NCBI GenBank assembly: GCA_030765065.1
Contig: CM060976.1
Coordinates: 62,418,539 to 62,482,538, forward strand
Direction: 5' to 3'
DNA from: Deroplatys truncata
Taxonomy: Eukaryota; Arthropoda; Insecta; Mantodea; Mantidae
Length of the DNA stretch: 64,000 nt
Shown here piece by piece: positions 1 to 64,000 of the stretch (position 1 is the stretch's first letter; the number at the start of each line of letters is the position of its first letter). The notes under the pieces are model-generated. The model had not been told where the DNA came from. It searched no databases and was given only the letters and a program-made list of their open reading frames with translations. Made by a program: the position numbers and the translations under genes.

Positions 1-579
1 CATATCCTAATCGAATTCTTGTTATATAACGGGGTGCGGACAAATGGTTTTGCAGCTAAAATATTAAACTTAGTTACCCCGGCATAAACATTGGGGGACG
101 TAGACTCAGAGGCACACAAAGAGATACCAAGAACTTGCTGCACAAACATAAAGCGGACGTGGGATATTCATAACAAAATACACATTTAACACATTACCTG
201 TGGTTTATTATAATTGACATGGTGCCACTACATCGTTCACAACAGATTGCAGTCAAACATTGGAGGGAGATGCTCCACACTCACACGGAAACACGCATTC
301 CTACATAGAACCACGCGGCCTCAAGAGAAACACAAGACTGACCCACGCTTCTGATAGGAGGTGGGGAAGAAATGTCACGCCGGATGGAATTCAAACTCCA
401 GTCTGCTGCTTCTGTAACGGGTGCAGAATAGGGGCCTTCGGGCTATCTATTCGATAAACTGCTCCTTTCCCGTGAGACTGCTTCACGAAGCCTCATATCT
501 TCCTTACGTGGAGGATGAAATTAGGCGCCGGGCCGCAAAATTTTACGACCAGTTGCCATACCATCAGATCTCTCTATGT
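1..579. other. Unassigned AT-rich sequence
   Basis: No coding region, inverted repeat or recognised repeat family was seen. The short open frames here (260-457, 421-624) have no recognisable domain and no supporting signals. Confidence 0.4.
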
Positions 580-850
580 CGTCCTCCGTGGACTAGTGGT
601 ACTGTGCTAGCCACTAGTTCCTAAGGTCGCGGGTTCAAAACCGGTGGAGGGCGATGGATTTTTTTGGGCTTAAAAATCCTTAGCATGGCTTCCTTCGGGA
701 GGGAAGTAAAGCCGGTGGTCCCGTGTCGTAGATTTACGGCACGTAAAAGAACCTCAAGCCTGATAAAGAGACCTCTGAGCAAAATTACTGGTCTTTCACG
801 CCCAATATGTAACGGGACGCTAAGAACCACAGTAGGTAAAGAGCGTCCAT
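580..850 (+). repeat. tRNA-derived SINE (family SINE-A), copy 1
   Basis: The head has a box A-like stretch (TGGACTAGTGGT, 589-600) and a box B-like stretch (GGGTTCAAAACC, 631-642), as in a tRNA-derived pol III promoter. The body continues with a conserved segment (ATGGATTTTTTTGGGCTTA, then a run ending near AACCACAGTAGGTAAAG). The reverse complement of 4808-5062 matches it over its whole length, which defines the family. The tRNA-like head is too diverged to be a functional tRNA. Confidence 0.8.
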
Positions 851-2299
851 AAATAAAACTCAATTTCAATTTCTCGTTCGTCTCTTGCGGATTATAACCC
901 CAGAACAGGCCGCTTGAAACGTCACTGGCTTCCCCGCATGGCATGCGGGCACAACCGGTAAAAACTGTCGCGGTAATCTGTCGTGTTATCTTTTATTTTA
1001 CTTGGCGCCTGTTATTGTTTTACTATTTTGAATTTTGGGTTCGTTGTCCTCCGGCTAGCTATTATTTACTCAGTCGAGCAAATATCTTTTGAACAGGGCG
1101 TGTAAACGGAAAGGAGTTGTTACTAAAAGATAACACTGATAAAAGAATTAGTTTTTACACTTTTATTGCCGTCACACTTGATTAATTTCACATATTTAAT
1201 CTTGATACACGCCTGACTGAAACTGTTATATTTTCGAATGTAACTACAATCGCTTATTTGCCGCGCACTATTAATTCGCGTATTTCACATTTTGTAACTA
1301 ACTTTACGACGCGAGAGATTCTGTAGAATTGCGTAATGTGTACTTCGTGAATGCTTCCTTAGAACTGCCTGACGTGTAACTCGCGAGAGAGATTTCTTAG
1401 AACTGCGCGATACTTGCCTCTGGCTCAAGAATTTATACTCCCTCACCCCGATATGCCTAAACACTATAATCGAGCTGCTATTGGTTAATAAATCGCGCCA
1501 ACATTAGCGTCTATTTTATAAGCCAATCATAATTACAAACACATATGCTCTAGTGAAGATATTCCCTCCATTTCTAAAGAAAGGCACGCTACCCTGACGT
1601 CATTTGTTTGTCTCATCTAATTGATAAACAACTCACCCCATCGCTTCATTGTTACCCACTCCTATTGTCAGTTTCAGTGAGACCGTGTAAACTTATTTTC
1701 TAACAGTGCTTATAGTCAACAAACATACAAAATCATTGTCATACAATAATGTTAATTTACACTACAATCACTCTGGCATTCAAGTGTTGTGATATAAAAT
1801 ACTGCCTCACAACGGAGCACCTCCACCAGCAGCTAAGGCTGAGCTCCTATACAATCCCTTCAAGAGTAGCTTAGACTTCAAAACTACTACCTCTACAATT
1901 TGAAAAATGAAAAATTACCAACACCAGCGGTGCACAAGGGCCGTTGCACCATGACCGGCAACTGTTGAGGAACAAACTTTGTTACCTCATTTCTCTCCCC
2001 TACAAAAATCTCAACCGCCACCCTGCAACCCCCATATCCCGTCACTACGTGGTTAAGCCCTAATTAGAGCAGATACACGCCTAACACACCTTCGGGTTGC
2101 CCTCAGCCCGCCAATATGTCGTCGTCATCGCACTTGCGTTTACTCGTGGAAAGCTTGAATTGTTTGTTTTGTTGGAGACATAATGAGACTGTAGCTGGAA
2201 GCCCTGCAGTTGTAGTTTCTGGATACTGATCTTCTGAAGAAACTAATATTAATTGATCGTCAGTGAATAGAAGGGTAGAATGTATTTCCTCTTCTTTTT
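851..2299. other. Unassigned sequence
   Basis: No long open frame and no recognised repeat. The stretch around 1260-1500 is locally richer in CpG (CGCG-containing words) than its surroundings. It could be decayed repeat or regulatory DNA, but nothing decides this. Confidence 0.35.
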
Positions 2300-2645
2300 C
2301 TTTAACGGATTACCTTCCTCTTTGGAGGGCTTACATCCCTGAGGACTTGCTTGGATCAGCAGTCTATCGAGGAGTAAGCAAACTCTGGATCAGAGTATAT
2401 CCAGAATAGTGATTAGCCCAATGCCTAGTAGTGGTGGTGAAGGAGGAGAAAATGAAATGTAGTGATGAAAACAATGATAGTGATAATTTGTTCTCGAAAC
2501 AAATTATCCAACCTAACATTCGCCTAGCGACGGAAGGAAAATCACGAAAAAAAAAGCCTGCGGTCAGATTGGTCGATCCTGGGGTTGGAACCCGGGACAT
2601 CCCGAATGAGGTCACAAACGTTGTCGCCTGAGCCATTCAGCTCGG
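2300..2645 (-). repeat. SINE-B copy (tRNA-derived), minus strand
   Basis: Read on the minus strand it starts with the SINE-B head (ACCGAGCTGAATGGCTCAGG at about 2643-2624), with box B-like GGGTTCCAACCCC near 2587-2575. The tail around 2290-2430 resembles the tails of the copies at 46195-46565, 54393-54725 and 57935-58275. Internal decay has removed any coding capacity. Confidence 0.75.
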
Positions 2646-4247
2646 TAGCATTTATTTTAAAGGATTAAATATACTTTGGTGCCACCGAATATCGAAATTC
2701 TCTGCCTGCTATTTAGCAACGGTGATGATCACTAATAGGAAAATAGTTTCGAGGGTGGGTGGATTCATTATAACCTCATTCACCTTGACCTATTGGAATA
2801 GGTTCCTCTGAAAAATTAGTTAACTCTCATCTTCTCGCATGTTTTAGTAGTCAGAGCCCATTAATAACAGTGAGCTTGCTTTCGTATTATCAAGTGTCAG
2901 AACTGGTAGGAGGCCGTTAGAGCCAGAAGTTCTTGGACAAGGAGTGTTGTTTGATAATTTAGGTACAGATAGAATTTTATGTAAAGTGATTATGGCCTAT
3001 GCAGCAGGATCATAACGTTGCGCAAATTGAGAAAGATTCACCTTTGGCCTAGTAGCAAGATTTCAGAGGCGGCTAGTGTGTACACGGATGTCCGAGGAGT
3101 TAGCAAATATAAAGCTCCTTTAAATCGACGGGGCTAACTAGGAAAACTTGATATCTAAATTTTCATTAAGTTGTCTAACAATTTTCTTTAGTTTATAAAA
3201 GAAAAAGAAAAAATGATGAAGACGTATGTTATATTATTGTAGATTTATCTGGTTACTCCTCTTTGTTTGGGTTCACTTCTTTGAGAAGCCACTTATCTGA
3301 GTAAACATGCGTATCACACATTAATGTGTAGCTATCCCTCTCCATAATGTCCGTTTCTAACCTAATTCTGAGCTTTTAAAATATTCTTTACATTAAAGCA
3401 TTAGGTTTAATCAATTTTAGTAATTGAACCACACTTGTGATGCCACAAAAAACAATAGCACAGTAAACATTGTTTGAAGAGATAGAGACAGAAGAAATTA
3501 TAACAGCCGTAGGATCTGCGCGTCTAAACTCGAATAATCCACTTTAGCTACATTTTCCTTGCTTCGCGACATTCCGTTAGCCATATTTTTTCATCACGTT
3601 CGCAATAGCTTCTGACAAGATTTCCGCAAAAGTTAAGCGGTCGCCAAGAAGGGCCCAATGTTTTCGATAAAGCAACAACTCCTATACAATTTAAGAACCC
3701 AGGATACTACACAATCAACTCTGCGTATTAAATAACTCCCCTTTCCGTAAGCTTCTTAAAATTTCATACCTCCTTCCCGCGTACGGAATAATGTCCGGAA
3801 ATTGCAGCAAGCTATACATGTATTGATACAGCTGCACTAGTTATATTAATACAATGTTCATCATCTCTTTGCGTCTAGCCAAGAAATCTAGGCACAGATG
3901 CCAGGTTCATCCACTAAATGAAAGAGGATTCAGTAAGGACACTACCATAACCTCTTGAAGGAAATGAGAGATGGTGACCCACAATTTGTGTGGCACGGCC
4001 TAATGGAAGAGCGCACGCATGTACATTAGACGGCTAAAGTCTCGCATCGCGATCGTCTGCTGTTGAACAGCAGGCAATGCAAAGAGAAAGAAATGCAGAA
4101 TTCTTCTTCTATGCACGCAAAGCAAGCATAAGGTTTGGGGTTTGCAAACTCTTGCGTTGCGTGACTATGTGAATGCTTCCATTAAACAACATGAATGCAA
4201 AGTCTTGCACTTATACTACGTCTACGCTTACATTTTATTGTGAATGG
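2646..4247. other. Unassigned sequence
   Basis: About 1.6 kb without a supportable gene or recognised repeat. Scattered stop codons occur in all frames. Confidence 0.35.
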
Positions 4248-4248
4248 G

Positions 4249-4342
4249 CCCTTACTTCCCTTCCGAAGGAAGCCTTGCTAAGTGTTTTTACGCCCGAAAA
4301 AAATCCATCGCCCTCCGCCGGGTTTGAACACGCGAGCGTGAT
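4249..4342 (-). repeat. SINE-A fragment, minus strand
   Basis: It matches the central part of SINE-A: the CTTCCGAAGGAAGCCTTGCTAAG block, then TTTTTACGCCC and the box B-like GGGTTTGAAC. Only about 90 bp survive. Confidence 0.7.
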
Positions 4343-4807
4343 ACAGTGTATATAAGAAGAATTACGCATGTCTCGTGAACATGTACTTTATTTCTGCAGT
4401 ATTATTTATAACATATACAGCTGACTTATATAACTGAAATGTCTTCATTAAATCATTAATGCAAATCGCTACGTCACAAGGTGCACATGAATACGATTTT
4501 GTCAATTTATTGCAATGAATTGCAACCTGCAACTTTGTATTCTGTAGTTTATATGATGGAATATCGGCAAAATAAATGCCGCCCATGGTTCTTCATTAAA
4601 CGTTTTATTTGATGGAAGTGACACTTTCTGTAGGTAGCTTATCCTCACATTTTGAAATACAACGCTTGTGTGTTTCCGTGTTGACATGTCTTAGGACGTT
4701 ACTTGATCTACTATACCAAGAAGCAATTGTGCTATTGCACGGTTTGCAATAAAGGTTTTCATTAATAATAGAGAAAACAAAACATTAAATTGAGCTTTTT
4801 TTATGGA
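4343..4807. other. Unassigned sequence
   Basis: AT-rich and non-coding. The overlapping minus-strand frames at 4362-4586 and 4502-4687 show no recognisable motif. Confidence 0.35.
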
Positions 4808-5062
4808 TGCTCTTTAACTGCTGTGGTCCTCAGCGTCCCATTCTATATTGGGATGAAAGACCGGTTATGGTGCTCAGAGGCATCTTTATCGGCTTGAGGT
4901 GCCGTAAATCAACGACACGGAACATCGGCTTTACTTTCCTTCCAAAGGAAGTCGTGCTAAGGATTTTTACGCCCGAAAAATCCATCGCTCTCTGCCGGGT
5001 TTGAATCCGCGACCTCGGGAACTAGAGGCTAGCATGGTAACCACTACACCACGGAGGATGAC
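4808..5062 (-). repeat. SINE-A copy 2, minus strand
   Basis: Its reverse complement aligns end to end with 580-850. It has a box A-like TGGTGTAGTGGT, a box B-like GGATTCAAACCC, and the same body and tail. The box B matches the tRNA consensus better than copy 1 does, so it may be the younger copy. Confidence 0.82.
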
Positions 5063-5079
5063 GGCTTTCTGTAACGATC

Positions 5080-5345
5080 TCCCTGTCCCTGATGGTGGTC
5101 ATGCCCATGGAGGGGCTTGTATCTTGGTGCTTGGGACCTTTACTGGACTCCGGTCCAGTTATTTACTGATTTACAAACGGTAACTCTGCGTATTACCCTA
5201 CCATCTCTTTCTTTCGCCCTTGCACTTTGTACTTTCCACCTAATTCTACTAGGGCTGCGGAGGGCTTTCTAGATTTGCTTCCCCAGCTCCCCTAACCATT
5301 TCTTATCTTAGGTGATTTCAATGCCCATCATTGTCTAGGAATAAT
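5080..5345 (+). pseudogene. LINE endonuclease-domain fragment (APE type)
   Basis: The translation contains the hallmark segment FLILGDFNAHHCLG (about 5301-5342), the metal-binding GDFN-H region of apurinic endonuclease-like domains in non-LTR retrotransposons. It is preceded by TLYFPPN and, in another frame, by TDLQTVTLRITLPS. At least one frameshift and one in-frame stop break it. It matches the missing first part of the LINE that resumes near 7590 on the same strand, so both may be pieces of one insertion. That link is an inference. Confidence 0.7.
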
Positions 5346-7589
5346 AGATTTCGGCAAAAGAGGTATGAAGGTGTTAATAAGAGAAGGTGTTACAGACATT
5401 CCTTTCGTGATGACTATTCAGGAAGCAAACTACGAGCGCTTACAGGAGGAAGAAGAGATTGCGGCGGAGAAATTCTTTGTGGAAAGAATAAATGTCGGCT
5501 TATATCAATTAAGTGTAATAAGGGGCGACAAAGAAGACAAAGGAAAAAAATTAAAAAAGGAAGAAAAAGACAAAGATGAAAAAGAAGAATTGGAAAAAAA
5601 TTAATAAATGGCATCGACCCGGAAAATGCGGATAGAGATTATTAAATAAGCCCAACGAAAAGGAAGACGAAGTGTGTTTATTCGAGGAATCTTGCACCGA
5701 ACTGAACGCTTTTGTTTGTAAACATGTGGATGATCGTCCCTCCGACAAGGATAGAAGAGTTCGCCAGCACTCATTCGGTTTGAAACATGTGAAAACGAGT
5801 AAGACTTTTGGACGTCATCACATAAAATTTCTCCGACCTTATAAATTACCGTCCCCTAAAATTCCTGAAATAGAACCAAACACATTCTCCTAATAGTAAT
5901 TGTCCACCAGAGATATAATGAAATGTAGTAGCAAGATACCATGTTTAGATTTATGTGTAAATACCCGCTGATTCAGACTGACAAAGTGATCGTTGTTATG
6001 AAAACAAAGGATCAATAACCATACCACTGGATTTTGTCAGGAAATACTATGTGAAAAGGAATTGTAACCCACTTAACGCAGGTAGCAGGAAAAGAAAATA
6101 TCGGTCACCGAACGGAGAGGAACTACTATAGTGTAGTCAACACTCAGGGGTGAGCATAATCAGCGCCTGAAAGTGCAACAGGGGTAGCCAAACTTAACAA
6201 AAATAATAAATGCTCTGTAAATAACTAACTACCTGATTGTATATTATTCTAGGTTAGGGTTGCTGTTATTGTTTTGCAAAACTCACATATAGCATTGTTC
6301 TATCCACAATACTTCAGTGCATTTTACAACTTATGTGGGGCATGTCGCTAACACTTATGTAATCTTTATGTTAGTGTGTATCCACCATATTGCGGTATCA
6401 GTTATATGTATAGTGTGTTTATACTGTATTTTGTGTAAATAGTCGATGTATCCTAGGGCAGTATTTTGTAGCGATATTTCCGCCGATTAAGAATACATAA
6501 AGGGGAACTCTGTAATAATTATAGTTTAGGAATTATTAATAATTAACATTCAATTTGATAAATTTTCCTAATTTTAAAGCCGTAGGATTAAAAACTGTAT
6601 CAATCGAAAGCCCTTCAGAAGCTGTAAATATGTTAAGTTTCAATAATATTTTTAAATAAATAAATGCGTAATTGCATAAGAAAAACTGCAAGATTTAGGC
6701 AAAAAAATAAAAGTAGCTTCGTGTTAGACCGTCCATTATGCTTTCCGAGCGTGGGGCCATAAAAATCGACACCTTCTTTTGTACTTCGTGGATTTGAGGC
6801 AAGTTTTAAGGATAAACAGACGCTATGAGGCAACGGATATTTCTTACAGTTAGGCTTTGAATTTTCAACCAGGAAACTAATAAACGTAGAGAATAAGTGT
6901 GAGAACCAATGGAAACATAGGGAGACCCAATGATATGTATAAAATTTGGAGGCGAGCAGTCCTTGATATATGTGAATGTGAGCGTGGTTTTAGGACAGTT
7001 TGTCATGATTCTCCGTTGAGGTAACGCGTAGCACTCCGGGTCAGAAAAGGGCACTAAGTTCCGAAATTTGATAAGTACCGCGCAATTATGCAGCTATAAA
7101 GTGATGTAGATAGAAAAATGTATGTAATGTGCTAACTGTATTCTTCGATATAACTATATCCAAGCTCATAAACGAGTTAATGTTAGTCAAGTGACTATTT
7201 CAAGTTCGCGCGAACCTAAAGAACGCTGATAGAGCACCGAGATATTAAATAACTAACCGGAGCAAATTTTAGTGTTCTAAGAGACAATAGTGGGAAGACA
7301 GTGCTAAAAAGAAGCACACCTGTTGGAGAATATCAATGAATTTTGCAGGATTTCTAGCATAAGAGTCAGAAAAGCGAAAACAGTGTTTTTTCAAGACAAT
7401 ATCCTGGTGTCACCACTCCCTCAATCCTACTCTGACAACTGTAGGGAATTTCAGGCCGATTCGCCGACAGTTGACCCTGAGATAAACGGGAAGTGCTTCC
7501 TGAATGATATCGGCGATCACGAGTCCTGAAGACTTCACCTACAACAACGCAGATACAAGAACGACTGCGAGGTAAGATTAACACAACGA
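5346..7589. other. Unassigned block between two LINE pieces
   Basis: This 2.2-kb stretch separates an endonuclease fragment from the rest of an apparently similar LINE. It contains a Lys/Glu-rich frame at 5365-5604 (low-complexity, alternating K and E) with no recognisable domain. No terminal inverted repeats were found at its edges. It could be an insertion or unrelated DNA. Confidence 0.35.
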
Positions 7590-10540
7590 AGTAAAGGCAG
7601 TCAAAACGCTACACCTCTTTGCGCTGGTCTGTGGTTTCTAATACAGCAGTGAGCACTACCCTGTTTTGCTTCATATGGTTGTTCGTGGAGTTAACCCTAC
7701 TTGCCCATCAAAGTGGGTGTTTCGTAGAACACACTGACCCCTTTATTCCAAACTTGTGGCCCTAGACAACACTGCCTCCTTTCGTCATATTGATGCACGG
7801 GTCCAATATCTTCGATACTAGGCGGTGCTGAGCTTTTCATTCCTCAAATATCGTTTATTGGGTGACGTACTTTCCGATCCTGGTGATCGGAGGAATGTAG
7901 TGCAGCTCTCCGAGCTCGCCGTAAGGCCTTGAATGTGTTCGAACGTCATCCGACGATAGAGAATATGATTACTTTTAAAAAGCTGCGTGCTCAAGCTCGC
8001 AAAATACTTTGGCGGTGTAAGAAGTCTTCTTGGGAACAGTTTGTCTCCACTTTGTCACGTTGCACTTCCCCCTCCTGGCTGTGGAATAAAATCCAACGAC
8101 TTTGTGGTAAACCTCCTTCATCTATCCCTGGACCTTCTGTGGCTGGCAACGTTGTTACTGACCCCCATCACATAGCCAATTCCCTGGGTGGAGTCTTTGT
8201 CTTTAGTTCTTCCCACTGTGAACCGCAATTCTTGGTTGTCAAGGGTGAGTCCTCTGGTTTTGATTTTGTCTCTCAGAACCATTAGATTATAATCAGCCCT
8301 TCTCATTAGCTGATTTGAAATTAGCCTTGTCGGTCATTTCTGATATTGCCCCTGGCCCGGATGGTATTCGTGCACTAATGCTTAAATACTTGCCTCTAAG
8401 TAGTTATATCTTTCTTTTAGACACATTTAACCATATTTGGCAGCATGGCGCTTTCCTCTCATTGGCGCGATTCCATTACCGTTCCTCTTCTTAAGTCTGG
8501 AAAAGACCCGCGGTTGCCAACTAGCTACCGACCCATTTCTCTAACAAGCTGTATTTGTAATGTAATGGAGCGGAAGGTCGCTAAACGATTGATGTGGTGA
8601 CTTGAAGCGTATTCAATTACTCCTGTAAAATGCAGTTTTCGACAACAGCGTTGTACTGTTGACCATTTGGTTTAATTGGCGACTCACATTTATGATTCTT
8701 TTCTACGCAGACTACGGATGATTGCAGTCTTTTTTATTTAGAAAAAGCCTATGATACCGCCTGGCGTATAGGTATCCTCCGCCATCTGTTCCGTTGGAAT
8801 TTCCGTGGCCATCTTCCTGTCCTTTTGCAGCAGTTTATAGATGCCCGTACTTTTCGAGTACGGGTGAGATCTTCTTTCTTCCTGGTCTTTAGACAGGAGA
8901 ACGGTATGACGCAAGGCTCGGTATTGAGTGTTCTTTTGTTTGCTACAGCCATTAATTCCATTGTGTCGAACGTTCGAACAGGCATCACGCCGTTTCTCTT
9001 TTTAGATGATTTTGCATTTGTTGTAGCTCTGGGCGTACGCGCTTCAGTGCTTTCTCGAGATATCTTACACACTTGGAGTTCGGAGAATGGGTTTAAATTT
9101 TCAGCGGAGAAAACCCGCTGTCCTAATTTTTGGCGTCGTAAAGAGTTTCCTGCTTCCTATCTCCCTCTTGGTGGAGTGAAACTGCCGTTTGTTGAGGAAG
9201 CTACATTTATCGGCCTCTTTTTGATCGTGGACTTTGCTGGGGACCTCATATTTTATGCTTTCGCGGACGCTGTGCTCGCTCCCTGCAATTACTTTCTGTC
9301 CTTAGTGGCTCTTCTTGGGGTGCCGCTGCGTCTCTACCGGGCTTTAATACGTTCGAAACTTGACAATGAGTCCGTGGTTTATTCTTCTGCGACGATTGGA
9401 TCCTGTCCACCATCAAGGCTTTAGATTAGCCCTGGGAGCTTTTCTTACTAGTCCCATCTGTTGTTTGTACGTGGAATCTGGTGAACCATCCCTTTGGATA
9501 CGTCGGGATATTCTTCTTTGTAATTATGCCTCCGCTTTGCGTGCACTGCCTTATCACCCCGTCTATTGTACGTTCTTTGGTGCCACTTTGTATTATCGTT
9601 ATCGCAATAGTCCGTCTGCACTGCTTCCTGCGGGATGCAGGTTTCGGAACTTACTGTCAAAGTTGGATGCAGTACTTCCTTTGCTTTTCCGTAGGAAATT
9701 TTCCTCCATGAATACGCCACACCCCTCTGGTCGGCTTGATCTGGCTCAGTTGTCCAAGGACACTACTACAGCTCCTATATATGCAACCCATTTCGCGGCT
9801 TTGAAACATGACTTTCCTGGATACCATTTCTATATACTGATGGTTCTCGATTGATTCCTGTAGTTATTGGTTCCCATGTTGTACACAAGACTGGTTTTCC
9901 CCTTAGCACTTCTGTTTTTACTGCCGAACTGTATGCTATATTTAAAGCCACGTTGTTTATCCGCTCCTTTTCCCTGCGCTCTAGTGTCCTTTGTTCCGAT
10001 TCCCTCAGTGCTTCACTTAGTTTACGGGACTCTAGAGCCCACACCCACTTGTTCAGAAAATCCACGATCAGTTCCACTCTATTTTGATGGCTTTCGGGTG
10101 GTCTTTGTCTGGGTTTATGGACATCGTGGCATTGTAGGAAATGAACTGTCAGATCAGGCCGCGAAGACTGCTGTTCTACACCCTGATGAACTGATGGGTT
10201 CTGCGCTGCCTCTATACGGATTTGCAGGTTTTCCTGCGCCAGCAGATGCTCTCTCAATGGCATGCGGAGTGGCTTACATCTACCGCCAATCTCCGAGAGG
10301 TCAAGGCTACAACGCTTCCTTGGCGTTGTTCTTCTCGTCTTTCACGTCGCGAGGAGACCGTGCTTGCTCGGCTTCGTTATTTTAGTCACGGCTACCTCCA
10401 TAGGGGTGAACCCCCGCCCTCGCTGTTTCCACTTCAATATGCCCTTAACAGTAAAGCATTTCATTACTCAGTGTTGTTTCTATTCTGCCCTACGCGAAGG
10501 ATTAGACTCTCTGCTAGTTAAATTCAGGTTTTAGGGGATG
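7590..10540 (+). pseudogene. I/LOA/R1-group LINE: endonuclease end, reverse transcriptase, RNase H
   Basis: Several frames together carry an ordered LINE ORF2. From the left: the end of the endonuclease (SSEHYPVLLHMVV, near 7640); the linker with ALNVFERHPTIENMITFKKL (7929-7990); reverse transcriptase motifs APGPDGI (about 8349) and YRPISLTSC (about 8530); the active-site box FLDDFAF (about 8996, LDD replacing the usual ADD); an RNase H domain with YTDGS (9833-9847), AELYAI, LCSDS (about 9985) and a WVYGHRGIVGNELSDQA segment (about 10110-10170); and a C-terminal zinc-knuckle-like LTVKHFITQC (about 10445). The RNase H domain points to the I/LOA/R1 group rather than Jockey or CR1. At least five frame breaks and stops make it inactive. 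The region to about 10860, ending in a GTAGT/ACTAC-rich tract, is probably its 3' untranslated end. Confidence 0.85.
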
Positions 10541-10920
10541 ACTGCCTCTATCGCTAAGCTTTCTCCTACGTTAAATTCAGTGGCTTCTTAAAACAAATTT
10601 AATTGTTTAGTTTCTGGTGTGTTACTGCCTTTTAAACTGTGTCAATTCTACCTCAAGTGCTTGTGCTTGCTGAGAATTAGTTCTGGTATCTTTTGATTTG
10701 TGAATTGTTTTGTATCTAACTTCTGTATTTTTGTTTATTCTTGCTCTTCTGTAATCTGAGTTGCTTAACCTTGTACTTGTTTTGGTTTTTGCTTATGTAT
10801 TGATCTGAATAAATCTATAGCCAGAGGGTGGCGCTGATGACCGTCGTAGTTATGCGCTACTCAAAGTACTACTACGACGACGAGTACTACTAGTACTAGT
10901 AGTAGTACTTGCTGTCAAAG
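10541..10920 (+). repeat. Probable LINE 3' UTR and terminal microsatellite
   Basis: T-rich sequence follows the last LINE coding segment. It passes through GAATAAATC at about 10808 and a GATGACCGTCGTAG block into a run of TAC/TACTAG repeats (10866-10910). Short simple repeats at the 3' end suit I-group LINEs. The exact end is uncertain. Confidence 0.5.
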
Positions 10921-11197
10921 GTATCTCTACCATGGATGAATCTCGTTCATCAACACACGATTATCAGACAATAGGCTGACTTGAGTCAAATGATTGAGTA
11001 TCAGCTCCGTTATTGCCAATGCCACTATCAATAGTAGCAATACGGGAACCCTCTTTCTCCACTACTAATTGCGACCTGGAGTTTATTAAATAACATACTT
11101 CTCCTATACTTGATTTGGTTAAGAGTTCTGTTAGGAAAGTGCTCGATCAGTTTTTTATTAATAAATTTCCCAAATTTAACACAATATTCAATAAGTT

Positions 11198-11530
11198 TTA
11201 AAACATTTTTGTCATTCCAAGAATTACTGCGTTAATTATCACATATTGCTCGGCTCCTTTCCTGTTCCTTGTTACTGAATGATTATACCATTCGTGTGTA
11301 CTCAGGCCTCTCCGAGTAATGAAGCCTTTGTTACATTCCGAACACATAAGTTCATAATGTTGCTCAACTGGAGAGCCGGAACATTTTGGAATGTGGCATT
11401 GAACTACATGCATCATGCCAATGGATTTGGAACGGGCCGATAATAATAGTTCAGGTTGTATAAACAGGTGCTGTATGTTAAACTGCTTTAAACGGTCATC
11501 GAGTTTCTGAAAATATCTATCTATTATCAA
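11198..11530 (-). pseudogene. Zinc-finger fragment, possibly from a LINE N-terminus
   Basis: A 110-residue frame contains one clear C2H2-type finger: C83 and C86, then FITRRGLSTHEWYNH, in the order C-x2-C-x12-H-x4-H. The wording CNKGF-TRRGLS-HE resembles fingers at the N-terminus of R2-like retrotransposon proteins as well as ordinary cellular fingers. No other domain or promoter is seen, and downstream on this strand the sequence becomes the antisense of a LINE. I infer a fragment. A host zinc-finger exon is the alternative. Confidence 0.35.
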
Positions 11531-12249
11531 AATATAAACGTACAGTTAGTCGTCCTATATGGAAAACTAATTTAAAACCATAATTTGTAGTTCCCACCAT
11601 TATAGGTCATAATAAATCAATAATTCATAATTAAAGTGCAAACTACTAACACGGAATATGTGCACCATTCAAAAATTCATAATTAGGAGTGAGAAAACAC
11701 ACAAAAATGTGAGTCAATAATACAATACAGTACATTAGATGAGAGCGTAAACTAAAACTCGCCAGACGGTGAAAGAATTACGCAACTAACGTTAAAAACA
11801 ATGTGATGCAGTTGCCTTTAAATTTCCTTTACATATTTCGGCCAATATAATTTACCTGTTATAATACAAATCTAAAAAGAAAAGAAATCGCCACCGCCGA
11901 TAAAGGCAATTCTAGAATAATTAACAAAAATTATTGCAGATAATAATTATTAATTATCTTGTATAGTAAACAGGCAATATCATCTAGCGTAATTTCAGCT
12001 GAAGGAAATAAAATAATGTAGGAACTAATTTATCCAGTCCATAAATAGTCCATTAGGGAAAGCGTAATCCAATTGTTTAACTTGACAACTAAACTGAATA
12101 CCTATTAAAGCAAAAAACGTGGGAAAAAAAAGGTTGGTGATATGCACAGTTGATACAACTATTCAACACCACACGTCAAACCACATGTTTAGGTTGGTAA
12201 CAAAACTGATATGCTTAAGAACACGTGCAACATAGACCCTTAACATATA
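11531..12249. other. Unassigned AT-rich sequence
   Basis: No gene or repeat recognised. Confidence 0.35.
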
Positions 12250-13545
12250 TAGAGTCTTTCAATAAGTGTCGTGTCTTTGAATGTAAATAAAACACGTTCT
12301 ATAAATCATGGAGGATTATTTATTTTTTTTATTTTGGAACATAATTAATGTCATTACGTGTGGAAGAGAACATCAGTTAAGTGACCGCCGCAACTTCGTT
12401 GGGTTGCGCGTATACGCTTAACCTAATTTTCAATGACAGAAGAACGTAAATTAGGTCCAACTTCACGAATAACACGCATGATGTTATTCATAAGAACGTT
12501 TATTGTTTCTGGCTTGTTGACATAAACTCGAGATTTAACATAACCCCACAAGAAGTAATCCAACGGCGTTAAATCACATGACCTCGGGGGCCAGTTAACA
12601 TCACCATCAAGGGAAATGATGAAACTTCTCCTTCAAAAGATCGATTGTTTCGAGAGTCAGTATGACATGTGGCACCATCTTGCTGGAACCAGATGTTTCT
12701 GAGATCCATACCATCCAATTAAGGCCAAAAATAGTCCCTTATAAGGGCTCGGTATCTATCTCCATTGACAGTTAGAGCTTCTCCATCTTCATCTTGGAAA
12801 AAATATGGACCAATGATTCTACCATACCAAAATCCACACCACACAGTAACCTTTTGGGGATGAAGTGGTCGTTCTTGAATCTGCATTAGATTGTGATTGC
12901 TCTGATAGCGGCAAGTTTGTTTGTTAACACAACCATCCATCCAAAAGTGAGTTTTGTCTCTGAAGATGATCTTTCGACAGAATTCCGGGTCAGCTTCCAA
13001 TTGCTCCATAGCCCAGTCAGCGAATACACGGCGCAACCTATGGTCGTTGGGCTTTAGTTCTTGAGTTAACACCATTTTGTAGACGTGATACTTCATGTCC
13101 AGATGCAGAATTCGCCAAGTTGTGGTCGGCGAAAGCCCCAATTCTTGCGCTCGACGAGCAACTGATTTGTTTCCATTCTCGGTACACTCTCACGAACGCC
13201 GCCTATGTTTTCGTTGGGGCGCTTACGTCGATTATGCACAGGCGTTCTTTGATCGCTGACAGAACCACTTCTTTCAAATTTATCGATCAAACGCCGAATC
13301 CTTCTCTCGCAAGGACGATTATGCACACCGTAAACTTCACGCAATACACGGAAGGTTTGGCGAACAGATGATCCATTTGGATAATAATTTTTCATAATTT
13401 CTACGCGTTGCTGAATGCTGTTATGTTCCATGGGTATTTCTCAATAACAACTGTAACCACATGAAAAAAATGACTGCTGTAACTCAATAACAAGGACAGC
13501 TATCACATGTTAACGAAAGGACACTCTTGTTGAAAGACCCTTTAT
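12250..13545 (-). mobile_element. Decayed mariner-like DNA transposon (DUF4817-transposase type)
   Basis: The ends carry imperfect inverted repeats. The left end reads GAGTCTTTCAATAAGTGTCG (from about 12252). The reverse complement of the right end reads GGGTCTTTCAACAAGAGTGT (to about 13541). TA dinucleotides flank both, as expected of the Tc1/mariner superfamily. The ~1.3-kb length is typical, and the interior encodes a broken transposase on the minus strand. Confidence 0.8.
12380..13431 (-). pseudogene. Mariner-like transposase, broken
   Basis: The start at 13431 opens a helix-turn-helix DNA-binding region (RVEIMKNYYPNGSSVRQTFR, then RRIRRLIDKFERSGSV). A frame change near 13100-13140 leads to the catalytic part (LSPTTTWRILHLD, ELKPNDHRLRR, IIFRDKTHFWMDGCVNKQ, RPLHPQKVTVWCGFW, NGDRYRALI). 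A TAA at 12719-12721 interrupts it, but the homology continues in the same frame with a QQDGATCHT block near 12665 that holds the second catalytic aspartate. The rest toward 12380 is full of stops. The domain order fits transposases with an N-terminal DUF4817-like region. It is inactive. Confidence 0.82.
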
Positions 13546-13849
13546 ATCGAAATAGAGGCGAAACTGGTGAATATGAAGATTCCCCACTCCCAGACCACTA
13601 ACGGTTAAGCTTTGGAAAAGACGCATAACCCGCGACCATCGAGTAAAATAATATTCTGAATTTTTAATTACAAAATATAGTTGGACTGATATTTAATCTT
13701 AGCTGGACGGAGTTTCTCTTCTTAAGCTTCTTCAGTCTTTCTTTCTTTTCTGTGCTTGAAGTTTTACGTCCTTTAACCAGGTAGGTCATATCGGACGACG
13801 AATGATCGAAATGGTTGAAATGATGTTCGGATGGGCCCGGGATCTCTAC
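13546..13849. other. Unassigned sequence
   Basis: About 300 bp with no gene or recognised repeat. Confidence 0.35.
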
Positions 13850-13990
13850 AGCTTAGTTACTCAATCTCATTCTCAGGAAAAGGGAAAACCTCGTAAAAAT
13901 CTTATCCAGGTAACTCGCCCTAACTGAGAATCGAACTCGGGACCTCCTGAATATGAGCCTGACACGCTTCTCCAACACCACAGAGGTGAG
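13850..13990 (-). repeat. tRNA-like SINE remnant, minus strand
   Basis: The reverse complement has a box B-like GAGTTCGATTCTC preceded by CTCATATTCAGGAGGTCC, as in SINE-B heads. The head's 5' portion is degenerate, so the family is uncertain. Confidence 0.5.
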
Positions 13991-14359
13991 TTTATACAAT
14001 TATTTAACATGTCCTGCTAACGAATTTGGTTATAACATACGAAGGAAATAAGGCAAAACTTTCTTACTTCAGTGTTATTAAAGCGAGGATGGTGTTGCAT
14101 GTGTATCCTACCGTTATAAGCAGATTCGATTCTCTTTTGTACTCCTGTCTCTTAGGTACTAAATCGCGACCATCTACATATACAGTGTTTGTAAAAAAAG
14201 CCCGCGAATTTATCTTATTTGACATCCACATTCTGTAGAGTAGCAACAATTATTTTCTATTCTACGACAATCTCAACTAAGTCACTGACTTCTTCACAAG
14301 TATGTTCCTTTTTGTATAACTCCAACGTATTCGTATTCAAGTACAAGGGCTGCGTAAAT

Positions 14360-15170
14360 ATTTTTACTTTCTCTACTACGGTAGGGGTAGTATTGCATTC
14401 CACCCAAAAATTCGATACCGAGATTTCACCGGAATACATGTTTTGAGACCCCCTGAATCCAAAAAAAGCATTTTGGAAACATGTCCGTGTGTGTGTCTGT
14501 GAACAGCATAACTCAGAAACGAACAGTCGGATAAACACCAAACTTGAGATTTAGGTTCAGTATCTTCCAGAGATGCGACACGAAGGTTTTCAAGAAAATC
14601 CCCCCACCCCAGATTACCCTTTACATGGAACATTTTTCGAAAATTTTAATTTTCTCAAAAATGACTAACGATTTTGATTAAAATATCATATATTTAAAAT
14701 ACTTTTATGACAAATGAATTGTATATCTCGAATTTTCTGGGAATGTCTCCAAAAGTATTCTTCATTGTGAACGACTTTTGTATAACTGGTAAACCATAAG
14801 AGATAAACAAAATTTTACTACACAAAAAATGTAGATCGCGTTAAAATACAAAATTTATGTCATATACCTTTTTTGTTGAGTGAACCATTTTCGAGATATT
14901 GCTTGTTATTCCTTTAAATTTTCCAATACTTACACTTTTTCTCAAATTCGTTATTCATGTTTTATTTGTCCTGGTAATGCAAAGAAAATGGAATACTCCA
15001 CATAGCAACCAGCTCTTAAAATATTTGACTCGCTTAAAGCCTACCATATTCCCCTTGCATCTACAAGAAAATTACCAAGAAGATTAACATCTCGATATCT
15101 CGATTACGATGAAGCATATGGAGAATAAGCGTTTGTAAAAATATTTTGTACAAGAGTAGAGAAAGTCATG
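14360..15170 (-). repeat. TIR-A repeat, copy 1
   Basis: A non-coding ~810-bp repeat whose ends are inverted copies of ACTTTCTCTAC (TTTTTACTTTCTCTAC at 14361, GTAGAGAAAGT ending at about 15166). The interior matches eight other copies here, including a CA-rich patch, ACCCAAAAATTCGATACCG, and a block ending in TGGTTTACC. The terminal repeats and lack of coding suggest a non-autonomous DNA transposon. Confidence 0.75.
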
Positions 15171-15214
15171 TGAGTGAAACATATCAGATTTTTTTAATCC
15201 TTCAATAATCTATG

Positions 15215-15770
15215 AAATACATCACCGAGCAACGTGGCGCCGCGTTAACGGAAGGTCCCGGATTCGATTCCCAGCGACCGCCCACTCTGACCCACGGGTT
15301 TTTTGGGGTGTTTTCCCGAGCCGTCAGAGGCAGGCTGAATGGTTTCTCTTGTCCTCCGAATTTCCTATCCCTCCATTAATCCTTTCATTCATCTTTCGCC
15401 CCGTTAAGTCTGTTTCAGGGTTGAAACATCGACGATGGTGTCGGTGCGGCGTGGCAGAGAAATGGGTGTTCTCTGCAAAACTTTCTCTGTCCCTCGGCCT
15501 TCGGCTGGTTGCCGGGGTATACTGATATCCCCTTGGAGGCGTTGGACCCTCTGTGGGCGCCTCGATCTGCCTGTCTGACTGACGGAGCGTCTCAATCTGG
15601 AAACTATAGGGATCCTCCCATTGCTGTGTCGTTACTCCTGGTTCCGGCTGCCCGGTGTCTCCGCTCACCTCATTCCTCCCTCCCTCCCTCCCAAGGGTAC
15701 ACCCTCGAGGGGCATACAGCATCCTCATTCATTGGTACGGTGCCGAGTCGCGTCTAATACACATTTCATT
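15215..15770 (+). repeat. SINE-B copy with extended 3' body
   Basis: The head CACCGAGCAACGTGGCGCC leads into box B-like GGATTCGATTCCC (about 15270-15282), then CCACTCTGACC and TTTTCCCGAG. The tail near 15690-15750 (CCCTCGAGGGGCATAC, GGTACGGTGCCGAG) recurs in the copy at 59850-60385. Confidence 0.75.
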
Positions 15771-16359
15771 CCATTCCATGAAATGCAATGGGGGTATGTT
15801 AGGGACCATGTCTGTCAGGAAGAATTGTCAAAATTAGTCGAGTGGTTTTTGAGATTACCCAACAAACACACATACACACACATTTTCTCTCCTTATAGTA
15901 TTATATATATTTATTTATAATTTAGTAATACAACATAGTTTCTACGATCAGGACGTAACTTTTGGAACCGGTTATAAAAATAGTCAAATAAACGTGTTAG
16001 AGCAAAGTTGTGAGACTGTTATATAGGAATTGTGTAACTGGATGTATGGTTATTTTGCTTTTTGAAACGGTTCCGTTCAAGAAGTCGTTCTTAATTTATT
16101 TTCATAATTTATTTCCTACCTCTACGCCCGAAGCCGGGTTACATAAGCATTCCGTCCCCAAATACTCAGTGAGGAGTTAGTCATTTATCGGATTTCTATT
16201 CCACCACTCGCTTGTTTATGGATAATAAAGATATAAGCTGCGCATGGAGTGTGCAAGCAGAACCTATGCATTTCCCAATATGTACCAATTTTACTTCCAG
16301 CTCTACACCCCTGATATAAAGACAAGCTGATTCTTATGGTTTTTACTTTCTGTACTACG
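15771..16359. other. Unassigned sequence
   Basis: A short CA-rich tract lies near 15868-15882; otherwise AT-rich, with no gene or recognised repeat. Confidence 0.35.
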
Positions 16360-17185
16360 TATAGTAAGTAAGGGAAATATTGAATTCCGCCCAAAAATTC
16401 AATATCGAGATTTCACCGGAAATACATGTTTTAAGACCCCGTGAATAAAAACATAAGGATTTATAGAAAAAGGTCGGTGTGTGTGTGTGTGTCTGTGAAC
16501 AACATAACTCAAAAACGAAAAGTCACATGAATACCAAACTTGGTATTTAGGTTCAGCATCTTTCAAAGATGCGACACGAAGGTTGTCAAGAAAATTCCTC
16601 CACCCCGACTACCCTTTACATGGAACATTTTTTGAAAATTTTGTTTTTCTCAAAAGGCTCTAACGATTTTGATTAAAATATCACATATTTAAGATATTTT
16701 TATGGTAACTGAAATGTATATCTTGAATTTTCTGAGAATGTTCCCAAAAGTCGTCTTCATTCTGAATAAATTTTGCATCACTGGTAAACCGTAAGAGATA
16801 GAGAAAATTTTCTGCACAAAAATTTAGATCTCGTTAAAACACAGAATTTGTCATACCTTTTTTTTGCTGAGTGAACCATTTCCGAGATTTTGCTTGTTAT
16901 TTGTTTGAATTTTCCAATACTTATACTTTTTCTCAAATGGGAATTTATTATTCGGTTTATTTTATTTATTTTTTATGTCCTGGATATGCAAAATGACTGG
17001 AATGTTCCACATAGCAACAGCTCTTAAAATATTTAACTATCGCTTAAAGCTACCATATTCCCCTTGCACCTACAAGAAAATTAGCACTGAGATGGTTTCT
17101 GAAAATGTTTATATCGATTAATATGAAGTAGATGGAGAATAAGCGTTTATAAAAATAGTTTGTACAAGAGTAGAGAAAGTAATGT
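16360..17185 (-). repeat. TIR-A repeat, copy 2
   Basis: It runs from TTTTACTTTCTGTAC (16361) to TAGAGAAAGT (17171-17180) and aligns throughout with copy 1, including the GT microsatellite (about 16477-16493) and the ACCCTTTACATGGAACATTTTT block. No coding capacity. Confidence 0.75.
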
Positions 17186-18169
17186 GAGTGTAACACAAGA
17201 TGTTTTAGGAATATAGCCTTTTCACGCCCTTTCTGGCTCTTGCACTGTTTAAGCGACAGAACTTTTTGCACCTTTTTATGCACGCCATTATATCGAGCCG
17301 ATATGACGGCCTTTTATTACGCGCTCATCTGTTAGTCCGATGTCAATGACAAATGAGCTTTAAAGTACATGATAGGCACTAATTGCTATTGCATAGTCTT
17401 TTGGTTGTGTTTCGGTGCCGCTAATGGATAGCTTACAAGTCACGTGACGCGTGAAATGTTGGTAAGTTGCCATGGAGTTGATGTACGCTTGGATTCAACT
17501 GTTTTCAATTTGATGTAGCTATTAAACACAGTACCACCACAACAACGAGAAAAACTGGGATGTAATACACGAATGTAACGTTACACGTTATGAACCAAAA
17601 ACTATTTTAAAGATCCGCCTCTCCAAACCCAGGACTATTACCTATCGAAATATCAGTGAAAAGGGTATACTCGTACATTCATCCCTTTAGAAGGTAACTG
17701 TACGCACCGAGATAGTGACAAGCTATAATATAATACACAGTGCCTTCGTTTTATGCGAAGGCCATAACCGCCTTATATGCGTATCGGCCGAGACGGCATG
17801 GCCTCGGTATTACACCACTGCGCAGAAACGTCAAAGGTACGTTTATCAGCTGTGAGGTGTCACAGTCGTTGCTTTGTCTTCGTGTTTTAAAATGTTTCGA
17901 CAATACCTGTGTTGTGTGTGATATCCTTAGGAATGTTATCTTGTCAGTCCACGGAAATGCCTGCCAACAAATTCAGGTTTGCACAGCGTATTTTTATGAA
18001 AGGTACATACGTGAAAACTGAATTATGTAGACAAACGTGTAGACAATTTCAGTAGCAATTTCCTGGTTATTCAGTTCCGGATAGAGACACTGAGATGTTT
18101 GGTCAATAAATTTAGAACAACGGGATCGCTAAATGCTAAAAAATAAAGTTTGTAGGAACAATCCCCACA
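17186..18169. other. Unassigned sequence
   Basis: No supportable gene. The frame at 17740-18021 (93 residues) has no recognised motif. Confidence 0.35.
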
Positions 18170-18420
18170 ACATAGACGAACTTAAGGACAATATAAAAGC
18201 ACAAATTATGAACGTTACGCAAGAAAAACTTATGCGTGTGAATGGTAATTTCATTCGATGATGTCAAGAATGTCTGTGCGCAGATAGACACCACTTTCAA
18301 CAACACTTATAACAAGGTTCATGCTCATTACATATATGTTACAAACAATCGTGAGTAAGTAACGCGGGAGTTAAGGAACGGAAAACCCCGCAGTGTAGTA
18401 GACTGTGTGCGGAGCACGCA
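18170..18420 (+). pseudogene. Transposase C-terminal scrap (mariner-like)
   Basis: The translation from about 18176 reads DELKDNIKAQIMNVTQEKL and continues with NGNFIR, a stop, then CQECL and HHFQQHL. This is the C-terminal layout (ELK-x-I, NF-R, HHF) of mariner-like transposases of the DUF4817 type. The DNA also aligns with the reverse complement of 38050-38300, the end of a longer transposase remnant. No intact ORF remains. Confidence 0.6.
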
Positions 18421-18785
18421 TTCATGGTTATAAGTATGACAATAAGCTACAATTAGTAACTAAAGTTTGTTATTCTTTTAGTATAAAATCTGTGTAATGT
18501 AGTTTTTTACTGAAGAATAAAAACCATACAGCGTAAAAACCTAGTGCAGGCGAAGATATTAATTTGTACATATATAGGACTAGATAGTTATTTTGTTGCG
18601 TTTTATACATTTTGTTACACTTGAAAGTCAAGATGATATTAGCCACATGAAGCAATCGTCTTTGGGAATCTGTGAAAGTGATAGTGACTTTTTTCATAAA
18701 TGGCTTTTATCGTTACTTTTGACATAAACATTTAGTGAATTTTAACTTAAATTCTTTATCTTGGTTACCGAAATTAATATATATA
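18421..18785. other. Left flank of the palindrome
   Basis: AT-rich, non-coding, ending in a run of TA. It has no match to the right flank at 35362 onward, so the palindrome ends at this boundary. Confidence 0.5.
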
Positions 18786-18791
18786 TATATA
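18786..18791. repeat. Candidate target-site duplication, left (TATATA)
   Basis: The six bases before the terminal AGTAGG equal the six after the terminal CCTACT at the other end (35356-35361). The left copy lies in a longer TA run, which weakens it as proof. Confidence 0.5.
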
Positions 18792-18829
18792 AGTAGGATA
18801 TATAGGAGAGAGCTGGCGCAGTTTTTTGC

Positions 18830-19760
18830 GTTTATATGGGAAAGGATAGGGAAAACGAGGCTAGATGCGTCGGTTCAAGGAGGAAAATGCGTTTATATGG
18901 GGGAGATAGGGAATACGAGGACTGACGCTAGGCTAGACGGTGGTAGGAGGGGGAGTGCGCTTTATATGAGACAGATAGGGAATACGTGGAGAGGTGCTAG
19001 GCTAGACGGAGGCTGAGTAATGTATGGTTTATATGAGCGGTATAGGAAAACGATGAGAGGTGTTAGACTAGACAGGGCTTGAAACGTAGTGCATGGTTTA
19101 TATGAGAGATATAGGAAAACGATGAGAGGTGTTAGACTAGACAGGGCTTGAAACGTAGTGCATGATTTATATGAGAGATATAGGAAAACGAGGAAAGGTG
19201 TTAGGCTAGACAGAAGTCGAGGAGTAGAGTATGGTTTATATGAGAAGTATAGGAAAACGAGGAGAGGTATTAGATTAGGAGAATTGAGTTTGTGTTTATA
19301 AGGAGAGACGAGAAAACGGAGAGAGATCCTATGCTAGGATAGACAGGTGTTAAAGTTAGGTTAGATAGGAAACCAAGGAGTGATACTCAGCTAGAGGGGG
19401 GGCAGGAGGGAATGAGCTTTTGAGAGGTAGGGGATACGGGAAGTGGTGTTAGACTAGACAGGGCTTGAAACGTAGGGCATGGTTTATATGTATGAGAAGT
19501 ATAGGAACAGGAAGAGGGGTGCTAGGCTAGACAGAGGTTGAGGAGTAGAGTATAGTTTATATGAGAGGTATAGGAAAACGAGAGAGGCGTTAGGCTAGAC
19601 AGAGCTAGAGGAGTAGAGTATGGTTTATATGAGAGGTATAGGAACAGGAGGAGAGGTGTTCGGCTAGACAGGTAGTGTAGCAGTAGGAATATGGACTTAT
19701 ATACAGGAGAGATAGGGAATAGGAGGTGCTAGACTTGAAAGCGACTTTAGACGTGAACAT
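18830..19760 (+). repeat. ~69-bp subterminal tandem repeat (left)
   Basis: Units contain GGTTTATATGAGAGRTATAG, then GAAAACGA and TTAGRCTAGACAG, repeating about every 69 bp (e.g. near 19022, 19092, 19162, 19229). Divergence between units is moderate. The mirrored block is at 34290-35320. Confidence 0.8.
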
Positions 19761-19814
19761 AGTGGAAAACTGTTTCATGTCAATGATCTAGACATGCCCA
19801 TCACGTAACCTATT

Positions 19815-20120
19815 CAGGGAAAAGGTGACTCGTTCAGGGGAAAAGGTGACTGCTCAGGGAAAAAGGAGGCCCACAAAGCGAAAAAGTTGACAGGCAAAGG
19901 GAAAAATGTGACCAGCAAAGGGAAAAATGTGACCAGCAAAGGGAAAAAGGTGACCAGCAAAGGGAAAAAGGTGACCAGCAAAGGGAAAAAGGCGACATGC
20001 AACGGGAAAAAGGTGACCAGTAAAGGGAAAAATGTAGCCAGCCAAGGGAAAAAGGTGACCACCAAAGGGAAAAAGGTGAGCCATAAAGGGAAAAAGGTGA
20101 CCTGCAACGGGAAAAGCTAA
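19815..20120 (+). repeat. 21-bp minisatellite (left)
   Basis: About fourteen units of a 21-bp word, read as AAAGGGAAAAAGGTGACC plus AGC. Because 21 is a multiple of three, long open frames exist on both strands (KGKKVTS on plus, FPLLVTF on minus). These are by-products of the repeat and not genes. The mirrored array is at 33945-34262. Confidence 0.9.
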
Positions 20121-20124
20121 CCCA

Positions 20125-21460
20125 CTCACACTAACAGGTAAGTAATTCAGCTAGTATTGCAAGAGGTTGACTGCATCATAGCAGTGTATGATTTCACAGG
20201 TAATTCAGCTAGTATCGCATGTATTTAGGCTAATTCATCCAGTAACACAGAATAGATTCCAGAGGCTAACTGCATCATGGCTCTGCATAATTTCACAGGT
20301 AATTCAGCTAGTATCGTAGGTATTTAGGCTAATTCAGCTAGTATCACAAGAGGATAGATTCTAGGGTTGGGTATAGCTTAGTGTCGTATTTCACAGGTAA
20401 TTCAGAGAGTATCGTAGGTATTTAGGTTAATTCAAGTATCACAGACGTTTAGAGTAATTCAGCTAGCATTACAGGAGGGTAGGTTCCAGGGGTTGGTTAT
20501 AACATAGCTTCGTATTTCACAGATAGTTCGGGTAATATCGTAAGTATTTGAGGTAATCGACATAGCTTCACAGATATTATTGATAATTTCGATCAGAGAT
20601 TTGTATCACAGCTATTTAAGGTAAATGCAGGTGATTCAGGTTGTATCAATGGTATTTGAGTCATTTTAACAGGTAATTCATCTAGTATCATTGGTATCTA
20701 AGGCAAACCAGATAGTATCAAAGGTGCTCGTGCTAATTTAGAGCAGGAATTCGTATCAGAGCTAGTTAAGTTAATTTCACATGATTCGGGTAGTATCACA
20801 GGTATTTAAGTCATTTTCACAGGCAATTCAGCTAGTATCGTAGGTATTTAGGCTAATTCATCTAGTATCACAGGAGACTAGATTCCAGAGGCTAAATGCC
20901 TCATAGCTATGCATGATTTCACAGGTAATTCAGCTAGTATCGTAGGTATTTAGGCTAATTCAGCTAGTATCACAGGAGGCTAGATTCCAGGGTTGGGTAT
21001 AGCATAGTTTCGTATTTCACAGGTAATTCAGAGGGTATCGTAGGTATTTAGGATAATTCAAGTAACATAGGTGTTTAGAGTAATTAAGCAAGCATTACAG
21101 GAGGGTAGGTTCCAGGGGTTGGTATAGTTTCGTATTTTACAGATAGTTCAGGTAATATCGTAAGTATTTGGGTAATCAGCATAGTTTCACAGATGCTCGT
21201 AATAATTTCGATCAGAGATTTGTATCACAGCTATTTAAGGTAAATGCAGGTGATTCAGGTTGTATCAATGGTATTTGAGTAATTTTAACAGACAATTCTG
21301 ATAGTATCACAGGTGCTCGTACTAATTTAGCGCAGGAATTCGTATCTGAGCTAGTTAATGTAATTTCACTTGAATCGAGTAGTATCACAGGTATTTAAGT
21401 CATTTTAACAGGCAATTCAACTAGTATCACAGGTACTCATGGTAATATAGAGAGTAATTA
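20125..21460 (+). repeat. ~590-bp higher-order repeat (left, two units)
   Basis: Built from short words such as GGTAATTCAGCTAGTATC and GGTATTTAGGCTAATTC. A longer period is visible: GCAGGAATTCGTATC recurs near 20743 and 21331. The right arm (33200-33920) has only one such unit. Confidence 0.8.
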
Positions 21461-21614
21461 GATTATAAACATTTCGCATCCATCGTTACAACAATTTATA
21501 TACTTTTTTTCTAAATCTTACAAACTTATTATATGTTAAACAGTTATTGTACGATGCGGAGAGGGATAAACTGCATATTGGTTCACAAATTGAAAAGCTT
21601 TACGTCAACATACC

Positions 21615-21620
21615 TTTATT
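21615..21620 (-). terminator. Polyadenylation signal AATAAA (left polymerase copy)
   Basis: TTTATT on plus is AATAAA on the minus strand, about 200 nt past the polymerase stop. Its mirror is at 33028-33033. Confidence 0.5.
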
Positions 21621-21821
21621 TTAGTTCGTTGTAGATGTCTCTCCCCTTTTATCTAGGCTTGAGACTAGCACTAGGATTGCTCCTAATGGCAGGGTTACCA
21701 CCTTCCCTTCCATCTTATTTCTTCATCAGGCGTCAGCTATCAGCATATACAGCACACAGATAACATTCTTTTTTAAGATTGTAGACTCACGAGAAAATCT
21801 TTATCTTTAACTTACATTCTT

Positions 21822-24800
21822 TTAAGCACTGTTTGTAATATTGTAATGTCCATACGCATATGTCGTTATCCCGTCCTCAGCAATAATTCTTTTATCATCA
21901 AACGGAGTCAATGCAATTTCATTCACTTGCACTGTAGCAAGAGCATGCTTTCGTGATAGGATCAGATTCATAGGTGTTCTGATGATTTCACTGGTTTTAA
22001 GACAGTCTGTATAGCTGTCAAACGAAATGTACTGCTTAATAGCGCTACGTTTTATACCTTTAATCTTTTTTATCATTGACCCTTGAATATCTAAGGCATA
22101 CATCTTAGGACGTAGTCCAACAAAGCGTAGGATGATTGTGCTATTAGCCTCATCTTTAAATTTTCCCAATACCTTCTTGTTCTGAGTAGAGTAACATATA
22201 TGGTTGACAGTGTAATCAGTTGTATCGAGATGCTCAAGAAAACGTAGCTTATCCTGGTACACATCTTCAGTTGTTACACGATGAATGAACGAATCAGTGT
22301 CCATATACATAAGCTTCAGGTTTTCGGCTCCATAATAAGGCAACAAAACGTCGTAATGATAGTTATACATTAATGTCTTGGAGATGTCCAACACACTCAT
22401 ACCAATGTATATAGGCTTGTTGAATACAATCTGACGAGAGGCCATATGTACAGCAGCTAGATTATCAGCATATATCGTCCTGTCGATAAACGTAGGCTTG
22501 GCGATCAGCTTCTCTAGAGTTTTTTCATTGGTCACCAGTCGTATATCCATACGGTTATGCAGGTTCTCCATAGGTTTTCCAAATATAGCGTTGTTAAAGA
22601 GCTTGTAGAGATCCTTCTCGAAATCATTTGCAGCTTGTTGTCGTAGCCTGTTGTTAAATTCCACATAAGGTTTCAACCACTGAGACTGTCGGAATTGTAG
22701 CACACGATGGATTTTTGTTAGTCGTAGTCCATGACTAAGAGCTTGCTTCAAAGCCATGTAATGCACTACATACTTCTTTCGAGGTCCAAGATGAGGTATC
22801 AGTTTCTTTGTAGATGATTCCAATGGTTTCATACACTCTGGCAGGAAAGGTAGATCGTTGTGTAGATCGTGAAGTTCAGCAGGATACTCGATGTCGACTT
22901 CTAATATGTACCCATGAGGATCATCTTCTTGTAGTGTTTCTAAGTTGATTTCTTCAGGTGACACCCACTGAAATCCACCAAAAGGAAGGGCGTGACACAT
23001 TGCCCACCCATATTGGTTATTAGCGTCCTCGTATGTGATAAATTGGGTTGGTCTCGACGGATCAAACTTATCCATATAAGTGTTATTAGCCTCAGCATAC
23101 CGATGGGAAACTTGGCATAAACCTCCTCTTATACCTGATTCCACCATGAGTAGTTGATCATAATCTTGTAACAGCTCCAGCTTAATTCCAGTATACAGTA
23201 ACATGGCGTCCCATGTAAGACCTGGAGAGGTAAAATAATGGGCAGGATCAACTTTGTGTGTTTTAAGGGTTTGCTCTCTGAACGTCTCAAAGACATCAGC
23301 TAGGAGAAGTACATCCGAAGTTAAGTAGAGATCGCTGTACTCTCCCAGGTTTCTCACATTAAACAGCTCCCATACATTTCTAGCATGATCGTAGTCAGTA
23401 TCAGTAATTTCTTCTTCATTTAATCTATTGTAGAAGTAGTCCTTAGGAGGCAAGCAGGTCTCGTTCAGGACATCCCATGACGTAACAAAATCATAGGGAA
23501 ATACACCCTTACGGGTCATCAACTTCAATTTGTCTTCTCCAAAGTACTTTAGCGTTTCAGGATACGAGGTTAGATTTTTTACTAACTTATCCAAGCTTGT
23601 ACTGAGGAATCGGAAGCTATCCACAAATCGAAGCTTTATATCTCCTACATACTTGGTGAATGAGATATAGCTTTCTTCAGAGTTAGGAATTACCTCCACA
23701 CGTTCACTTGTACAACCCAGCTCCTTAGCAATGAAATGAGTCATATCCGCTAAGGTTATGCATGAAGACTGGTATATATTTAGGTGTTTTACAGGCTAAA
23801 TTACATTCATTATGAAGACTTCCACGATATTCACCGCTGATGTGATCATGGTCGCGTACTTTGTAGTTTTCTCCTGTAAAGCCTTTTCCACACAAGTAGC
23901 ATGCCGTAGAAGACTCAAAATCCTTTTGCTGTTGTTCCGTAAGTTTCAGAGGCTTAGTAGATTTGTATATGTCATCAATCATTTTTGCAAGAGATGTCAG
24001 GTACAGCATAAACTTCTGAGCAGCATCAGCACCACGATACACATAGGGTTGCTTAGGAAGACCAGTTTCGAGATGTTCAACACTGGATGTAGGCTTCACG
24101 TAAACACAGAAGCTCATTGGTGTGTGCTCTTGATAAGGGGTTGTATAGGAAGTTTCAGGATTGGGTATACACGTATGGCATGGAGTGAGAATACTCTCAA
24201 AATCAGCATAGATGGCATAAGGCACTTTCAGCATCCTCTCAACATTTTTAAACTGAACAATTGATTTCTCCTTGGTAGGCATAACTACCCTCGCAACACC
24301 ATGTTGAATACAGACGGCTACATGTTCTTGCAGTTTTTCCTGTCCACTTAGTCCATATCGATCATCAAAATGTGTAAAGCAGCGCTTACAAGTATAAACC
24401 CGTCCATTATGACTAGTTTTCTGGCGTCGAACGAGTTTCTCAAAATTCTTTATATATACGTAGTGATGTTTTCCACTACTATCATTCAATAGTAGCAGGT
24501 CGCGATGTTCAGGTAGTTCAATATCAACAACCTTTATCGGATACACTTCATGCTTCTCATCCAGCCCGAAAACGTTAATAGATATCTTGTTAAACTTCTC
24601 AAATTTTGGTATTTGAGAAAGTGGAGTAGGATAGGAAACACAGCTGAAGTCCTACTTATCTTGAAGTTGTTTGTATTTGTTCACACGCTGTGCATCCTTC
24701 CCTATGAATTTAGCTAATATAGAGTACATGAAACATTTCTCGTCGGTAAAGCTCTGAATGTTTATACATGCTTTCCTTGCTTCAACAGCTGACGGTAGTG

Positions 24801-25463
24801 GTATGTAGCTACTTCCTCGCAACGGATTGTACTTGTTGATACGAAGTCGAACTCCTTCCACAGCAAGCAAAGCCCAGCTGCTACCCTTAAGCTGAGACTC
24901 CTCCATTTCAGTCACCAATTTCTCGAATTTCACTTCCATCGCTGACTCCAGATCAGTTTCCAGGAAAACAGCTTGATTCCGTGTTTTAAATGTTTTGTCA
25001 CAGGTTTCACCAATACTGTTAACAAATCGACACTCAGCCAGCAGATTAATTTTAACACTCTTATGAATGCTAAGCTCTTTATGCACATCCGTTGTTTTGC
25101 CTCTTGCAGATACATATTCAGGTCCTTAGGTGACTCGCATCGTATAAAATACGATTTCAATCGTCCTTCGAATGAAGTTTCGTATTCTTTCATATCACAG
25201 TCCTCCATTGTTGACAGCAACTGATGTTTAGTTGGTTCCAATCTTCTTTTCTTCTGAGGGCTGCTTATTTCACATATATCTTCGTGACGCTGCCCCTTAT
25301 AACCATCTTTGAAGGTTACATTACAATGTTTACATTTGAAGAGCTTCTTGCAGCTCATCTCGTGTCTTCTCTTGTCATAACCTCGGAGGAACTTCTTCCC
25401 ACATTTTCCGCATGCATATCCAGTAGCGCTTGGAATAATATCCTTATACGCTGAGTTATTCAT
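21822..25463 (-). pseudogene. Protein-primed-type family B DNA polymerase, left copy (inactivated)
   Basis: A polymerase of about 1,210 codons in the DNA_pol_B_2 group (organellar, plasmid, Polinton and viral type). From the start at 25463: two C2HC zinc fingers (C18/C21/H34/C38 and C44/C47/H60/C64); a region of unknown role; a second finger-like cluster; exonuclease motif I YADFES (23725-24546 frame, D115/E117); an endonuclease VII/HNH-like cluster (C217, C220, DHDH at 232-235, H245, C248); exonuclease II at NLSGYD; then, in the 640-residue frame, exonuclease III YSDLYLTSD, polymerase motif A D240-ANNQY, motif B KLFNNAIFG (381-389) and motif C MDTDS (D482, D484). It is broken by a frame change in 24930-25086, an amber stop at 24652-24654 and a second frame change at 23725-23744. 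The motifs themselves look intact, so inactivation is recent or the sequence is held by conversion with the other arm. Confidence 0.9.
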
Positions 25464-25596
25464 CTTTATTCTTGATGTAATAACGTATTAATCACTGATC
25501 AATGAAATGTAGACCTCTTCAACTTGATACCACTTTACAAAGCTGATTATTCTTGGAGAGAACACGATGTTAACACCTCAAGACTAATTAGCACAA

Positions 25597-25629
25597 TGAA
25601 GTCCAATGCCCTAGATCACCATATTTATA
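25597..25629 (-). promoter_or_regulatory. Core promoter of left polymerase copy (TATA + initiator)
   Basis: On the minus strand TATAAATA (25629-25622) lies about 32 bp upstream of an initiator-like TTCATTG (A at 25597). This is standard TATA-to-start spacing for RNA polymerase II. The predicted leader before the first ATG is about 134 nt. It is identical in the other arm. Confidence 0.6.
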
Positions 25630-26159
25630 GAGGGAGCACGAACCTTTTAGATCAATCATAAACTCGTTTCATAACCAGATGTATATGATCGCTCAACGTG
25701 TATTAACCCCCCCAGCCATATAACCTCAAGTCTAGAGACAGGATGTTTATGACGTCACACCCAGAGACAGAATGTCTGACAGCATCAAACACGTTTAAAC
25801 TCGTCTAATAACTACCTGCTTATGCTGTCACACCAGCAAGAGAAGCATTCTCCCACGCTCATTCAGACATATATTTCAAATTCAAAGCCTACCACCACCA
25901 TCACCACCTATTGTACCAAGGTTAATTCCAGCTGTATTATCACAATACTTAAAGTAAAAGCTTAAAAGGTAAGGAGAAGATGTCCCCCTTATTTACTTAA
26001 TTATCTCATGTTTTCATTCCCTTTTCAATTCTTCCTTTCCATCTTCTCACAGAAAGCCCATTAATACTTTAATAAATGTATTTTAGCTCCCCAATATCAG
26101 CATCAAGCATTTAATCTTTACTCGAACCTGATATGATTCATAAGCTTGAAGATATATGA

Positions 26160-27170
26160 TATCACCCCTTCGGGATTCGATCTGAGTACTTTAAAGTAAT
26201 ATTTGTCATGATAACGATATTTAAGGACTAGATACTCTTTACGTTTACCTTGACATGTATATCTAAATTAAATTACGAGTTATTAAATTTTTGCAAGTAA
26301 ATTTCATTGAATCGGTATTCGAACCCAGAACACCAGGAACAAAATAATTTATAATATTAGTCTGACATGTTAAACAAATCTGTATGCAGTTACATCTTCG
26401 ATCTAAGTGATATATTCTAGTGTACAGAGGAAAATTAAGGAAGTCATTAAAAGATGGGGAATCGAACCAAGCACAACTGATTGACAATTATATACAGCAT
26501 TAATCACCCAGTACAGAACCTATAAATCATGCTTTGGTGCACTCCTCTACCTCACTTAGTTCCCGAGATAATGAAAATTTCAAAATTAAGGATCGACCCC
26601 AGGACGTCAGGTATCTAATTACACATCTACAAGATACTACCTAATAACATAAATGCAATAAAGTTTATTTGGTGTCTTTATTGTAATTAGTTTAGGAGTT
26701 ATTAAATTTATAATTAAATTACATTTTATCAGTATTCGAACCCAGAACACCAGAAACAAAATTATTTACAATGTTAGTTTGATATGTTTAAAAGAGCTGT
26801 ATGTAGTTACAGCATCAATGTAAGTGATATATTCTAGAGTATAGAGAGAAATTAAGGAAGTCATTAAAAAATCGGGATTCGAACTAGAGACAACTGATTG
26901 AAAATTATATACAGTATTAATTACACATTATAACAGCTATCAAACATGCTTTGGAGCATTCCTCTAGCTTTCTTAGTTTCCGAGATAATCGAGATTTAAG
27001 AATTAAGGATCGAACCCAGGACACCAGGTACCAAAATATACATTTACAAGAAACTACCTAATGCCATTAATGTAATAAAGTTTATTTGGCGTCTTTATAT
27101 TAATTAGTCTCTGAGTTATTAAAAGATGAATTTGTAATCACTCGTAGGATTCGAACCCAGGCATCCCGGT
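26160..27170 (-). repeat. Core array of ~139-bp repeats with B-box-like motif (left)
   Basis: A motif like GGTTCGAATCC recurs about every 139 bp, and every third copy is most alike (GTATTCGAACCCAGAACACCAG at 26315 and 26732, 417 bp apart, in plus orientation). This is a trimeric higher-order structure. Matching motifs occur near 26172, 26316, 26457, 26590, 26733, 26875, 27007 and 27150. Confidence 0.8.
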
Positions 27171-27288
27171 CAACTTGGAACAATACCCTAATGACGCGAC
27201 GCATTCCAAAGAATTAATTAGTTTTTATCCTAATGTTGTATCTGTTTTCATTCAGGAGATATAAGCGATTAAACAGTAGAAATAAAAT

Positions 27289-27359
27289 GGGCGGGGCATG
27301 CCGGCATAGAACAAAGAACCTTATCAGATGTTGGCATCTCTCTGTTTGCTCAAAGATAC
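27289..27359. other. 71-bp asymmetric spacer at palindrome centre
   Basis: The arms' inner ends pair at 27288 and 27360. The spacer begins with a GC-rich GGGCGGGGCATGCCGGCA patch, unlike the AT-rich arms, and does not pair with itself overall. It is the only part of the element present once, and it would be the loop if the arms folded back. Confidence 0.85.
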
Positions 27360-27479
27360 ATTTTATTGCTACTGTTTAATCGCTTATATCTCCTGAATGA
27401 AAACAGATACAACATTGGGATAAAAATTAATTAATTCTTTGGAATGCGTCGCGTCATTAGGGTATTGTTCCAAGTTGAC

Positions 27480-28490
27480 CGGGATGCCTGGGTTCGAATC
27501 CTACGAGTGATTACAAATTCATCTTTTAATAACTCAGAGACTAATTAATATAAAGACGCCAAATAAACTTTATTACATTAATGGCATTAGGTAGTTTCTT
27601 GTAAATGTATATTTTGGTACCTGGTGTCCTGGGTTCGATCCTTAATTCTTAAATCTTGATTATCTCGGAAACTAAGAAAGCTAGAGGAATGCTCCAAAGC
27701 ATGTTTGATAGCTGTTATAATGTGTAATTAATACTGTATATAATTTTCAATCAGTTGTCTCTAGTTCGAATCCCGATTTTTTAATGACTTCCTTAATTTC
27801 TCTCTATACTCTAGAATATATCACTTACATTGATGCTGTAACTACATACAGCTCTTTTAAACATATCAAACTAACATTGTAAATAATTTTGTTTCTGGTG
27901 TTCTGGGTTCGAATACTGATAAAATGTAATTTAATTATAAATTTAATAACTCCTAAACTAATTACAATAAAGACACCAAATAAACTTTATTGCATTTATG
28001 TTATTAGGTAGTATCTTGCAGATGTGTAATTAGATACCTGACGTCCTGGGGTCGATCCTTAATTTTGAAATTTTCATTATCTCGGGAACTAAGTGAGGTA
28101 GAGGAGTGCACCAAAGCATGATTGATAGGTTCTGTACTGGGTGATTAATGCTGTATATAATTGTCAATCAGTTGTGCTTGGTTCGATTCCCCATCTTTTA
28201 ATGACTTCCTTAATTTTCCTCTGTACACTAGAATATATCACTTAGATCGAAGATGTAACTGCATACAGATTTGTTTAACATGTCAGACTAATATTATAAA
28301 TTATTTTGTTCCTGGTGTTCTGGGTTCGAATACCGATTCAATGAAATTTACTTGCAAAAATTTAATAACTCGTAATTTAATTTAGATATACATGTCAAGG
28401 TAAACGTAAAGAGTATCTAGTCCTTAAATATCGTTATCATGACAAATATTACTTTAAAGTACTCAGATCGAATCCCGAAGGGGTGATATC
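27480..28490 (+). repeat. Core array of ~139-bp repeats with B-box-like motif (right)
   Basis: GGTTCGAATCC-like motifs lie near 27492, 27632, 27773, 27906, 28049, 28189, 28323 and 28466, spaced 133-143 bp apart. In this orientation the motif matches the T-loop/B-box of tRNA genes (GGTTCGAATCC). No matching A box or cloverleaf is evident upstream of each. Confidence 0.8.
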
Positions 28491-29018
28491 ATATATCTTC
28501 AAGCTTATGAATCATATCAGGTTCGAGTAAAGATTAAATGCTTGATGCTGATATTGGGGAGCTAAAATACATTTATTAAAGTATTAATGGGCTTTCTGTG
28601 AGAAGATGGAAAGGAAGAATTGAAAAGGGAATGAAAACATGAGATAATTAAGTAAATAAGGGGGACATCTTCTCCTTACCTTTTAAGCTTTTACTTTAAG
28701 TATTGTGATAATACAGCTGGAATTAACCTTGGTACAATAGGTGGTGATGGTGGTGGTAGGCTTTGAATTTGAAATATATGTCTGAATGAGCGTGGGAGAA
28801 TGCTTCTCTTGCTGGTGTGACAGCATAAGCAGGTAGTTATTAGACGAGTTTAAACGTGTTTGATGCTGTCAGACATTCTGTCTCTGGGTGTGACGTCATA
28901 AACATCCTGTCTCTAGACTTGAGGTTATATGGCTGGGGGGGTTAATACACGTTGAGCGATCATATACATCTGGTTATGAAACGAGTTTATGATTGATCTA
29001 AAAGGTTCGTGCTCCCTC

Positions 29019-29051
29019 TATAAATATGGTGATCTAGGGCATTGGACTTCA
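29019..29051 (+). promoter_or_regulatory. Core promoter of right polymerase copy (TATA + initiator)
   Basis: TATAAATA at 29019-29026, with an initiator-like TTCATTG whose A is at 29051. The first ATG is at 29185. This is the mirror of the left-arm promoter; the two fire outward from the core. Confidence 0.6.
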
Positions 29052-29184
29052 TTGTGCTAATTAGTCTTGAGGTGTTAACATCGTGTTCTCTCCAAGAATA
29101 ATCAGCTTTGTAAAGTGGTATCAAGTTGAAGAGGTCTACATTTCATTGATCAGTGATTAATACGTTATTACATCAAGAATAAAG

Positions 29185-32100
29185 ATGAATAACTCAGCGT
29201 ATAAGGATATTATTCCAAGCGCTACTGGATATGCATGCGGAAAATGTGGGAAGAAGTTCCTCCGAGGTTATGACAAGAGAAGACACGAGATGAGCTGCAA
29301 GAAGCTCTTCAAATGTAAACATTGTAATGTAACCTTCAAAGATGGTTATAAGGGGCAGCGTCACGAAGATATATGTGAAATAAGCAGCCCTCAGAAGAAA
29401 AGAAGATTGGAACCAACTAAACATCAGTTGCTGTCAACAATGGAGGACTGTGATATGAAAGAATACGAAACTTCATTCGAAGGACGATTGAAATCGTATT
29501 TTATACGATGCGAGTCACCTAAGGACCTGAATATGTATCTGCAAGAGGCAAAACAACGGATGTGCATAAAGAGCTTAGCATTCATAAGAGTGTTAAAATT
29601 AATCTGCTGGCTGAGTGTCGATTTGTTAACAGTATTGGTGAAACCTGTGACAAAACATTTAAAACACGGAATCAAGCTGTTTTCCTGGAAACTGATCTGG
29701 AGTCAGCGATGGAAGTGAAATTCGAGAAATTGGTGACTGAAATGGAGGAGTCTCAGCTTAAGGGTAGCAGCTGGGCTTTGCTTGCTGTGGAAGGAGTTCG
29801 ACTTCGTATCAACAAGTACAATCCGTTGCGAGGAAGTAGCTACATAACACTACCGTCAGCTGTTGAAGCAAGGAAAGCATGTATAAACATTCAGAGCTTT
29901 ACCGACGAGAAATGTTTCATGTACTCTATATTAGCTAAATTCATAGGGAAGGATGCACAGCGTGTGAACAAATACAAACAACTTCAAGATAAGTAGGACT
30001 TCAGCTGTGTTTCCTATCCTACTCCACTTTCTCAAATACCAAAATTTGAGAAGTTTAACAAGATATCTATTAACGTTTTCGGGCTGGATGAGAAGCATGA
30101 AGTGTATCCGATAAAGGTTGTTGATATTGAACTACCTGAACATCGCGACCTGCTACTATTGAATGATAGTAGTGGAAAACATCACTACGTATATATAAAG
30201 AATTTTGAGAAACTCGTTCGACGCCAGAAAACTAGTCATAATGGACGGGTTTATACTTGTAAGCGCTGCTTTACACATTTTGATGATCGATATGGTCTAA
30301 GTGGACAGGAAAAACTGCAAGAACATGTAGCCGTCTGTATTCAACATGGTGTTGCGAGGGTAGTTATGCCTACCAAGGAGAAATCAATTGTTCAGTTTAA
30401 AAATGTTGAGAGGATGCTGAAAGTGCCTTATGCCATCTATGCTGATTTTGAGAGTATTCTCACTCCATGCCATACGTGTATACCCAATCCTGAAACTTCC
30501 TATACAACCCCTTATCAAGAGCACACACCAATGAGCTTCTGTGTTTACGTGAAGCCTACATCCAGTGTTGAACATCTCGAAACTGGTCTTCCTAAGCAAC
30601 CCTATGTGTATCGTGGTGCTGATGCTGCTCAGAAGTTTATGCTGTACCTGACATCTCTTGCAAAAATGATTGATGACATATACAAATCTACTAAGCCTCT
30701 GAAACTTACGGAACAACAGCAAAAGGATTTTGAGTCTTCTACGGCATGCTACTTGTGTGGAAAAGGCTTTACAGGAGAAAACTACAAAGTACGCGACCAT
30801 GATCACATCAGCGGTGAATATCGTGGAAGTCTTCATAATGAATGTAATTTAGCCTGTAAAACACCTAAATATATACCAGTCTTCATGCATAACCTTAGCG
30901 GATATGACTCATTTCATTGCTAAGGAGCTGGGTTGTACAAGTGAACGTGTGGAGGTAATTCCTAACTCTGAAGAAAGCTATATCTCATTCACCAAGTATG
31001 TAGGAGATATAAAGCTTCGATTTGTGGATAGCTTCCGATTCCTCAGTACAAGCTTGGATAAGTTAGTAAAAAATCTAACCTCGTATCCTGAAACGCTAAA
31101 GTACTTTGGAGAAGACAAATTGAAGTTGATGACCCGTAAGGGTGTATTTCCCTATGATTTTGTTACGTCATGGGATGTCCTGAACGAGACCTGCTTGCCT
31201 CCTAAGGACTACTTCTACAATAGATTAAATGAAGAAGAAATTACTGATACTGACTACGATCATGCTAGAAATGTATGGGAGCTGTTTAATGTGAGAAACC
31301 TGGGAGAGTACAGCGATCTCTACTTAACTTCGGATGTACTTCTCCTAGCTGATGTCTTTGAGACGTTCAGAGAGCAAACCCTTAAAACACACAAAGTTGA
31401 TCCTGCCCATTATTTTACCTCTCCAGGTCTTACATGGGACGCCATGTTACTGTATACTGGAATTAAGCTGGAGCTGTTACAAGATTATGATCAACTACTC
31501 ATGGTGGAATCAGGTATAAGAGGAGGTTTATGCCAAGTTTCCCATCGGTATGCTGAGGCTAATAACACTTATATGGATAAGTTTGATCCGTCGAGACCAA
31601 CCCAATTTATCACATACGAGGACGCTAATAACCAATATGGGTGGGCAATGTGTCACGCCCTTCCTTTTGGTGGATTTCAGTGGGTGTCACCTGAAGAAAT
31701 CAACTTAGAAACACTACAAGAAGATGATCCTCATGGGTACATATTAGAAGTCGACATCGAGTATCCTGCTGAACTTCACGATCTACACAACGATCTACCT
31801 TTCCTGCCAGAGTGTATGAAACCATTGGAATCATCTACAAAGAAACTGATACCTCATCTTGGACCTCGAAAGAAGTATGTAGTGCATTACATGGCTTTGA
31901 AGCAAGCTCTTAGTCATGGACTACGACTAACAAAAATCCATCGTGTGCTACAATTCCGACAGTCTCAGTGGTTGAAACCTTATGTGGAATTTAACAACAG
32001 GCTACGACAACAAGCTGCAAATGATTTCGAGAAGGATCTCTACAAGCTCTTTAACAACGCTATATTTGGAAAACCTATGGAGAACCTGCATAACCGTATG

Positions 32101-32826
32101 GATATACGACTGGTGACCAATGAAAAAACTCTAGAGAAGCTGATCGCCAAGCCTACGTTTATCGACAGGACGATATATGCTGATAATCTAGCTGCTGTAC
32201 ATATGGCCTCTCGTCAGATTGTATTCAACAAGCCTATATACATTGGTATGAGTGTGTTGGACATCTCCAAGACATTAATGTATAACTATCATTACGACGT
32301 TTTGTTGCCTTATTATGGAGCCGAAAACCTGAAGCTTATGTATATGGACACTGATTCGTTCATTCATCGTGTAACAACTGAAGATGTGTACCAGGATAAG
32401 CTACGTTTTCTTGAGCATCTCGATACAACTGATTACACTGTCAACCATATATGTTACTCTACTCAGAACAAGAAGGTATTGGGAAAATTTAAAGATGAGG
32501 CTAATAGCACAATCATCCTACGCTTTGTTGGACTACGTCCTAAGATGTATGCCTTAGATATTCAAGGGTCAATGATAAAAAAGATTAAAGGTATAAAACG
32601 TAGCGCTATTAAGCAGTACATTTCGTTTGACAGCTATACAGACTGTCTTAAAACCAGTGAAATCATCAGAACACCTATGAATCTGATCCTATCACGAAAG
32701 CATGCTCTTGCTACAGTGCAAGTGAATGAAATTGCATTGACTCCGTTTGATGATAAAAGAATTATTGCTGAGGACGGGATAACGACATATGCGTATGGAC
32801 ATTACAATATTACAAACAGTGCTTAA
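29185..32826 (+). pseudogene. Protein-primed-type family B DNA polymerase, right copy (inactivated)
   Basis: Mirror copy of the gene at 21822-25463, with the same domain order: two N-terminal C2HC fingers, exonuclease I YADFES, endonuclease VII-like Cys/His cluster, exonuclease II, exonuclease III and polymerase motifs A (DANNQY), B (KLFNNAIFG) and C (MDTDS). The coding runs in three blocks: 29185-29718; about 29562-30923, with an in-frame TAG at 29994-29996; and 30904-32826. The frame shifts once near 29560-29700 and shifts back at 30904-30923. All three lesions are shared with the left copy. The 273- and 640-residue blocks are identical to the left copy, and the middle block differs by one residue (Thr for Pro, base 29847). 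Start chosen as the first ATG after a TATA/initiator promoter. The full-length layout, if unbroken, would suit a self-replicating linear DNA that primes with protein; no terminal-protein domain can be shown. Confidence 0.9.
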
Positions 32827-33027
32827 AAGAATGTAAGTTAAAGATAAAGATTTTCTCGTGAGTCTACAATCTTAAAAAAGAATGTTATCTGTGTGCTGTA
32901 TATGCTGATAGCTGACGCCTGATGAAGAAATAAGATGGAAGGGAAGGTGGTAACCCTGGCATTAGGAGCAATCCTAGTGCTAGTCTCAAGCCTAGATAAA
33001 AGGGGAGAGACATCTACAACGAACTAA

Positions 33028-33033
33028 AATAAA
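33028..33033 (+). terminator. Polyadenylation signal AATAAA (right polymerase copy)
   Basis: AATAAA about 200 nt downstream of the polymerase stop, mirroring the left arm. Only the hexamer is seen; no clear GU-rich element was identified. Confidence 0.5.
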
Positions 33034-33199
33034 GGTATGTTGACGTAAAGCTTTTCAATTTGTGAACCAATATGCAGTTTATCCCTCTCCGCATCGTACA
33101 ATAACTGTTTAACATATAATAAGTTTGTAAGATTTAGAAAAAAAGTATATAAATTGTTGTAACGATGGATGCGAAATGTTTATAATCTAATTACTCTCT

Positions 33200-33920
33200 A
33201 TATTACCATGAGTACCTGTGATACTAGTTGAATTGCCTGTTAAAATGACTTAAATACCTGTGATACTACTCGAATCAAGTGAAATTACATTAACTAGCTC
33301 TGATACGAATTCCTGCTCTAAATTAGCACGAGCACCTGTGATACTATCTGGTTTGCCTTAGATACAAATGATACTAGATGAATTACCTGTTAAAATGACT
33401 CAAATACCATTGATACAACCTGAATCACCTGCATTTGCCTTAAATAGCTGTGATACAAATCTCTGATCGAAATTATCAATAATATCTGTGAAGCTATGTC
33501 GATTACCTCAAATACTTACGATATTACCCGAACTATCTGTGAAATACGAAGCTATGTTATAACCAACCCCTGGAACCTACCCTCCTGTAATGCTAGCTGA
33601 ATTACTCTAAACGTCTGTGATACTTGAATTAACCTAAATACCTACGATACTCTCTGAATTACCTGTGAAATACGACACTAAGCTATACCCAACCCTAGAA
33701 TCTATCCTCTTGTGATACTAGCTGAATTAGCCTAAATACCTACGATACTAGCTGAATTACCTGTGAAATTATGCAGAGCCATGATGCAGTTAGCCTCTGG
33801 AATCTATTCTGTGTTACTGGATGAATTAGCCTAAATACATGAGATACTAGCTGAATTACCTGTGAAATCATACACTGCTATGATGCAGTCAACCTCTTGC
33901 AATACTAGCTGAATTACTTA
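33200..33920 (-). repeat. Higher-order repeat (right, one unit)
   Basis: Inverted counterpart of 20125-21460, with a single ~590-bp unit plus edges. The copy-number difference suggests loss or gain by unequal recombination after the palindrome formed. Confidence 0.8.
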
Positions 33921-33944
33921 CCTGTTAGTGTGAGTGGGTTAGCT

Positions 33945-34262
33945 TTTCCCGTTGCAGGTCACCTTTTTCCCTTTATGGCTCACCTTTTTCCCTTTGATGG
34001 TCACCTTTTTCCCTTTGCTGGCTACATTTTTCCCTTTACTGGTTACCTTTTTCCCGATCATGTCGCCTTTTTCCCTTTGCTGGTCACCTTTTTCCCTTTG
34101 CTGGTCACCTTTTTCCCTTTGCTGGTCACCTTTTTCCCTTTGCTGGTCACATTTTTCCCTTTGCTGGTCACATTTTTCCCTTTGCTAGTCAACTTTTTCC
34201 CTTTGTGGGCCTCCTTTTTCCCTGAGCAGTCACCTTTTCCCCTGAACGAGTCACCTTTTCCC
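33945..34262 (-). repeat. 21-bp minisatellite (right)
   Basis: Inverted copy of the left array (TTTTTCCCTTTGCTGGTCACC in this orientation). One unit reads CCCGATCATGTCGCC, a small departure from the left array. Confidence 0.9.
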
Positions 34263-34289
34263 TGAATAGGTTACGTGATGGGCATGTCT

Positions 34290-35320
34290 AGAACATTGAC
34301 ATGAAACAGTTTTCCACTATGTTCACGTCTAAAGTCGCTTTCAAGTCTAGCACCTCCTATTCCCTATCTCTCCTGTATATAAGTCCATATTCCTACTGCT
34401 ACACTACCTGTCTAGCCGAACACCTCTCCTCTGTTCCTATACCTCTCATATAAACCATACTCTACTCCTCTAGCTCTGTCTAGCCTAACGCCTCTCTCGT
34501 TTACCTATGACTCTCACATAAACCATACTCTGCTCCTCGACCTCTGTCTAGTCTTATTTCCTCTCCTCGTTTTCCTATACCTCTCATATAAACTATACTC
34601 TACTCCTCAACCTCTGACTAGCCTAGCACCCCTCTTCCTGTTCCTATACTTCTCATACATATAAACCATGCCCTACGTTTCAAGCCCTGTCTAGTCTAAC
34701 ACCACTTCCCGTATCCCCTACCTCTCAAAAGCTCATTCCCTCCTGCCCCCCTCTAGCTGAGTATCACTCCTTGGTTTCCTATCTAACCTAACTTTAACAC
34801 CTGTCTATCCTAGCATAGGATCTCTCTCCGTTTTCTGGTCTCTCCTTATAAACACAAACTCAATTCTCCTAATCTAATACTTCTCCTCGTTTTCCTATAC
34901 TTCTCATATAAACCATACTCTACTCCTCGACTTCTGTCTAGCCTAACACCTTTCCTCGTTTTCCTATATCTCTCATATAAACCATGCACTACGTTTCAAG
35001 CCCTGTCTAGTCTAACACCTCTCATCGTTTTCCTATATCTCTCATATAAACCATCCACTACGTTTCAAGCCCTGTCTAGTCTAACACCTCTCATCGTTTT
35101 CCTATACCGCTCATATAAACCATACATTACTCAGCCTCCGTCTAGCCTAGCACCTCTCCACGTATTCCCTATCTGTCTCATATAAAGCACACTCCCCCTC
35201 CTACCACTGTCTAGCCTAGCGTCAGTCCTCGTATTCCCTATCTCCCCCATATAAACGCATTTTCCTCCTTGAACCGACGCACCTAGCCTCGTTTTCCCTA
35301 TCCTTTCCCATATAAACGCA
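34290..35320 (-). repeat. ~69-bp subterminal tandem repeat (right)
   Basis: Inverted counterpart of 18830-19760, with words such as CTCATATAAACCAT and CTGTCTAG. Several units differ from the left block, so the outer arms diverge faster than the core. Confidence 0.8.
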
Positions 35321-35355
35321 AAAAACTGCGCCAGCTCTCTCTTATATATCCTACT

Positions 35356-35361
35356 TATATA
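35356..35361. repeat. Candidate target-site duplication, right (TATATA)
   Basis: Directly follows CCTACT. Unlike the left side it is not inside a long TA run, as ACTCAC... follows from 35361. Confidence 0.5.
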
Positions 35362-35912
35362 CTCACTAAGGATTCACACATTTAATCTAAAACTTCACAT
35401 ATTTTAGGGAGTTGCAAGTTATGTAGTAAACAATTTACAACGCATGACATTAACATATTCCTCGCCAGGATTCATTACTCCGCATCCCAGGAGGACGAAA
35501 GTATTACACAAGTTGATAACATGCAATGTCCCGGCAATTCTTTATGTAGCCAGACTTTGCGGTTTGAACATTCTTTCTGCCCGCATTATGATACATATTT
35601 TCAAGGAAACTAGGAATAGACTAGTTGAACGGCAGTCAAAAATCACAACAAAAAAAGAAACATTAGCGAAGACCTTGAAGGTAATAACCCTGTCAGACTT
35701 TTCGCCTCTAAACAAATTATCCTAATATAAACACGCGCTGTTAGTTTGGAAAGCTAAGTTTACAAATAGCCACGGCGCAAATGTGCTCGACCAGGTTGTT
35801 AACCATTTCTTACAATTTTTAGCTAATAGTGTTAATGTTTTACCCGGACCCAAGCATCCTGCAACCAAATACTTGGACTCGCATCAGAGTAAAAGAACTT
35901 ATAACAATGTTC
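35362..35912. other. Right flank of the palindrome
   Basis: Unique sequence, unlike the left flank. A 93-residue frame (35444-35725) has no recognisable motif. Confidence 0.4.
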
Positions 35913-36250
35913 ACCGAGCGGGATGGCTTGGGCGATAACGTCTGTGGCCCGCATTCCGGAGCTCGTGGGTTCGCTTCCCGCGGCCGACCTTCCTACTCAT
36001 GGGTTTTTTCGGGATTTCCCCGAGTAGCTAGACGAATGCTGGGAATATTCATCATATCCCTGAATTTCCTTTTCCTCCATTCCACCTCCATTCTCACTTC
36101 TCTTCATCTTTCATCTGTTTGGTCTATTTCAGCGTTGAAAGTGTCGGCGGGAGTCTCAGCGTTGCATGACAGGGGAAAAGGATGCTCTATGTAACCCTTA
36201 GTACCCGGTCTCCGAGTCCCGGGCCCCGCATGGAGCGAGGGCAGCCGGTT
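35913..36250 (+). repeat. SINE-B copy
   Basis: A well-preserved head: ACCGAGCGGGATGGCTTGGG, GATAACGTCTGTGGCCCGCA and box B-like GGGTTCGCTTCCC (about 35967), then TTTTTTCGGGATTTCCCCGA and a TC-rich body. Confidence 0.82.
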
Positions 36251-36751
36251 ACACCAACTTCCATCTGGGGAGTTTCAGTTTGTAAAAGGTAGGAACACTC
36301 CCCTCTAAAATGTCGTGCCTCCTGTCCAGCCAGGATTCTCTGCATTCTCTCACCTCACCCTTCTCTCCCAGGGGCAACCCCTTAGAGGCTTTAGACACAA
36401 AAGATCTTGTAGGTCGAGGTGCTGAGTGCCCTCCGCAGTTAGTCCTATCAATTGTTCTAATCCTCAACGGGCTACCAACCGAGATAGACAAAGACGCAGT
36501 AATAAATATAATTATCAACTTTCACAATTCTACTATTTTATCCAAAGGCGTAAGACGATTGGATCGTCATCGACATAGACAAACTGGTGTATAGAATCGA
36601 CGATCACACTGTATATATGAAGCTCATTTCCCACATTTTTGCAATAGTCAATATCCATGCTACATCAGCTCTTTAACCGAAGCAGAAAAGGTCGAGATAG
36701 ACCATCTGTTTCAACTTAGTTACTAAAAAGATATTTCATCAGCGATCTGTC
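36251..36751. other. Unassigned sequence
   Basis: The overlapping frames on both strands have no recognised domain. The 3' part may extend the reverse-transcriptase fragment that follows. Confidence 0.35.
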
Positions 36752-36917
36752 ATGGTTGTGGATGCAGCACCCCTTCTAGACCATATTTTAATAAGGGGAG
36801 TTAAAGAAGAAACCATTTTCGAACTAATTGCCTCCATTGCGACAAAAATGCTCGAAACCGGACGTATACCGCAGCATTTTCTGTCGCCTAGGATACTTCT
36901 TTTGTATAAAAATCTGA
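36752..36917 (+). pseudogene. Reverse transcriptase fragment (R2-like), first piece
   Basis: The frame reads HILIRGVKEETIFELIASIA and on to LETGRIPQHFLSPRILLLYKN. This is the pattern just before the finger motifs of non-LTR reverse transcriptases (a helix, then GRIP--F---R--L--K). It stops where a TIR-A element begins, and a second piece of a similar enzyme follows that element on the same strand at 37785. Confidence 0.5.
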
Positions 36918-37773
36918 TGTGTTACACTCACATGACTTTCTCTACTCCTGTACAAACTATTTTTACAAACGCTTATTCTCCATATGCTTCATGTTAATCG
37001 AGATATCGAGATGTCAATCTTATTGCTAATTTTCTTGTAGATGCAAGGGGAATTGGTAGGCTTTAAGCGATAGTCAAATATTTTAAGAGTTGGTTGCTCT
37101 GCCGAGTATTCCATTCTCTTTGCATTACCAGGACAAAAAAATGAATAACGAATTCCCATTTGAGAAAAAGTATAAGTATTGGAAAATTTAAGGGAATAAC
37201 AAGCAATATCTCGAAAAGAGTTCACTCAAAAAAAAAAAAAAAAAAAAAAAAAGTATATGGCATAAATTGTGTATTTTAACGCGATCTACATTTTTGTGTA
37301 GTAAAATTTTGTCTATCTCTTATGGTTTACCAGTTATGCAAAAGTCGTTCACAATGAAGAATACTTTTGGAGACATTCCCAGAAAATTTGAGATATACAT
37401 TTTATTTGTCATAAAAGTATTTTAAATATATGATATTTTAATCAAAATCGTTAGAGCCTTTTTTTGAGAAAATTAAAGTTTTCGAAAAATGTTCCATGTA
37501 AAGTGTAATCTGGGGGGCGGGAATTTTCTTGAAGACCTTCGTGTCGCATCTCTGGAAGATACTGAACCTAAATACCAAGTTTGGTGTTTATCCGACCGTT
37601 CGTTTCTGAGTTATGCTGTTCACAGACAGACACACACGGACATGTTTCCAAAAATGCTTTTTTTGGATTCAGGGGGTCTCAAAACATATATTTCCGGTGA
37701 AATCTCGGTATCGAATTTTTGGGTGGAATACAATACTTCCCCTACTTACTACAAGTGGTAGAGACAGTAAAAA
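36918..37773 (+). repeat. TIR-A repeat, copy 3 (inserted in a reverse transcriptase)
   Basis: From ACACTCACATGACTTTCTC (about 36922) to GTAGAGACAGTAAAAAG (about 37759-37775). It includes an A-tract of about 26 bp (37227-37252) and aligns with copies 1 and 2 in reverse. Confidence 0.75.
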
Positions 37774-37784
37774 GTGACACATTA

Positions 37785-38030
37785 ATGGGATCGGCAACTC
37801 GCCAATCTATACTATATATTTGTTCTGTCGTACGCAGAGTTTTTGAGAGAACACTGGACAGACTTTGCGCGAACATATAACATCCAACAAATATCAACGA
37901 TTCTCCCGGAAGCTTAATCAACAGCTCCATTCTTAGAACGACAGATAGTAAAATTAAAAAATTCGGTGTCAATATTGTTTTCTTGGATGTAAGCAAATAT
38001 TTGATAACATAGAATATATACACTGCGTCG
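37785..38030 (+). pseudogene. Reverse transcriptase fragment (R2-like), second piece
   Basis: The frames show LMGSATRQSILYICSVVRRV-FERTLDRL, then PGSLINSSILRT and VNIVFLDVSKY, with FDNIEY one base out of frame. PG-LIN and FLDVSKxFD are the palm motif A region with its catalytic aspartate. At least two frameshifts. It likely continues the fragment at 36752-36917 across the TIR-A insertion, making that insertion younger. Confidence 0.55.
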
Positions 38031-38049
38031 TTATAGTGCCGGGTCACGG

Positions 38050-38760
38050 ATCGCGCGTGCTCCGCGCAATGTCTATTACACCGGGGGATTTTCCGTTCTA
38101 AAACTCTCACGTTACTTACCCACGAGCGATAGTAACATGTACTATGATGATTACTAGCCTTGTTAAAGGTTGTTGCAAGTGGTGTCCATCTGTTGAGACA
38201 CTCCTAGCACCTTCGATGAAATTTCTATTCACACTCATAAGTTCTTCTTGGAGAATTTTCATAAATTCTCTTCTTATATTGTCCTTAATTTCGTCTTGAT
38301 GTGAAGATTGTTCTATAAGCTATATTTTTTTAAGGTTTTCCACAAACAGAAGTCACATACAGTAAGAGCCGTGAAACGGGGGGGCAATAATCCTTTAGAA
38401 ATTACCCATCAAAAACCACCTTTATGTCTTCCAAGGAGTTTTGAGCAGTATGGTTGTGCCAAGATCTTGTTGGAATTATCCACTTTCCCTCTTAATATCT
38501 GACATTTGAAAAACATGGTGCAAGAATATATCAGCGGTACCTATCAAAGTTCACGGTATCACTGAAGAATATAAGCCCTATTATCCGTTTTTTCTGTTAC
38601 AGCCACCATACACCGATTTTTACATCATGTCAGGGCCATATTCCGGATTAGGACAGTGATCTTGTCATTTTGCACACAGATTTTCAAAATTATGACGAAC
38701 AATTTTATGGTACACATTAATACAGGGGTTTGTATGAAATTGAAGGAGTCAATAAGTAAG
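38050..38760 (-). pseudogene. Mariner-like transposase remnant
   Basis: On the minus strand the pieces follow transposase order: an IIGLIFFSDTVNFDRYR block (about 38590-38540), a degraded catalytic-D segment with HTAQNSLEDIKVVFDG, an LKDYCPP--SRLL stretch in the place of the usual PRSPDLT, and the tail DEIKDNIRREFMKILQEELM with NRNFIEGA and GHHLQQPL (about 38285-38165). Stops and shifts occur throughout. The tail aligns with 18170-18420. It belongs to the same broad group as the element at 12250-13545. Confidence 0.6.
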
Positions 38761-39109
38761 TACTTGCAAGTATCAAATCAAAAGAAAAGGTTATGGAAAT
38801 AGAAAACCATAGAAATATAGTATGTACTGGTTTTATTTTAATGCATTTGTAAACCTTAATTTTTATCTTATTTTTAGAAGTTTGAGAATTACGCTAATAC
38901 CCTAGTGTTCCCGGAAAGTTACTATAGCAAGCATTACTATAGTGTTGCATAGGTGAAGATATGATAGAAATATTATAAAAACTAATTATTTGGGAAATAA
39001 ATAAGTGTAAAGTAATAGGGAACTTGATACCAAATAAGAGACTGTTACAAGAATGTAATCTATCACAAGTACCCTTTAAAATAAATAAATAAATAAAAAT
39101 ATATACATT

Positions 39110-39990
39110 GCAATGGTTTAAAAATAATGCAATATATGACAATTCCAATGAATCAAAATTACACTATACATCAATTACTTTTTGCCGACGACCAAGTAAT
39201 AATACCACAACATATTGAGGACGCTCCATGATGGGAAAATTGAGGAATATAAAATCAGGGGGTTAATATTAACTTTAACAAAAGAATATTTAATATCTTC
39301 AATAATGAAGACGGCTCAAAAATAAGCGGTTATCAATGAGGAAATTAGAATGGTCAATAAATTTAATTATTTGGAATCAATCATAGAAGCAGCTAGAACT
39401 AGTCGATTAGAAATATAAAACAGAATAAGCGAAGGAAGAAAAACAATTGGAATGTTGAACTCGATATAATGGAGCAGAAACATTTTAAATAAGACTAAAA
39501 ATCTCCTCATAATTAACTAGTCAAAACATATAGGTGTTTATGGAGTAGAAACGTGGATAATGAATAGCAACAGGAAAGAACATTATTAACAACTGAGATG
39601 GATTTTTAGCAGAGGGCTTTGCGAATCTCAAGAAGGGATAAAATTAGAAATACAAAAATTCGGGAAATAATGGACGTAGAAGAGAATGTATTGGAAGTAA
39701 TAAATAAACTATTTTAATCTTCTGTCTTCAAATGCAGAAGAGAAAGGATTAAAGTGGTTCAGCCAATGGTTCGTTTCCAATGGAAAATGATAGAATAGTA
39801 ATAATGGTGCTAAATGGGAAGCTTGAGAGAAATAGGACGGGGAAGACCAAGAGAAAAATGGATGGAGTCTGAAGCATAGCGTCTAGAGGACTAACAGATG
39901 AAGATGCAGAAGATAGGGATTTGTGGAGATTTCAGATTATGAATGGGTTGTACGAAAACAACTGTATGGTAGGTAATTCCTAAATTAAAT
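39110..39990 (+). pseudogene. RTE-like reverse transcriptase C-terminal remnant
   Basis: The opening frame contains TIHQLLFADDQVIIPQHIED (about 39160-39225), with the FADD catalytic box. Further on, scattered frames give KLEWSINLIIWNQS, GMLNSI, a YGVETW-like block, WRFLAEGFANLKKG and GRGRPREKWMES, the usual order in the thumb and C-terminal region of RTE-type LINEs. More than ten disruptions make it a long-dead copy. Confidence 0.65.
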
Positions 39991-40638
39991 AGAAACAAAG
40001 AATTACGCTAAACGGGGTTAACGATCTTACAATTGCATACAATCGAAAGATTCGATCGTGAATCGCACAACCCGCACCAAGAATGCAAAAGCGCCACTAT
40101 TCAAAGGTTTCTCTTTTGGCAGGGGAAGCTTTAAAATATTGCAGTACTGTTCATTTTACTTCCAAGCAACAGGTCTCTAATGCTATTTTATTGATTTACC
40201 ATCATATAGCTAAGGCATACGAATGCAACAAACCATAATCAGGAATCCGATCCAGTTTTACTGGTAAACACTAAAGGACTGTTAAGTGCCATAAGTAATT
40301 AGTTGTCATTTAGAGGAATTTTGTGAAAATAAGAATACAGACTTCTTTTACATATTAAAATAAAGAACGAGGAACCCAATTATAGGTATATCCCAATTCT
40401 CCATTTTTTCAAGATTGTGACTCTCTTACATTGGGCTACGAGAAATTTAACGATTGTCTTCGTAGAACGGATGAGTAGAAAATGATGTGATGGTTACATT
40501 GTAACGGTTATCTTAATGTGACGGTTAAAAAAGTAATGGAGACAGTAACCAGTTATCCATTAACGGCTACAAAAGTAATGAATACAAAGTAACTATAGTT
40601 CAGTAACTTAGAAAAAACCCTTGGGAGGGGTAACTCAC
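39991..40638. other. Unassigned sequence
   Basis: No gene. The part at 40480-40600 has loosely repeated GTAACGGTTA / GTGACGGTTA words. Confidence 0.35.
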
Positions 40639-41583
40639 CTATACCTTTTTCACTATAAACTGAAAGCAGAAGTAAACAAAACTTAAATGTATCACTCCGC
40701 CGAGCACATGGCAGCACCACGTGAAGGATGACGGGAACTAAGACCCGTAGGAGGAAATTGCTTCAGACAGAATGCGAATACAATATATTGCGCAGTTTGG
40801 GAATCATTAGCTTTTAAACACTCTGTCTTATTCCTATATTTTGCCTTACATTATAAACTTATAACACATAATACTAAGAGTAGACAAATAAAAGTTGTCT
40901 CTGAACAGTTCGGCATCTGTGTTTAAAGGTACTGGATTAAACTGTTCTTAACTTTAGAAATCATTCATTCATTTAATGACAATTATATTAGTATACCATC
41001 TTTGCTTTAACCTTTTACGAGTCAACAAACTAAATAACGTTTAGCACTATAGATTAAAACACAACAGAAAACAAACGCGACCCATGCAATTCGAGCAACC
41101 ATTCTGCTTCACTAACAAAGAAGTTTAATTATTGCTAAACAATGGCCAACATTTATTGTCAAATAAAGGTGGATTCTTTTCACAGAATTTGTTAAAATCA
41201 TTTAACACAATTGCCTTCTTTCCATTTCCCGCGTTTATATTTTCTACAGTGGCAGAAGATTCTTAGCCGGAAACCGGAAACGAACTGCAGCGCCTGCGCA
41301 TAGCCTCTTAAACCCTCTGATATAACGGTTCACGTAGTTATACGTGAATCTGAACAAACACATTTAGTTTTATAAATTTAACTGTTACAATAATGAGTGG
41401 TTTAAATTTCTCTGCACGAGAATAACCAGAAAATATTACGATCTGAACCGAACTGTTTTTTGTAGAGGAAGAGACGACATGCTAAGCGGGAAACGTTGTA
41501 GTTTGCCCACCAGCCAATGAGGTGCTGTCTTGTCACATGGTTTTGTTTACTTCTCCTTTCAGCTTATAGTGAAAAAGGTATAG
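40639..41583. mobile_element. Non-autonomous DNA transposon with ~43-bp inverted repeats
   Basis: The left end begins CTATACCTTTTTCACTATAA and continues to AGTAAACAAAAC. The right end is its inverse complement with a few mismatches (GTTTTGTTTACTTCTCC to GGTATAG). A weaker similarity (GAGGG) continues just outside, so the true ends may lie about 13-20 bp further out. There is no transposase inside, and no clear target duplication was found, so the superfamily is undetermined. Confidence 0.65.
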
Positions 41584-42704
41584 TCATGTATTCCCTCTCT
41601 AACTGCCTTGGACGGACATACCTCACCTACTCTGCCTCTGAGTAGCTGCTTAAGCACCAGACGCTATAATTTCGCCTAGCTCGTGTTTTGTTTTATTTTA
41701 TTTTACTCTCACAAAATCGTTTATCACTTAATCACACCATTGTTGTAACTAACCAACTGTAGAGGCAGGACTAAAGGCACAAGAGCATTGCAACAAAAAT
41801 GCTGTGTTTGTAGATTGCTGTGACAGGCCACGCAAGGAGCAAGATGCAGCGGGTATGAAAACAAATGTTTGCACATAACTAGCGATAGCATTTCTCTAGG
41901 AACTACTTACAAACACATTTCAACAATTGTATGGTTGCTAAGGATGCATTATTGATAATAGGGTACTGATATCATGGTAGCGATGGTAACAGAAAGAAAC
42001 TTCAACATTCCTTCACCTTAATGTGTTGTTGTTTTGCAACATAGATGTAAATATTCTGAGAAATATAACACTTTAGAATGCGCATGCTGGAAAACAAATA
42101 CACCTGTGCAGCCGCTACTGAACCTAAAGCAGCACTTTTCTGCCATGCCAGACACGATCTTTAAATGAGATACCTGGGAAGGTGTTAAATTGAAATGAGA
42201 TGTGGCAGATAGTAACGCGACTGACTCGGCTAGATCGCAGATTACCCAACCCAGATGTGGGTGCAGCATTCAGGCGCTCCACACTCCTTCGACTGGATGT
42301 CTGTGTGAGACATGGCTAAACTACGAGCAAATGAGAGGACGCTCTCACCCAGCTGTAAAACAATTTGCCGAATGACCTATTGTACAGCTCAAATTTCTAG
42401 TATCTCGTGTTGACCGCAGTATCTAAAGAAAATCTGATTATTTCTTACGCCACTGCCTGGCCTACCGACACGAGTTTGCAGTTAAAATCCTGCTAGGACC
42501 GTTCTCCCTGATTTGAGGTTGTTGTTACAGACCACATTTTCCAAAGTATCGAATTATTTCCTGATTTTATAAGGTCAGAAGTAATAGGAATCATAGCAAG
42601 TACTGTTGGGGCTGTATGCATTATGCATTTGCCCACAAACACGTCCAGACCTGCATGTTTATAATTGCTATCGCACTGTTTTCCATTTCGGATGGAATCA
42701 AATT
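41584..42704. other. Unassigned sequence
   Basis: About 1.1 kb with no supported gene. The small frames at 42018-42269 and 42493-42723 have no motif. Confidence 0.35.
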
Positions 42705-44056
42705 TCTGACGTTTTACATTCACATGTCTTTCTCAACTCTCTATCGTATATTATTGGGTATACAAATTATACTTACGAAAATTTATTTTCTATCTACTTC
42801 ATTTTAATCGAGATAAACCTTTTCGGAAAAGCTGCATCACACATTTCGTTATACAGGGTTATTCAAAAAGAAGAAACAGACATGATATATTTATTTCTAA
42901 TTAACTACAATAGATGGTGACACATGTGATACATCACTGAATACAGAAAAATTCCAAATTTTATTTTGTGTGTTCAAAATGAGCACCATTTGTTATGCGA
43001 GGACGACTGTGTTTTTCCGTTTGCATACGCAACCATCTTCTACGAATTTATTGTAAATTTTTTATGACAAGGCAGCTCGTTGTTGAACTTACAGCGAAAT
43101 GCACGCTATAATGAAACAAGAGATTCACTCTTTCCATATGCAGCACACAAAACGAATTTTCCTGTGGCGTCTCCATTTTCTCGTAAACAAACACACCGCC
43201 GCTGCAGGCACTGAATGGAATTAATAGGTTGGGCTTAAAACTTTGAATTTCATCTATTCAATGATGTGTCGTATGTGTCGCTATCTGTTGTCGTTCATTA
43301 GAAATAAATATTTCTTTTTGAATAATCCTATATATACAAGTGAATAGCGATAGTCAAATGTTTTAGAACTGGATGCTCTATGCTGGCCTTAAAATTCCAT
43401 ACAGTTTCCATGCAGTTGCAAGAAACAACTGAAAATATACAGGTATTTAAAAGAATAGCTAAGTATTGAACCATTCGAACCATTAATAATGGAATTATTA
43501 TAATAATATCTATATTATATTATAATATCTCGAATGATTGATACCCAAAAAAGGATATTTGGAATAAATTGTGGGCATTAAAGAGACCTGCATTTTGTGT
43601 CGTAAGTTTTCATCTGTCGCTTAACTTTACAGGTTATACAAGATTATACAAAATTTGGTTATTCCCAGAAAATTCAAGATATGCATTTTATTTTTCATGT
43701 AAATATCTTTTAATATATGGTATATTAATCGAAATCGTTAAAGGCATTTTGTTTACAAAATAAAATTTCGAAAAGTTCCATATAAAGGCTGGTTTGGTAT
43801 AGGAAATTTTCTTGAAAATCTTTGTGTCGCATCCTTACAAGGTACTGAAACTAAATGCCACGTTTGGTATTTATCCTAGTTTACGTTTCTGAGTTATGCT
43901 GTTCACACACTCACACGCACACGGGCCTGTTTTCTAAAAATCTTTATTTCTATTCAGGGACTCAAAACATGCATTTCCGGCGAAATCTGGTATCTAATTT
44001 TTTAGGGGAATGCTATACCTTCTGTACATAGTATGTATGTGGTAGAGAAAGTAAAA
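42705..44056 (+). repeat. TIR-A repeat, copy 4, with nested MITE
   Basis: The ends are ACATTCACATGTCTTTCTC (about 42716) and GTAGAGAAAGTAAAAC (44042-44057). It is longer than the other copies because a ~477-bp element sits at 42854-43330. Outside that insert it matches copy 9 closely, including GCGATAGTCAAATGTTTTAG. Confidence 0.75.
42854..43330. mobile_element. MITE inserted in TIR-A copy 4
   Basis: The ends are CAGGGTTATTCAAAAAGAAG and, in reverse complement, TAGGATTATTCAAAAAGAAA. The similarity extends inward through ATTTATTTCTAAT and GACACAT, giving inverted repeats of about 70 bp with mismatches. TA flanks both sides. Size, TA target and lack of coding fit a deletion derivative of a Tc1/mariner element. 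Confidence 0.75.
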
Positions 44057-45264
44057 CTAAAACATTTCTTTGGAAACATAAGCTAACAATTCACAAACAG
44101 ATTTAAACACGTTTTAAATAACTTGCATACATTTGTTTGCTTGTTTGTGACTAATTTGTATGCAGATGTGGACTAGGCCTAAGAACACTTACACCGTTTT
44201 AAGTTGCCGAGATATCTGACATGGACATTAAACTTGAGCACTTAGCGAAGCGAGTCATATGCGAGTTCGTGGAGTTCTGAATGCTGGTTATTGAATGAGT
44301 CGTTAGGCACGTCGACACCCGCCTTTTTATTTTAATTCTGCTCCGTCTCCCGGTTTAGAATTTTCTGTCGTAAAGCTGCCACGTTATTCCTCACCCCTAT
44401 AACTGTCTATAATGACTGGATAATTTTCAGAATACAGAATTTGTATGTATCTACCTGGAATTTACCTACTCAAATAAGTTATAAAGAACCCTTACCTTGG
44501 ACTTCCTATTGAGGCACCCTTCTGAGCCGCTAATTACTTCCCGTCTCCCAAACTGTTTAATCGTTCCCTATTTTCCAGTTTCAATTCTTACAGAAAATAT
44601 TACACGAATTATTAGTCAAATTTTTACATTAATGGTATCATACATCATTACTAATACTATGTACTCCCATTCCTATTATTACAATTATTATTCTGTTGCT
44701 TTTTCTTGTGAACAGCTCGCGTACGTGTTTATTTAATTTATTTTTTATTCAATATTAATTTCTAGTGCAGTTTACCTATACTGTCGCATTCTAAAAAAAA
44801 TGAAACAAAATTGAAAAACAAAATGTTTTAAATTGCCATCATTTGGATGTTTTATAACATTTTCGTAGCGATTCTTTTTCTCTTTTTAATTTGTTTTTTT
44901 ATTCCTCGTTTACAGCATAGTGTCTACAGTCAGACCAGAGTAAAATGTATTTGGACAACATTCTTAACAAACCTAGCTACGAAATTCCTGGAGAGGAAGT
45001 TCTCATTTTTAGTATGTACAAACTTCAAGACATTATTCAGTTTGTGTTTTGAAGATTTTCAGTGTTATTCATTTTATAAATTTTAGATTATTTTGAAAAT
45101 GTCACCAGTTTCTCAGCTTCCATATGGGCGTTATTTGCCAACTAACTTAGATGCGTAAGTAAAGCAAATTGTTTTGTATAATACTGAAAATTTCGATGTG
45201 ATGAGTAAATCATTTGTAAGTCATAATCCACGGTTTACTGAATTTTCTCTTTAATGCTTCGATT
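44057..45264. other. Unassigned AT-rich sequence
   Basis: About 1.2 kb. The frames at 44497-44736 and 44847-45086 are hydrophobic by AT bias; no gene is supported. Confidence 0.35.
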
Positions 45265-45773
45265 TTCACCATATCAAATTTTGTTTATCTCTTATGGTTT
45301 ACCAGTTATGCAAAAGTCGTTCACAATGAAGAATACTTTTGGAGACATTCCCAGAAAATTCGTGATATACATTTCATTTGTCATGAAAATATCTTAAACA
45401 TATTATATTTTAATCAAAATCGTTAGAGCCATTTTTGAGAAAATTAAAATTTCCGAAAAATGTTCCATGTAAAGGATAATCTGGAGTGGGGGGATTTTCT
45501 TGGAAACCTTTGTGTCGCATCTCTGGAAGATACTGAACCTAAATACCAAGTTTGGTGTTTATCCGACTGTTCGTTTCTGAGTTATGCTGTTCACAGACAC
45601 ACAGACAGACACACAGACACACACACACACGGACATGTTTACAAAAATGCTTTTTTTGGATTCAGGGGGTCTCAAAACATGTATTTCCGATGAAATATCG
45701 CTACAAATTTTTGGGTGGAATACAATACTTCCCCTACTTACTATACGTAGTAGAGAAAGTAAAAAGTAAAGAA
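45265..45773 (+). repeat. TIR-A repeat, copy 5 (5'-truncated)
   Basis: Starts mid-element at TTTTGTTTATCTCTTATGG and ends at GTAGAGAAAGTAAAAAG (about 45749-45765). It has an expanded ACAG/AC microsatellite at 45593-45632. The apparent frames across it on both strands recur in other copies only because the copies are similar; I do not treat them as genes. Confidence 0.75.
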
Positions 45774-46194
45774 AACAATCTCGCCCGCACAATTCTGGGT
45801 AGAGAAGCCAGAACACTGACCACTGGACCCAGGGTATCCTTACACAGTTAGTTTCTGTGGGGTAACAACTATTGCATGACATTCTCAAAAGAGAAGAAGG
45901 GGGGAACTATTAAACCCAATGACATTTTCAACGATAAGTCAATGCCTTGTTTGTAACCATGTCGTTATTACTCCAACGTGTTCATATTCTAGTATATAGG
46001 CTTTAAGTCTTTTTATTTGCTTAGTCATTTATTAATTGGAATTAGAAGCAGAGTTATACCAGACAGAAATTTCTAGGCATTAAACCCAGAACGGAAGGAA
46101 AATAAGGTTGAACAGGACGTCCAGGTAACAACCAACCCCATTCCTCGTACAACCTTTTGGCGTTTACAGAAAGCACTGGGACTGGTTTTTATCT
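45774..46194. other. Unassigned sequence
   Basis: A short GAACACTGACCACTGGACCC stretch near 45810 recalls a tRNA-like SINE head but is too short to assign. Confidence 0.3.
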
Positions 46195-46565
46195 GTCTTC
46201 AGTGACCATTGGGCTCTGCTGTTTTGCATTCTTCTTCTTCAACAACGGATTACTCTTCTCTTTAGAGGACTTACAACTCCAAGTGTATGCCTTGAGTCAG
46301 TAACCAGTCGAGGAACAGGCAAATTCTGGATCATAGCATATCCAGGATACGTGATCAGCCCAATGCTTAGTATTGCGATGAAGAAGGAAATGGAATGTAA
46401 TGATGAAAAGGTATGATAGGAGAATTCGCGTATCAAATTATCCAACCCTACGAAGGAGAAAAACCGCGAAAAACCTTCGGTCGGGTTGGTCGGCTCCCGA
46501 GGGTTTGAACCCGGGACCTCCCATATGCGAGTTGCCCACGTTACCGCCGCGCCACCTCTCTCGGT
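46195..46565 (-). repeat. SINE-B copy, minus strand
   Basis: The head on the minus strand is clear: CGAGAGAGGTGGCGCGGCGG (46561-46542), then TAACGTGGGCAACTCGCATA and box B-like GGGTTCAAACCCT. The tail at 46230-46380 is shared with copies at 2300, 54393 and 57935. Confidence 0.82.
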
Positions 46566-46950
46566 TTTGTATGCATTATAATTATAATGGTTTGAGTGTA
46601 GATAACTAGAAGCAAACTGCTTAATAATTCCTATGCCTGGTTATAACATATGTCCAGAGGGAAGAACAGTGCTTTTTAATGGTGTACAAATTCTCTCTTT
46701 CTCTTTCTCACGCACACACAAACGTATACAAACATACACATACGCACACACTTCCTGCTCTTTGTAATTTTAGTAGTATTATATACTATATAGTGTGGTA
46801 TTTATCTCCCTGAATTTGGCTGCTAAAACTGTTTAGAGATGAATCCTTTTGGAGTCGCTATATAGGGAGCAGTGATACATTTATGTGCTGTTAAACCGTT
46901 TGCTTAGGGTTTAGTTTTTACAAACATCGCAGAAATAAAAATAAAAGTTT
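46566..46950. other. Unassigned sequence
   Basis: No gene. CT and CA simple repeats occur at 46694-46750. Confidence 0.35.
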
Positions 46951-46965
46951 GCAACGTATTTTGCA

Positions 46966-46983
46966 CACACACACACATACCCA

Positions 46984-47022
<39 letters not shown>

Positions 47023-47140
47023 AGGAAGAGAAAGAAACTGTGGATAAAGTGAGAATGAGAAGAGGGAGAGCAGAGATAGTGAGAGGGAGAAAGAAAGAGG
47101 GAGGGGCAGAAAAAGACGAGAGCGGTAGAGAAATTCCTGC
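46966..47140 (+). repeat. Purine-rich simple repeat (CA, then GA)
   Basis: An ACAC run at 46966-46977 is followed by about 15 GA units (46987-47016), grading into a long AG-rich purine tract to about 47128. The Ser/Leu-rich frames on the minus strand are products of the repeat. Confidence 0.85.
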
Positions 47141-47914
47141 AAATAACAATAATACAAGAGTGGAACTGTGGGTTCTGCTAGTAAAATGAACTATTTCAGG
47201 GATCTAGGGCGTAATGTTTTGGTAAAAGAAGCCAAAATTATTGAATCCCAGATAGGAGTCTTAATTCTACCAATATTTTGTATCAATTCATTGTATCAAC
47301 CTTTTATATAAAAATTAATGTTCTGCAAATTAATTATGATATGCAATCTCAATGTTTCACACCGATTTTTTCCATGATAAGAAACACGTGAATGGATTTT
47401 AAACTAAATAACTTCAAAGTTACATAGGTAATGAGTCGGAGTTAAATAAAGCTCATCTTGAGATAACCGTGCAAAGTAAAACTTGTCTTACTTTCGACTT
47501 TGCATAAATACAGTGTCTGTCTACGACTGGAATTGTATTAAGAATGTTTGTCGCGTACTGCGCCCAACATACTTATGTTTCCTGCCAGATGAGTGACGTG
47601 GGCCAGACCACAGGTTGGTGTGACCTTGCAGTCTGCTGGCTCGCCCTCGCTTGCAGCTGAATGCACCAGGGTCAACCCACTGGTCGTCACCGCAGGATAT
47701 TACGTCAGTAGTACTTCCGCGTTTTTATTTGCAACAGAGGGAGAACAAAACGGGGGCCGAATTCCGCCTTAATTAGAGACATCTGTCTCTCTTTCTCTGT
47801 ACAAAGTCTTTGCATTCCTTGGTTTAGACTCAAGGTCGCAGCGTGGTCGTATCAGGAGCGCATCCAAGGCTCTCTTCAAAATATCTGCTTACTCCAAAAA
47901 ACAGTCATGTTACA
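47141..47914. other. Unassigned sequence with a more GC-rich patch
   Basis: Around 47540-47760 the base composition rises in GC and CpG compared with its neighbours, but no open frame, tRNA or known repeat is evident. Confidence 0.35.
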
Positions 47915-49025
47915 TACACATTGCTTTTCTTATTCACTCTTCTACAAATTATTCTTACAAAAGCTTATTCTTCTACCTGCTAGTTGTTAATCGAAATAAA
48001 CTTTCGCTACAAATTTCATTGTACATTGGTTGATTGATGATAATTTATTCCATAATGCTATACAAAATTCTTACAAATTTTAATACATTACTTTGAGTTG
48101 CTATTTTTTCTTTCTTTGATCCATCAGGCATTTTAACACCGTGGTTATTTATGCATGGTGGGTCATAACAAATTCGTGTTGCTTTATTTTTCTAAACCAT
48201 TTTTCTCTTACTCTCCCCACATATTCTCCTATTCTGTTTATATCCCTCTCCTTTTGTATTTTCATTATCCCAACTTTTAATACTTCTTTGTTAACATTCT
48301 CCCATTCTTTAGGTAAAAACTAATCTCTCCACAACTTAGTTTCCTCACATCCAATTATATAGTGCAAATCATTATCTAAGAAGAATAAGTAGACTAAAGC
48401 AATAGTCAGATTTTTAAAAAGCGAGCCGCTAGTGAGGGTTTGAAATTCAAAGCTCTTTGCATTACCATTAAAAAAAGAAAGGAAAAAAAATAGCAATTTA
48501 CCACTTGAGAAAAGTATAAATATTTGAAAGTTCAAAACTAAGAATACCCCGGAAATGACGAACGCTACAAAAAATGTATTTGATATGAATTGTATGATTT
48601 AACATCTACATGTCATGTGTATTAAGATTTTGTCTATCTCTCACGATTTACCAATTATACAAAAGCCATTCTGTATGAAGGGGACTTCACATGCTATTCG
48701 CAGAAAATTTAAGACATACACTTCATTTGTCATGCAAATATTTTAAAGATAAGGTATTTTAATCAAAATCGTCACTGCCATTTTTGTGAAAATCATGAAT
48801 GACAACATTTTCCATATAAAGGGTAGTTCGGGGTGTGGACTTCTTGAAAATCTTCTTGTCGCATCCTTGCGGAACTTATATACTAACTTAAGCATTTAAC
48901 TAGCTTTTCGTTCTTATTCACACACATACATTGACCTTTTTCTAAAAAGTTTTTTTTTTTTAATTTGGAGAGTCTCAAAACATGTAATTCCGGTGAAATC
49001 CGCACATCAAATTTGTTTATTTAAA
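47915..49025 (+). repeat. TIR-A repeat, copy 6 (diverged)
   Basis: Aligns with the family across CAAATTATTCTTACAAAAGC (about 47944), TTTTGTCTATCTCTCACG and CAAAACATGTAATTCCGGTG, but both ends are degraded. It is somewhat longer, with unrelated sequence inside at about 48020-48370. Confidence 0.6.
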
Positions 49026-49179
49026 TTTATTTTAAGTCGTTTGAACTCGCTGGTCATATCGCAAAGTATTCATATCTCCATAAGGATACGAACCACCATA
49101 GCATAATAAAATTATATTGTAAATGTACATTAGTCAGACAAGATTATAATTTGGCGTATATCTTAGTTTGCTTAATATA
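49026..49179. other. Short AT-rich gap
   Basis: No feature seen before the mariner's TA target site at 49178-49179. Confidence 0.4.
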
Positions 49180-50353
49180 CGACGTACGTCCAGAAAGTAA
49201 GTTCCGTTTGTAATAAAATTAAATTGTGTACAGATACAGAAAAATTATTTATTGCACAAAATGCTACAACTCTTAAACTACTTTTCCACATAACTGCCGA
49301 AATTTTGCAGGATTTGTCATAGCGTGGCACTAGTTTTTGTATACCTTCTTCATAGAAGTTTGCCGCCTGTGTCTTCAACCAGTTGGAAACATTTTGTTTC
49401 AGCTCTTCGTCATTGTTGAAGTGTTGGCCGCCAAGGAAAGACTTGAGATGTAAGAACAGATGAAAGTCGCCAGGAGCGAGGTCAGGGCTGTACGGAGGAT
49501 GGTCAAACACGTCCCAGTCAAATCCCTGAAGGAGGTTTTGCGTCATATTTGCAATGTGTGGTCGTGCGTTGTCGGGAAGAAAAACAACACTTTTTGATAG
49601 CAATCCTCGGCGCTTATTCTGTATTGCGCGGCGCAATTTCCTAAGTGTCTCGCAATAAACATCTGCTTTGATTGTTTGACCACGCGGTAAGAAATCAATG
49701 AGTAAGATGCCTTTCCAGTCCCAGAACACTGTGCACATCATTTTTCGAGGTGTCAAGATTTGTTTCGGCTTAACCTTTGCTGGGGATGAAGTGTGCCACC
49801 ATTCCATTGATTGCCGCTTACTTTCAGGGGTGTCGTAAGAAACCCAAGTTTCATCTCCTGTGACTATCTGTGTCAGAAATTCTTCGCCGCCTTCATCATA
49901 ACGGGACAAAAACTGAAGTGCACTACCCATCCGGTTTGTTTTGTGTTGTTCAGTAAGAATCTTTGGTATCCAACGACAGCAAAGTTTACGAAATTTCAGT
50001 TTTTCGGTAACAATTTCATGAATTAGTGATCGTGAGATTTGGGGAAATTCCATAGCGAGAGCACTAATTGTAAACTTGCGGGTTTCCTGTATCTTGTCAT
50101 CAATCTTCTTCTGTAACCCTAAGATGGACGCCCACTTCGTTCTTCATCGTGCACTTCACTACGTCTTTCATTGAACTGTCGGACCCGTCTTCTCACCATT
50201 GAATCACTCATCGCATTTTGTCCGTAAACTTCGCAAATTTGCCGATAAATTTCAATTGGTTTCACTTTCCTAGCATTCAGAAAACGAATCACAGATCTGA
50301 TTTCACAAGCGGCGGGATTTTCAATCAACACCGACATTGTAAACAAGCACAAC
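49172..50353 (-). pseudogene. Mariner transposase (DD34D), two frame disruptions
   Basis: Cut-and-paste transposase. Likely start is the ATG at 50337 or a few codons upstream; the N-terminal helix-turn-helix runs through IRSVIRFLNARKVKPIEIYR and MSDSMVRRRVRQFNERRSEV. After GRPS a one-base shift produces TAG at about 50119. The catalytic part is open in the next frame (49172-50053): GDETWVSY (D67 of that frame), LPDNARPH (D161) and YSPDLAPGDFHLF (D196), giving 34 residues between the last two aspartates, the mariner DD34D signature. A second shift after LVPRYDK makes the frame run through the left terminal repeat, ending in TELTFWTYVVY. Catalytic residues are kept, so this is a young copy, but not functional as it stands. 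Confidence 0.9.
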
Positions 50354-50499
50354 AAAGCGTACGTGGCTGACAGCGATCTCAAAATGGCGCACGTTTCTTC
50401 TCCTTGATACAGAACGTCTACCGCGCATGTGCGGAACTGCGATCGCAGCGCTGCAGCGGAGAGAAATTGAAACGGAACTTACTTTCTGGACGTACCTCG
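49180..50499 (-). mobile_element. Mariner element, near full length
   Basis: Inverted repeats of about 30 bp: CGACGTACGTCCAGAAAGTA at the left, and the right end in reverse complement begins CGAGGTACGTCCAGAAAGTA. TA lies on both sides (49178-49179 and 50500-50501), the expected target duplication. Length is 1,320 bp, usual for mariner, and both ends are intact. Confidence 0.92.
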
Positions 50500-50501
50500 T
50501 A

Positions 50502-50840
50502 CTTAGTATCACGTCTTTAATCCCTGGATTGCTAATGGCGTCACACACGTGCGGAACTTCACTAGCTCGTCTTGCAATCCAGAACTGTCAGTGGATTGAG
50601 GTACAATAAGTGGACAATTACATAAGTTACAAATGGAGGAGGATCATGTGGTCAAAAAGGCAGTATGCCGCTTACTACATGCAGATTTCAGAACATCAGC
50701 CGCTACATTTCTGTAAAGTGGTTCCTCACTTAGTTCGAAGGATTTAAGAGGCCTTGCCAGGCCACCAGAGAGGGAAAAAGTTCCCATGTCGGTGCCAAAA
50801 CCAAACCCAGTCCCTTTGCACCGCAGGCAGGTGAGTCTGT
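50502..50840. other. Unassigned sequence between two transposons
   Basis: No gene recognised; non-coding up to the trinucleotide tract. Confidence 0.35.
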
Positions 50841-50842
50841 GG

Positions 50843-50924
<82 letters not shown>

Positions 50925-50934
50925 TTACTACTAT

Positions 50935-50968
<34 letters not shown>
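50843..50968 (+). repeat. (CTA)n trinucleotide microsatellite
   Basis: About 33 ACT/CTA units with two ATT interruptions, then six GCT units. The Ser-rich and Thr-rich frames across it are repeat by-products. Confidence 0.95.
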
Positions 50969-50980
50969 CATGAGGAGCAA

Positions 50981-52210
50981 TGATCAAAAGTATCCGGACA
51001 CCCTCACAAACATACATTTTTCAATTAGGTGCATTGTGCTGCCACCTACTACCTGGTACTCATTATCCGCGACCTCGGTAGTCATTAGACATCGTGAAAC
51101 AGCAGAATGGGACGCTGCGTGGAACTCGCGGACTTCGAACGTGGTCAGGTGATTGGGAGTCACTTGTGTCAGAAGTCTGTACGCGAGATTTCCACACTCC
51201 TAAACATCCCTAGGTCCACTGTTTCTGATGTGATAGTGAAGTGGAAATGCGAAGGGACATGTACAGCACAAAAGCGTACAGGCCGACCTCATCTGTTGAC
51301 TGACAGAGACCGCCGACATTTGAAGAGGGTCGTAAAGAGTAATAGGCATCTATCCAGACCATCACACAGGAATTCCAAACTGCATCAGGATCCACTCCAA
51401 GTACTATGACAGTTAGGCGTGAGGTGAGAAACCTTGGATTCCATGGCCGAGCGTCTGCTCATAAGCTACACATCACGCAGGAAAATGCCAAACGACGCCT
51501 CGCTTGCTGTAAGGAGCGTAAACATTACACGATTGAACAGTGACAAAACGTTGTGTGGAGTGACGAATCACGGTACACAATGTGGCGATCCGATAGCAGG
51601 GTGTGGGTGTGGCGAATTCCCGGTGAACGTCATCTGCCAGCGTGTGTAGTCCCAACAGTGAAATTCGGAGGTGGTGGTGTTATGGTGTGGTCGTGTTTTT
51701 CCTGGTGGGGGCTTGCACCCCTTGTTGTTTTGCGTGGCACGATCACAGCGCAGATCTACATTGATATTTTAAGCAGCTTCTCGCTTCCCACTGTTGAAGA
51801 GCAATTCTGGGATGGCGATTGCATCTTTCAACGCGATCGAGCACCTGTTCATACTGCACGGGCTGTGGCGGAGTGGTTACACGACAATAACATCCCTATA
51901 ATGGACTGGCCTGCACAAAGTCCTGACTTGAATGCTATAGAACACCTTTGGAATGTTTTGGAACGCCGACTTCGTGCCAGGCCTCACCGACCTACATCGA
52001 AACCTCTCCTAGTTCCGCACTCCGTGAAGAATGGGCTGCCATTCCCCAAGGAACCTTCCAGCACCTGATTGAAAGTGTGCCTGCGGGAGTGAACGTTGTC
52101 ATCAAGGCTAAGGGTGGGCCAACACCATATTGACTTCCAGCATTACCGATGGAGGGCGCCACGAACTTGTACGACATTTTCAGCCAGGTGTCCGGATACT
52201 TTTGATCACG
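50981..52210 (+). mobile_element. Tc1-like element
   Basis: The left inverted repeat starts TGATCAAAAGTATCCGGACA (50981). The right end is its complement, GTGTCCGGATACTTTTGATC (about 52188-52207), followed by ACGTAG. The left end seems to lack the outermost bases that the right end has, perhaps lost into the adjoining microsatellite. Length is about 1.23 kb. Confidence 0.88.
51107..52133 (+). pseudogene. Tc1-like transposase (DD34E), frameshifted
   Basis: Start ATG 51107. N-terminal paired-like helix-turn-helix: LADFERGQVIGSHLCQKSVR, then STLLNIPRSTVSDVIVKW, and the GRPH hook. A shift near 51400 and another near 51550 lead to the catalytic frame (51553-52068): WSDESRYTMW (D4 of that frame), RDRAPVHTA (D95; QDNAPxH is usual) and SPDLNAIEHLWNVLERRLR (E130), so 34 residues between D and E. 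The C-terminus (LIESVPAGVNVVIKAKGG) lies in a third frame ending at 52133. At least three disruptions; the catalytic triad is preserved. Confidence 0.88.
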
Positions 52211-52221
52211 TAGTGTATAAG

Positions 52222-52310
52222 GTAGGAGTGACTGATGGCTGTCGAATTGTTGGTGGGATATAATACTTATTTTTGCTTACTATAGGTAGATGACAGAGAA
52301 AGTAAACATT
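52222..52310 (+). repeat. TIR-A repeat, copy 7 (3' end only)
   Basis: GTCGAATTGTTGGTGGGATA and on to GACAGAGAAAGTAAAC match the last ~90 bp of the family. It directly follows the Tc1-like element, so Tc1 insertion or a nearby deletion may have removed the rest. Confidence 0.6.
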
Positions 52311-53134
52311 AAGTTTTCTTTTACACTTCAATGGATTCGGCTTGCAGCCATTTCCATCTTCATTCCAGCCATGAAAATAAGTATACATACAACATAGAAA
52401 ACAAACTCAGTTGCTATGTAGTGATCAGAGGGCTTGTATTGCTGGATAATGATCATCATAAACTGCTTACTGATTCGTGACTCAGATAACATCGTCATTC
52501 AAACTTTGACATATGTTTTACAGGTGCGAAAAAAATTCGTCAAAAGCTTAAAGGGAAGACGGATGGAATAACAATAATGGAGATGATTCTTATAGAACTG
52601 GACCCAAAATTAAACACAATTGATTTCAATCCACTTTTAAAATGAAGCGCATTTAATTTCACCATTTGTAGATTATCAATAGTTGGCATTAGTATTCCGT
52701 CAACCACCAACTGAATATAGTACACATAGTATATGCTCTTGAAGAAAGCTGTTTATTGTCCATATGCAATGGGAGACAAAATATTTTCTTGCAACTCAAC
52801 AAGATTTGGAGGACAAGTCTCATTGAATTCGATTTTACATGATTAACTGGAAGTTGGAAAGGAAAGGAGGGGATGCCTACTGGTTGACTGATACCAGAGA
52901 GAATTAATTGTGCGTGGCAGACTGGGACGTTTTTGCGTCAGTTATCCCAAATATCAGGATAGTTACTCAAAGCGTCAAAGGGTAGCACGAACGCGCATCT
53001 TCGGCTGTTTAAATTAACAGTAGTAAAGCAATAAAGGAGCTGGTAAAACAAAAGTTTTCCGGACCAAATGCAGAATAAACCAGGAATGTTGGATATCACG
53101 TGGTTCACAGATGAGACATGGTTTCATACGGGTA
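52311..53134. other. Unassigned sequence
   Basis: The region near 52900-53130 (CGTCAGTTATCCCAAATATC and ATGTTGGATATCACGTGG) could be remnants of another transposase, but no convincing motif is readable. Confidence 0.3.
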
Positions 53135-53790
53135 TATCAAAATATGTCAGCTGTTAGAATTGGAGAATTTGGTCTGTTGCAAACCTCTATGAGATGCAAA
53201 ATGTGCAGTTGCACCCAGTCAAAGTGGGAGTATGGATGTAGGATATAACTATAGCAGAGGGAGACCTCGCAACTGCGACCAACTTGATATATTGTGGCTA
53301 TACTCCCCAGGAGGCAGGGATGAAGTGAAGGAGCCACAAAAGGTCGCAGGTCCATAGGCAGACAGGATCCCAGAGATGCACGGAAATCCCTACCATTTCC
53401 AGTTCGAAACACCCGCACTCGGCCAGTAGACGCGGAGTCCCGCGAGAGGACGAAAAGGCGGCCCTTGCAGGCAGGCCAACGCGCCCTGTCGTTGTCGGAG
53501 AGAAATGTTTCCAAAGCGCAGCAATCATGTCCTCTGGTCATCACTGGACGCACTATGGAATCCGGAGACACTACCCGAAAGATGAGAGGGAAAAAAAGAT
53601 GATAGGACAGGAAATGAGGGAAAGGAGAAATCGTGTAGAGTACACCACCGTAGTGGTGCTTTCCTCTAGGCGACCAGAGGAAAGCCACAAAAAACACCAT
53701 GGTCAGAGTGGACGGCCACCGGGAAGCGAGCTCGGGACCTCTCAAATGCGGGTAGCAGACGTTACCGCCTGAGTCATCCCGCTCGGTAGA
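53135..53790 (-). repeat. SINE-B copy with long body, minus strand
   Basis: Head ACCGAGCGGGATGACTCAGG at 53787-53768 and GGTAACGTCTGCTACCCGCA, with box B degraded to GAGCTCGCTTCCC. The body resembles the copy at 58330-58845 in the patch reading GGAAACATTTCTCTCCGACA (reverse strand). The 231-residue frame over it is an accident. Confidence 0.75.
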
Positions 53791-54392
53791 GAGTATGGTG
53801 TGCCATAACTCATTTAAGAGTAATTGGCCCAATTTATTTCCCCGCTACTTACAAAAGGATATTCACAGAGTTTGTCGAAGAGTTTGATTATATGATACTA
53901 ACCCAAGGATATTTTCAGCAATATGGGGCGACCATACGTCTTATGAATCATTCTGACAACCGAATTACTTTTGCCAGTCTAGCTATCATGGCGACCAACC
54001 TTACTAGCTCTCACTACTTCTTACAGGCCTCTCTATAAGAGAGTGCCTGGCAACACGCGCAACCCATGCAATAGCTAGAGGATATCAGGAGGGAAATTAA
54101 TAACACTGATAGTGTAACTTTCGGACACTTAAGCAATATATCTACATCAAACAATCCCAGTTATCTTCTGAATGCTTTGACATCTTTTTACCATATACTT
54201 GCGACATAAAACATATTGCACATGAAATTTTAAGATATTAATTTTTTATTCATTGTTAATCACTTTTTGAGAAGGTAGTATGAGATGCTCTTTCCAATGG
54301 TTTATCGTATCTCTCCTAAATGTTTAATTTGAGCTTAATAAGGAATTGTTATGCAGGCATTTCTTAATAAATTATTTAAAAGACAAAAAGTT
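53791..54392. other. Unassigned sequence
   Basis: The first part (53840-54060: a frame near TTCACAGAGTTTGTCGAAG and TTTCAGCAATATGGGGCGAC) faintly recalls a transposase around its QQ-GA catalytic block, but stops prevent a firm call. Confidence 0.3.
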
Positions 54393-54725
54393 ACCGAGCG
54401 GGAATGGCACAGGTGGTGACGTATATGGCCCGATTTGGTAGGCACCAGGTTCAAACCTCCGGGACCGACCAATCGTACCGTAGGGTTTTTCTCGGCCTCT
54501 AAGCGAATACTGGACTGGATAATTTGATCCGTGAATTTTCCTACCATCCCTTTCATCGCTATATTTATTTCATTTCCTCCTTCACCCCCAAACCAGGCTT
54601 TGGACTGATCACCCATCCTGGATATGCTATGATCAAGAGTTTGCTTGCTCCTCGACAGGCTACTGGCCCAAGGCATTGGTTTGTAAGCCTTACAAGAGGA
54701 AGGTAATCCGTTAAGAAGAATAGAA
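54393..54725 (+). repeat. SINE-B copy
   Basis: Head ACCGAGCGGGAATGGCACAG with box B-like GGTTCAAACCTCC (54450-54462). The tail, containing ATCACCCATCCTGGATATGC and GGTAATCCGTTAAGAAGAA, is shared with several other copies. Confidence 0.82.
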
Positions 54726-55266
54726 ACAAATTGCATACGTGTTAAATTTTTTAACTTTTTTATTTTGAGTTATGGAACATGATTAATTTCAGCTGAACTA
54801 TTTAATATTTAACTAGTTTTTTTAATCCATAGTTCCTGAAGCTCTCCTTGTGGTCCAAGGAGCACTTTGAGTAGTACAAAATGCTGAAGAAAAAGAATTG
54901 AGAAAAACTGAGTTTAAAGTTCACGCGGTGCCTTCCTTAAATGGTACAGACCCAATTAAATAGCCATTTGTGGCTTTAGAATTGTGGATATTAAACAATA
55001 AATTGTGTAGCATAAAAGCACAGCTTATAAGTATAACAAAAATGCAAACAAAAAATCGAAAAGTTTCACATTTTTGCCAAATGTCAGATGCATTGCCTTA
55101 AGGAAAACATGATGCGTCGCATGCAAATGTGTGTAGCAAAGGACGGAGATCACTTCTGGCATGTTTTACAATGTACAGCTGTCTCGCATAAACTAAAGCA
55201 AGATGCCTACAATTTTCCTAATTTAACTTACTTTATTTGTAAAGTTATTCACAAAACAATAAACAA
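54726..55266. other. Unassigned AT-rich sequence
   Basis: Contains the first part of a 153-residue frame (55088-55549) that runs on into the solo LTR, so that frame is not a gene. Confidence 0.4.
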
Positions 55267-55270
55267 ATAT

Positions 55271-55812
55271 TGTAGCGGACCAGGTCGAGCGCCGAGGTTT
55301 ATATCATACGACGTAACCATTCGTAAAATGTCGAAATCAGGTTACCTAAACACGACCACGCTAAAGAACGCCGAGTCAGCTCTTAGCTATATACTTATAC
55401 TACGGGGTTTTGACTCGAGCGGGTTCAGTTGTTCAATTGCGATCAGTTGTCAGGAGAGTCGTCAGATCAGTTATCAGTTGTTGAATCAGACTCGAGACCC
55501 TTGTCTAAGACATTGCGGGAATCGCCGCTGTAACATCGCCACCAGTTAATCAGGTAAGAATGCGTCTCCTCTAAGTTCTGCTTATTTGCCAAACTGAGTG
55601 ACCCAACTCGGGCCCGAATGTACTTAAACTAAAAGCCATAATACAATCTATTGGGTCAATGCATCCCCTGTGTATTATTTAAATACCCCCGATCCTAGAA
55701 TGCCACCCTGGCCTACCTACCACCCCAGTACCGACGCATCCCCTACCTCTGAGCTACCACTCCCTAGTGTAATCACCTACTGCGGGGGTAACCACCCCCG
55801 TGGGGTGTTACA
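55271..55812 (+). mobile_element. Solo LTR (probably Ty3/gypsy type)
   Basis: It begins TGTAGCGGACC and ends GGGGTGTTACA, the TG...CA termini of retroviral-type LTRs. ATAT flanks both ends (55267-55270 and 55813-55816), a 4-bp target duplication typical of many gypsy elements. There is no internal coding region beside it, so the internal part was lost by recombination between LTRs. Family is inferred from size and duplication only. Confidence 0.65.
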
Positions 55813-55816
55813 ATAT

Positions 55817-56865
55817 TTCTTATATTGTAGTTTTTATATATATTTATATAAAGGCTACAATATGAATATGTGTGTGTGTTTTATTGTATTGCAGGATTTA
55901 CAGCAGTCCTGTTTTGTAACGGGAAACTTGTAACGTTAATCTGATAGAGAAAATGAAATATTGGAATAATATGATTTAAAAAACGCACTTTTTCAGCAAT
56001 TGCATTAATCTCGGCCAATAATATAAACCGATCTCCGCTCACACCAAAATACACAAAGGATAAAATTAATCTCCATAAATACCTGCCCCTGATTATCATT
56101 ACGTTTTATAAGGATTTGTAATTATCTTATGTAGCAATGCCCGATACGTCTTTATAGCGAACACCTTCCACACGTATGTTCTCTACTTGAGAACAGTTAG
56201 TGAAATATAAGATAAAACCAACAGAGTAATTTCTGCTCCATAGAGCAAAATGACATTGTCTGGAACTCGATCATTGGACTCCCGGATGCATGCAAATAGG
56301 ATATGTCCCTAAAATGAATGACGCAAGAGGGCTATGTCCACACAAAGTAGAGCATTTGGGTTTCCGTGGGCTTGTATTACTCATGACGCATGGTAACGAA
56401 TTCGCTTGCGATGAATAACCGTGGAGAATGTAATTTGTACGTTTGTAAAATACCGCGACAAAAAAGCGGGGAATAAAGCGATCCCTTTGGGCTACGAAAT
56501 GCACACGATGCAGACAGAATCAACATTCTACATCACAAAAACTGTACGCGCTTCTAGTTAGGTAAATAAAAGGCACTTTATTTGATAATATTAACGGCAA
56601 AAGCGGAACATTGCAGTTGAAGGCTTTGGGGGAAATTAATTATTTGGGTCGCTCAGGAGTTTTGTTTCATTTACACGGTAAAACATGGCAACTTCGCTAT
56701 GAACGTTTTGGATAACATCTAGCTTCGCTATAAAAGTTTGGATAACAAAATGACATTGTGCGTTCATAAACACTTTTGAAAGTTTATGAGGAAATTCAAA
56801 ACCACAGGTTGTATATATAAAGCCTTCCACGAATATGTACATTATTAGTGGTGGTGGTGGTGGTG
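55817..56865. other. Unassigned sequence
   Basis: About 1 kb, AT-rich at first; no gene or recognised repeat. Confidence 0.35.
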
Positions 56866-57310
56866 CTGGTGGCAGTGAGCGCAATGGCTCCGAAATAACA
56901 TCGGAAACTCCCATTCGAAAGGTCTGGGGTTCGATTCCCGTCGCTCCAACCACTCTGATCTTTGGTTTCTTTTTGTGGTTTTCCCAGGTCAGTAGGCGAT
57001 AGCCGGGAGGTTTCGTTCTACCAGCATTTCCTTTAATCTGTTTCAGAGTTATAGGACTAGGCGACGGCAATTGGGTGTTGCGGCAGGACGGTGGAATTTG
57101 CGCTTTGGAAATATTGCTCCCTGGCGTTTGGTGGGCTGCTGGGGCCCCCTTCCTTCCTAGGAGCAGTTTCATCAATTCCCGGGGCCCCCAGGCTGCGGGT
57201 GGCTAAGGCAGAACTATCCGGCGTCAGGATTAGGGACCCCGTCCTTGCTAGCGCACATCGTCTTCCGGATCTGATCGACCTTTGTCTCCTGTCTACCCTT
57301 CATCTCTTCC
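56866..57310 (+). repeat. SINE-B-like copy with extended body
   Basis: Preceded by a GGT microsatellite (56849-56865). Head: GGCAGTGAGCGCAATGGCTC, then box B-like GGGTTCGATTCCC (56928-56940) and CCACTCTGATC. The body near 57090-57160 (TGCGCTTTGGAAATATTGCT) is also seen at 58545-58570 in a related form. Confidence 0.7.
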
Positions 57311-57391
57311 TCTCAGAGATAACATTGAAAAAGCACAAAGGGCCCACTATGGCCTGCGTGCGGTGTTGTGTTCCAGTTACTCAGTCTGACT

Positions 57392-57435
<44 letters not shown>

Positions 57436-57478
57436 GTAGTGGTGGTGGTGGTGGTGGTGGTGGTGGTGGTGGTGGTGC
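57392..57478 (+). repeat. (ATT)n-(GGT)n compound microsatellite
   Basis: About 14 ATT units followed by AGTAGT and about 13 GGT units. It produces the Leu/Val run in the 223-residue frame at 57091-57762, which I do not call a gene. Confidence 0.95.
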
Positions 57479-57934
57479 CTGCCATTCTGCCCGTGTTATT
57501 ACTTTTTGTGCAGAGATTCTTCCCTTCTTTTCCTCTCTCCATTTTCCTCTCTGTCTCTCCTTACTCTCACGAACCTTTTCTCTTTCTCCTTCCCACGCTC
57601 TTATCCCACTTTTGTCTTCCGTTCTCTCCTTCTATCACTCCTCCCTTTCCCTCTTCATTTTTCTGTACAAGGGCCATGTCATGTGAGATTTTGAAAACCG
57701 ATAATAAACCTCTTTCAATAGGAATTAAAACCCAAAAAATAGTATATCGTGACATGGGGTGAGAAGAGTGTTTGAAGGAAAACGAGTAAATGTTATAAAA
57801 ACGAGACAGTCTAATATTTGCTATTTATAAAATTCTGTTACTCACTTTACGTTTGAAATCTCTTGTGTGTGGAATCCCCGACTCAAGACGAGGAGTGTTT
57901 AAGTAGTTTTTAACATTCATTCATTATCTGTTTA
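57479..57934. other. Pyrimidine-rich unassigned sequence
   Basis: A CT-rich tract (57510-57660), then AT-rich; no gene. Confidence 0.4.
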
Positions 57935-58275
57935 ACCTCCTCATATTAGGACTTACACCCCCTAGGACTTACAAGCGGATGCCTGGGGTCAGAGGCCCGT
58001 CGAGGAGCAGACACTCGTGGATCAGACAGAACATCTAGGATGGGGAATCAGCCCGATGCCTGGTATGGGGAGGAAGTAGATGAAACGAAATGATGGTGAA
58101 ATGGATGAAAGGAAAGGTGATGATGGAGCAGTTGGTGGAATGAATGGCGGGGGAAACCGGAGAACCCGGAGAAAACCCGCCCAGACGGCGCTTCGTCCAC
58201 CACAAATCCCACATGCCGGTCCCTGGGATTGAACCCGGGTCGCCTCGGTCTAACCACTCGGCCACGGTGCCGCTT
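57935..58275 (-). repeat. SINE copy (SINE-B related), minus strand
   Basis: The minus-strand head CGGCACCGTGGCCGAGTGGT (58272-58253), TTAGACCGAGGCGACCC and box B-like GGGTTCAATCCC are close to a real Ser/Leu-type tRNA 5' half (GGCCGAGTGGTTAGA), so the head may derive from a different tRNA than the other SINE-B copies. The tail is shared with the copies at 2300, 46195 and 54393. Confidence 0.78.
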
Positions 58276-58329
58276 GTTTAAGTAGTTTTTAACGCTCGTT
58301 CTTATTACATACGGCACCATAGACGGGGC

Positions 58330-58845
58330 GTACCCAGCGGGATGGCTCAGGGGGCAACGTCTGTGGCCCGCATTCGGAAGGTCCCGGGTTCGATTTTCCT
58401 CTGGTTGCCTAGGCGAATGCTAGGTGGTGTATTCTACCACGATTTCTCTTTCCCCTCATTTCCTGTTATTTTATCTTCCTTTCAACTTTCAGGCAGTCTC
58501 TCTTGAGTTCCGTAGTACGTCTGGTGTTAGACAGATGGCATAGTTGCTGCGCTTTGGAAAGATTTCTCCCCGCCAACAACAGGGCGCGTTTTCCTGCCTG
58601 CAAGGGGCGCTTCGTCGCCCTCTAGCGGGACTCTTCCGTCTACTGGCGAGAGCGGGGTTTGGTACTAAAAATGATAGGGGCTTGTGCATCTCTGTAATCG
58701 CGTCTGCCTGTGGACCGGCGACCTCCTGCGGCTCCTTCGCTTCATCCCTGTCTCCTGAAGGTGTAGCCACAACAGAACTAGTTGATAGTATCGGCGAGGT
58801 GTTCCCCTCTGGTAAATATCTCATAGGCGGGGCGCGATAAATAAA
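58330..58845 (+). repeat. SINE-B copy with long body
   Basis: Head CCCAGCGGGATGGCTCAGGG, CAACGTCTGTGGCCCGCATT and box B-like GGGTTCGATTTTC (58386-58398). The body (58540-58845) is GC-rich and overlaps accidental frames on both strands. Confidence 0.8.
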
Positions 58846-59297
58846 ATGAAATGTTAATTGGGAAAGGAAACTTTCCAGGCCTAAGTTTAGGGTATCTTCC
58901 CAAGCATATGTCAATTATGAGGACTGAAAACCTGTAAACAGCCTCGGTCAGGAAAACGGTCCTGGCGGGATTTGCATTAACAACCTCGGCTAACCGTAAC
59001 GGTGAGGAGTCTTCACTGGAAAACTATGAAGCAACAAAACTTTCAGGTTTAATAGAAAATTTAAATAATTATAAAAAAAAACCTAAATGAATAGCATCTC
59101 AGAAGATTGTCAACTTTTGCCTCTCCCGTTAATCTCACTCCAAATTTGAAGTTAATGAAAAACTGCATGTTTTGCTGTTGAGTGTGCTTAATCAAAACAG
59201 GGGTTATAAAAATCGTCATGTAATATATTATTTATAGGTACAAGTTTATTTGTTTATTTTATTCAAATTGAATTCACTGAGCTAGGGTGAACCACTG
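58846..59297. other. Unassigned sequence
   Basis: A CCTCGGCTAACCGTAACGG stretch near 58983 looks like a decayed SINE head on the minus strand; otherwise featureless. Confidence 0.3.
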
Positions 59298-59830
59298 TTT
59301 TTACTTTCTCTACTATTTACAGTAAGTAGAGGAAGTATTGTATTCTACCCAAAAATTCCAGATATAGATTTCACCGGAAACACATGTTTGGAGGTACCTG
59401 GATATGTATACGAAATTTCGGGGAAATGCCAAACTTTAAATATGTCAGCATCTTCCAAAGATGCTACGCGAACATTTTCCAGAAAATGCCCCACAACTCA
59501 AATTACCGTTCATATACAAAATTGTTCGTTATTTTTGTTTTCTCAAAAACTGCTCTAAGATTTTGATTAAAATGCCGAAAGTTTAATTAATTGCATGAAA
59601 ATAAAATATCTATTTTGAATTTTTTTCTGAACAGCTTGTGAAATCGTGTTTAATCTGACTCAACATTACATAATATTATATAATTGGTAAACCGTAAGAG
59701 ATAGCCACAATTTGCCACACAAGTAGATCTCGTTTAATTACAATTCATATGAAATAATGTTTTTGTGGTACTCGCCACTCCCGAGATATTTATGTTATAG
59801 GTATGTATTTTGAAATACTTTTCTTTTTTC
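59298..59830 (-). repeat. TIR-A repeat, copy 8 (truncated)
   Basis: Starts GTTTTTACTTTCTCTAC (59298-59314), then ACCCAAAAATTCCAG and TTTCACCGGAAACACATG. It loses similarity near 59830, without the far terminal repeat. Confidence 0.7.
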
Positions 59831-59849
59831 AAATGCTATTTTATCTTCT

Positions 59850-60385
59850 GTTATGGATGGGCCTCGGCACCGATCCAGAGTAGATATTGTACCTACGCCC
59901 CATGAGGGGCCGCCCCGGGAGGAAGAATGAGGTGAGAGGAAACACCGGGCGACCGGATCCAGGAGCGACGGTACAACAATGACAGAGTCCCCAAGTTTCC
60001 AGAGGTAGACACCCTGGCAGACGGACAGGCAGGACGGGGACCCCGCCCCACTCAGATGGATTCAATGCCCTCAAGGGAGTTCGGATACTCCGGCAGCCAG
60101 CCGAAAGCCGAGGAACGGAGGGAGCTACAGAGAGCATTATTTTCCCCTGCCACGCTGCACCGAAACACCATCGCCGACACTTCCAACCCTGAAAGAGACC
60201 AACGGGATGAAAGATTAATGAAATGATGAATGGGACGGGAAATTCGGGGCTGAAAGAAATCACTGCAGCATTCGCCTGACGACCCGGAAAAACCCGTGCG
60301 AAAACCCCATAGGTCAGAGTGGGCGGTCGCAAGGGATCGAACCTCGGCCAAAGACGTTGCTGCCTAAGCCATCCTGCTCGGTTAC
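59850..60385 (-). repeat. SINE-B copy with long body, minus strand
   Basis: The minus-strand head ACCGAGCAGGATGGCTTAGG (60382-60363), GCAACGTCTTTGGCCGAGG and box B-like GGTTCGATCCCTT are clear. The tail ending GATCGGTGCCGAGGCCC pairs with the tail of 15215-15770. The 188-residue frame over it is accidental. Confidence 0.8.
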
Positions 60386-60571
60386 TGTTAAATTGGCAGC
60401 TTTTCAAGCAGCTGTATTATGACATAATCTATATAACAGATATTTCCGTTAATATTTAAACTATAGCAGACAGAAAAAGATAATATTTTATTTATTTCAA
60501 GTTCCGTTTAGGAGTGTGTACGCCGCTGCGAAACCGAACGAGATGCGTAACAACGGAACACTATTTCAAAA

Positions 60572-61442
60572 AAAATGTGTGATACATTCACATGACTTTC
60601 TCTAACTTCTGTCGGTTAATAGCAGGTATACAACTATTCTTACTGAAGCTTATTTTTCTGTCTACTGCATTTCAATCACATAAACCTTTGCAGAAATACC
60701 TACATTACACATTTTTATAGATGCAAACAGAAAAGCGATAGTCAAATGTTTAAGAACAGGACGCTATATGCTGGCCTTAAAATTCCATACTGTTTCCATG
60801 TTATCGCGAGAAACAACTGAATGTTGACAGGATTTAAAGGGAATGGCCAAAAGATGAACAATTGGACTTTAATAACGGATATCTCAGAAATTGTTCATGC
60901 CACAAAAAACTTATTTAAAATAAATTTGTGAGTTTTAAAAATATCCACATGCTTGTATAGTACGTTTTCGTCTATTGCTTAGCGTTCATCAGTTATACAA
61001 GATTATAAAAAAAATTCCTTCCAAATGAAGAGGATTTCACAGGTTATTCCCAGAAAATTCAAGATATACATTTTATCTGTCATGTAAATATCTGTTATAT
61101 ATGGTATTTTAATCAAAATCATTAGAACCATTTTCAGAAAATAAAAAATTTCGAAAAATGTTTCATGTAAGAGGTAGTTTGGGGTGGGGAAAATTTTCTT
61201 GAAAATCTTCGTATTGCATCTTTGTAGGGTACTGAACCTAAATACCAAGTTTGGTGTTTATACGACTTTTCGTTTGCGAGTTATGCTCTTCACAGAGACA
61301 CGCACGGACTTTTTTCTTAAGATGTTCTTCTTTATTTATTCAGGCAGCCTCAAAACATGCATCTCCGGTGAAAACTTTGTATCGAACGTTTGGGTGGAAT
61401 GCAATACCTTCCCTACCTATGTACGTGGTAGAGAAAGTAAAA
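60572..61442 (+). repeat. TIR-A repeat, copy 9
   Basis: Runs from GATACATTCACATGACTTTC (about 60580) to GGTAGAGAAAGTAAAAATA (about 61427-61445); near full length (~865 bp). Closest to copy 4 outside the nested MITE. Confidence 0.78.
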
Positions 61443-61569
61443 ATAATTTGTTCACAATTTTTATTGTTCCATTATACCCCGCCATAACTGCAGTGGTCAC
61501 ATCGTGGCCTTTTACCTTTGGCACATATTGTCTATCGAGGATGGTGTTAACTCGTATACGATTGTCTTA

Positions 61570-61760
61570 GGATTGTTTTTTTTTTGGGGGGGGGTTTATA
61601 CACTAGATAAAACACGCACACATTCGCACTTCCAGACTCAGGGGAGGGTAGGGAATAATCTTGGCTAGAGAAAAATTCCCAACCGGTAACCGAACCGGGA
61701 CTCCTCGCATAGCAGTTATGTGCTCTACATGCTGGGCTATGAGACCAGCCAGTTTATTTA
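61570..61760 (-). repeat. tRNA-derived SINE, minus strand
   Basis: On the minus strand: TGGTCTCATAGCCCAGCATG, GAGCACATAACTGCTATGCG and box B-like CGGTTCGGTTACC. Its far end is a T8-9/G8-9 run (61577-61594). The head differs from SINE-A and SINE-B, so it may be a third family. Confidence 0.6.
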
Positions 61761-62439
61761 CTTTTACCCGTGTTGTATTCTAGCGCTGACGAGCCACAAA
61801 CATTTGAAAGTCAAATAATTTCACTTACTTTGACATCGCTGAGCTAATAGTACAAACTGCATCAAATACCTAGCTCAACACTGAACTACCTCTGATGGTA
61901 GCACTGAACTCTCAGATTTATTTGGTTAACGAATGTACCCCAACATTCCAAGCTACTGAACTCACAGACTATCTTCATGCTTCCTGAAACATCTACAAGC
62001 CTCATAAAGTTTACCAATAATTTCTGGTGAGAGACTCTGCGGCATATTTCTGTGCTACGGTGCATTTTAACGGGTAGTTAAAACCATGAGGAATTTATGA
62101 AGCACAATTTTACTGCTCGTGTTATTGCTTGTTATTTCTGGAACACAGGAAAAGTCATCTATAGTTGGAACACGAAATACCGTTTCCTTGCCAATACCGC
62201 CTATTTCCTGATTGTTACAGGAACTGCATGTGAACATCGCAAAGTTTACAACGACAAAAGTCTCTCTAGCCAAGCAATGCCTTACTACGATATAGCTCTG
62301 ACACAAAGTTTCATAATGAGCTTATGCAATCATGTAAAGGGTAATATTATTGGTGTATATGCTGTTCACAGAAAGTACTCTTTCCTTTGAGCATGCAGCC
62401 GCACCATCTGTCCGGCACTGCCATACACTACGAAACCTA
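61761..62439. other. Unassigned sequence
   Basis: The frames at 62067-62306 and 62097-62390 overlap on opposite strands and have no motif. Confidence 0.35.
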
Positions 62440-62635
62440 GCACACCTGAAAGGTGAAAAGGAAACGGAATGAAAATGAAATGATGGGAAGGAAATCGTGG
62501 TAGATAAAATACCCCAGCATTCGCAACCGACCAGGGTAAACTACGAAAATCCAAAGTTGTCGACGGGAATCGAACCCGGGACGTTCAAGATGCGAGCATC
62601 ACATGATACCGTGGGGCCATCTCACTTGGTTTTCT
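62440..62635 (-). repeat. SINE-B copy, short, minus strand
   Basis: Minus-strand head ACCAAGTGAGATGGCCCCAC (62630-62611), then GGTATCATGTGATGCTCGCA and box B-like GGGTTCGATTCCC (62577-62565). The 3' tail is cut short. Confidence 0.8.
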
Positions 62636-63760
62636 TTAGGTAATTCTCATACGTCTTAAAATTAAAGTATAAAGCTTTTTCGTGGCCTTTAGGTTATTAA
62701 AACTTGAGAATTCAGTTGAAATAAAATAGGGTTGTATAATGTGTGTATAGTTTCTATTTCCATAACTTTATTGAGTTCATAAAGTGCAACATAATTATTT
62801 ATGGCTTATTCCAGCCTTGTGCAAATTCCTTTGTTAATGTGTAATATCAAAGGGTATTTATAATTTTCAAAGCTTGAACGTAAAATGGCACCATACAAAC
62901 ATTTTCTTATGATTTCAGCCCTTTCAAGCATGGTCTTAACGATCTCTGAGGTTAACAACGCTAGTTTGGTCAGATGGTTTGCGTACCACAAATTATTGTC
63001 ACTGTTTGCTTTGCTAGTCTTAAAATTGGAGCGAAATACTGTTTCAACTCAGTCTTCTAGAATTTACCATGCTCCTTAGTGAATGTGTACATTTGCCAAT
63101 AATTGTGAACAATTTACGATAAAGGTGTGAAAATTTATAATGGTTTCCTTCTGTTGGCGATATTTGCCAAGCAGCAGGGTACATGTTAATAATTTCCAAT
63201 AATTGTTAATGCTTTTCTCACAGTTTCCGTAACATACACAGAGGCTGTCCTCAATCGTGTGTTGAAGTTTGTGGGTCTAAGCCAGGTTAGGCGAATAATC
63301 ATTTTAGATCCTTCCGGAAGAATATTCCTATCTGGTAATTATAAATTGATTTAAATCAGATCTCTCGTGAGCGAAAATGAAATCATAAACGTATATACTT
63401 CTTTAGTACTCGCGTAGGGTGTTCGTGATTAAACTCAAAACATCTTTCTGACACTAATTTAACAATCAGCCTAGCTCTTGGTATTATCGTACCGCTTTAA
63501 AGTTTAACATGCGGCACATGGAAGGTATCAATGCATGTCACAAATTGCAGCGTTGTCACGTTTTTTCTCTAAGCAAGTGTTCGCAGTTCACGCTGGATAT
63601 TTATTTATTAGAATACTACCACGGTGAACAATGCTTTGGGAATGTTTCTGATTAGGTGCAACGAAATTCTGTACAATGGAAATAAATAGCAAACCACATT
63701 TACTACTTATATTACTCTGACTAGTCGACTTCCTTGCTGTGCCACTGCTGTTTCTTCATT
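62636..63760. other. Unassigned sequence
   Basis: About 1.1 kb, AT-rich. No gene or repeat recognised. Confidence 0.35.
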
Positions 63761-63764
63761 GTGT

Positions 63765-64000
63765 TGTGAAAATTAAAACACCAAGAAGGAAACGCATGAA
63801 TTCAATTAATTTAATACCACAGGCTAAGTACATGCCATGTAAAAAATGATAAACATTTCAAATCTATGCATGACCTTTGAGCCCTAATATTCAGTATTTG
63901 GTGCGGCCTCCATGCGTTGCAATTATAGCTGCTATACGCCGTGGCATTGAATCAGAAAGGTTCTCAATAAGTTCCTGAAGGATTTCCCTCCATGCAGTTT
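63765..64000 (-). mobile_element. Tc1-like element, 3' end (runs off the window)
   Basis: The outer end near 63767 (GAAAATTAAAACACCAAGAA) resembles a Tc1-type terminal repeat, and inside it lies the C-terminus of a transposase on the minus strand. Only the left end of the element is in view, so the terminal repeat cannot be paired. Confidence 0.55.
63891..64000 (-). CDS. Tc1-like transposase, C-terminal part (partial)
   Basis: The minus-strand frame ends at TGA 63893-63891 and reads TAWREILQELIENLSDSMPR, then RIAAIIATHGGRTKY. The ending L--SMPRR--A-I---GG-TKY is the standard C-terminus of Tc1-type DD34E transposases. No disruption occurs in the 36 codons visible; the catalytic part lies beyond 64000, so integrity cannot be judged. 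Confidence 0.7.
   Translation of the reverse strand, partial: TAWREILQELIENLSDSMPRRIAAIIATHGGRTKY

What the first reader, a model, noticed from the sequence alone, without database searches (positions are those of the whole stretch)
18792..35355. A 16.6-kb palindrome whose only gene is a family B DNA polymerase, once per arm
Seen: coordinates of the two polymerase copies and core arrays mirror exactly about 27324, the arms are ~8 kb each, and a 71-bp spacer separates them. Known: Polintons/Mavericks and adintoviruses carry protein-primed PolB but also integrase, ATPase, protease and capsid genes, with terminal repeats usually of 0.1-1 kb. Inferred: this is a polymerase-only element whose inverted repeats span almost the whole element, or a head-to-head dimer made by fold-back replication of a ~8-kb linear monomer. 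I know of no standard class with this layout.
Basis: partly seen in the sequence, partly recalled or inferred. Interest (0 to 1): 0.9.

Follow-up and report, generated by a model that had tools for sequence, protein, structure and literature searches.

The report
Palindromic polymerase-only mobile DNA element
An animal genome carries many copies of a jumping DNA element that is almost one perfect mirror image of about 16-18 kb, with a virus-type DNA polymerase gene and a likely self-cutting RNA in each half, and the two halves of a copy seem to start out identical, as if one half were the template for both.

Summary
Confirmed and extended. The window holds a 16,564-bp element (18792-35355): two mirrored arms, a 69-nt spacer, one protein-primed-type PolB gene per arm. 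It is a family. Nine more mirrored PolB pairs from the same 4.29-Gb genome were fetched; 17 of 19 loci viewed on the partner side show the second arm. Ten of ten elements with both ends seen start AGTAGG, end CCTACT and have 6-bp target duplications (8 exact, 2 with one mismatch; 0 of 90 swapped controls), the Maverick/Polinton signature. Yet no integrase, ATPase or capsid gene was detected in the stretches searched. PolB differs by 0-1.3% between the arms of an element, by 0.4-6.9% between elements, so arms are made alike before each insertion. Changes before insertion are mostly silent in the polymerase domain (omega 0.24); later ones are not (0.95). A twister-like ribozyme lies behind PolB. 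Best reading: a Polinton-derived satellite that keeps its own polymerase, copies itself through a giant hairpin, and borrows an integrase. The window's own PolB frames are broken in both arms. Not shown: the replication route, integrase source, ribozyme activity.

The parts
18786..18791 (.). left target-site duplication TATATA
35356..35361 (.). right target-site duplication TATATA
18792..27289 (.). left arm, begins AGTAGG
27290..27358 (.). 69-nt asymmetric central spacer, recognisable in other elements (69-73 nt)
27359..35355 (.). right arm, ends CCTACT
18961..21460 (.). outer part of left arm: tandem arrays, periods about 69, 21, 99 and 120 bp among others
33219..35218 (.). outer part of right arm: mirrored tandem arrays
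21822..25463 (-). PolB region of left arm; split into several open frames by frame changes and a stop
29185..32826 (+). PolB region of right arm, same breaks as left arm
21822..23744 (-). 640-aa open frame: polymerase domain (PF03175, E 9.2e-23); model like phi29 DNA polymerase
30904..32826 (+). mirror copy of the 640-aa open frame
21635..21701 (-). twister-P1-like ribozyme, sense to PolB, about 120 nt behind its stop
32947..33013 (+). mirror copy of the ribozyme (coordinates by mirroring; one substitution against the left copy)
26266..27123 (.). two 417-bp tandem units next to the centre, left arm
27525..28382 (.). two 417-bp tandem units next to the centre, right arm

Best explanation
A mobile element family derived from a Polinton/Maverick that has kept the protein-primed polymerase and the termini, lost integrase, ATPase and capsid genes, and turned itself into a palindrome. 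Inferred cycle: PolB, made from one or both arms, copies the linear element from its ends. The displaced strand, or an unfinished nascent strand, is self-complementary and folds into an 8-kb hairpin with the 69-nt spacer as loop, which rebuilds a double-stranded end by itself. Copying or repair of this hairpin makes the two arms identical. The product is inserted by a Polinton-type integrase supplied in trans, giving 6-bp duplications. After insertion the arms drift apart and the centre is prone to deletion. Shown: palindrome, shared centre, ends, 6-bp duplications, multiple copies, arm identity, selection on the polymerase domain. Inferred: hairpin copying, integrase in trans, role of the ribozyme (setting the 3' end of the PolB transcript).
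For: PolB DNA in the own genome: 40 places scored of 5,683 first-look candidates; 20 of the 40 fall into 10 mirrored pairs, N-termini facing. The nine pairs other than the window have outer arrays and PolB on both sides in mirror image, and all nine left ends read AGTAGG. Centre: 40 of 40 scored places (the best of 2,518 candidates, so biased to complete centres) match over nearly the full 401 bases on both strands. Spacers of 69-73 nt were aligned for 7 elements, C14's only in part. Duplications: 8 of 10 exact, 2 of 10 five of six, 0 of 90 swapped pairs. Termini: 40 scored of 2,022 candidates; 26 of the 40 form 13 facing pairs 11-24 kb apart, 6 of the 13 at 17.6-17.7 kb; a 2.5-kb piece inside one of these holds the same PolB at 98.2%. 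PolB differs between the arms of an element by 0-48 bases in 3.0-3.65 kb, less than from any other of the ten elements compared, in 10 of 10; in one young element 8,704 aligned arm bases, arrays included, differ by 4 without a gap. Polymerase-domain changes shared by both arms: 75 silent, 67 replacing (omega 0.24, p 1.8e-16); arm against arm 14 and 49 (0.95); Fisher p 5.9e-5 (10 elements). PolB model matches phi29 DNA polymerase, E 2.2e-15; a relative PolB (42%) sits beside an rve integrase and an A32-like ATPase in a 17.4-kb viral contig.
Against: No replication intermediate or transposition was observed. No integrase is tied to these termini: the genome has many Polinton-size integrase-like frames, but no element with these ends and an integrase was seen. 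Arm identity could partly come from gene conversion after insertion. In several older elements outer arms differ more than PolB. The selection contrast falls to Fisher p 0.09 when C14 and C16:455.3 are left out (8 elements), and is not significant for two N-terminal stretches (p 0.39 and 0.29). A 2-nt frame difference breaks PolB in 10 of 16 elements, scattered over the tree, so many copies may depend on others for polymerase too. A terminal protein was not identified. The spacer region as single-stranded DNA folds no better than many shuffles (z -1.28, 24 of 200).
Confidence: 0.6

Rival explanations
1. Passive palindrome: one Polinton-derived palindrome was moved by a Polinton machinery like any non-autonomous DNA transposon; arm identity is only later gene conversion between arms lying next to each other, as in large chromosomal palindromes.
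For: The common centre points to one origin of the palindrome. Arms within 10 kb can convert each other (general knowledge). In several older elements PolB differs less between arms than the outer arrays.
Against: Conversion would have to have acted to near completion in the youngest copies over 8.7 kb including tandem arrays (4 differences, no gap) yet not in older ones (C5, C14: about 2-9% gaps included), the reverse of what slow conversion gives. Silent-biased changes shared by both arms point to homogenisation in the copying lineage.
Confidence: 0.22
2. Foldback-type DNA transposon (FB, TU, Galileo layout) that captured a PolB gene and moves by a cut-and-paste transposase.
For: Long inverted repeats with tandem arrays, the layout of foldback elements (recalled; Galileo also in the listing).
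Against: 6-bp duplications with AGT/ACT ends fit Mavericks (PMC8097293 passages). No transposase match by Pfam on 10 arm pieces. The polymerase domain shows selection.
Confidence: 0.06
3. Independent defective genomes: each palindrome arose anew by fold-back from the PolB end of an ordinary Polinton, like defective adenovirus-type genomes.
For: Explains arm identity at birth and the missing genes. A variant centre exists (C16:217.9, C13:61.2).
Against: A similar spacer of 69-73 nt at the same junction in the 7 elements compared and the same centre in the 40 scored places favour one origin. No non-palindromic parent was seen.
Confidence: 0.08
4. Assembly artefact (one arm written twice).
For: Arms nearly identical; the read data are not available here.
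Against: Arms differ by 33 substitutions and five indels in the window; mirrored pairs at ten places, eight of the nine others with a 6-bp duplication of their own seen, and different degrees of arm divergence.
Confidence: 0.02

Closest known systems
Polinton/Maverick elements (Polintoviricetes), including adintoviruses
   Same: Protein-primed-type PolB; AGT.../...ACT ends; 6-bp target duplications; terminus pairs 11-24 kb apart. Vertebrate intact Mavericks: 12.7-24.6 kb, search motifs (AG)3 or (AGT)2, 6-bp duplications (PMC8097293 passages).
   Different: No integrase, ATPase or capsid gene detected; inverted repeats of about 8 kb against 46-1,447 bp in those; PolB twice; twister-like ribozyme.
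IMG/VR contig IMGVR_UViG_3300028392_002905 (L001), a polinton-like virus
   Same: PolB of the same family, 42% identical; tandem repeats at one contig end.
   Different: One PolB with rve integrase and A32-like ATPase; no long palindrome in the 14.2 kb held; no twister match.
Maverick fragments with only polymerase or only integrase, e.g. in Mayetiola destructor (PMC8504770 passages)
   Same: PolB without the rest of a Maverick.
   Different: Those are fragmented copies (median size 1,243 bp); this family has defined ends, duplications and young copies.
Foldback elements (FB, TU, Galileo; recalled)
   Same: Long inverted repeats with tandem arrays.
   Different: Gene content and ends.
Twister ribozymes, type P1 (RF03160)
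   Same: Full-length model match, conserved loops, complementary L4/L1 letters.
   Different: Score below the curated cut-off; position behind a mobile-element PolB gene.

Membership tests
[quoted passage not shown]
   PF03175 E 9.2e-23; phi29-like model; 42% identity to a polinton-like PolB. Terminal protein itself not identified.
Polinton/Maverick | retroviral-type (rve) integrase in the element | tested here: not met
   L001 integrase gives no hit in the window, L018-L041 or L046-L048; Pfam on 10 arm pieces. A distant integrase could be missed, and not every element was read in full.
Polinton/Maverick | packaging ATPase, protease, capsid genes | tested here: not met
   L001 ATPase and other L001 frames (its suspected capsid frame unconfirmed by Pfam) give no credible hit; protease not searched with a query of its own; variant centre has only short frames.
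Polinton/Maverick | 6-bp target-site duplication | tested here: met
   8 of 10 exact, 2 of 10 with one mismatch, 0 of 90 swapped; 3 of the 10 are self-complementary and weaker alone
Polinton/Maverick | AG/AGT-type ends | tested here: met
   AGTAGG and CCTACT in 10 of 10
Polinton/Maverick | short to moderate TIRs (46-1,447 bp in intact vertebrate elements) | tested here: not met
   arms 8.0-8.7 kb
Foldback element | long inverted repeats with tandem arrays | tested here: met
Foldback element | own transposase | tested here: not met
   10 arm pieces only
Twister-P1 ribozyme | score at or above the Rfam gathering threshold | tested here: not met
   50.6-58.0 bits against 67.2
Twister-P1 ribozyme | full consensus fold with conserved loop letters | tested here: met
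   positions 1-68 of 68, E 1.7e-11; 9 of 67 columns vary against 54 of 120 and 34 of 115 beside it
Twister-P1 ribozyme | self-cleavage | not testable with these tools
   needs an RNA cleavage assay

The most novel reading that the evidence does not exclude
A distinct class of self-templating palindromic mobile element: a polymerase-only satellite of Polintons whose replicating form is a half-length hairpin, so that one arm is the template for both arms in every cycle, making the 8-kb arms a built-in insertion clock as LTRs are for retrotransposons, and whose PolB transcript is ended by a self-cleaving twister ribozyme instead of, or besides, polyadenylation.
Probability: 0.45. Interest if true: 0.92.

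Novelty: new variant of a known kind. Interest (0 to 1): 0.85.

Why it matters
Polintons are held to lie at the root of many eukaryotic DNA viruses, yet their replication has, to my knowledge, not been watched. A family with dozens of scored places (and first-look candidates in the thousands) that appears to have dropped everything but polymerase and ends would show what the polymerase needs in cis, and its arms record each copying event. It gives a clear prediction (hairpin or fold-back copying) that can be tested by sequencing extrachromosomal DNA, a way to date insertions, and a likely self-cleaving RNA behind a DNA polymerase gene, for which the listings of three literature searches showed no precedent.

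Tried and rejected
Lone oddity or assembly artefact: rejected by the other mirrored pairs. Head-to-head dimer of a surviving monomer: no clean monomer in 19 loci. Programmed frameshift as the meaning of the 2-nt frame difference in PolB: first thought likely because 9 of 10 elements had it, then weakened when 6 of 16 lacked it and the state was scattered over the tree; start points of 120 homologues show no peak there (17 of 120 in the 51-residue stretch around it). IMG/VR scan with the single protein: nothing; with an alignment: one contig. GTDB contigs: eight short contigs, probably misbinned, one (L002) with a BRO-N gene near PolB, none showing a PolB palindrome. Host name: PolB and mariner homologues point to an arthropod, no species. 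Integrase homologues of L001 in the protein collection gave no named arthropod link among 120 listed. PDB sequence search with the PolB profile: no match. Pfam PAAR hit on the 21-bp array frame (E 6e-5, below cut-off) taken as low-complexity chance. Special hairpin in the spacer: not more stable than many shuffles. In one search I leave out two cells (C14 outer, C16:455.3 inner) whose alignments looked unsafe.
Full report
Observation. The inverted repeat is real. Arms 18792-27289 and 27359-35355 flank a 69-nt spacer. The inner arms differ by 9 substitutions in 5,830 bases; the outer arms, largely tandem arrays, by 24 in 2,099 plus five indels. Each arm carries one family B polymerase gene reading outward from the centre: the 640-aa frame matches PF03175 at E 9.2e-23, the frame before it has an Endonuclease VII finger. 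In the window the gene is broken by frame changes and a stop, identical in both arms. A structure model of the 640-aa frame (pLDDT 86.5) is closest to phi29 DNA polymerase, the model protein-primed enzyme (1xhx, E 2.2e-15). No integrase, ATPase or capsid relative was found in the window by tblastn with the frames of a polinton-like viral contig, nor by Pfam on ten arm pieces.

A family, not an oddity. The window lies in a 4.29-Gb assembly (818 contigs, unnamed). PolB DNA gave 5,683 candidate places, 40 scored; 20 of the 40 form 10 mirrored pairs including the window's. I fetched the nine other pairs. All nine show outer arrays and PolB on both sides in mirror image; an inner block like the window's is seen on both sides in seven (in C16:217.9 only its first 200 bases), while C13:61.2 and C16:455.3 have lost part of one arm near the centre. 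Of the other 20 scored places I viewed the partner side of 6: one is a full palindrome, three are palindromes with a deletion in one arm reaching the centre, one is rearranged, one shows no partner within 5 kb. A search with the centre gave 2,518 candidates; the 40 best were scored and all 40 match on both strands over nearly the full 401 bases; three of these were fetched in part and carry PolB (about 95%), the inner block, the spacer and the start of the mirrored arm. So the mirrored arm was seen in 17 of 19 loci. A search with the terminus gave 2,022 candidates; 26 of the 40 scored hits form 13 facing pairs (window included), 6 of them 17.6-17.7 kb long; a 2.5-kb piece of one is PolB at 98.2%, the other 11 new pairs were not opened. 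Only the best candidates are scored, so true copy number is not known.

Ends. In 10 of 10 elements whose two ends were seen the element begins AGTAGG and ends CCTACT; the flanking 6 bases agree 6 of 6 in eight and 5 of 6 in two; among 90 swapped left/right pairs none agree in 5 or 6. Three of the ten (TATATA in the window, GTGCAC, AATATT) are self-complementary, so that alone they could be read as part of the inverted repeat; seven are not. In one more element with fetched halves (C14:213.8 Mb) the right end runs into the start of another copy. AGT-type ends and perfect 6-bp duplications are criteria used for vertebrate Mavericks, whose TIRs are 46-1,447 bp (PMC8097293, passages).

Arms. Left and right PolB differ by 2/3642 (window), 1/3653, 1/3652, 13/3647, 3/3652, 25/3643, 0/3230, 4/3652, 9/2973 and 48/3637, while left arms of different elements differ by 0.4-6.9%; in 10 of 10 elements the arms are closer to each other than to any other of the ten. 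In one of the youngest, 8,704 aligned bases including arrays differ by 4 without a gap. In several older ones outer arrays differ more than PolB, and deletions near the centre are common. Spacers of 69-73 nt were aligned for 7 elements, that of C14 only in part, which favours one origin of the palindrome. Two elements (C16:217.9, C13:61.2) have a different, longer inner block or centre without recognisable genes.

Selection. Sites where an element's arms agree but elements differ record changes before insertion; arm-against-arm differences record changes after it. In the polymerase-domain frame (10 elements) 75 silent and 67 replacing changes came before (omega 0.24, p 1.8e-16), 14 and 49 after (0.95); Fisher p 5.9e-5. 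In the two wrong frames (nine elements) omega is 1.2 and 1.6. Against this: for two N-terminal stretches omega before insertion is 0.42 and 0.21 but the contrast is not significant (p 0.39, 0.29), and without C14 and C16:455.3 the main contrast falls to p 0.09, with omega after insertion 0.54 on few changes (9 and 18). A 2-nt frame difference is present in 10 of 16 elements and absent in 6 of 16, scattered over the tree, and absent from the piece, so it recurs or is reshuffled; copies without it exist.

Ribozyme. Rfam's twister-P1 model matches 21635-21701 (-), about 120 nt behind the PolB stop and in its sense, over the full model (54.3 bits, E 1.7e-11, below the gathering score 67.2). It is present in 7 of 7 further element halves searched and absent from L001-L009. 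Over 28 arms 9 of 67 columns vary, against 54 of 120 upstream and 34 of 115 downstream (Fisher p 1e-5 and 0.02); 12 of the 28 differ from the window's left copy at one or more bases. Compared with the Rfam consensus, one base in loop L4 and its facing base in loop L1 have both changed and remain complementary; these loops form pseudoknot T1 (PMC5408937, passages); that these letters are the T1 partners is my reading.

Family ties. 4,876 PolB homologues were found among the 7,976 candidates scored; of the 120 listed, most with a species name are from arthropods (also Nematostella and Amphiura); best 71%. In IMG/VR one relative (42%) lies in a contig with an rve integrase and an A32-like ATPase, so the polymerase is of the Polinton kind. 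The host genome holds many frames resembling that contig's integrase (129 scored of 9,144 candidates, 26-33% identity, most open over 309 aa, 121 of 129 without a stop inside); none was tied to the palindromes.

Mechanism. Protein-primed replication displaces a full-length strand; a panhandle formed by short terminal repeats can be duplicated in adenovirus (recalled; only the title of Leegwater et al. 1988 seen in the reference list of PMC9863843). In a palindrome the panhandle is the whole element. Arms made alike before every insertion need a step where one arm is the template for both, or where a hairpin's mismatches are repaired; both follow from fold-back. This is inference. Against simple later conversion stands the even identity of the youngest arms.

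Novelty. Searches of the held papers for Polinton with palindrom (44 papers, 20 listed), six foldback/Maverick terms (90, 20 listed), non-autonomous or defective Polinton or Maverick (0 papers), long terminal inverted repeats with Polinton terms (51, 20 listed), palindromic with Maverick terms (309, 15 listed), and twister or self-cleaving ribozyme with Polinton, Maverick or transposition terms (1,870 with 20 listed, 22, and 2) listed no such element by title or abstract start; most subscription papers are not held. I read passages only of PMC6431247, PMC8363768, PMC8097293, PMC8504770, PMC11071308, PMC9863843 and PMC5408937. I file it as a new variant of a known kind: it works like a Polinton in polymerase and ends, but fails the gene-content and TIR tests for membership.

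Noticed in passing
21635-21701 and mirror 32947-33013: Twister-P1-like self-cleaving ribozyme behind PolB in both arms and in 7 of 7 other element halves searched.
   Followed up: partly
G000:C72:159931-160512 (-) and 165191-165772 (+): Two integrase-like frames in mirrored orientation 4.7 kb apart; possibly another palindromic element, this time with integrase.
   Followed up: no
G000, 129 scored places: Many integrase-like open frames, most of 309 aa, 121 of 129 without a stop inside, suggesting a recently active element family of its own.
   Followed up: no
L018/L019 and L028/L029: Two elements carry a different, longer inner block with no recognisable gene: centre swapping within the family.
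   Followed up: partly
26266-27123 and 27525-28382: 417-bp units repeat GGGTTCGAATCC-like motifs resembling the B box of tRNA genes (motif recalled; places); ARAGORN finds no tRNA.
   Followed up: no
49172-50053 and 51553-52068: Mariner-type transposase (94% over 84% of the frame to a protein of the beetle Anoplophora) and a DDE_3 transposase beside the element.
   Followed up: partly
8825-9424: Reverse transcriptase fragment (PF00078).
   Followed up: no
L046 7700-8201 and L048 7400-7901: Two elements on different chromosomes share 502 identical bases at the centre while their aligned arms differ by about 3% overall: mosaic copies.
   Followed up: no
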